The position numbers and the translations under genes are program-made. From contig JADQBM010000032.1 of NCBI GenBank assembly GCA_016278615.1, forward strand, positions 1 through 34,112: a DNA stretch of 34,112 bases, given 5' to 3'. Shown piece after piece: positions 1-34,112 of the stretch (the stretch's first letter is position 1; every line of letters starts with the position of its first letter). A model generated the notes under the pieces. That model worked only from the letters and a program-made list of their open reading frames with translations. It ran no database searches and was not told where the DNA came from. This stretch comes from Clostridia bacterium (GTDB taxonomy: Bacteria; Bacillota; Clostridia; Peptostreptococcales; JAAYPU01).

Positions 1-110
1 TTGGCTTGTTTGCTATACCCAAAATTCATATAGTAAGTTATATTAAAATTATTATAAAAAAGCTTGACTATTACTAGCTGGTCTGACCCCATTCATTCCT
101 TCAACTGATG

Positions 111-140
111 AAAGGGCTAAGCGTTTAGCTTAGCCCTTTT
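111..140 (+). terminator. Rho-independent terminator of a gene left of the window
   Basis: A 12-bp perfect stem (AAAGGGCTAAGC, 111-122, with GCTTAGCCCTTT, 128-139) closes a 5-nt loop and ends in a short T run. No gene lies before it in the window, so it probably ends a plus-strand gene to the left. The hairpin is plain in the sequence; the direction is inferred. Confidence 0.65.
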
Positions 141-288
141 CCCTGAATAGGATTCTTAAGACTACATTTGCTTTTACAGTCTGATGTAAATCCAAGTTTA
201 TAAAAAAGCAATGTTACATTTAAGATTTCTTATGCATACTATAAACTGGGAGATGATAAAACACCACCAGACTAAAAGGAGAGATTAA

Positions 289-1125
289 ATGGTAAAAGTG
301 AGTATTAATATAGATAAAAATAAAGATAAGGGGCCAGATGATTGTCAATCTGATATAGTTATGTGTGATTCTAATTGTAGAATAGAAGAGGCTAGATTCT
401 GGACGAGAATCATGAAAGAACATGCACTTTTTATAAGTCTTGAACTTCCTTGTGATAGAACAGGGTTAATCGAAGAGGCAAATTTATTCTTTCAGATATT
501 CCAATCTCTACAAGATCAAGTTATGGAAGCAGTATGTCTTACACCTCAACTGTTAGCTGAATTGATATCTGCAGTAAGAGGTATAATAGAGTTTCAAGAA
601 AAGATACTCCGTATGATGCTTGAGTGTCAATTAAGAGATGCCTTAACACCTTTATTTTTAGATCATATCACTCGAGAAGCGCGGCTTTTCTTAAGTCGAT
701 TAACAACTAAGAATCCTTTCGACCCAATAAAAGATCTCTTAGCTAGAGAGGTTTTTTGGCTAACTATAATGAAAGAGCATATTGAGTTTATAAGACAGTT
801 GCTTGACCCGTCTGAAAGAGAGCTAATTGAAGAAACTGAAGCTTTCAGAGCTCAATTTTCAAGACTTCTCGAGACTGCTAGAGATTTGCAATCTATGGAG
901 GAATCAAACCCAACAGAATTTAATAGAGTAATACGCTTCACTGAAAATGTAGTTGCTGCTACAATAAAATTACGAGATTTTAAAGCATTAGCAAGAGAAC
1001 TAGTAGCATTGTGTAAGGTCTTAAGTATAGTTCCCGACCCTTTGCTGCTCGACCATGTTAGAAGAGAGGCAGATAAATTCTTAGAAGAAATCGAAGAGAT
1101 AAATTCAATCATTTCACCTTGTTAA
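289..1125 (+). CDS. DUF2935 family protein (two-repeat helical bundle)
   Basis: This 278-residue, mostly helical protein is built from two copies of one unit. Residues about 32-140 and 150-275 share the patterns E-A/R-FW-x-x-IMKEH, a mid-unit LIEE and a late LDH-x-x-REA, which is the DUF2935 arrangement. Its many His and Glu residues suggest metal binding, but the family's function is not established. The ATG follows AAAGGAGAG at a normal spacing. It is a single gene on the plus strand, preceded by the terminator at 111-140 and followed by the hairpin at 1169-1200. A weak promoter may lie at about 212-240 (TTACAT, 17 bp, TACTAT). DUF2935 proteins are common in spore-forming Firmicutes. I read this gene as chromosomal flank, not mobile-element cargo. 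The family call is confident; the role is unknown. Confidence 0.8.
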   Translation: MVKVSINIDKNKDKGPDDCQSDIVMCDSNCRIEEARFWTRIMKEHALFISLELPCDRTGLIEEANLFFQIFQSLQDQVMEAVCLTPQLLAELISAVRGIIEFQEKILRMMLECQLRDALTPLFLDHITREARLFLSRLTTKNPFDPIKDLLAREVFWLTIMKEHIEFIRQLLDPSERELIEETEAFRAQFSRLLETARDLQSMEESNPTEFNRVIRFTENVVAATIKLRDFKALARELVALCKVLSIVPDPLLLDHVRREADKFLEEIEEINSIISPC

Positions 1126-1168
1126 TAACAGTTTCTTATTTTAAGTTTTTATATTAATTTTATAATAT

Positions 1169-1200
1169 TAAGGTCAGACCAAATTTATGGTCTGACCTTA
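1169..1200 (+). terminator. Perfect 12-bp hairpin, terminator of the DUF2935 gene or REP-like palindrome
   Basis: TAAGGTCAGACC (1169-1180) pairs perfectly with GGTCTGACCTTA (1189-1200) across an 8-nt loop, 43 bp after the DUF2935 stop. The following TTTAG is a weak T tract. The core GGTCTGACC also occurs at about 80-88, so it may be a repetitive extragenic palindrome that doubles as a terminator. Confidence 0.6.
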
Positions 1201-1362
1201 TTTAGTAATAGAACGTCTTCAATGGGCACGGTATCCATTCAACACAGAAGCAAGTCAAGGATGTAAGGATGGGGCCAGGCTTGACCCCTTTATTTCCCAT
1301 GCCCTTTTTCAATGTCTATTCGACTTACTTCGAGGGTTTGTCTGGTGGAGCTATCCTCAATT

Positions 1363-1693
1363 CTACATTTCCTTTACTTCTTCTAAGCCTCTAAGTATCC
1401 TGGACCCACCTAGCGCAAGAGCCTCCATCTCAAACTCGCCAGGCATAACAACAACGGTTGCCATGTGGCCAATGTACTTATTAACGTTTTCGGCAAGCCG
1501 CTTGTCATGTGCCAGACCGCCCGTAATGATAATAGCATCACAGTTACCCTGCAACGGCGGAGAAACAAGCAATGCCTTTGGCTATTTGATACGCTTGCGC
1601 TTCCATGACCAACACTGCATGTTCGTCACCTTCATCAATCATCTTCGCAATTTTGCGGCCGTCGGAAGTGCCGAGCAAATCGCGGCGCCGCCT
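1363..1693 (-). pseudogene. buk: Butyrate kinase remnant (C-terminal part, frameshifted)
   Basis: Two reading frames together give the C-terminal third of a butyrate kinase. The first (about 1693-1570) reads LGTSDGRKIAKMIDEGDEHA and then MEAQAYQIAKGI. The second (about 1563-1363) reads DAIIITGGLAHDKRL and then PGEFEMEALALGG. These match the conserved late region of the acetate/butyrate kinase (ASKHA) fold, including the TGG nucleotide-binding turn. A frameshift near 1565 and the loss of the whole N-terminal part make it non-functional. Its 5' end is joined directly to a different gene fragment at about 1690. The intact enzyme makes butyrate and ATP from butyryl phosphate, which fits a fermenting Clostridia host. 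The 69-residue open frame at 1363-1572 should not be taken as a gene. Confidence 0.75.
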
Positions 1694-1796
1694 CGGCTTC
1701 TTTTCCCTGTTTGTTCAAGATATAAGCAAGTCCTATAGATGAAACAATACTGTCTATATCTGTATATGAAAAATTATGTCCTGTTACATAAATCAT
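1690..1796 (-). pseudogene. N-terminal fragment resembling Mn-dependent inorganic pyrophosphatase (DHH family)
   Basis: GGAGG sits 5 nt before an ATG at 1796. The frame starts MIYVTGHNFSYTDIDSIVSS and continues LAYILNKQGKEAEA. This resembles the start of family II inorganic pyrophosphatases (typically VTGH-N-P-D-TDSI, then a helix ending KNK-G). The metal-binding motif is altered here (GHNFSYTD-IDSI). After about 35 residues the frame runs into the butyrate kinase remnant. It looks like the 5' part of one decayed gene joined to the 3' part of another by deletion. The assignment rests on a short stretch and is moderate. Confidence 0.45.
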
Positions 1797-1902
1797 GAAA
1801 ACCTCCATACCCGATTTCAAGATAAAAAAATACTGATTATATTTATAGAGCTATTGCTTTTAATTATTTTATAAGCAAAAGCTTCACCTTAATTATCCAT
1901 TG

Positions 1903-2318
1903 TCAATTATTTATTGCCTTCTTCGCAAATTCCTTAGCGCTTTGGATATCCTCCTCATTAGGATGGGCTCTCCTTATGAAAAGGAAACCGCCCTTACATG
2001 TGAATTCGTCCTTTGCTACCTGGACGCCATTTTTGATTAGGATCTCGCGGAGTTCATTCTGCAATGTCTTGTACCGCAGGATGAAGTCATAATGACTGCT
2101 TTTTTAACCTGTTCTCCAGTAATTGTTTTTACAAATTCAATCAAATCTGGCGAACTTTTCCCGCCGTATATACCACTGATAATATATAGCAGATCGATAT
2201 TCTCCAGCTTCGGTTTCATCTGAATATCCACTGCCTCTGTCTGCAGCTCCTATGCAACAACTTCTGCTATCTTTTTAGAATGTCCCGTTTTTGTCCAATA
2301 AATTAATCCGACTTTCAT
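1903..2318 (-). pseudogene. Flavodoxin-family pseudogene (in-frame TAG plus frameshift)
   Basis: From the ATG at 2318 the frame reads MKVGLIYWTKTGHSKKIAEV, with the T-x-T-G-H/N phosphate-binding loop of flavodoxins. A TAG then follows VVA. Beyond it the frame continues through DLLYIISGIYGGKSSPDL and VKKAVIMTSSCG. It then shifts and resumes as VQVAKDEFTCKGGFLFI and ends with AKEFAKKAINN. The order and spacing fit a small flavodoxin (about 135 residues), an FMN-binding electron carrier. A strong SD site and an intact promoter (2350-2378) remain upstream, so decay looks recent. The stop and the frameshift together rule out a working product. Confidence 0.8.
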
Positions 2319-2349
2319 TTTCTTTTTCCTTTACCTCCTAAAATACTCA

Positions 2350-2378
2350 ATATAACCAAGGCTATTATTTAAAGTCAA
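2350..2378 (-). promoter_or_regulatory. Sigma-A-type promoter of the flavodoxin pseudogene
   Basis: On the minus strand TTGACT (2378-2373) is followed after exactly 17 bp by TTATAT (2355-2350), about 30 bp before the pseudogene's start codon and its TAGGAGGT site. Spacing and boxes are near consensus. Confidence 0.6.
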
Positions 2379-2473
2379 GCAAAAAAACTTTGTCTTTTGA
2401 TTTTAACATCTACAATTATACCATTATTCCTATGAAATGGAATAATCTCTACCACTTTTTTCAAATTCTGTTC

Positions 2474-2649
2474 TTAGTTTGTCTTTGCCTCTTGGATCTC
2501 ATTTACGGCATTCCCTCTGCTAAGGATCTTTGATACGTCTGACTCACTTATTTTTAGAGCCTCGCTTATTCTTATGCATTGCTAGTTCAAGTCGTAAGAG
2601 GTGTTTAATGTATTTATTAGCAGGTTTGCATTTGTTTTTGCAGAAAATT
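2474..2649 (-). pseudogene. Unidentified C-terminal gene remnant with an in-frame TAG
   Basis: A minus-strand frame reads FSAKTNANLLINTLNTSYDL, a TAG, then QCIRISEALKISESDVSKIL and SRGNAVNEIQEAKTN before a TAA at 2474. The second half has protein-like composition and a helix-turn-helix-like rhythm. There is no start codon with a ribosome site, and a TGA precedes the frame. I do not recognise the family. It may be the tail of a decayed gene in the same scarred stretch as the flavodoxin and kinase remnants. Confidence 0.3.
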
Positions 2650-2831
2650 TCGATCAAGGGACTTAAATATTATTTACTGTAAAAACCGGTCCCTAAATCA
2701 CATTTTGCATGAATTTAGCGTACTGCGTCTTTGCTGAAGGTAAAGGGACACACCTTTCGCTTAAGGGTCTATCTTTCTAAGGAATGTCCCTGGTCTATTC
2801 ACATCCAACTCTCTTTAAGAATCTTTAATAT
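2650..2831. other. Non-coding stretch, possible mobile-element boundary
   Basis: I see no gene here. GGGAC/GTCCC occurs in both orientations (about 2659, 2690, 2746 and 2786), with AAAGGGACACACCTTT at 2744-2759. This gives a loosely repetitive look, like debris around REP/IS200-type elements. The recombinase terminator follows at once. An attachment site for the recombinase may lie between here and 2946, but its core cannot be seen in one sequence. Confidence 0.3.
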
Positions 2832-2863
2832 AAAAAAATGAGGTAGATTTTACTCTGCCTCAT
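2832..2863 (-). terminator. Rho-independent terminator of the recombinase gene
   Basis: On the minus strand ATGAGGCAGA pairs with TCTACCTCAT (10 bp, one G-T) around a 6-nt loop and is followed by seven T residues. It lies about 85 bp after the recombinase stop codon. Confidence 0.8.
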
Positions 2864-2946
2864 GAAAAATATATATCTTATTTTGTTTTACAAGAGTTCT
2901 ACCCAACATTTGACATAGAGCCGAAAGTACAATACTCGGAAACTCT

Positions 2947-4728
2947 TTATTTATGGGTTATTATTTCTCCACCCTTGACATCAACACAACACACTCCACA
3001 TGTGGTGTTAGGGGCGTAAGTATACGCAAGCTGTTTGTCGTCAGTTGCATATGTAGACAGATTTTCTATTTCCATTTTACCAGATTTATTGGCAATTTTC
3101 TCGTAGAATTCTTCGGTAAATTTGACACCTGCTTTGAATACAAAAGTTAAAGCATATGGATTCGGATTCCCTTCTTCATCTATCGCACCAACAACCACTT
3201 TATCTACTAGGCTTTCCAATATATCACGATCGAATTCGTCCATCTGGATATCATGATCAAATGCTTTTCTAAAGTGATTGATTCTTGTGCTGATAGATTC
3301 CTCACCTTGAAGCGCTTCATACTTTTCATTTCTTTGATCTCTAAGATCTTTGAGTTCAGCTTCAATGGCACTATATTTCTTATCATAGTCTTCTTTAACT
3401 ATTTTCTCCTCCAATCTCATATCTACCAGTGTTTGAGACTTTGTTTCGAGTTTTCTGATTTGAGTTGTAAGACCATCAACTTTTTCTCTCAATTGCGTAA
3501 CATCCAAGGCTTCTTCGATGTTCTTAAGGAATTCTTCAATGTCAGTTATATTTAGGAGCTGAATCTTATTATATGCACTAACAAAGGCTTCTTCCAAAAG
3601 ACTCTCATGAACACCTTTAGAGTGGGAGCATTCTTTTCGACCATTTTTTATGGCATTACCACATTGCCATGCCGGCTTTTCATGATCTGTGCCATGGTGC
3701 CAAACTCGGCGGATATACGTTCCACCGCAGAACCCACAAGTACACATACTACTAAACGAATGCTTTCTACTGTATTTCCGGGAATCATGTTTTGTTCCAT
3801 GTTTACTGCTTCTCATTCTTAAGATTTCCTGGGCTCTTTCAAACATCTCATCTGAAATAATAGGCTCATGATTGTTTTCAATGTAGAATTTCTCCCTCTC
3901 CCCCATATTGTCTAACCTTCTATGAGTAATCGGGTCAACAGTGAAGGTTTTGCCCTGTAAGAGGTCTCCCTTGTATTTCTCATTTTTAATGATTCCTCGC
4001 ACTGTACTTTCATGCCATTTTGTGCTACCTTTTTTCGTTTTATGGCCTAATTTCGTCAGTTCTTTAGTGATTACAAAGCAACCAGCGCCTTCAACGTATC
4101 TATTGAAGATATATCTAACAATTTCCGCCTCTTCTTCATTAACTGTGATGCTTTTATCTTCTGGATGATAGTCATATCCCAAACAACCATTATAACCAAC
4201 CATCTCGCCCCGTTTCATTTTCATTTTTAGTCCCAAGGTGACATTTGCTGAAATGGATTCACTCTCTTGTTGAGCCAAGGAGCTTAGAATAACCAATAGC
4301 ATTTCACCATTCATGGTTAAGGTATTGATGTTTTCTTTTTCAAACATAATAGCCACATTCTTTTCCTTTAATAACCTCACATATTTTAGTGTGTCTAAGG
4401 TATTTCTAGCAAAACGGGATATAGACTTAGTAATAATCATGTCAATCTTTCCATCAATCGCATCATTAATCATACGCTGGAAATCCATACGCTTATTAGT
4501 TTGTGTCCCTGATATCGCTTCATCAGCATAAATGTCAACTAAGTCCCACTCGGACTTTGTTTCTACTAACTGTTTATAATGAAGCACTTGAGATTGATAG
4601 CTTGTTTTTTGTTCTTCTGAATCCGTACTAACACGGCAGTATGCTGCCACTCTTAATTGATTTTCCATAAAGCTACTTCTTTGCCTTCTTGAATTTTTAC
4701 TCGCTTCAATTACTTTAACATTTGCCAT
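2947..4728 (-). CDS. Large serine recombinase (integrase of a mobile element)
   Basis: This 593-residue enzyme is built as a site-specific large serine recombinase, which inserts and excises integrative elements through a Ser-DNA intermediate. The resolvase domain spans about 25-165, with the nucleophile Ser34 in YCRVSTD and Arg105/Arg108 in SISRFARN. The recombinase domain follows (about 175-300, including GYNGCLGYDY). Next come a Cys-rich zinc ribbon (C329, C331, C334, C356, C367) and a coiled coil (about 395-475) typical of att-site synapsis control. All parts are present and the length is normal, so it is probably active. AGGAGG lies 7 nt before the ATG. It borders decayed chromosomal genes on one side and accessory genes on the other, marking the left end of an integrated element. 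The att core and the right end are not visible. The name TndX-like would be a guess. Confidence 0.9.
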   Translation of the reverse strand: MANVKVIEASKNSRRQRSSFMENQLRVAAYCRVSTDSEEQKTSYQSQVLHYKQLVETKSEWDLVDIYADEAISGTQTNKRMDFQRMINDAIDGKIDMIITKSISRFARNTLDTLKYVRLLKEKNVAIMFEKENINTLTMNGEMLLVILSSLAQQESESISANVTLGLKMKMKRGEMVGYNGCLGYDYHPEDKSITVNEEEAEIVRYIFNRYVEGAGCFVITKELTKLGHKTKKGSTKWHESTVRGIIKNEKYKGDLLQGKTFTVDPITHRRLDNMGEREKFYIENNHEPIISDEMFERAQEILRMRSSKHGTKHDSRKYSRKHSFSSMCTCGFCGGTYIRRVWHHGTDHEKPAWQCGNAIKNGRKECSHSKGVHESLLEEAFVSAYNKIQLLNITDIEEFLKNIEEALDVTQLREKVDGLTTQIRKLETKSQTLVDMRLEEKIVKEDYDKKYSAIEAELKDLRDQRNEKYEALQGEESISTRINHFRKAFDHDIQMDEFDRDILESLVDKVVVGAIDEEGNPNPYALTFVFKAGVKFTEEFYEKIANKSGKMEIENLSTYATDDKQLAYTYAPNTTCGVCCVDVKGGEIITHK

Positions 4729-4835
4729 AGGTTTTCCTCCTTTTTCAGCAACTTGACTTTGCTATGGTTGAGTCTAGCATGTCCTTTCTAAAAAGACCAT
4801 GTTTCGTTTATTTTGTTTTTTCTGCACAATAAAGA

Positions 4836-4870
4836 AGCCCTCTCAAAACTTAATTCAGTCTGAAAAGGCT
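4836..4870 (-). terminator. Hairpin between the nuclease-like gene and the recombinase gene
   Basis: AGCCTTTTCA pairs with TTGAGAGGGCT on the minus strand (about 10 bp, two G-T pairs), followed by TCTTTATT. It lies about 80 bp after the stop of the 4953-5603 gene and 105 bp before the recombinase start. It could end the AbiE operon or attenuate the recombinase. The rest of 4729-4952 shows no gene; a 6-bp repeat AACAAG/CTTGTT lies at about 4911-4935. Confidence 0.5.
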
Positions 4871-4952
4871 ATATGGTTTCATATATTTTTGTAAATATAC
4901 TTAATCAAACAACAAGAAGGCGATCAACTTGTTTAGCTTGTTTTGTATGTAT

Positions 4953-5603
4953 TTAATGAATGCCAACTCGTTTATAAATTAGTTTCTTAATTCCTTCTGC
5001 GACTTCCTCCTTCGCCATACTGTAATCTTCAAGCACATTTTCTATTATTGTTTTTCTTCCACGAAAATCAATTTTATCATAAATAGATATTCTTACTACC
5101 GGAATCCCTGTAACCAGTTGAGAAACATCTTTTACAAAGTCATAGAATCCTCTTTGTTTCCATCTTGGGCTACCCTTCCCACTCAACTCTCCTTTTGGAC
5201 CTGCTTCGCCGAACATCTTTTCACAGCTATCACTAGTCCACTTTTGTCCGAATGAGCCAGAACGTAAACAATTATCTTTAAATATCATACAAAACTGTTT
5301 ATACTCCTCAAGAGGAAAGTTTTTTAGCTTTTTATATATTGGAGAACTTAAGGTGATCAGCCTATAATCATTAAAATGAAGCTGCTCATCCAGTTCAAGA
5401 ATGAATTTTGAGGTTACAATATCGCACTTACCTCTATATGCATAAGCCCTTTCTATTCCGCCTAAGGCTTTAAACACTTCGAATACCTCATCTTTGATTT
5501 CCCCAAATAAGACTTGCTCCGCAATATTAGGCTCCGTTTCGAAACCGTCAATTAAGTTATTCTCAGTCAATATTCTCCTTAAAGCTTTTTCCTTTGCTCC
5601 CAT
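4953..5603 (-). CDS. Hypothetical protein with Vsr/DUF559-like PD-(D/E)XK nuclease motif
   Basis: I do not recognise this 216-residue protein as a named family. Residues 60-80 read CDIVTSKFILELDEQLHFND: an Asp (D61) after a short strand, then a hydrophobic strand ending E70-L-D72-E73 and His76. This resembles the core of Vsr and DUF559 nucleases (D, then IELDGxQH), a branch of the PD-(D/E)XK fold, though Gly is replaced by Glu. A Gly/Lys-rich stretch (about 130-150, FGEAGPKGELSGKGSPRWKQ) could contact DNA. The start is set by AGGAGG 8 nt upstream. It begins 46 bp after the AbiEii-like toxin gene, so it is probably the third gene of that operon. Nuclease activity is an inference from one motif. 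Confidence 0.45.
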   Translation of the reverse strand: MGAKEKALRRILTENNLIDGFETEPNIAEQVLFGEIKDEVFEVFKALGGIERAYAYRGKCDIVTSKFILELDEQLHFNDYRLITLSSPIYKKLKNFPLEEYKQFCMIFKDNCLRSGSFGQKWTSDSCEKMFGEAGPKGELSGKGSPRWKQRGFYDFVKDVSQLVTGIPVVRISIYDKIDFRGRKTIIENVLEDYSMAKEEVAEGIKKLIYKRVGIH

Positions 5604-5649
5604 TTAATTTACCTCCTGAAAAATAACAATTAATTATTCACTGAATATA

Positions 5650-6471
5650 TTAAATCAACTTTCTTAATGCTTCAATTACATCATCATAAGAAATATCTTC
5701 TGCGTATCTATAATCTTTAGTGTACTTCATCCATCTTGATCTCAGTGTATCGCTTTTTTCAAGATCTTTAATTCTCTTTTCAATATCATCGAAGATATGA
5801 ATAGTTTCTCGATGTTCTACTGTCTTTCTTATTGCTTCCATCAATAATGAAACATCAAAGGTCTGAGTTTTAGTCAACATGTAAACATCATAAAAATCTC
5901 TTGGCCTAGTATTTAATTCTCCCCTTCTTAAAATGGTTTCTACTTTTTCTGCCAAGACTGTCTCAATGTTATATGCCCAAACTCCGATGGTGCCTTCTTC
6001 AAAAATCATCTTGAACAAATATAATACTTCTTTGGGTGTTATGGCATCGCCAGTTGTTATATCAATCTGCATTGGCGAAATAATGGTATCATAATCAGCT
6101 TGTACGCTTACCCTGAACCCGCCGTAAGCATCATCCTCTCTTATTGGTTCAATGCCTAGAAATGAAAATTTCACATGATCGTTTATTTCAACTGTGCAGA
6201 TATCAGTAATGGCTTTTGACAATGATTCAATATTCAACGGGTAATTCTTAATCGTTGCATCCATGTCCATGGTTGCTCGATTATCGATACCTACGATAGC
6301 GGCAATCAACATTCCGCCTTTCAGTATGAACATATCCTTGTATTCTGATTTGGATAGCCGCTCTAAGAAGCGCTCAAACATGTAATTTTGGAGCACTACT
6401 TGAGCTGACATATCCTTCTTCTTTGCAAGGTTTCTAATCTTTGCTTTAAGACTCATCGCTTTGCTACTCAT
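5650..6471 (-). CDS. AbiEii-like nucleotidyltransferase toxin (type IV toxin-antitoxin)
   Basis: This 273-residue protein matches the AbiEii/AbiGii nucleotidyltransferase family, the toxin of AbiE abortive-infection systems. Family members act as growth-stopping nucleotidyltransferases; a related toxin modifies tRNA acceptor ends. The sequence shows the KGG motif (51-53, ILKGGMLI), then R65-A-T-M-D69-M-D71 with the paired Asp residues expected to bind metal. Later come an E-K-V-E stretch (LAEKVETIL) and RPRDFYDVY, both typical of the family. The start ATG overlaps the stop of the antitoxin gene in an ATGA, so translation is probably coupled. All visible motifs are intact. The family call is confident; the target is not shown by the sequence. 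Confidence 0.88.
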   Translation of the reverse strand: MSSKAMSLKAKIRNLAKKKDMSAQVVLQNYMFERFLERLSKSEYKDMFILKGGMLIAAIVGIDNRATMDMDATIKNYPLNIESLSKAITDICTVEINDHVKFSFLGIEPIREDDAYGGFRVSVQADYDTIISPMQIDITTGDAITPKEVLYLFKMIFEEGTIGVWAYNIETVLAEKVETILRRGELNTRPRDFYDVYMLTKTQTFDVSLLMEAIRKTVEHRETIHIFDDIEKRIKDLEKSDTLRSRWMKYTKDYRYAEDISYDDVIEALRKLI

Positions 6472-7061
6472 AGAAGCACCTCCATATAGTTCTTTATTAA
6501 CTTTTCGACCTTAAATTTTTTTGCGTATTCTATAAGCAGTGCATAATCTGCCGACTTCAGTTTCACATACCTCTTCAAGGCTTCATTTACAATCTGAATA
6601 TCTATTTTGTTTCTGCTTCTAACGATATCGCAAATGGTCCTTTCAACGTTATACAGTTTTATCTTATTTCCAAAAGAAGTCTTACCATCAGTAATACCTA
6701 AATTATGCAACTCGTTCTTAATATAGTAGATTTTGAAGTTCTCAGAGATGTTTTCAACGACTTTATAACTGCTGGGTACAGTTGCTGAATACTCAAACGG
6801 TGTTCTATCCGTCAAACCATGTAAAAACAGAGCCGTCTCATGAGAGTAAATTATTTTGGGATATTTGCACTGCATATAATACATTTCATCCTCAATTGCA
6901 TCCGGTGTGACATATACACCTCTGCTCACACGCTCCAATTTGCCAGCATCAACAAGCTTTGACAAGTAGATTCTTGGTATGTTTAGCTCTTTAAGATCTG
7001 ATGTAAGTAAAGTCCCATTTTTTTGCTTTATCAACTTTTCTAATTTTTCCAAGTAACTCAT
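6468..7061 (-). CDS. AbiEi-like antitoxin and transcriptional autoregulator
   Basis: This 197-residue protein has the AbiEi layout: an N-terminal winged helix (about 1-55, MSYLEKLEKLIKQKNG and then LLTSDLKELNIPRIYLSKLV) and a C-terminal domain containing YSHETALFLHGL, LTDRTPFEYSATVP and NVERTICDIVR. AbiEi proteins neutralise the partner toxin without direct binding (type IV) and repress their own operon at inverted repeats. The open frame runs back to 7151, but GAGGTG lies 6 nt before the ATG at 7061, and the likely promoter (7092-7120) lies downstream of 7151. The start at 7061 is therefore preferred. It overlaps the toxin gene by 4 nt. A perfect inverted repeat just upstream is the likely operator. 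Confidence 0.85.
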   Translation of the reverse strand: MSYLEKLEKLIKQKNGTLLTSDLKELNIPRIYLSKLVDAGKLERVSRGVYVTPDAIEDEMYYMQCKYPKIIYSHETALFLHGLTDRTPFEYSATVPSSYKVVENISENFKIYYIKNELHNLGITDGKTSFGNKIKLYNVERTICDIVRSRNKIDIQIVNEALKRYVKLKSADYALLIEYAKKFKVEKLIKNYMEVLL

Positions 7062-7074
7062 TCTCATCACCTCA

Positions 7075-7120
7075 TTTACAAATATACTGATATTATAATT
7101 CAAATTAGTATATTTGTAAA
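7075..7120. repeat. Perfect 14-bp inverted repeat, likely AbiEi operator
   Basis: TTTACAAATATACT (7075-7088) and AGTATATTTGTAAA (7107-7120) are exact reverse complements with an 18-bp spacer. The arms cover the -35 box and the expected transcription start. AbiEi antitoxins are known to bind paired inverted repeats in their own promoter, so autorepression is the simplest reading. Confidence 0.7.
7092..7120 (-). promoter_or_regulatory. Promoter of the AbiE operon
   Basis: On the minus strand TTTACA (7120-7115), 17 bp, TATAAT (7097-7092): a near-perfect sigma-A promoter about 30 bp before the antitoxin start. Its -35 box lies inside one arm of the inverted repeat at 7075-7120, so a bound dimer would block RNA polymerase. 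Confidence 0.75.
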
Positions 7121-7131
7121 TACCATTAGTG

Positions 7132-7272
7132 TTACATAGCATAAATACCAATCTTATATTTCTTCTTTATAAAAATCTTGATTTTCTTATATTCCATCAT
7201 TGTAATCAGCTTCTTGTTTTGTAGTTGATTGAGCATCGCCATCTGCTCGCAAAATTTCAAAGTATCATTCAT
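7132..7272 (-). CDS. Small 46-residue protein, SHOCT-like
   Basis: AGGAGG stands 8 nt before the ATG of this 46-residue frame. The product has the pattern LNQLQNKKLITMMEYKKIKI followed by a Lys-rich end. That is the rhythm of SHOCT-like short C-terminal domains (a helix, K-L/G-I-x-x-x-E-Y, a helix). Similar tiny ORFs are common beside recombinases in Clostridia mobile elements. It lies between the helicase terminator (7309-7336) and the AbiE promoter, with almost no room for its own promoter, so it may depend on read-through. It is too short for a confident family call, but the ribosome site makes translation likely. Confidence 0.6.
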   Translation of the reverse strand: MNDTLKFCEQMAMLNQLQNKKLITMMEYKKIKIFIKKKYKIGIYAM

Positions 7273-7308
7273 TGACTTATCCTCCTGAATTTTTGATTTT
7301 TGGTTCAT

Positions 7309-7336
7309 AAAAAAAGCTCCGGATTCTACTGGAACT
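7309..7336 (-). terminator. Rho-independent terminator directly after the helicase gene
   Basis: On the minus strand AGTTCC pairs with GGAGCT (one G-T) around a 10-nt loop and is followed by a run of T. It begins 2 nt after the helicase stop codon. The stem is short, so read-through into the 46-residue gene is plausible. Confidence 0.6.
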
Positions 7337-7338
7337 TG

Positions 7339-9573
7339 TTATTCAAAGTACTTTCTATCTTTTTTTCTTAATAGGAATTGATGAATTTCGTTAATATCAG
7401 ATGTCACATTACATTTAGGTAGAGATGCCAGCACTGCATCATGGTATTTGCCTTTTACACCAGCTCTTGAATCAAGTATTGATATGACCCCGGTATCTGT
7501 TTCACTTCTAATAAGCCTCCCCACTCCTTGTCTTAATTTGATTAGCATATTAGGAACGAGAACAGAATCGAGGTATGCGTTCATATCCGGATATTGCGTT
7601 TTTTCATATTCACTAATAGGATCTGGTATAGGAAAGGGCAGCTTCACAATAATCAGATGAGATAAGATATCCCCTGGAATATTGATTCCTTCCCACATGC
7701 TCCCTGTTGCAAAGAGCACTCCTTTTTTACTTTTCTTGAAATCATAGATGGCATTATTCTTACCACGCTTCATTGCAATCAAAGGGATATCAGTTATGTA
7801 CTTTTCAATAGCCTTATAAATCAATCTTAAAGGTTTGTAAGATGTAAACAGAACTAAAACATGTCCGTTAGATACTCGAATAAGTGCGGATACTTCTTGA
7901 CTGATACCATCTAAATATTTAGGATCATCAACATTTGGAAAAGGCATCTTATCAGCTATATAAAGCATGCAGTTTTTCCGAAAATCAAAGGGTGACGATT
8001 TGCTAATCTCTTCTATTCTCCAATTATTCAAATCTGACATTCCTAGTTGCTTCTTTATATAGTCGAAGTTGCCATCTACTGCAATTGTTCCAGATGTTAA
8101 TATCATGGAATTCTTTTTTCTCCAAAGATCTTCACCTAACTCTTCATTAATTCTTTTATGAATTGAAGCCAAAGTTCTTTGACCATTACTTTTTGGATTT
8201 TCAATCCAGTAGATGTTGTCTCCTGATATAGTAACTCTTAAGCAATCAATCATCTGATCTAATTCCATAATCAATTGTCTTTCTCTGTAACCAATCGACT
8301 TACGGATTTCTTGAAAATTGAATGCCATTCTTTTTAGAAGTTGGGCAGCTTTAAGTGTTATTACCGTAGGATATCTGTCTGTATCTTCTGAGTAAGAATT
8401 GTCTGGAATTTGTTCAATCAGTTCGGTAAATAATAACCGATTGATTGCTATTACTTCATTACAACGGTTCTTTAATTCTTTTTGATCTTTTCTTTTTTTC
8501 ATCAATTTCTGAATTTCATTTTCAATAATCAATGTTCCATACATTTGCTCTGCTGCATCCATCAGTTTATGTGCTTCATCAATAATGACTACTTGATAAT
8601 CAGGTAATAAAGATTTGTGTCCATCTTTTCTCTTTAAAATATCTGCCAGATAGTAATTGTGATTACAGATTTGAAAATGGTATGTACTTTTTCTTGCTTG
8701 TTTCATAAACTGCTGAAAGCTACAGCTCTTATATTTACTGCAATTCATGCACTGATTGCTTTCAACATGAATCTTCCTTTTATCATAAGCACTGATGTTT
8801 TCTACTTCTCCCAGATCAATAATTCCTTTTTGAATCACTGATTTCAAACCGGCATACTCCTCTGATCTTTTTCTTTTAGGATCTAAAGTATGATAATAGT
8901 CCATGAGCCTATTCTCACAAACATAGTTTTCTTTTCCTTTTCTTAAAACACTGGAAATCGGTGCAGTTATAATGCCATTTTCCATAAGCATTTTGGATAT
9001 CTGGGGAATATATTCTTTAATAATAGAGCGTTGCAGTTCAATGCTCGATGTGGTGATTACAATAGGCATTTGTTTGTAAGGTGAACCTTTTCTTGAAAAA
9101 ATGCCATGTACTATGGCTGCTACCAAGTAGGCATGCGTTTTCCCCAGTCCTACAGCAATATCACTAATGGATATCTTGCCTTCTTTCATATTCTCATACA
9201 TATGTCTTGATAGACTGACTTGATCTTCTCTAATTTTGAACCCATACCTGGGAAACACCTCACGAAAAATTACATCAATCATTTCAATTCCATTAGATGC
9301 CTGTTTCATATTGTAAAAAGGTAATGCTTTTATTTTTTCAATAATAAGTGCATGTTCATCTACATAAATTCCATTCTTTCTATAAAATAAATACTTTTGT
9401 TCTCCACTAACAAAGTTGACCGCACGGTATCTAAAAGATTTTCCTGAATAGCTCTGAATCAAAATACAATCTTTAATAATAAAAACACCTACAGATGTTT
9501 CAGGCACCCAGTTTAACTTTTTAAGTTTTTTTACAATATCGTTTATATTGTAATTTGGCTGTATATTGTCCAT
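7339..9573 (-). CDS. DinG/XPD-like Fe-S superfamily 2 DNA helicase
   Basis: The 744-residue protein is a DinG/XPD-type 5'-3' helicase. Its Walker A is VGLGKT (141-146). Four Cys (C219, C275, C278, C284) sit where XPD and DinG hold a 4Fe-4S cluster. Next come ICNHNYYL (302-309) and the DEAH box (332-335, VVIIDEAH). The C-terminal half has ILTSGTI, FATGSMWEGINIPG and RQGVGRLIRS, as in helicase motifs IV-VI. Residues 1-90 precede the helicase core and are unassigned. The open frame extends to a GTG at 9600, but AGGAG at 9583-9579 fits the ATG at 9573 (5 nt) better. Helicases like this sit near recombinase and sigma-like genes in Clostridia integrative elements, where they may help replication or processing of the excised circle. 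That role is inferred. Confidence 0.85.
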   Translation of the reverse strand: MDNIQPNYNINDIVKKLKKLNWVPETSVGVFIIKDCILIQSYSGKSFRYRAVNFVSGEQKYLFYRKNGIYVDEHALIIEKIKALPFYNMKQASNGIEMIDVIFREVFPRYGFKIREDQVSLSRHMYENMKEGKISISDIAVGLGKTHAYLVAAIVHGIFSRKGSPYKQMPIVITTSSIELQRSIIKEYIPQISKMLMENGIITAPISSVLRKGKENYVCENRLMDYYHTLDPKRKRSEEYAGLKSVIQKGIIDLGEVENISAYDKRKIHVESNQCMNCSKYKSCSFQQFMKQARKSTYHFQICNHNYYLADILKRKDGHKSLLPDYQVVIIDEAHKLMDAAEQMYGTLIIENEIQKLMKKRKDQKELKNRCNEVIAINRLLFTELIEQIPDNSYSEDTDRYPTVITLKAAQLLKRMAFNFQEIRKSIGYRERQLIMELDQMIDCLRVTISGDNIYWIENPKSNGQRTLASIHKRINEELGEDLWRKKNSMILTSGTIAVDGNFDYIKKQLGMSDLNNWRIEEISKSSPFDFRKNCMLYIADKMPFPNVDDPKYLDGISQEVSALIRVSNGHVLVLFTSYKPLRLIYKAIEKYITDIPLIAMKRGKNNAIYDFKKSKKGVLFATGSMWEGINIPGDILSHLIIVKLPFPIPDPISEYEKTQYPDMNAYLDSVLVPNMLIKLRQGVGRLIRSETDTGVISILDSRAGVKGKYHDAVLASLPKCNVTSDINEIHQFLLRKKDRKYFE

Positions 9574-9597
9574 CATTTCTCCTTTTGTTGAATTATT

Positions 9598-9662
9598 CAC
9601 TTAACAGCACAAACCTAAGACCAAGCAATAATTGCTTCGTAACACGTATCTACTGTTAAGTG
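9598..9662 (-). repeat. Nested inverted repeats in the helicase 5' leader
   Basis: CACTTAACAG (9598-9607) and CTGTTAAGTG (9653-9662) form a perfect 10-bp outer stem. Inside it AAGCAA/TTGCTT forms a second small hairpin. The block ends about 15 nt before the helicase SD site, so on the minus strand it would be a stem-loop in the leader RNA and could control translation. It could equally be a protein-binding DNA palindrome. Confidence 0.55.
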
Positions 9663-10013
9663 ATTTATTTGAATTTAATTAAGTAATATTTTAGGCGGTC
9701 AACGGTTATTGACCTCATAGAATCAACCAAAGCCATTGGCTTCCAGACTAAGGCTGTATTCTCCTGTCTCTTCGTACAGGCTGCCATCCATAGGATCATT
9801 AGGACTTGGCAGAAGTATCGTTCAAATTTTCCCTTATGAGTCATGGCGAATTATCCATACCACTGGATAATTTAAAGCCGGATATTATCGCTCAGGTTAA
9901 ACCGTCTTGGCGCATCCGCTTATGTCGCTTTCCTTACGGTCACAAGGTAACGTACCTAAAATATTGAATATGAGTAAAAATTCTATTCACTATTTGTCAA
10001 GGTTCATAGGGAC
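9663..10013. other. Hairpin-rich intergenic region, candidate structured RNA or transfer/replication origin
   Basis: About 350 bp with no convincing gene but several inverted repeats in series. GGTCAA/TTGACC lies at 9697-9714 and CCTGT/ACAGG at 9763-9780. AATTATCC/GGATAATT lies at 9849-9872. ACCGT/ACGGT (9901-9941) encloses GCGCAT/ATGTCGC, and AGGTA/TACCT lies at 9945-9957. The base composition is visibly less AT-rich than other gaps in the window. It lies between the sigma-like gene's terminator and the helicase, so it may be the helicase's 5' leader, a separate small RNA, or a DNA element such as an oriT or single-strand origin. A 59-codon minus-strand frame (9844-9665) has no ribosome site and is not called. 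Confidence 0.45.
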
Positions 10014-10051
10014 AAAAAACCCCTTCACTTATAAGCCGATAAATGAAGGGG
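10014..10051 (-). terminator. Strong Rho-independent terminator of the sigma-like gene
   Basis: On the minus strand CCCCTTCA pairs with TGAAGGGG (8 bp) and is followed by six T. It lies 20 bp after the sigma-like gene's stop. Confidence 0.85.
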
Positions 10052-10069
10052 GGTGGTCTAAAAAATTTT

Positions 10070-10510
10070 TTATATTTTTATGTGTTTTCTGATTTTGTCA
10101 ATGACTTTTTCTTTTCTGTAATGCAAACAGGTTTTTGAGACATCTAGCTCCGATGCCACTATTCGTTCACTTTTCCCATAAAAAAACAGCTCTTGAATGA
10201 GCCATTTCTCGTCTTCATCTAAAGTTGAAATTGATTCAAGAACTGTTTCAATAAATATTTTATTGGTGACATCTGTTTCAATATCCATATCCTCATCAGA
10301 AAGTATTTCCTCAGCCGAGTACTGGCCATTACCTATATCACTGAAATTCAAGACACCTTTTTTGATATCCCGTTCTTCCAAATACCGTTCTCTACGACCC
10401 ATACGGTAATACACATCATAGATTTCCTTAGTTGTTTCATAATACTTTCCATCCACAGGGATGTAATATTTCTTTTCTTCTTCCTTTTGATCTTCATCTG
10501 AATGATTCAT
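10070..10510 (-). CDS. Sigma-70 family-like protein (region-4 helix-turn-helix)
   Basis: This 146-residue acidic protein has an N-terminal part with YYIPVDGKYYETTKEIYDVY. It ends in a sigma-70 region-4-like helix-turn-helix: STLDEDEKWLIQELFFYGKS, then ERIVASELDVSKTCLHYRKE. Such sigma-like proteins without an obvious region 2 are common in Clostridia integrative elements and phages, where they are thought to drive element genes. The open frame reaches a TTG at 10525, but GGAGG lies 8 nt before the ATG at 10510, which I prefer. It is preceded by a 12-codon leader ORF, two terminator-like hairpins and a promoter with 11-bp repeats (10564-10850), and followed by a strong terminator. It is thus a single-gene unit with an elaborate leader. 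Whether it binds core RNA polymerase is unknown. Confidence 0.7.
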   Translation of the reverse strand: MNHSDEDQKEEEKKYYIPVDGKYYETTKEIYDVYYRMGRRERYLEERDIKKGVLNFSDIGNGQYSAEEILSDEDMDIETDVTNKIFIETVLESISTLDEDEKWLIQELFFYGKSERIVASELDVSKTCLHYRKEKVIDKIRKHIKI

Positions 10511-10563
10511 GTTCCATACCTCCAATTTAGAATTTAATTAACTGTTCATTCCAAAGTAGAAAG

Positions 10564-10602
10564 TTATGGACCACGTATAGAGACCGTAAGTATACCTGAC
10601 AT
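10564..10602 (-). CDS. 12-residue leader peptide ORF upstream of the sigma-like gene
   Basis: AGGAGG (10614-10609) stands 6 nt before an ATG that opens a 12-codon frame, MSGILTVSIRGP, ending in TAA. The next gene starts 53 nt later. The strong ribosome site on so short a frame, placed just after two terminator-like hairpins, suggests a regulatory leader peptide. Its SD segment GGAGGTT is complementary to the AACCTC arms of those hairpins. No expression evidence is available. Confidence 0.5.
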   Translation of the reverse strand: MSGILTVSIRGP

Positions 10603-10626
10603 TGCGAACCTCCTAAAAAATGGCAT

Positions 10627-10660
10627 AAAAAAAGGCCAGAGGTTGCAATAACCTCCAGCC
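10627..10660 (-). terminator. Second terminator/attenuator hairpin before the leader ORF
   Basis: GGCTGGAGGTT pairs with AACCTCTGGCC on the minus strand (11 bp, two G-T) around a 5-nt loop and is followed by seven T. It lies between the repeat-linked promoter (10763-10791) and the leader ORF, so transcripts from that promoter would stop here unless the hairpin is prevented from forming. Confidence 0.75.
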
Positions 10661-10701
10661 AAGAATTTGCCTGCATTAACTTTTAACTAAAAATGGGCAT
10701 T

Positions 10702-10733
10702 AAAAAACCTCCACTCTTAAAAAAGCAGAGGTT
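10702..10733 (-). terminator. First terminator/attenuator hairpin
   Basis: On the minus strand AACCTC pairs with GAGGTT and is followed by TTTTTT. It starts 30 bp after the -10 box at 10763. It could also serve as terminator of the ArpU-like gene, which ends at 10838. Confidence 0.65.
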
Positions 10734-10762
10734 CACACATATCTATTTCACCCAGCATATCC

Positions 10763-10791
10763 ATTATATGTCATTGACAATATCACGTCAG
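10763..10791 (-). promoter_or_regulatory. Promoter of the leader/sigma-like unit
   Basis: TATAAT at 10768-10763 with CTGACG (10791-10786) 17 bp upstream on the minus strand. The -10 is perfect but the -35 is weak (4 of 6), as expected for a promoter that needs an activator. The 11-bp direct repeats at 10774-10850 run right up to the -10 and stay in phase with it. Confidence 0.6.
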
Positions 10792-10850
10792 TACCAAAGC
10801 AGTCTCTATTTTGTATCATTTCAGTTTCAATTCAGTATCAATTTTGTTTC
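10774..10850 (-). repeat. Seven tandem 11-bp direct repeats upstream of a -10 box
   Basis: Read on the minus strand from 10850, the sequence divides into seven 11-mers: GAAACAAAATT, GATACTGAATT, GAAACTGAAAT, GATACAAAATA, GAGACTGCTTT, GGTACTGACGT, GATATTGTCAA. The following 11 bases end in TATAAT. Most units start G-A/G-x-A-C. The spacing of about one helical turn would place bound protomers on one DNA face. The first unit overlaps the last codons of the ArpU-like gene. An activator-binding array is the likely role. Confidence 0.7.
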
Positions 10851-11365
10851 ATATTCTTCATAAACTCCGGGAGTACATAACCCCATAGGATTACACCGAA
10901 CAAAGAAATCGCCTTTTTTCTTTGTCTAAAATAAGTGGATCTGGATAGTTGGAGCATTTCCAACAATTCCTGCTCTGCGTATTTCTTTTCTGCAAAGTAT
11001 GTACACTTAAGAATCTCATGGTACTGCTCCCCTTTTTTCGGATAAGTACTAAGCTTAACCATAGCACTATTGATAATATCGATGATCACTTTACTGGCTT
11101 CTGTATCTTCCAGTTGTTCATGCAACAATTTAGCTTTTAGGTCAGTTCCGAATTCTGTTATTACGTCCAAAACAGCCAAAGACGAATCGCCATACATCTC
11201 CTTGCATTCACAAATCATATTACTGTAACTCTCTTTCATTCCCCAAAGAACATCTGAGTAAATGTTAAGCAATAAATGCGCATCGTGATAAACCTTATCA
11301 TCTATCTCTTCATAAACCCGAAAAGAGTTCATTAATCTTTCAATGCCATTTGTTGTTTTCCCCAT
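10838..11365 (-). CDS. ArpU/RinA-like late transcription regulator
   Basis: This 175-residue helical protein ends with a helix-turn-helix segment: EQELLEMLQLSRSTYFRQRK, then KAISLFGVILWGY. The S-x-S/T-Y-x-R/K-x-R-K-x-A pattern with a trailing LFG-x-x-LWG is the signature I associate with ArpU/RinA-type phage late-gene activators and related Firmicutes mobile-element proteins. The N-terminal 100 residues are helical and unassigned. GAGGGG precedes the ATG by 8 nt. A perfect sigma-A promoter (11454-11482) with operator dyads lies between it and the divergent ImmR-like gene. The phased 11-bp repeats begin at its own stop codon, so they are the natural candidate target. Both regulatory links are inferred from position. 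Confidence 0.65.
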   Translation of the reverse strand: MGKTTNGIERLMNSFRVYEEIDDKVYHDAHLLLNIYSDVLWGMKESYSNMICECKEMYGDSSLAVLDVITEFGTDLKAKLLHEQLEDTEASKVIIDIINSAMVKLSTYPKKGEQYHEILKCTYFAEKKYAEQELLEMLQLSRSTYFRQRKKAISLFGVILWGYVLPEFMKNMKQN

Positions 11366-11394
11366 AATCTAATCCCCTCTTCCCTTTCATTTTA

Positions 11395-11424
11395 TTGACT
11401 TTTCAAGTAGTTTCGTGTTATTAT
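11395..11424 (+). promoter_or_regulatory. Candidate promoter of the ImmR/ImmA-like pair
   Basis: TTGACT (11395-11400), 18 bp, TATTAT (11419-11424) on the plus strand. Transcription would start near 11431 and run through the operator at 11450-11477, which would allow autoregulation as well as control of the divergent promoter. Confidence 0.5.
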
Positions 11425-11449
11425 ATTAACGCGAACGTTTGTTCTTTCC

Positions 11450-11477
11450 GTTCATTATACATGAACAATTAGTTCAT
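11450..11477. promoter_or_regulatory. Operator: three GTTCAT half-sites forming two overlapping dyads
   Basis: GTTCAT (11450-11455), ATGAAC (11461-11466) and GTTCAT (11472-11477) are each separated by 5 bp and cover the spacer and -10 of the ArpU-like promoter. A related GAAC-4-GTTC dyad lies at 11433-11444. This fits an XRE-type dimer binding cooperatively. The ImmR-like protein encoded next door is the likely ligand. Confidence 0.65.
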
Positions 11478-11482
11478 GTCAA
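11454..11482 (-). promoter_or_regulatory. Perfect sigma-A promoter of the ArpU-like gene
   Basis: TTGACA (11482-11477), 17 bp, TATAAT (11459-11454) on the minus strand match consensus at all 12 positions. The spacer holds operator half-sites, so the promoter is strong but can be shut off. Confidence 0.8.
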
Positions 11483-11525
11483 TACTTGTAAATTATTGAC
11501 ACTAAAATTAGAAGAGGTGTGTACA

Positions 11526-11936
11526 ATGACTTTAGGAAATAAGATAAAACAGCTAAGAAACGAACGTAACATGACCCAGCCTGATCTTGCCACCGAATTA
11601 GGCGTTACCGTTCGTACTGTTGCCTATTATGAAAATGATGAAAGGCAACCAACGAAATCAACTATTTTAAAACTCTGTAAGCTGTTTAATGTAACATCCG
11701 ATTATTTGTTATCAGAAAATGAATCTTTTTTAATTGACGCTGAGGACAAATACGGTTTACGGGGTAAAAAAAAGGCCGAATCGTTTATCAACGAAACTGC
11801 TCTACTCTTTGCGGGAGGAGAATTAAGTGAAGAAGATCAAGATAAAGTATTTAAGGCCATTACAGAAATCTACTGGCGCTCTAAAGAGAAAAACAAGAAA
11901 TACATTCCAAAAATATACCGAGATGATGAAAAGTAA
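11526..11936 (+). CDS. XRE-family repressor, ImmR-like
   Basis: This 136-residue protein has a classic N-terminal Cro/CI helix-turn-helix: MTLGNKIKQLRNERNMTQPD, then LGVTVRTVAYYENDERQPTK and LCKLFNVTSDYLL. A C-terminal part (about 75-136) is rich in charged residues. The open frame extends to 11439, but AGAGGTG lies 8 nt before the ATG at 11526, and the HTH begins there as in relatives. It is followed 32 bp later by an ImmA-like metalloprotease gene. That pair is known from ICEBs1, where ImmA cleaves the ImmR repressor after DNA damage or peptide signalling to induce the element. The same role here is inferred. The operators at 11433-11477 are its likely targets. Confidence 0.85.
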   Translation: MTLGNKIKQLRNERNMTQPDLATELGVTVRTVAYYENDERQPTKSTILKLCKLFNVTSDYLLSENESFLIDAEDKYGLRGKKKAESFINETALLFAGGELSEEDQDKVFKAITEIYWRSKEKNKKYIPKIYRDDEK

Positions 11937-11968
11937 TTTTTTTAATTCTCTCTATGGGGGAGGAAGAT

Positions 11969-12478
11969 TTGAACGATTACATTATTAAACGCTCAACAGG
12001 ATTGATAAAGAAATATAATACACGAGACCCCTTTGAAATTGCAGCATCCATGAATATCGATGTGCTGTTTAGAGATCTTGGGCATTTGAAAGGATTTTAT
12101 AAAAGAGACGGGCATAACCGGTTTATTGTCATCAACGATAAATTAAATGAATCTTTTCAAAAGATTGTCTGCGCCCATGAACTCGGACATGATCAATTAC
12201 ACAGGCATCTAACCAAAAGTCATACTCTACAGGAATTCGCAATTTATGATATGAGATGTAAGCCGGAATATGAAGCCAATCTTTTTGCTACTGAAATATT
12301 ATTACCGGCTCAAGACGTGCTGTCATTATTTCATCTAGGGTACAGTTTCTATGAGACAGCAAGCCTTCTTGATACAGATATTCATTTATTGGCAATCAAG
12401 CTTATGATTATGAACAAAGTCGGATATAACTTGAATATTCCAGTTGAACTAAAATCAAATTTTTTAAATGCTAATTGA
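11969..12478 (+). CDS. ImmA/IrrE-family metalloprotease (anti-repressor)
   Basis: The 169-residue product has the zinc motif HELGH (70-74, in CAHELGHDQLHRH) and the downstream acidic residues in EYEANLFATEILLP expected to supply the third ligand, as in ImmA/IrrE (DUF955). The N-terminal KKYNTRDPFEIAASMNIDVL also fits ImmA. An ATG at 11954 is open in frame, but it lies inside the SD-like GGGGGAGG. A TTG at 11969 sits 5 nt after GGAGG and gives the usual family start, so I use it. It is predicted to cut the neighbouring XRE repressor and so induce the divergent ArpU-like gene. A strong terminator overlaps its stop. Confidence 0.85.
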   Translation: MNDYIIKRSTGLIKKYNTRDPFEIAASMNIDVLFRDLGHLKGFYKRDGHNRFIVINDKLNESFQKIVCAHELGHDQLHRHLTKSHTLQEFAIYDMRCKPEYEANLFATEILLPAQDVLSLFHLGYSFYETASLLDTDIHLLAIKLMIMNKVGYNLNIPVELKSNFLNAN

Positions 12479-12510
12479 AAGGACCTGGCTATGAAATGGC
12501 AGGTCCTTTT
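12478..12510 (+). terminator. Terminator after immA-like gene, convergent with the CBASS operon
   Basis: AAAGGACCTG (12478-12487) pairs perfectly with CAGGTCCTTT (12500-12509), with TTTT at the end. The stem starts in the immA-like stop codon. The minus-strand CBASS genes end 24 bp away, so the same hairpin may serve both directions. Confidence 0.8.
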
Positions 12511-12533
12511 CACAGTTGGCATTCATATTTCGC

Positions 12534-13451
12534 TTAAAAACTAGATCCTATAGCATTTTTTATAGTATCCACTAAGTCTCGATTTGTAGCTTGAGCAACT
12601 TCTTCATATTTATTTCTATATTTAAAATAAAACTTATCTGGTATCAGAGGACTTAATGCACGGTTTTCATATATCATATCTTGTAAACACCTTGTATCCG
12701 TAGCCAGTTGTTCGTCAGTATAGTAATTACCACTTTGTATTTTTTGAATTATTTCATCGAGCTTGTTTTTCATATGATTTAAATTGCTTATTGCTTTCTT
12801 ATTATCACGATTAATTTTATAAACCAGAACAAAACTTGGCAAGATTGGTGAAAATACTGACATTATAAACCCGCTTAAAGTAATCCCTTTTATAATAGCA
12901 ATTGATAGTAGAATAATAAACACAAGAAATAACGAAATATTTAAAAACTCAACGTATTTTTTTCTTAAAGCTTGATTCCACCAACAATTCGTACTTTGAC
13001 ATAATATCTTACCATACCGATTATCAGCACCATCCATACCAGGGTACCAGTTTTTCAAGATTTCATAATTATGATTCTTCAACAAATATACTTGGGATTT
13101 TTCTTGTACCAATTCTTTTGTTGATATATTTTCATACTTGATACAATTTTGATGAGTTTGCAAAACATCACAATCAAAATCTTCTTGAATTCTTGCGGCT
13201 ATCTGCTTTATATCATCAATCTTTTGGGATAAAAATATTTCATCCAAAAAAGCAATGATAATTGCTCCAAAAACAGTGTACACAACATATTCTTTCTGAA
13301 CCAAATTTCCTATTAGAGCAAGAATCACAGTAACAACACCACTAAGAAAATATTGAGAAAGCATTATTTTTTTTGCATCTGTATACAATTGTCTCTGCGC
13401 AGCCAGTCTCTTTAAATTCAATTCACTATTCTGCCTTTTATTAATACTCAC
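12534..13451 (-). CDS. S-4TM family CBASS effector (membrane pore)
   Basis: This 305-residue protein has four predicted membrane segments: about 33-50, 55-70, 168-188 and 191-212. A soluble loop of about 95 residues (with NWYPGMD near 134-140) separates the pairs, and a soluble tail follows. The opening INKRQN with LKRLAAQRQLY and the NWYP loop are what I associate with the S-4TM family of putative pore-forming CBASS effectors. When activated by a cyclic oligonucleotide, such effectors are thought to disrupt the inner membrane and kill the infected cell. The GTG start follows GGGGGT. The gene begins 12 bp after the CD-NTase gene, so both are co-transcribed. No ubiquitin-like or HORMA/TRIP13 accessory genes are present. 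Confidence 0.8.
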   Translation of the reverse strand: MSINKRQNSELNLKRLAAQRQLYTDAKKIMLSQYFLSGVVTVILALIGNLVQKEYVVYTVFGAIIIAFLDEIFLSQKIDDIKQIAARIQEDFDCDVLQTHQNCIKYENISTKELVQEKSQVYLLKNHNYEILKNWYPGMDGADNRYGKILCQSTNCWWNQALRKKYVEFLNISLFLVFIILLSIAIIKGITLSGFIMSVFSPILPSFVLVYKINRDNKKAISNLNHMKNKLDEIIQKIQSGNYYTDEQLATDTRCLQDMIYENRALSPLIPDKFYFKYRNKYEEVAQATNRDLVDTIKNAIGSSF

Positions 13452-13462
13452 AAAATACCCCC

Positions 13463-14389
13463 TTACTCATATTTGGGGAAAAAATCCCCAAATATTTCAC
13501 GCCATTTATTGATAGAGCCTTTCATATCTTTATCTTGTTCTAATTGTCTGGCATCTACGGCTTTATAATAGTCAGAATTAGCTTTATTCTTAATTTTTGT
13601 TTTTTCATCATAAGTAAGTTGGTTGATATTACCTTGAATATTTTTCGGATCGCTTACGTCATACATTATGTTATTGTGAATATAGGCAATAACATCAGGC
13701 AATTCAATATCTACATATTGACTAGCAGTAGTCGTTTTAGCTTCATAATAATTTAGTATCATGGTTTCCAATAAATATGATGACATTGTCGGCATAGTAG
13801 GTCTTCTATTCCAATACTTCATAACCCTAATCACTTGCAGGACATTCCCATCCGGTATGAGATAATAACTCACCCCATAACTATTTGCTGTTGTCATAAA
13901 GCAAGGTACAATGTCAAAATTCCAAGTATACGATGATAACTGCAATGTAGCTGCTTCCTGATTTCTTTTAATATCTGCATTACTATATTGAGGTATATTT
14001 GAACATGCAGATACAAATTTATTAATAACTTTTTTTGAGTTTAGCTTATTTGTGTTGTCATGACACAAATTTAATAATTCTTTGGCATCATCAGCCACTG
14101 TTATCTCAATCTTATCCGTATATTCGGCATATGTTGATCCCTGACCTGTTAAGCCTACCATTAAGTCAATATCATCAAGCTCTCTAATTTTAGTCTTTCT
14201 TGCGAAAGAACCAAAATGTATATTTATATCAGAATATAATTGCGGAAAGGTATTGTCTTTGTCATTAAAATTGGAAATCTGCCCCAATAGCCAATCTCTA
14301 CTGCTTCTTGCAGTCTTACTTATATCAGAATCCAAGTTAACAATATCTTTTAAAAATTCATTAAAAGCCTGTATTACAGTTGTTGCCAT
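13463..14389 (-). CDS. CBASS CD-NTase (SMODS-family cyclic oligonucleotide synthase)
   Basis: The 308-residue enzyme carries the nucleotidyltransferase signature GSFARKTKIRELDDIDLMV at residues 60-78. G60-S61 form the P-loop-like turn, and D73 and D75 are the metal-binding pair. The third acid is D159 in WNFDIVPCF. KYWNRR and SSYLLETMIL follow in the helical C-terminal half. This is the SMODS/CD-NTase arrangement, which senses phage infection and makes a cyclic di- or trinucleotide second messenger. All catalytic residues are intact. GAGGGG precedes the ATG. With the downstream S-4TM gene it forms a minimal two-gene CBASS. The product nucleotide cannot be told from the sequence. Confidence 0.88.
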   Translation of the reverse strand: MATTVIQAFNEFLKDIVNLDSDISKTARSSRDWLLGQISNFNDKDNTFPQLYSDINIHFGSFARKTKIRELDDIDLMVGLTGQGSTYAEYTDKIEITVADDAKELLNLCHDNTNKLNSKKVINKFVSACSNIPQYSNADIKRNQEAATLQLSSYTWNFDIVPCFMTTANSYGVSYYLIPDGNVLQVIRVMKYWNRRPTMPTMSSYLLETMILNYYEAKTTTASQYVDIELPDVIAYIHNNIMYDVSDPKNIQGNINQLTYDEKTKIKNKANSDYYKAVDARQLEQDKDMKGSINKWREIFGDFFPKYE

Positions 14390-14430
14390 TTTAACCCCTC
14401 TTTCTTAAAGACTAATAGATTTCATAAATG

Positions 14431-15027
14431 TTATTCTTCAACTACAAACCCACTCCAGCTATCTGCATATTGCAATAGCAAGGTCAACGGTTCTTCATGT
14501 GTCGCAACAGATCGGTTATCCTCAACATACTGCCCGTCATGATAGACGATTGCTTGTACTTCTTTCTCTGTAAGATCAATATACCTTGAAGCAAGAAAAA
14601 GACTCCTGACTGGGACACTTAAATATGTCAATTCCTTGTTAAATTTATAAGGTGCATCCGGTTTGAACCCATCCTTTTGCTGTTTCTCAGTAGGTTCATT
14701 AATCAGATACTGAGGTCTTCCCGGCATACCTACTTTCCCTAAATCGTGCAATAAAGAAACAATAATACAACTCTCCTCACTGATTTCAGGAGCAAGGGCT
14801 TTTCTTATTTTAAGCATTGTCTCTGCGACATTCACTGAATGTTCAAGCAATCCACCTTCTTTACAGAGATGATATTTTGTGCTGGCAGGCGATGTTAACC
14901 AGGTTGTATCATTCTCCATAAACCTTATAAGCTTATCAAATTGCTCTTTCCTATCTAAAACTAGAGATTTTAATAATTCATATTTATCTTTAATGCTATT
15001 ATCCATGGTGCCAGCCCTTCCCTCCAT
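14431..15027 (-). CDS. HD-domain phosphohydrolase
   Basis: This protein of about 198 residues shows a full HD metal-binding set: EHSVNVAETM, LLHDLGKVG, IVYHDGQY and LLQYADSW. HD proteins hydrolyse phosphomonoesters or phosphodiesters of nucleotides, but the substrate is not evident here. The motif order is closer to HDIG-type enzymes than to YfbR. The open frame begins at 15036. I prefer the ATG at 15027, which has GGAGG 8 nt upstream; a later ATG at 15006 is also possible. It lies 42 bp before the CD-NTase gene and 97 bp after a second HD-domain gene, all on one strand. It could be an accessory to CBASS, a partner of the HD-DUF429 protein, or an independent element gene. Confidence 0.75.
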   Translation of the reverse strand: MEGRAGTMDNSIKDKYELLKSLVLDRKEQFDKLIRFMENDTTWLTSPASTKYHLCKEGGLLEHSVNVAETMLKIRKALAPEISEESCIIVSLLHDLGKVGMPGRPQYLINEPTEKQQKDGFKPDAPYKFNKELTYLSVPVRSLFLASRYIDLTEKEVQAIVYHDGQYVEDNRSVATHEEPLTLLLQYADSWSGFVVEE

Positions 15028-15123
15028 CACATACACCTCCGTTTATAATCATCTTATCAAACACTTAGTCCTATAAACAGGACAGTGCACTACAATAAAT
15101 CGATGTGATTTCAAAAGATTTAA

Positions 15124-16377
15124 TTATTCAGCATATACCATCTGCATAATTAGCCCTTTACTATCTTGAACCGAATTTTCCGGTACAGTCTTAAGTCCTT
15201 TATTTTTTATTTCTTTTCCCATTATCGCTAGACAGAGGGCATCAATTACGTCATCTGTCTTTTTACGGTATGGAACATCCGAAAGAAATTTCTCAATTAC
15301 AGCATCCGAATGAGGATAATATTGGCGAAGAATATCTAACCTCTGTTTTTGTCCATCAATCGTTTTTTTATTCTCGTAAATAGGAATATCTTTGTTGAAT
15401 TTCATAAAACAGAATTCCGGATGGCTCTCTATTAGTTTATTATTCCATTCCGGATTATTTTTTAGGAATTCATCAACTTGCTTTATAGCTTTTGCAATTC
15501 CAATACTTTGCTCGGACAAGCTTTTACCCATAACTTTAATATTCTGTTCACGTGCTTCACCTTTATTTGCAGCGTATATCGCTTGTCTGCACGGTGCATC
15601 GAAAATACTTGAACCTTTTCTGCCAAGCAACTTCTTAACCAAGCTATCCGGTCGAATATCCTTATTAGATTCCGGTAAACCTATTGGTATATCAATAATA
15701 TAAGTGTTACAATTGGGATAATCTCTGCATATTTCATCAATGGTTCCGTATTTTTTTACATCAAATCCTTTATTAGAAATATAAACAACAACCCATTTCC
15801 CATTACATACATCAATCCCAATACAACTATAAGCAGAATCCATACCCATTAATTTATTAAAAGTAGAAAGAAATTCCTTCTCAACACGTCTAAAGTTCAT
15901 TTCTCTTATTTCAGGTGTTGAATAAATCGACGGTTGTTTCTCGAACACTTCGTATTCCATTAACTCTTTAAATTCGTAATAAAGTAAAGCATCATCAATG
16001 TCACTGACCTGCTGTATCTCGTCTTGCGTTAAATCTGCAAGTCCAAACTTTTTGTATATTTGCTGTTGAAGCTGCTTCTCAATAGAAAAATATGCATGGA
16101 GATGTTTCTTAACCGGTCTATTTATATCAGAAATATAACTTTCGCTGGCATCATGCAATAGACACCCCAGCTGCACTCTTTCTGAACTTTTTCGAGCTTG
16201 TGCCTCCTTGTAACAATTTATTGAATGTTGTGCTACTGAATAAAAGTGTTTAAAATGACCATTCGCCCTTGTCTTTAAGGATAATGCATGTGCAATATCT
16301 AAGATATCAATGTCCTCAATATTAGGGTCTAATAGAAAGAATTTCTTTTTTGTATAAGTAAGAATATAATCCGACAT
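15124..16377 (-). CDS. Fusion of YfbR-like HD domain and DUF429 (RNase H-like) domain
   Basis: This 417-residue protein joins two domains. Residues 1-180 form an HD phosphohydrolase of the 5'-nucleotidase (YfbR-like) type: HFYSVAQHS with H51, GCLLHDASESY with H75-D76, and VSDIDDALLYYE. Residues about 184-400 match DUF429, a predicted RNase H-fold nuclease: CIGIDVCNGKWVVV, YIIDIPIGLPE, PCRQAIYAA, ESHPEFCFMKFN and KKTDDVIDALCLA. The open frame reaches 16413, but GAGGGGAG lies 6 nt before the ATG at 16377. It sits between Wadjet and CBASS, 115 bp after JetC. Nucleotide-depleting HD enzymes are known antiphage effectors, so a defence role is possible. Neither substrate nor partner is shown by the sequence. 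Confidence 0.75.
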   Translation of the reverse strand: MSDYILTYTKKKFFLLDPNIEDIDILDIAHALSLKTRANGHFKHFYSVAQHSINCYKEAQARKSSERVQLGCLLHDASESYISDINRPVKKHLHAYFSIEKQLQQQIYKKFGLADLTQDEIQQVSDIDDALLYYEFKELMEYEVFEKQPSIYSTPEIREMNFRRVEKEFLSTFNKLMGMDSAYSCIGIDVCNGKWVVVYISNKGFDVKKYGTIDEICRDYPNCNTYIIDIPIGLPESNKDIRPDSLVKKLLGRKGSSIFDAPCRQAIYAANKGEAREQNIKVMGKSLSEQSIGIAKAIKQVDEFLKNNPEWNNKLIESHPEFCFMKFNKDIPIYENKKTIDGQKQRLDILRQYYPHSDAVIEKFLSDVPYRKKTDDVIDALCLAIMGKEIKNKGLKTVPENSVQDSKGLIMQMVYAE

Positions 16378-16491
16378 AGCAACTCCCCTCACATCATACG
16401 TAATTTGTTCCATTGTCTTTACTCAATAAATCTTGTTGGGTGGGTTAATCAAATTGTCTTTGTAATTCGAGCATCTTGAAGCAGAGAACTT

Positions 16492-19400
16492 TTATTCAAA
16501 TAAACTCATTTGCGTTGTTCTTGTGTATAAATAAGCCTTTTCTAACTTTTCACTTACTTTAAATCCTGCAAAATTATTTTCCTGGACTTCTAGATATTCC
16601 TGCTTCATCGTATTTTGCCGGATTTTAATCATATACACCAGATTAAAGCTGTTTAGAACTGCGCCTTCTTTTATATCCGACAAGCAAATCAGCTGTGTAT
16701 CATATTTTTTGGCAATATCAAACATAGGTTTAAGTAAATGCCCAGATGTTATTGGACCAAATGGATTATCCATTATCAGAACTTTACTTTCTTCCTTCTT
16801 CTTAAATGTTTCGCTATTTGGAGTGTTCTTTCGACTATATGAGATTAGGGCAACTAATAATGAAAAGTATGCAACGAACTTCTCCCCACCTGAGTTTTTA
16901 ACGATAATCTCCTCCCAAGGCATCATTCTTCTATTACTTTCATTAATATCTACTTTATATGCCTTTACCTTAAAGTTTTCAAGATTACTAACAACATTCA
17001 AAAGCTCTTTTGTAGAAAGTAGTTTCACAATATTCTTCCTTATTTTGCTTTCGTCTTCTTTGTTTTTTATATCTTGTGTAATATTCTCTAAGCATAATTG
17101 AATATGATCCTTGATTTTCCCTTTGGCTATCTCATCACTTTGGATTTTATCATATTGAATGTCTAGAATTTTCCTTCTAGTTCCTTCGATTTCAATACTT
17201 GAGTTGTCTGCAATTTTGGGTATCTCATGATATATCCTCATAGCCTCAATATAAGCATGTTCAACTAAGTCTTTTTTACTATGATCCAGTTGATCAATTT
17301 TGCTTTGCATCAATTTCATCATTGTTTCTAATTGATGATCATAAAAATCAATACGTTCTATCAAATAGTAATACTTGTCGTACCTACGAGTAAGATTATC
17401 AATCTGTCCATATATGCCTTTAATCGCCTCTATAACGGTACTGGAACTGGAATCTTTGTGCTTATCTTTGATGCTTTTGCTGATTTTTTCAAAATCCTTT
17501 ATAGATACGTTCGCTTTATTTGATGTTTCAGTAAACTGATTAATCAAGCCTATAACTCCTGCTTCCAGATTATCATCTACCTTCATTATAAAATTCACAT
17601 CACCGTATATTTGGTCAACATTTTCAATTTTCCCGTAAATTCTTTCTTTCATGTTTGATAGAAGCATCATTTGAGCATTGAGGTTTTTAAGATCTTCTTC
17701 CAAGTTACCTTTTAGTAATTTAAGCTTATCTTTCCTTGCCTCAAAATCGCCTTTAATTTCTGCTTTTTCTAACTTTTGAGCCCCATTTAATTCACTTAAA
17801 ATCGGTTTGAGTTCACCATTAGATTCTGAAATTTTTTTATCAATTTCATTGACCTTTTTAGTTAGGTTTTTCTTCTCAATCTTCAATGATTCTAATCGTT
17901 CCCCTACCTCTTTTTCAGTAATTTCGGAATAAATAATGTTTCTTACATCCGCTGTCACTAAACCTAATCTTTCAATATTCTTATTTGAGCGGCTGATATC
18001 CTTATCAATATTTTCTATTCTCTTTTGAATATTTAAAACATCATCCGTCATTTGATTTTTAAAAGCCTTCAACTTACCTAAGAGCTCTGATTCGGTCTTA
18101 TCTATGATATCTGTGTCTTCCGCATCTATATATAGTTCAAGGTTTTCTTTGGCAGTATTTAGGTTATCCTCAATCTGCGTCATATTATTTTTCTCTATTA
18201 TGATTGAGTCTTTTAAACTTCCTCTTTTTTTACTCGCTTGCTTTAATTCATCCACTAATACCTTTTCTTGAGCTTTTACTTGATTCAATAACTCCAAATC
18301 TGTCATATACTGATTGTTTCTATTCAAATAAGCTTCAAATAGAGACAGTTCTTCTTTCTGTTGATTAATGGAATCTTTTGCATTTAAACATTTTTCTTTC
18401 AAAGTCTCAATATCTTGCCTAAAATGCTCAATGCTTGCATTGGCGCTTTCCTGATCATCCTTTAGATTACAAAGCACCTTAGAAATTCTCGTTTTTTCGC
18501 TAAATATTCTTTTCTCATCGTCTTCTGTCCACTGAAAGTTTTCAACTTCTTTTATTGCACCATAATAATTACGAGAGGTTTCTTCTGCAGCAATCTTCTC
18601 GTTTACTAAATTTTCCTTTTGAGTCTCGATTTTTTCAACATATTTAACTAGATCCTTTTGATCATATTCTAATAGTTGAGGATTTGAAAGCACACGACAA
18701 TTTAAGGTCTCAATAGACATTTCTTTATCAGCGTGTTTAAACAAAGGAACTAATTGCCCTAAATTGGTATCTTCTATAAGTTCTTGAATTAATTCACTTT
18801 CTTTTTCTGAAACAATCATCCCATAAGGAAGTAGTGGATTATCATGGATAATCTGTTTTCTTGCTTCAACTGCCAAAGATCTAAGATAAGACTCTCCGGT
18901 ATAAATATCTATATTGTTTGCTTTCAATGTACTCACTAATGAAGCCGGTATATAGCTTACGCCTTCCTTCAGCCCGTTTACCATCTTTATAAGTTCATTA
19001 ATCTCTGTTTCGTATCGTAGAGCCTTTTGATGCCATTGACTATGCTGATCACGCAAATATCCTAAAATTGATTCATTATCAAAAATGCCATAATGATCAT
19101 TACAGTAAATTGAAATGATAGATTGAATCTCATCCTTTTTCCTCTCAAAATCTGAAATTATCCTGTCATTTTCAAACTGTTCTTTCGAAGTAATTTCAAT
19201 TTTATCAGCTATTTCAGTAAGTACTTCTTTTAGCCTTTCAATACTATTGTTCAATTCTTCAATCTTCAATTGGTCAGTTTCTAGCGCCTTGCTAAGTTTA
19301 TTAATTCTCGAAAAGTACTGCTCTTTTATAGAATTTATTTCATCCACATTCAGCTCATTTAATAATGGATTACGATATAATTCAATACCAAGTTCTAAGA

Positions 19401-20886
19401 AAGTGGTCTTCTCATATTCAACAAACCCTTTCGTCTCATTATTTAATTCACCTTTTCTTAGAATCAAGTTCTCTTTCTGTTCATTTTTCGAATCTATTGA
19501 TTCATTGAGAGCATTTTTTTCTTCGGTTAATTGATTGATTCTAGAAACGCAGATCGAAAGATCATTGTTAATATTCTCTATTATTTTTGAATAGTAACAT
19601 TTTAAAGAATATTTAATTTGATTCATCTCTTTTAGGAGCTGTTCTTGATTTTTACTTGCATTTTCAAGAGACTGTTCTAGTTCAGCCCTTTCTTCTGTTT
19701 TCTCTCTGACAACTTCAAACTCACGAGCACCCATATGAAGATTCAATTCGTATTGGTTTGTCTCAACCTGATACTCTATTTCAGCAAGTTGCTCTTTAAC
19801 CTTCTCAAGTTCATCAGTTAACTCTTGTATTCTATCTTTAATCAGATAAATTTCATAAGACTTTTTCTCCAGTTCAATATGTTCCATATCGCGCTGATTC
19901 TGTAATTTTTCATTTGTAATAGTAGTCTCTTTATCCTTCATCTGACTTAGTTTATTGTTAAAGAAATGATAAGCACTTGCTAAGTTGACTCTTTTTTGCT
20001 CTTCAACATCGAGCATATCACATACTTCTTTGGCACCTGCCTCAATTTCCTTAAGGTCATTGATAAATTTACTTATCTCTTGGTATTCGCTAATAAAATT
20101 CTCGTTTTCTACTTCATCTATGGCCACCTGATTCATCATTTGCTCTAATTTCTGATGATCCGATACTTTTTCTTCTGAAGATTTATCTAAAACATTTTCA
20201 ATATATTTTATAATCCATTGTTCCATGACCTGTCTTGAATTTTTACATTGTGCAAAAACTTCTGAGACACCATGCTCTGCTTGGTTAATATTCACCATCA
20301 ATTCCTTCCACTCATTGCGCGAAATACTATAATTGCTTAATTTTCTTTCGTATGCAGTTTGTTCTTCTTTGGACGAATTGTAACAATCTATATCATATTT
20401 TCCTTTATTTGCTTCATTATTCAATATTTTTTTCAATTCCGAATACCCCGAAATAACAATTCCATTATTTTTTTCTTCTGTAACCGGTATATGCTTAATA
20501 TCAAATGGATTAGCTTCTTCGTAATGGTGCATATATGTGTAAAATCGTAAATTCAAATTATCTTCATCCGAATTCAGGGTATAATTGATACTGGAGGAAA
20601 TGCCAATACCAGTTAGTAGATATCCGGCTTGATCATCTAGTATCCACTCAATCATAATGTAAACTGGGTCTTTCTTTCCAATAAAAAAATCACTGAAACT
20701 ACGTCCGAGTAATTTCGTTTTTGGAACAATAGGCTGAAATATTGTTTGTACTAAAACAGATTTACCTCCACCGTTTGCAAGACTAAGAAGAGCATTTTCG
20801 CCATTATAGAAATCAAAAGTCTCATCAATAATATGTCGGTTGTTATAAATAAAATTGGTAATACGAATTCTATTGATTTTAGGCAT
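16492..20886 (-). CDS. jetC: Wadjet JetC, MukB/SMC-like ATPase
   Basis: This 1464-residue ATPase is the motor of a Wadjet system, which extrudes DNA loops to recognise small circular DNA for cutting. Walker A is NGGGKS (38-43). Long Glu/Lys/Ile-rich coiled coils fill most of residues 200-1250 around a hinge-like middle (about 620-740). The ABC signature SGGEK lies at 1332-1336, followed by VLIMDNPFGPITSGHL. The Walker B Asp is 1373. The usual next Glu is Asn (DNPFG), which may be normal for this subfamily. The frame extends to a TTG at 20907, but the ATG at 20886 starts 1 nt after the jetB stop with GGGAG upstream. It is the last gene of the D-A-B-C operon. Confidence 0.9.
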   Translation of the reverse strand: MPKINRIRITNFIYNNRHIIDETFDFYNGENALLSLANGGGKSVLVQTIFQPIVPKTKLLGRSFSDFFIGKKDPVYIMIEWILDDQAGYLLTGIGISSSINYTLNSDEDNLNLRFYTYMHHYEEANPFDIKHIPVTEEKNNGIVISGYSELKKILNNEANKGKYDIDCYNSSKEEQTAYERKLSNYSISRNEWKELMVNINQAEHGVSEVFAQCKNSRQVMEQWIIKYIENVLDKSSEEKVSDHQKLEQMMNQVAIDEVENENFISEYQEISKFINDLKEIEAGAKEVCDMLDVEEQKRVNLASAYHFFNNKLSQMKDKETTITNEKLQNQRDMEHIELEKKSYEIYLIKDRIQELTDELEKVKEQLAEIEYQVETNQYELNLHMGAREFEVVREKTEERAELEQSLENASKNQEQLLKEMNQIKYSLKCYYSKIIENINNDLSICVSRINQLTEEKNALNESIDSKNEQKENLILRKGELNNETKGFVEYEKTTFLELGIELYRNPLLNELNVDEINSIKEQYFSRINKLSKALETDQLKIEELNNSIERLKEVLTEIADKIEITSKEQFENDRIISDFERKKDEIQSIISIYCNDHYGIFDNESILGYLRDQHSQWHQKALRYETEINELIKMVNGLKEGVSYIPASLVSTLKANNIDIYTGESYLRSLAVEARKQIIHDNPLLPYGMIVSEKESELIQELIEDTNLGQLVPLFKHADKEMSIETLNCRVLSNPQLLEYDQKDLVKYVEKIETQKENLVNEKIAAEETSRNYYGAIKEVENFQWTEDDEKRIFSEKTRISKVLCNLKDDQESANASIEHFRQDIETLKEKCLNAKDSINQQKEELSLFEAYLNRNNQYMTDLELLNQVKAQEKVLVDELKQASKKRGSLKDSIIIEKNNMTQIEDNLNTAKENLELYIDAEDTDIIDKTESELLGKLKAFKNQMTDDVLNIQKRIENIDKDISRSNKNIERLGLVTADVRNIIYSEITEKEVGERLESLKIEKKNLTKKVNEIDKKISESNGELKPILSELNGAQKLEKAEIKGDFEARKDKLKLLKGNLEEDLKNLNAQMMLLSNMKERIYGKIENVDQIYGDVNFIMKVDDNLEAGVIGLINQFTETSNKANVSIKDFEKISKSIKDKHKDSSSSTVIEAIKGIYGQIDNLTRRYDKYYYLIERIDFYDHQLETMMKLMQSKIDQLDHSKKDLVEHAYIEAMRIYHEIPKIADNSSIEIEGTRRKILDIQYDKIQSDEIAKGKIKDHIQLCLENITQDIKNKEDESKIRKNIVKLLSTKELLNVVSNLENFKVKAYKVDINESNRRMMPWEEIIVKNSGGEKFVAYFSLLVALISYSRKNTPNSETFKKKEESKVLIMDNPFGPITSGHLLKPMFDIAKKYDTQLICLSDIKEGAVLNSFNLVYMIKIRQNTMKQEYLEVQENNFAGFKVSEKLEKAYLYTRTTQMSLFE

Positions 20887-20887
20887 A

Positions 20888-21580
20888 TTACAGCTCTCCC
20901 TTCTCAAATGCTCTATTAATGCTATTTAGTCTGTCTACATGTAAGTAGTATTGTCGCATCAAAGCATCCAGCTTAGGTGTTGTTCTTATCTGTTCCTCAA
21001 CAATATAAGCTAATTTCTGATCTTCAAGTATCTTACACACATTACGAATGATATTGTATTTTGTTTTACGTTTCGACTCATGATCTGTAAACAACGCAGT
21101 CCATAGCTTAATAGATGACTGAATATTAATCATATATTCCTCTTCTAAATCTTCTATTTCTTCATCATTTAAAACCTCTAGTCGTTCGAATCTTTCATCA
21201 AGTTTAGAAATCAAATGGCTTATTTGAATAAAATCTACTTTCTTAGGATCTCTATTGGCACCACTATAAAACTCATAAAATATGTACATGATAATATAAA
21301 AACCTAAGTATACATCTCTTTGAGTGGCATTGCTTCCAAAATATTGCCTAAACTCTGCCGGTTTGATCCCCAGAATAAATCCATCAAGTTTCGGCACAAG
21401 ATAAATCGTGTCATCAAAGCTTAAAAATTTACATTCAAACTCTTCTTCGAATATACTCAATATTTCTTGGACATTGCTATCGATATAATCACTATAGAGG
21501 TCAAAGTTTTCTTTTCTATTAATTTCACCATTTAGGATAAGCATCTTGAATATTCTAATTGCAGATTTCATTGCTTCCAC
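20888..21580 (-). CDS. jetB: Wadjet JetB, MukE-like (DUF6063-like)
   Basis: The 230-residue acidic protein has MukE-like two-winged-helix character: an N-terminal IRIFKMLILNGEI, YLVPKLDGFILGIKPAEFRQ and a late YNIIRNVCKILEDQKLAYIV. In Wadjet, JetB dimers bind JetA and load it on JetC. I assign it mainly by its place between jetA and jetC, by size, and by resemblance to DUF6063 proteins. Translation starts at a GTG overlapping the jetA stop (TAGTG), with GGTGGTGA upstream; an ATG 9 nt later is the alternative. Its stop is 1 nt from the jetC start. Confidence 0.82.
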   Translation of the reverse strand: MEAMKSAIRIFKMLILNGEINRKENFDLYSDYIDSNVQEILSIFEEEFECKFLSFDDTIYLVPKLDGFILGIKPAEFRQYFGSNATQRDVYLGFYIIMYIFYEFYSGANRDPKKVDFIQISHLISKLDERFERLEVLNDEEIEDLEEEYMINIQSSIKLWTALFTDHESKRKTKYNIIRNVCKILEDQKLAYIVEEQIRTTPKLDALMRQYYLHVDRLNSINRAFEKGEL

Positions 21581-23178
21581 TATATCACCACCTTAAACGT
21601 TAAATCTGACATACTTACTTCTTCACGTATTGTCATATTATTTTCCTGAAACTCTATCACTTCAACAATTACATCTGTTGATTTTGTGATGTTTAATGAT
21701 ATAACATCTTTTAGGCCTTCAATTTTGTTCTCTAGTTCAATAAGACAACGTTCTAAATTAAACATCTCACTAGCTCCCATCATTACCTTGCTATGACTCT
21801 TGTAGAATTCTTTAAGATGTATTTCTTCAAGATCAAATAATTTGAACGCAATCGAAAACAGACCTCGCTCTTTACACAGTTCCGTATATTCTTCCGGATT
21901 ATTCGTTTTTAATCGATTAATTATTTCACTTAAGTTAATCTGCTTACATTGAAGAATTTCACCAAGTAACAGCTCAACAATTCTTAAATGCTTATTGCTA
22001 ATCCTTTCAATTCTATTCTTTTCAATTTCATCATAATATTCTTCTGTGTTAACCAAAAATGTTTCTTCTGCTTCTGTTTCATTAAATATCATTTGTTGAT
22101 TATATATCTGGTCTACACTTAACGTCTTAGTTAATTCCGGCAGAAATAAGGGGTTAAGCAGACTAATGCAATTATCTAAGACAGCATTATATTTTTCTAG
22201 CGGTTCAAGGATACTTCCTTCGATATTAAACTTTTTTACAAAACTATATTCAAATGAACGCTTAATCGTATCCATGTATAACTCACTCAGATTATATCTA
22301 TTAATAATTAAATTTCTTTGTTCACTTATAGCTATGCCCAAATTATGGTGTATCTCTTGTATTTCATGAATAGCCTTGGCTAGTTTATCCTCAAGTTGTT
22401 TACTGGCGTCTAACTCTTCATTAATCTTTTCACCCGCTTGCTGTATCATTCTTTGAATATCATCCATGGTATCATATTCATCTTGAAGCATAGCATATGT
22501 TCCATTTAATAGCTGCTCATATTGATCAATATCAACATTATCAATGTTTTGTCTAATCGAGAGAATGAAATTTTCAACATCTTTCTTTTTTTGCCTTACA
22601 TATGAAATCAATTCAACACTCTGCCTTACAGCACTTGAAAATTTCTTTCTTTTAACATATTCTTTTAGCTTTAATTGCTCAATTGTTAATTGAATCTCTT
22701 CATCAACTTCTCTTGTACGAAAAAGAAAATCATACCCTTGATTCGTTAGCATATAATTCAATCTGCGACTGTCCTTTTCCGTAACAATTTTATCTGTTAT
22801 CAGTCTGATAAGTATATCTTCTTTAGCACCAGTCGAATAATTCACAACACTATACGACCGTCTTTCCCCATTATTTTGAAGGATATCTTTAACAATATAA
22901 CCGGTTAATTCTTTAATCTCTACTTTGTTAAGCTTCAAATTATAGTACCGTTTTATAAGCTCTTCTAAAAACCCCTCAATATGTTGTATGTCGCATTCAT
23001 TATTTTCTTCGAGTGTTTTTTCCATGATGAATAGAAGGACAGATACAATGATATTCGTCATTTCATTGCCTTGGAAAATGCCTTCTAATTTTGTATCCTT
23101 ACCCTTTCGATTGACAATAGAATCTACAACACCAATCCATTCCATTCTTTTCTCAAATTTATCTAGAAAATCCATCAT
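21580..23178 (-). CDS. jetA: Wadjet JetA, MukF-like kleisin (DUF5716-like)
   Basis: This protein of about 532 residues is the kleisin-like subunit. It has an N-terminal winged-helix region (MMDFLDKFEKRMEWIGVVDS), a long helical middle with coiled-coil heptads, and a C-terminal domain reading FSIAFKLFDLEEIHLKEFYK and then MSDLTFKVVI. Kleisins bridge the SMC heads and bind the MukE-like partner. The frame starts at a GTG at 23187. I prefer the ATG at 23178, with AAGAG upstream; either start overlaps the end of jetD. Order and size fit DUF5716/JetA proteins of Wadjet. The sequence is divergent, so much of the confidence comes from context. Confidence 0.82.
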   Translation of the reverse strand: MMDFLDKFEKRMEWIGVVDSIVNRKGKDTKLEGIFQGNEMTNIIVSVLLFIMEKTLEENNECDIQHIEGFLEELIKRYYNLKLNKVEIKELTGYIVKDILQNNGERRSYSVVNYSTGAKEDILIRLITDKIVTEKDSRRLNYMLTNQGYDFLFRTREVDEEIQLTIEQLKLKEYVKRKKFSSAVRQSVELISYVRQKKKDVENFILSIRQNIDNVDIDQYEQLLNGTYAMLQDEYDTMDDIQRMIQQAGEKINEELDASKQLEDKLAKAIHEIQEIHHNLGIAISEQRNLIINRYNLSELYMDTIKRSFEYSFVKKFNIEGSILEPLEKYNAVLDNCISLLNPLFLPELTKTLSVDQIYNQQMIFNETEAEETFLVNTEEYYDEIEKNRIERISNKHLRIVELLLGEILQCKQINLSEIINRLKTNNPEEYTELCKERGLFSIAFKLFDLEEIHLKEFYKSHSKVMMGASEMFNLERCLIELENKIEGLKDVISLNITKSTDVIVEVIEFQENNMTIREEVSMSDLTFKVVI

Positions 23179-24241
23179 TCGTGTCACTCTTTTCTATTTT
23201 CTTTTTTAAAAAACCATATGTGAGTATTTCTTGCGGAATATATACCCCATTAGTTAATAATTCATTAATTTCCTTTGCTTGTCTCTCATTAAAATACTCA
23301 AAAAAACCATTCCCATCAGTATTCTGCTGCTGCTCACTCGATTTAGGCAATGTAACTGCCTTTGCTTCATTCAGCATGTCTATGTATAACTCTTTCATCA
23401 AATAAATATTCAAGTCATAATTAGCATAAATTAAGCTTTCAAAGATCCCTATTCCTTCCATATCTAAATCTCCAAAGTAGTAGTAGTTTACAACCTTACT
23501 GTTGCTATAATTTATTTGAGTGTACTCTGTTAAAGAGTCTTTCTTTCTCGTTACTTTTTTCCCTTCTCCATATAACAGACAATAAATATGTAAATCACAG
23601 AGTTTATTTTTTCCTTTGCTCATTATTTTTCTTAAAGAGTACCATGTATCTTTATTTTCAACAATTAATATGTTGTATTCTGTGATATCTATAGAATCAT
23701 TGATTATATATTCAAAAAAAGGTTCCGGGGTATTGTACATATTCAAAAAATTTTCAAGATTATTATTAAAAGCAAGTACTGACCTAAAAACAGGATCACT
23801 CTTAATCAGTTTTTCAATTCCAAAGATTTGAAATGAACGCTCATTAATCGAAGCAGGTTCCTCTAGAAGAGTAATTTTATCTCTGAAAAATTCATTTAAC
23901 TTTAAAACAATATCACGGTCATTTGAATACTTATAAGTGCTGTTCAAATACCCTTCGATATTAAAGATCGGATGAAGCTTCTTTATTTCACTAATATAGC
24001 CATCACTAGTTTCATCAAGTTTAATAACTTGGTATCTCTTATGTAAAGAAGGGTTAAATCCATTTGGACCTGAAGACTTAATTGGTTTTATTACTTCCTC
24101 TTCAACTAGTTTTAACATCACATGATAGTAAGTATTGTAGTCATCTATGTGGATAGAATTTCTAAGGGATTTTTCTTCTACTCTTTTACCCTCGAAATTT
24201 TTAATAATATATTGTTTAAATCTTGAATACTCCATAGCCAT
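23159..24241 (-). CDS. jetD: Wadjet JetD, Toprim-domain nuclease (DUF2220-like)
   Basis: This 360-residue protein is the topoisomerase VI-A-like nuclease of Wadjet, which cleaves DNA caught by JetABC. The N-terminal half contains a winged-helix part and GIEKLIKSDPVFRSVL. The Toprim domain has E195 in ILIVENKDTW and D258-x-D260 in YYYFGDLDMEGI, the three acids expected to bind metal. JetD comes first in this operon, upstream of JetA, with about 20-29 bp of overlap. The order D-A-B-C differs from the A-B-C-D layout of the best-studied type. The active site is intact, so the system looks functional and would act against plasmids. Confidence 0.9.
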   Translation of the reverse strand: MAMEYSRFKQYIIKNFEGKRVEEKSLRNSIHIDDYNTYYHVMLKLVEEEVIKPIKSSGPNGFNPSLHKRYQVIKLDETSDGYISEIKKLHPIFNIEGYLNSTYKYSNDRDIVLKLNEFFRDKITLLEEPASINERSFQIFGIEKLIKSDPVFRSVLAFNNNLENFLNMYNTPEPFFEYIINDSIDITEYNILIVENKDTWYSLRKIMSKGKNKLCDLHIYCLLYGEGKKVTRKKDSLTEYTQINYSNSKVVNYYYFGDLDMEGIGIFESLIYANYDLNIYLMKELYIDMLNEAKAVTLPKSSEQQQNTDGNGFFEYFNERQAKEINELLTNGVYIPQEILTYGFLKKKIEKSDTNDGFSR

Positions 24242-24339
24242 AAGTCCCTTCCTTAATTTAACGTAACGATTAATTCATTTAATCTACCTAGATGTCCTTA
24301 AACCTTTTTTTAGACCTACATTTGTTATATCTTAAGCAT

Positions 24340-25689
24340 TTAAAAACACTTCAATTGCTCCAGTCTTTTCAATATCTTTAAAAACATCTTGTCTTGAACA
24401 GCTGATTCCCATAAACCATCGCAAAACCTTTCTTGACGAACATAACCAGTTAAAATTGCGAGAGCAAGTTCTAGATCCGCATTGTCAATGGCAACATTCA
24501 TTTCAGCTGTATTATCCAGTCCATACTTTTGGATAACATCAAGGTAGTCGTAGCATAAAAGGTTTGATTTATAGACTATTTCAATAAAATTATTTATACT
24601 CCGTTTATACACCGGATACGGCATTGTAAAGTGATTATCTACAATTTTTTCTCCACCACTCCAGCGACAAACATTTTCTTTATTAACATTTTCAAAGTAA
24701 GGAATAAAGGCGGTGAGCCTTTCTACACTGTTTTTCATCAATGATAGGTGAAGCCTATTAGAAAGCTCCTCGATATAATCTCGCCTAACTATTTGGTTGA
24801 TCCATTCAATCGGAATGCTTTCGTAACCATAGTATAAGCCAGCCAATCCACCGGCTACCGCAGCAACTGTATCAGTGTCGTTTCCTAAGTTAACCGCCAT
24901 TAGTACACATTCTTTATACGAATTAGAGTTAAGAAGACACCAAATTGCTGCTTCTAGCGTATCAACAACATAACCACTGCTTTTTATGTCTCTTTCATCT
25001 TTTTCTTGAAAACCTTTATCGAGTATTCTACTGAATTTTGAAATTTCTTCTTTAAACTCATGTTTGCTGCGCTTATAGTATTCGGTTGCTTTATAAATCC
25101 CCAATTCAACTGCAATTTTCAAGTCCATGTTGCCTATGAGCATCGAGGCAACTGAAATATAAATGCCACATGCTAATTGACTACGTTTATGAGCATGGGT
25201 CAAAGATGAAACATCATGGATAATATTGAAAGATTCATCCACTTCCTCGAAATCAGTTCCATATAATGACTGAATATAAAACAATAATGGAAGAATCCTC
25301 ATAAGCGATCCATTTCCATTATCACGCTCACCCAAACCACCACATTTTAAAGGTTCTGTACCAGCCATAAACCTCCTAATAGCTTGCCTTGTAGCAATAC
25401 CCACATCAAAAACATCTCCATGAGGAGTATAGGCACCTTCATTAAGCCACGATTGAAACTTAGTCAATATATCTTTGTAATCCAAACCGCTGGCTAAACT
25501 ATCTACAAGACACAAAGTCATGCTGGTATCGTCAGACCAAGTTCCAATAGGTTGATTATGCGTTCCAAAGCCTTGCATGTTTGAGACCGGTTTGGCTTTT
25601 AGCCGTTCACGGCTCAAAAATTCAACTGGAACACCAATTGCATCTGCAACGCACAAACCCATTATTCCGTCAAGGATGTTATTACGCAT
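24340..25689 (-). CDS. ADP-ribosylglycohydrolase (DraG family) fused to a DUF6508-like domain
   Basis: The 449-residue protein opens with a DraG-type ADP-ribosylglycohydrolase (about 1-315), which removes ADP-ribose from proteins or other molecules using two metal ions. The motifs are GLCVADAIGVPVEF, GTWSDDTSMTLC (D53, D54), GGLGERDNGNGSLMR, THAHKRSQLACGIY and GNDTDTVAAVAGGLAG (269-284). A C-terminal unit (about 323-449) with YPVYKRSINNFIEIVY, DLELALAILTGYVRQERFCD and ILKRLEQL resembles DUF6508. The start is the ATG at 25689 with AAAGGGAAG upstream, 4 nt after the zincin stop; a frame from 25710 is less likely. No ADP-ribosyltransferase gene is in view, so its substrate is unclear. It lies 98 bp before jetD. 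Confidence 0.85.
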   Translation of the reverse strand: MRNNILDGIMGLCVADAIGVPVEFLSRERLKAKPVSNMQGFGTHNQPIGTWSDDTSMTLCLVDSLASGLDYKDILTKFQSWLNEGAYTPHGDVFDVGIATRQAIRRFMAGTEPLKCGGLGERDNGNGSLMRILPLLFYIQSLYGTDFEEVDESFNIIHDVSSLTHAHKRSQLACGIYISVASMLIGNMDLKIAVELGIYKATEYYKRSKHEFKEEISKFSRILDKGFQEKDERDIKSSGYVVDTLEAAIWCLLNSNSYKECVLMAVNLGNDTDTVAAVAGGLAGLYYGYESIPIEWINQIVRRDYIEELSNRLHLSLMKNSVERLTAFIPYFENVNKENVCRWSGGEKIVDNHFTMPYPVYKRSINNFIEIVYKSNLLCYDYLDVIQKYGLDNTAEMNVAIDNADLELALAILTGYVRQERFCDGLWESAVQDKMFLKILKRLEQLKCF

Positions 25690-25693
25690 TGGT

Positions 25694-26575
25694 TCACTTC
25701 CCTTTTTCATCTATAACTCGTGTAATGATCTCTTTACGTGGTTCCTTTTTTTCGTTTAACATTGATTCAATTACTGTAACAGCTTTAAGTATTGTGTCTG
25801 TACTTATTTCTGGAATATATTCATTGTTATCAAGATAACCACTTAAGTACTCAGCAGATGGATTTTTTAGGCCCCTTCTTTCACTAATTAACCAACAAAC
25901 ACATTCAGCTTCGAACTCACGTTCATTTTTATTCAAATAGCTTCTGTCTTCCCACCATTTTGTATTAGGACTGCCTTGGTGCCCACAATAAAGATGTCCT
26001 AATTCATGAAGAATTGTTGCGAATTTCACCTCCTGCTCATGATTTTTGTTGACGATCATATCATAAAGCACTTTAATCCAAATTTCTTTTGTCGGCTTAT
26101 GAATCTTGATTTCTTTTCCGCTAGCACTATGGCCGATCCTTCCAGCCAAGTTCGTACCATAATCCGCTTCACTATATAGAATCCCATCACATTTTAGATT
26201 CCTGATTAATAATTGATACTCGTAATTGGATATCTTGCCTTCAACACCAAATGGATTGAGTAATTCCTCTGGGAAAGGCATATGACCATTAGTATCCGAA
26301 AGATCAAATACAAAAGCCACTGGCCCAAATGGTCTTAGAATAACCATCGGTCTTGCTTCTGGCCTGATATTTCTCCCAAATCTATGCAACCACTCTGACG
26401 CAGAAGCCACATAAAGGCTTCCTGGCTTTTGTATGTGAAGCAACATGGCATTATAAGGTGCTATCTTAGGAAACTTCTTAACAAATTCTATCAACTCTTT
26501 AAAATCCGAGCTTTTTCTGTAAGTCCCTATCTCTTGGAATAATTTATCCAGTTCAGGAATGCCTTTTTTACTCAT
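25694..26575 (-). CDS. Zinc metalloprotease with ArdC-like N-terminal region
   Basis: This 293-residue protein has a gluzincin motif, HELGHLYCGH, at 190-199 and a helper segment EREFEAECVCWLISERRGL (219-237) supplying the likely third Glu ligand, as in ImmA/IrrE and ArdC-type zincins. The N-terminal part (FKELIEFVKKFPKIAPYNAM, then SASEWLHRFGR and PMVILRPFGPVAFVF) resembles the ArdC N-terminal domain, known for single-stranded DNA binding and antirestriction. The frame opens at 26650, overlapping the WYL gene stop, but no ribosome site is seen there. The ATG at 26575 has AGGA about 9 nt upstream and begins at conserved-looking sequence. The gene sits between a WYL regulator and a DraG-like hydrolase as the middle of a three-gene unit. 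Its protein target is unknown. Confidence 0.75.
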   Translation of the reverse strand: MSKKGIPELDKLFQEIGTYRKSSDFKELIEFVKKFPKIAPYNAMLLHIQKPGSLYVASASEWLHRFGRNIRPEARPMVILRPFGPVAFVFDLSDTNGHMPFPEELLNPFGVEGKISNYEYQLLIRNLKCDGILYSEADYGTNLAGRIGHSASGKEIKIHKPTKEIWIKVLYDMIVNKNHEQEVKFATILHELGHLYCGHQGSPNTKWWEDRSYLNKNEREFEAECVCWLISERRGLKNPSAEYLSGYLDNNEYIPEISTDTILKAVTVIESMLNEKKEPRKEIITRVIDEKGK

Positions 26576-26642
26576 CAAATCACATCCTAATCGATAGTTA
26601 TGAACATCTACATGTACCAAAGAATTGGTGTACATGGAGCTA

Positions 26643-27629
26643 TTATTCATACTGCATCAAAATTTCTCTTAGACTATTCTTATATTGCTCAACCACCGTT
26701 TCTGGTGAAAGCACCTTGACTTTGCTTCCAAACTGAGATAACCAGGCAAAAAATGTCGAACTTACTGCTACCTTGATCCAAATAAAGAAGCTTGTATCAT
26801 CCAGTTTTCCAATAATAATATCTTTTCCGAATCGGTCGATAGCTGCATTTACAAGAGAGTTGTCGAATTTAATTTTAACCATTACTTCTTCTCCACCAAA
26901 CATGTTAAATACTTTCTTAGAGTACTCTGCAATATCGAACTGAGCTTTCTCCGGTAAGGGTTCTCTGTTTTCTTCAAGTAAATCAATATCTGTCATTCTA
27001 TCAACTCTATAATGTGTAAAATCATTGTATTTAGTGGAGAAAGTAACTAAATAATAGTTTTCATCATCCCAAGATAATCCATAAGGACTTACAATGTACT
27101 TATCTCCGTTTTTTCTATAAACCTTTTCCTTCTTTATGTCATAATCAAAATACTTAAAAGTCACCTGCTTGTTCTCAGCAATAGCAGCATGAAGCCTGTC
27201 CACATTATAATAAATGCTTTCATTGATAGTTTTCACGCGATTTGAGACGTATACCTGTCTATGTAATGATTGAGCTTGCTTTGTACTTGCCAAACTTTCA
27301 ATTTTCTTTATCAGCTCATTGCTTTTTTTATGTGTAACAAATTTTGAGCATTGTATAGCATCTACTAATAATTTCAGCTCCGGTAGCTCAAATAATCGAC
27401 TGGCAACAAAATATTCTGTAGTTTTTGACTTTCTTGTAACTATATCTAACCCATAATGCCTCAGCGCTTCAAGATCATCATAGATTGATTTACGCTCAGC
27501 AGTTATACCATAACGGTTGAGCTCAGCTATCATTTCATTTACCGTCATGGTATTTTCTTCGTCCGTCTTTTCATTAAGCATCTTCAGTAAATATAAAAGT
27601 TTCAATTTTTGATTAGAGCTTTTCGCCAT
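26643..27629 (-). CDS. WYL-domain transcriptional regulator
   Basis: This 328-residue protein has an N-terminal HTH (KLLYLLKMLNEKTDEENTMT, then MIAELNRYGITAERKSIYDD) and a WYL domain (about 140-235, including VSPYGLSWDDENYYLV and THYRVDRM). A WCX-like C-terminal domain follows (VMVKIKFDNSLVNAAIDRFG, then LSQFGSKVKVLSPE). WYL regulators often control defence operons, for example CapW for CBASS and BrxR for BREX, by sensing nucleic acid or nucleotide ligands. AGAGGTG precedes the ATG by 7 nt. It heads a cluster of zincin, DraG and then Wadjet genes, so it may control one or all of them. The palindrome at 27668-27703 is a possible operator. Confidence 0.85.
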   Translation of the reverse strand: MAKSSNQKLKLLYLLKMLNEKTDEENTMTVNEMIAELNRYGITAERKSIYDDLEALRHYGLDIVTRKSKTTEYFVASRLFELPELKLLVDAIQCSKFVTHKKSNELIKKIESLASTKQAQSLHRQVYVSNRVKTINESIYYNVDRLHAAIAENKQVTFKYFDYDIKKEKVYRKNGDKYIVSPYGLSWDDENYYLVTFSTKYNDFTHYRVDRMTDIDLLEENREPLPEKAQFDIAEYSKKVFNMFGGEEVMVKIKFDNSLVNAAIDRFGKDIIIGKLDDTSFFIWIKVAVSSTFFAWLSQFGSKVKVLSPETVVEQYKNSLREILMQYE

Positions 27630-27660
27630 AAATACACCTCTGTGCCCAAATTTCTATTTC

Positions 27661-27703
27661 AAAAAACACACCTCTAATGATACCATAATATCACAAGAGG
27701 TGT
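27661..27703 (-). terminator. 36-nt near-perfect palindrome with T run: mcrBC terminator or WYL-gene operator
   Basis: On the minus strand ACACCTCT, a 2-nt mismatch and TGATA pair with TATCA and AGAGGTGT around TTATGG, followed by GTGTTTTTT. It ends the mcrBC operon in form. Its AGAGGTGT arm is repeated exactly at 27641-27634 as the ribosome site of the WYL gene, which suggests an added regulatory role. The stretch 27704-27852 before it shows no gene. Confidence 0.6.
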
Positions 27704-27852
27704 CCGATAAACCGTTCAGTGCCATTATTCTAGTTATTAATTGGTTTTGACCATTAAATCTGACCTCATTTAATATATGATATATTTCGTGACCGTTCAT
27801 GTATGTCTCTCAAAATATCTTATGCCGCTCATAAAATGACATTCTAGGTTAT

Positions 27853-29142
27853 CTATAATAATTCATCAACAACTTTCGCAATACTCGCCTTAACGTCCAT
27901 CAAATCTATAAAACGAATCTTTATCAAAGCCCCATCTAAAGCTTCAAACTCTATATTTTCTATAGATGAAATCTTGTCTGTATTTGGATACAGCAAGATT
28001 ACGTTACGTGAAAGATATTTTTTTTGATAAGCATACATCTGGTACATATCACATTGTAAGATCCCATAATTGTGTTTTGTTCCGGATAAGACTTTCCACT
28101 TCGTATCAAGAACAAAAATATCTTTATTAAGCTTGTTCTTCACTACGATATCCGGTTTTATTAGAAATTTTTTCTTTGGGTGATCAAATAAGTGATAAGA
28201 CTTATCTTGTATCGAGGTAGAAAAACTGAGTTTGTCCAAATATTTATTAAGCTTAGAAGCCACATAGCTCTCAAATAACGTTTCCATTGGAAATAACAAT
28301 GCCGTAGCGATTTCGCTGCCTGAGAAAGCTGTAAAGCTTTTTCCGGAAAGGAATACCTTACACCAATGAATCGCAACAGTATAGTCTTTAAGATTCCGAT
28401 CTATAACAGTTTTTTCAAAATCATTCTTTAAATTCTCTGACGCTTTCACTTCTGAGAAACTGTTCATAAGCGTTTTTATATCGCTCTTATTCTTGGATGA
28501 ATTGCTTCGGAGATATAAAAATTCCAAAGTAGCCTTAATGAGCTTGTTTTCCGGTCTATTAGTAGTGAACTCATCGTACTCTATATATGTTTTTTCTTTG
28601 TGAGCATGATTATATTTAATATGCCTAGAAAACAATACTTTTCCTTTTAAAAAAGTCTCATTGTTTTCTATGGCTTCATAACTGCATTTCAATCCTCGTT
28701 TTACAATAGTAAATACCTCTTTTAAAAACATATGAATAAAAATTTCAAAAATCGGAAGCTTTTCTATCTGCATATCAGAGCTCTGTAAAGATTTAAACGG
28801 TGAATCTTTCAATGACTTTAACATATCGAGTAATAACTTCTTTGATTGGCTATTGCTTATATCTGTATGGGAAAATATCTTAGGTAATATTTCAATGACT
28901 GTACCATCATTCATAACAATAATACCGACATAATTCTTAACACTAATGATTTTCCCAATCCCTTTTTTCGACGAAACCGTCATTAGCTCCAGTGCTTCTG
29001 TGCCATCGTCTGACTTATTTGCTAATACAAATTGTTCTAGACTGTCAAAGATGTGTTCCGACAAAGTAATATAGTTCTCCATATTAAGTTTTTTATTTCT
29101 TGTAAAAGAATCATACTCTTTTACAGTATATACTTTGCTCAT
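27853..29142 (-). CDS. mcrC: McrC-like nuclease subunit of McrBC
   Basis: The 429-residue protein matches McrC. The N-terminal half carries GIGKIISVKNYVGIIVMNDG (61-80), EILPKIF (84-90) and IFEIFIHMFLKEV (131-143). The C-terminal nuclease has PD (330-331, FLIKPDIVV) and D346-T-K348 (VLDTKWK), the PD-(D/E)XK catalytic set. McrC is recruited by McrB rings and cuts modified or foreign DNA. GGGGGTGG precedes the ATG. It starts 14 bp after the mcrB stop, so the two are one operon. The active-site residues are intact. Confidence 0.88.
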   Translation of the reverse strand: MSKVYTVKEYDSFTRNKKLNMENYITLSEHIFDSLEQFVLANKSDDGTEALELMTVSSKKGIGKIISVKNYVGIIVMNDGTVIEILPKIFSHTDISNSQSKKLLLDMLKSLKDSPFKSLQSSDMQIEKLPIFEIFIHMFLKEVFTIVKRGLKCSYEAIENNETFLKGKVLFSRHIKYNHAHKEKTYIEYDEFTTNRPENKLIKATLEFLYLRSNSSKNKSDIKTLMNSFSEVKASENLKNDFEKTVIDRNLKDYTVAIHWCKVFLSGKSFTAFSGSEIATALLFPMETLFESYVASKLNKYLDKLSFSTSIQDKSYHLFDHPKKKFLIKPDIVVKNKLNKDIFVLDTKWKVLSGTKHNYGILQCDMYQMYAYQKKYLSRNVILLYPNTDKISSIENIEFEALDGALIKIRFIDLMDVKASIAKVVDELL

Positions 29143-29156
29143 CTACACACCACCCC

Positions 29157-31619
29157 CTAGATCATTCTGTAAGCTTCAATATTGTCAAATGCCTTTCTGT
29201 TTATTTCATAAGTCGGTCTTTCATCAAAATCAATTTCGGCATTTACAAACAACTCATCGTAGTTATCAAGAATTGCTACGATAAATTGCTCTTCGTCATT
29301 ATCTTTATTGCAGTCACCAAGAATCATACGGATTTTTTCATAATCTTCATAGAAATATTCTTGCAGAAGGGGAATGATATTGTTTGCAAAAATATCCGCC
29401 AGTAACTCAATTGTTGGATTACTACGAAGCGACATAAAATAAGCATGTCCTATGGTATGTTCTCTATCATAAAGGACTGAAATTCTCTTATTGATAGTCG
29501 TAAGCATCTCACTAATGCTTAAGTCTTCCACCATAATATCTTCTAATAACTTTGGATTGGGTTGCATTTCTTTGAAATAAAATCTTCTACGTAATGCCGT
29601 ATCGATTGTGGCAATCGAACGATCAGCAGTGTTCATAGTGCCAATAATATATACATTATTAGGTACGCCAAAAAGCTTTTGCGAATATGGTAAACGGACT
29701 GTAATTCCTTCCGTCTGACCAATGCGTTTTGTTGGCTCTATAAGTGTAATGAGTTCCCCAAATATCTTAGAAATATTACCACGATTAATTTCATCAATGA
29801 TAAATACATAGTTTTTATTATTTGCTTCTGAAACTATGCTCTTAGGTTTATTCTTATTCACTATATCCATTACATCTGCCAGGGAAATATTGAGTTTATA
29901 AACAGATGACAATGTCATTGTCGTTCCATTATTAATTTCAACAATATCCTCTCGAATATTTTTAACAATCCAATTGACTTTACGTAATCGTTTATATCGC
30001 TCATATTCATTGTGCCATTCATAGTCACCTGTAACAACGCCTATTGCATCAATCGTTGTAGAACTGAAACACGATAGTACTATATCTCCTATCTTCATCT
30101 TATTAATGAAAGCATTAATTACATTTTTGCCACCATTTTCAGAAAAGTCAGTTTCATCATTAATATCCGCCCCATAGTCATCCCATCCTATACGAATATG
30201 ACCTTTTTCCATGCACTCATGGCGTGTAGGATTGTCACCCGTCCCTTCGAGAGAGACCTTCCAAATAACAGGTGAGTTATTTATACCCATATCCATTTCA
30301 TCTTCAAGCACCGGGCGAACGGCCTTTTCGCAGAAACTTTTGAAAATTCCTGATTTGATATCATACTGTATTTCATTCTGATCCTCATTTTCAATATTCA
30401 TAACCGGCTTTATACCTTCAATAAATTCTTCATAACCATAGGATTGATGAAATGTAGTAAATTCAATATAACCTTCTTTCTTGTATGTATGGTACCGTTC
30501 AGCAACTTCGTTATAATCCTCATTCATCACATATTCTAGTTTTTGATTTTCTATGATCGATACCGCATATACGATAGAATTATAAGTCTTTCCTGTACCA
30601 GGCGGACCATAGAGTATCACATTCTTTGGAACATCAGTTATATAAATTTTTTCCTTTTTGAGCTCCATATCGGATTGCTTCCTCTCTTTTTTGGGCTCTC
30701 CCTGAGCTTTTTTTATATTATTACCGTAATAAACTATATCCACAGCTAGTAGATGATAGTTTTCATCCTGATAACAGCTTTCTGTCAGCCTGTCCCTACT
30801 CATATTTTCTAATTGCTCGTCTTCGATGGCAACATTCAGCACCGTATTACAAAGTTCAAAATAATTCTCAAGCTTTCCTACTTCTGTGTTGCTCTTAGTC
30901 ACTTCAAAATTGATAAGTTCTGAGAAGCCTTTGTAAATGCCATATTTGTATATAAAGTATTTTTCAGGATATCTAAAAGCAAGATAGACACTTACAGCAT
31001 GTAAGTCCTGATAATGATTTTTCCATGTGCCATCGGAGTATTTTTGAACTAACTCATGAAAACCATTACGATAATCCTCATATCTCTTTTGAAGGGCTAT
31101 TTCTTCATCAAATAGATTTTTAAATAGTCTTCTTACTGTATCGGGTTCCTCTTTCGCAAACTGAACTATCATCTTATAGGGAAAATAATTCCTTGCTGCT
31201 AATAAATTGTCCGCCATTTCAAAAGACTTCGTCAGCATTTCTGTAAAATCATCAGCTTCAATATCCCAATGATCTTGAAAACACTTTATGGCTTCCCATT
31301 TATAGATTTCTTCTTGATTGATTCGTTCAAAGTCATTTTTATAGGCTTCTATAACCTCTTGTATTTTAACTTTCATAAAATTTTCTCCAACATACTGATA
31401 AATCCCATTGCCAATATTGTTAAAAATTTTAAAGCTATTGAGTACGCTCGATGCCTGCTTGCCTTTGTTTGTCATATTATAACAATAGTCACTGGGTATT
31501 ACACTTGTAGGATTTGTCCCATATTTTTCACATACTCGGTCTATAATTTCTTGTCTAGTAAATTCTGTTCCTATTTTACAATCCTTAAAACACTCTCTTA
31601 CTTGTTCTATTACAGTCAA
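29157..31619 (-). CDS. mcrB: McrB-like AAA+ GTPase with winged-helix N terminus and inserted EVE-like reader
   Basis: The 820-residue protein has the McrB AAA+ core: Walker A GPPGTGKT (338-345), FTTFHQSYGYEEFIEGIKPV (387-406), Walker B FIIDEINRG (606-614) and the MNTADRS-to-ALRRRF sensor stretch (662-680). Residues 1-80 look like a winged helix (TRQEIIDRVCEKYG, then NKGKQASSVL). About 130 residues inserted between Walker A and Walker B (450-585; VIWKVSLEGTGDNPTRHECM, then GDIVLSCFSS and IDAIGVVTGDYEWH) resemble an EVE/PUA-type modified-base reader. The start is a TTG after AGGGGGT. McrB rings translocate DNA using GTP. The target modification is likely set by the reader, but it cannot be read from the sequence. 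Confidence 0.87.
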   Translation of the reverse strand: MTVIEQVRECFKDCKIGTEFTRQEIIDRVCEKYGTNPTSVIPSDYCYNMTNKGKQASSVLNSFKIFNNIGNGIYQYVGENFMKVKIQEVIEAYKNDFERINQEEIYKWEAIKCFQDHWDIEADDFTEMLTKSFEMADNLLAARNYFPYKMIVQFAKEEPDTVRRLFKNLFDEEIALQKRYEDYRNGFHELVQKYSDGTWKNHYQDLHAVSVYLAFRYPEKYFIYKYGIYKGFSELINFEVTKSNTEVGKLENYFELCNTVLNVAIEDEQLENMSRDRLTESCYQDENYHLLAVDIVYYGNNIKKAQGEPKKERKQSDMELKKEKIYITDVPKNVILYGPPGTGKTYNSIVYAVSIIENQKLEYVMNEDYNEVAERYHTYKKEGYIEFTTFHQSYGYEEFIEGIKPVMNIENEDQNEIQYDIKSGIFKSFCEKAVRPVLEDEMDMGINNSPVIWKVSLEGTGDNPTRHECMEKGHIRIGWDDYGADINDETDFSENGGKNVINAFINKMKIGDIVLSCFSSTTIDAIGVVTGDYEWHNEYERYKRLRKVNWIVKNIREDIVEINNGTTMTLSSVYKLNISLADVMDIVNKNKPKSIVSEANNKNYVFIIDEINRGNISKIFGELITLIEPTKRIGQTEGITVRLPYSQKLFGVPNNVYIIGTMNTADRSIATIDTALRRRFYFKEMQPNPKLLEDIMVEDLSISEMLTTINKRISVLYDREHTIGHAYFMSLRSNPTIELLADIFANNIIPLLQEYFYEDYEKIRMILGDCNKDNDEEQFIVAILDNYDELFVNAEIDFDERPTYEINRKAFDNIEAYRMI

Positions 31620-31692
31620 TGGCTTACCCCCTATGCGTATTTTTAAACTAATATCTCCTTGATGAAAAGAATATTAATTTTAGTTCCATAAT

Positions 31693-32424
31693 CTATAAAA
31701 ATAGTGAAGTACTATTATTAGCAATTTGTTTAGCTGAACAATCCGATTTATATTGTGATAACCTGTCTATTGTTTCAATTAATATATTGTATAATAATTC
31801 CATGTTATTTATATTATCGATAAATGGTGCATCCGACTCAATTAGAATTCTATCTGTTGCTATTAAGTTAATGATTTTTCTACCGTTCGCACTATCAAGC
31901 ATCTTAACATTTACCGAAAAATAACAACCCATTTCTTCTGCTCTTTTTAATTGTCTTATATCACCTGAATACCAGTGCAAAATACACGTGTTCGTCTTGC
32001 AACAATTGTATTTTTCTAGTATATCTAGTACAATTTTAGCAGAATTAACACTGTGTATAGAAATTATTTTTTCTCCATAACGAGAACAGTTGCGAATTAT
32101 TGAGTCAAAGACAATCATTTGCTTTTCTTTTGATGCATAATATTGACGACCAAAATCTAATCCTACTTCACCTATATATTCTGCTTGAGCAAGATATCTT
32201 TCAACAATTTTTAATTCAGAAAATCTGTCACCTACCAATTGAGGATGCAAGCCAAGTGCAATTTTAATATTATTGTAATCACCCAACATCATAATTTCTT
32301 TTTCATACGCCTTAGGTGTTGTCGTCATAGATAATATTTGCATATCCATTTCAGATGATTTCTTTGCATCTGTTTGCATAGACGGAAACAAATCAATGTG
32401 ACAATGCATATCAAATACCTTCAT
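31693..32424 (-). CDS. qatD: QatD, TatD-like metal-dependent hydrolase
   Basis: The 243-residue protein is a TatD-family amidohydrolase-fold nuclease. The motifs are MHCHIDLF (metal HxH), ALGLHPQLV, IGEVGLDF (metal Glu), ISIHSVNSA, CILHWYSGD and ILIESDAPF (metal Asp). QatD is the nuclease-like member of the QatABCD antiphage system. Its ATG overlaps the QatC stop in an ATGA, so translation is probably coupled. It is the last gene of the operon. The gap to mcrB (31620-31692) holds only the mcrB ribosome site and AT-rich sequence. The assignment is strong because of the adjacent QueC-like gene. Confidence 0.88.
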   Translation of the reverse strand: MKVFDMHCHIDLFPSMQTDAKKSSEMDMQILSMTTTPKAYEKEIMMLGDYNNIKIALGLHPQLVGDRFSELKIVERYLAQAEYIGEVGLDFGRQYYASKEKQMIVFDSIIRNCSRYGEKIISIHSVNSAKIVLDILEKYNCCKTNTCILHWYSGDIRQLKRAEEMGCYFSVNVKMLDSANGRKIINLIATDRILIESDAPFIDNINNMELLYNILIETIDRLSQYKSDCSAKQIANNSTSLFL

Positions 32425-33776
32425 TTGTTTTCCTCCAATTCACAAATAATAAACGCATCTACTTCAAAAAGACCTCGTCTATAAACATCTGCCAATTCAT
32501 TAACATATTTATTGTCACCTACAATAGCCCCCGTTTTATAAACCAGTAGATTTGCCAATGTAGGATTATTTTTTAGTCGCTTTATCGCATACTGAAATGA
32601 ACGCAACTGAATGCCTTCACCCTCTGCGTGACTATTTATAATAGAATCTATATCCTTAGCCGTGTAAACCGTTACATCTCCATTTTTTCCAAATGCTTTA
32701 CACATCGCAGCTCGCCTTATTATGCACGGAACACAATAACCACAGTGTTGTGGGGGTAGTTTTTTCCATCGTGCCTTTATTGGAGAAGAGCAAGAAATGG
32801 ATTTATCAATTATTTCGGAAAGATAGTCTTTGTTGAGACACTCAAGAGCCATCTCTCCTTTTGTTTTATTCCAGCATGGATTACTTACAGTTTTATTCAT
32901 CTCTAATGATTTTAAAACTTCATTCCACAAATTTAAATAAAAGGGATGGGTTGTTCGAGTACTATATGATCCAACTCTTAATTCATCAAGTGGTATATTT
33001 AGTGCAATTAATCCATTTTCCGGTACTTGCAATACATTTATTTCTGGTAAATTTGATATTGCAAAGATTCCAAGAGCTATAAATAAGAACGATCGACTAC
33101 GAGTTGAGTTTTCATTTCCGCCATTAGGCAAAAAATCCTTTTCAAAAACCATCCATAAATCTAAGTACAGCGGCTCTGCATGTGGATATTTTCCCTCAAA
33201 CTCTTCTAAAATATTTTTTTGAGAATTCTTCGTGAATCCATCCCCAGCATGACTAATTAACATCACATTTTTGTTCTGTTCAAGATAATTAATTGTGCTT
33301 ATCAAACTATCCATTCCTCCTGAGAATAGACTTGCGACATCATATGTCTTCCGCTCTTGAATTTCTTCTGGTTGTTTTATAGATGTAGATTTTTTAGTTG
33401 TAAAGCAGATTGTCCACTTATCACCAGTTAAAAAGTTCAACATCCTTTCAAATACGTTTTGAGCTTTTATAAACTTACTATTATCATATACAGGTAGTTC
33501 TAATGATATTTCTCTTGTCCAACTATCTTGAGAATGAATTTCTCTAGAAATACGAGTATCCGCAAGATATACCAAGGTTGCTAAAGCCAAAATATCAAAA
33601 CCATATTCAGTAGGAACAATTCCTTTTTCAAATAACTTTCCACATACCTTTTCTATACCGTACTCAAATTGACCATCCTTAGTCAACATAGGAATAACTA
33701 CCACTTCCAAATCATTCGTACTGTGACATTTAACTTTTGCTTCCTCATAACTTGCAATCAATTTATATCTTTTCAT
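32421..33776 (-). CDS. qatC: QatC, QueC-like ATP-PPi hydrolase-fold enzyme
   Basis: This 451-residue protein has the PP-loop SGGMDS (152-157, in VASLFSGGMDSLIS) and a QueC-like zinc site, CGYCVPC (345-351). QueC makes 7-cyano-7-deazaguanine. QatC is a longer relative in the QatABCD defence system and may modify a protein or nucleic acid with a related chemistry. An extra N-terminal region of about 145 residues precedes the PP-loop. The start lies 3 nt after the QatB stop, with GGGGG just upstream. Order and size fit QatC. Confidence 0.9.
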   Translation of the reverse strand: MKRYKLIASYEEAKVKCHSTNDLEVVVIPMLTKDGQFEYGIEKVCGKLFEKGIVPTEYGFDILALATLVYLADTRISREIHSQDSWTREISLELPVYDNSKFIKAQNVFERMLNFLTGDKWTICFTTKKSTSIKQPEEIQERKTYDVASLFSGGMDSLISTINYLEQNKNVMLISHAGDGFTKNSQKNILEEFEGKYPHAEPLYLDLWMVFEKDFLPNGGNENSTRSRSFLFIALGIFAISNLPEINVLQVPENGLIALNIPLDELRVGSYSTRTTHPFYLNLWNEVLKSLEMNKTVSNPCWNKTKGEMALECLNKDYLSEIIDKSISCSSPIKARWKKLPPQHCGYCVPCIIRRAAMCKAFGKNGDVTVYTAKDIDSIINSHAEGEGIQLRSFQYAIKRLKNNPTLANLLVYKTGAIVGDNKYVNELADVYRRGLFEVDAFIICELEENK

Positions 33777-33779
33777 GTG

Positions 33780-34112
33780 TTATTCCCCCAATTCAGAAAG
33801 TATGGAATACGCCTTTTCATAAACTTGGTCAACAATTTCTTTGGTTTGGCTCGTATCAATACTTTTAATATCTATATTCAAATCAGAAATGGCATCTGAT
33901 ACCGTTCCAAAGATATAGTCTTTAATTTGATTTTGAATATTTTCCACTGCTGAAATGTCATCTGGCAAAGAAATACTTTTATTCCCTATATCATTTATCA
34001 ACCGTTCTTGAATTACATTCGTCATATATGTTTTGGTAAAAGTTAAGAATTCTTCATCAGTTAATGATTCAATTGTTTTATTTTCTAAATCAGACAAAAT
34101 CATCAATGTTTC
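33780..34112 (-). CDS. qatB: QatB C-terminal part (cut by window edge)
   Basis: The frame stays open to the right edge of the window; the ATG at 34106 has no ribosome site and is probably internal. The visible 111 residues are helical and acidic, ending VDQVYEKAYSILSELGE, with no enzyme motif I recognise. Placement directly before qatC marks it as QatB, whose function is unknown. A QatA ATPase gene is expected beyond the window. Confidence 0.7.
   Translation of the reverse strand, partial: ETLMILSDLENKTIESLTDEEFLTFTKTYMTNVIQERLINDIGNKSISLPDDISAVENIQNQIKDYIFGTVSDAISDLNIDIKSIDTSQTKEIVDQVYEKAYSILSELGE

Follow-up and report, generated by a model that had tools for sequence, protein, structure and literature searches.

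Seven 11-bp direct repeats on the minus strand (10774–10850) of the window, i.e., the whole 34,112-nt stretch of clostridial DNA analyzed, very probably form the operator of an activator encoded by the adjacent gene (10838–11365, minus strand), through which a TATAAT promoter of an integrative-element operon would be opened. This reading draws on sequence comparison across homologous loci, a structure model of the protein, and analogy to known phage regulators.

An 11-bp repeat array in phase with a promoter

The array was recognized in the sequence itself, by a 7×11 score, by a unit-weight scan, and in homologous loci, and was independently reported by Tandem Repeats Finder. Its units, all on the minus strand, read GAAACAAAATT (unit 1, 10840–10850), GATACTGAATT (unit 2, 10829–10839), GAAACTGAAAT (unit 3, 10818–10828), GATACAAAATA (unit 4, 10807–10817), GAGACTGCTTT (unit 5, 10796–10806), GGTACTGACGT (unit 6, 10785–10795), and GATATTGTCAA (unit 7, 10774–10784), with G..ACT.AA.T as the core motif and units 5 to 7 farthest from the consensus. 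Self-identity of the array was 0.61, 0.60, and 0.66 at lags 11, 22, and 33, compared to ~0.25 at most other lags. The 7×11 score reached 145 at the array, which is the maximum of the 34-kb window, and at most 121 in 40 whole-window Markov shuffles. The unit-weight scan of the whole window yielded 47 bits at the array and 14 bits at the next best place, and a second copy, sought with it across the window, e.g., 5' of the helicase gene, was not found. The seven consecutive minus-strand 11-mers proposed in an earlier sequence-only reading were thus borne out by self-identity, shuffles, and Tandem Repeats Finder, and are unique in the window. The overlap with the stop-codon end of the adjacent gene, also claimed there, amounts to the last 13 bp of 10838–11365. 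The description as one repeat per helical turn holds for the spacing, which is close to a turn, but as 11 bp slightly exceeds one turn, the units drift by ~0.3 turn across the array.

The 11 bases directly 3' of unit 7 on the minus strand are TGACATATAAT and contain a TATAAT −10 box (10763–10768, minus strand), which occupies positions 6–11 of the 11-bp register, in agreement with the proposed phasing of repeats and promoter. The −35 element CTGACG (10786–10791, minus strand) lies within unit 6 at a distance of 17 bp from TATAAT, and 10 of 12 consensus positions are matched; its earlier description as weak stands, since CTGACG is a poor −35. CTGAC was also present at the equivalent place in L002, L004, L005, L008–L014, and L022. 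When the register was fitted from the repeats alone by expectation–maximization over loci, with −10 boxes accepted at ≥5/6 matches, phase 6 held the first −10 at 14 of the 30 non-redundant loci (~2.7 expected), and unit positions 5–7 held it at 21 of 30 (~8 expected). Because the −10 keeps this register far more often than expected, we regard repeats and promoter as one device. The start-site region that follows, GGATATGCTGG (nnnTATnnTGG; 10752–10762, minus strand), resembles the sequence after the −10 in L005, L010–L014, L020, L022, L023, L028, and L044. This element is common to many loci whose repeat sequences are unrelated, and phage TP901-1 has GTATTATGaaG at the same position.

Homologs of the adjacent gene were searched for in 60 relatives and 391 genomes of the class, which revealed proteins at 22–39% identity. 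The closest relatives (L010–L013; Sporosalibacterium, Petrocella, and twice Fusibacter) share 81–82% protein identity, and their arrays comprise six units versus seven in the window, meaning that one entire 11-bp unit has come or gone without a change of phase. Nearly all homologs, down to 22% identity, carry an array at their 3' end. Among lags 7–19 near the stop codon, lag 11 was strictly best in 33 of 41 loci, compared to 41 of 900 control windows taken from the same loci; the loci are not independent, and shared ancestry inflates all of these counts. They span many families and differ in repeat motif, including G..ACT.AA.T, TGAACTAAATA, GA.AG..., GGCACAAAATT, and GGAATTAAATT. The search of related Clostridia that the sequence-only reading had proposed therefore recovered the repeats beside the gene, and the outcome that was to count against it, i.e., gene and promoter kept with the phasing lost, was not seen in most loci. 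A clear array was absent by lag and register analysis at homologs L027, L036, and L045, and L029 and L032 are doubtful. At L003/L061 (G010:C9, about 9323–10926), a decayed element, the activator gene is cut after ~88 residues and directly followed by a serine recombinase fragment, and array and sigma-like gene are missing.

Direct repeats near helical spacing can also bend DNA or bind initiators, and some conjugative loci have RepA-like genes, called by eye, ahead of the activator gene. It is nevertheless exceedingly improbable that the repeats are replication iterons or intrinsically bent DNA instead of a promoter operator: their register is tied to the −10 box across diverged loci, their motif varies with the helix–turn–helix (HTH) of the adjacent protein, and no replication initiator was recognized beside the array in the window.

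The adjacent gene product as the likely binder

The product of 10838–11365 comprises 175 amino acids and was assigned, by profiles and a structure model, to phrog_1558 as a DUF1492/ArpU-related protein. The phrog_1558 profile matched 32 of 33 family members, and weaker links were obtained to phrog_248 transcriptional activator (25/33), to TIGR01637 phage_arpU (15/33, all weak; best E 2.4e-6), and to DUF1492, the phage Ltrb family (PMC5601072), with 14/33 at E ≤ 0.01. The window protein itself scored 18.5 bits against DUF1492/Ltrb (PF07374), below the gathering cut-off of 21.5, produced no match row against TIGR01637 (ArpU), thus staying below its curated cut-off, and did not match the RinA family profile TIGR01636. 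The earlier label "ArpU/RinA-like" was hence roughly right with regard to the weak ArpU and DUF1492 links within the family, whereas no curated cut-off was passed and the RinA part found no match. No homology to Alt or RinA was obtained by hhalign against single sequences of either, at low power, and the family profile had no significant hit among PDB sequences.

An AlphaFold model built from 33 homologs was confident at residues about 90–170. The protein has a helical N-terminal part and a C-terminal HTH that appears to resemble sigma region 4, with a recognition helix at about residues 141–152. Nearly all leading structural matches of the C-terminal part were to sigma region 4, including 3hug_K (Z 7.3) and 1ku7, which is bound to −35 DNA (Z 5.7). 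As the best Foldseek E-value (0.58) is not significant and the VIA Z-scores range from 5.7 to 7.3, we call this fold with moderate confidence.

Phage and plasmid records contained only eight distant relatives, so this looks like a family mainly of elements and not of phages; a scan of viral_contigs with the window protein returned no relatives. True ArpU genes at E ≤ 1e-10 were found in one of 291 genomes of the class, and a search for phage relatives of that one protein found none.

Several observations single out this protein as the likely binder. Differences in the repeat motif go along with differences in the recognition helix to a degree that overall protein similarity does not account for (partial r 0.33, permutation p 0.0005), and in a scan of the protein with 9-residue windows, residues 139–147 (QLSRSTYFR) ranked first (r 0.37) and 140–148 second (r 0.36), compared to a median of 0.04; such Mantel-type tests leave part of the shared ancestry in these figures. 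Furthermore, the array is kept at loci where tblastn detects no XRE, ImmA, or sigma-like gene (e.g., L025, L028, L030, L034, and L039–L041), some loci of this kind carrying other, unrelated HTH-type neighbors (e.g., L050 and L051). Array retention and helix co-variation, together with homolog conservation and the −10 register, support the earlier nomination of this gene product, and the DUF1492/ArpU-related protein is likely both binder and activator of the array. The XRE repressor (11526–11936) or the sigma-like protein (10070–10510) might come to mind as the binder instead, their genes being conserved neighbors at many loci. We consider this very unlikely: the array remains where neither gene is detected, changes in motif follow the recognition helix of the 10838–11365 product, and the XRE gene has palindromic candidate sites of its own (ATGAAC..GTTCAT) in the 11366–11525 intergenic region, unlike the repeats.

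Element context and a putative leader attenuator

In most of the nearer relatives, an ImmA–XRE pair is divergent from the series activator, array, sigma-like gene, (DinG-like helicase,) and large serine recombinase. The window follows this order, by profiles and locus comparison, with the XRE (ImmR-like) repressor gene (11526–11936, plus strand) and the ImmA-like metalloprotease gene (Peptidase_M78; 11954–12478, plus strand) on one side, and a sigma-70/RinA-like regulator gene (10070–10510, minus strand), a DinG/YoaA-like helicase gene as the next of the conserved core (7339–9600, minus strand), and the large serine recombinase gene of the element (2947–4728, minus strand) on the other. The sigma-like gene, whose product scored 19.5 bits against RinA TIGR01636 (cut-off 31.9), is likely the first to be driven by the array promoter. 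In the clade of L048/L039, L053/L030, and L056/L032, the activator gene is preceded by a replication-like or other gene and followed by T4SS-like genes, whose VirB2-, VirB6-, and VirB4-like calls were read by eye from the sequences and not by profile. In L052/L034, it lies 5' of a CpaF-like operon, and in L049/L031 5' of genes that are phage-tail-like by eye. With mobilization or transfer operons 3' of its gene, the activator is placed to start such operons. L049 (G393:C3, 6313–10128), in which activator and sigma-like genes precede the tail-like genes and a glutamate dehydrogenase-like gene adjoins, is possibly a tail-like particle locus, judging from its genes. A search of the available literature for ArpU-like activators in conjugative elements found nothing.

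The core in the window is surrounded by dense defense cargo (4953–34106), including AbiEi/AbiEii, S_4TM and SMODS (CBASS-like), and QatB, as well as, by eye, Wadjet-like (16492–24241), McrBC-like (27853–31619), and QatC/QatD-like (31693–33776) genes.

Between the array promoter and the sigma-like gene, we identified two tandem terminators. The first is a terminator-like hairpin (ACCTC...GAGGT followed by a T run; 10702–10732, minus strand) that lies ~25 nt past the expected start site and is kept in position with an altered stem sequence in L010, L011, L013, L005, L002, and L009. The second (10634–10660, minus strand) also occurs in L010–L013, L005, L002, and L009. Such tandem terminators ahead of the first gene are retained in distant loci with different stems, and attenuation or antitermination is possible at both. 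They are followed by a 12-codon leader ORF with a perfect Shine–Dalgarno sequence (10564–10602, minus strand; MSGILTVSIRGP, then a stop codon) and by a hairpin that, by folding, sequesters the Shine–Dalgarno sequence of the sigma-like gene (10508–10572, minus strand; −15.5 kcal/mol). A Shine–Dalgarno-pairing hairpin located where the leader ORF ends, or immediately 3' of it, was found in all 12 folded loci (the window, L002, L004, L005, L010–L013, L018, L020, L022, and L044). The peptides of 11 of these 12 loci share R/H-[GS]-P(-P), i.e., IRGP-stop, IHGP-stop, IRSP-stop, CRSPPF, RSPPC, and ARSPPA, and the codon for Arg alternates between CGN and AGA. Arrest or stalling is known for the motifs RGPP, RSPP, and HGPP (PMC12992588), and structures exist for RAPP arrest peptides (PMC10951233). 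In RSPP leaders, it is the Pro codons that pair with the Shine–Dalgarno sequence, which could by itself favor SPP; this pairing explains neither the Arg of the leaders nor the IRGP-stop and IRSP-stop leaders, whose pairing arm is located 3' of the stop. Leader and hairpin together are a candidate translational attenuator similar to the RAPP class.

Comparison with phage late regulators and proposed mechanism

Genes of Ltr regulators immediately precede the promoter that belongs to them, and the imperfect repeats bound by these regulators are four in number as a rule (PMC13123087). For Alt of the Lactococcus phage TP901-1, the same source cites activation as well as binding to a set of four direct repeats, likewise imperfect, that follow the alt gene and span −76 to −32. 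We computed from the TP901-1 record that these repeats (TGGGTCAAATT, GGGATAAAAAC, GACACGAAAAA, and GGCACGAAATT) are 11 bp apart. Alt and the window protein are thus alike in that a small regulator gene is directly followed by 11-bp-spaced G..AC..AA(A/T)T repeats and then a promoter, and the window array likewise consists of imperfect direct repeats upstream of a −10, at the regulator stop. They differ in that TP901-1 has four repeats instead of six or seven, places its −10 one base off register, and targets phage late genes, and in that the two proteins have no detectable sequence relation. With the Ltr superfamily (RinA, ArpU, Ltrb/DUF1492, and LtrC), the window shares a regulator gene directly upstream of a promoter-like site, over which we presume control, imperfect repeats at the 3' end of the gene, and weak profile similarity to ArpU and DUF1492 (PMC13123087, PMC5601072). 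Ltr genes, however, adjoin terS/packaging genes, whereas sigma-like, helicase, serine recombinase, or T4SS-like operons are found here; packaging or lysis genes as the target operon were not found at the array loci compared. The LtrC repeats of phi13 are 18 bp long (PMC13123087), in contrast to the 11-bp units here.

Two to three 11-bp units can be read by eye 3' of phi11 rinA (TGGCAG twice, then TGATAC) and 3' of the ArpU gene of phage P7571, although lag 22 scored higher in both, and the clostridial ArpU gene L063 is followed by a longer 11-bp set with lag 11 as top lag. The suggestion of a distinct operator type for the family was therefore not upheld, as the Alt sites already share spacing and motif (G..AC..AATT) and an 11-bp series is readable after rinA and ArpU genes. 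The new aspects are that the family as a whole uses this operator in integrative and conjugative elements, that the arrays are longer, and that a leader layer is added. By blastn, the array matched the 3' end of a gene of Streptococcus phage Javan129 (L066, 2593–3100) at E 0.6, which is not significant by itself. This gene is unannotated, takes the late-regulator position ahead of terS, and has GATAC units 10–11 bp apart; it is probably an unrecognized late regulator with the same operator motif.

PhoB/OmpR and SARP proteins are winged-helix regulators whose direct-repeat sites, spaced by about one turn, extend to −35/−10 elements. The array resembles their sites in the near-helical spacing of repeats running into a promoter; the window protein, however, models as a sigma-4-like HTH, and it gave no PhoB/OmpR or SARP winged-helix match against Pfam and NCBIfam.

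We propose that activator copies would bind side by side and cooperatively, one per 11-bp unit and on nearly the same face of the DNA, so that the bound row ends beside and over the poor −35. There, the activator would contact or recruit RNA polymerase and open the TATAAT promoter. Binding of the same protein with repression of its own promoter region or a downstream promoter as the main effect is an unlikely alternative, to which the overlap of units 6–7 with the core promoter (−35 and spacer) could be suited. Five units lie upstream of the −35, the usual place of activators; the poor −35 with a good −10 is like activator-dependent promoters; the array lies downstream of, and not at, the protein's own promoter; and Alt, with the same layout, is an activator (PMC13123087). 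For the activator mechanism, we further propose that the divergent XRE/ImmA pair most likely blocks the activator before induction, in the manner of ICEBs1. The likeness to the ICEBs1 ImmR/ImmA switch lies in the divergent XRE and Peptidase_M78 pair heading the module, and the difference in the activator, array promoter, double terminator, and leader peptide that are inserted here between switch and recombinase. The transcript from the array promoter would meet the two terminators and the leader peptide and then the sigma-like gene. The sigma-like protein, in turn, presumably drives the genes for the helicase and the serine recombinase.

A tentative extension, plausible yet somewhat doubtful, is that a whole class of Gram-positive integrative and conjugative elements uses a two-gate start switch, in which the array activator is followed by the terminators and a RAPP-like arrest peptide. 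A ribosome stalled on an RGP-stop, HGP-stop, RSP-stop, or RSPP leader would unmask the ribosome-binding site of the sigma-like mobilization gene, and mobilization would then also sense the state of translation. The operator reading would provide the function-unknown phrog_1558 family, which lies beside recombinase and conjugation genes in many Clostridia, with a readable operator, and the link between repeat sequence and recognition helix could allow binding specificity to be deduced for the family as a whole. The same reading would also tie a phage late-gene control scheme to defense islands and conjugative elements, and it predicts the promoter that launches the movement of such elements.
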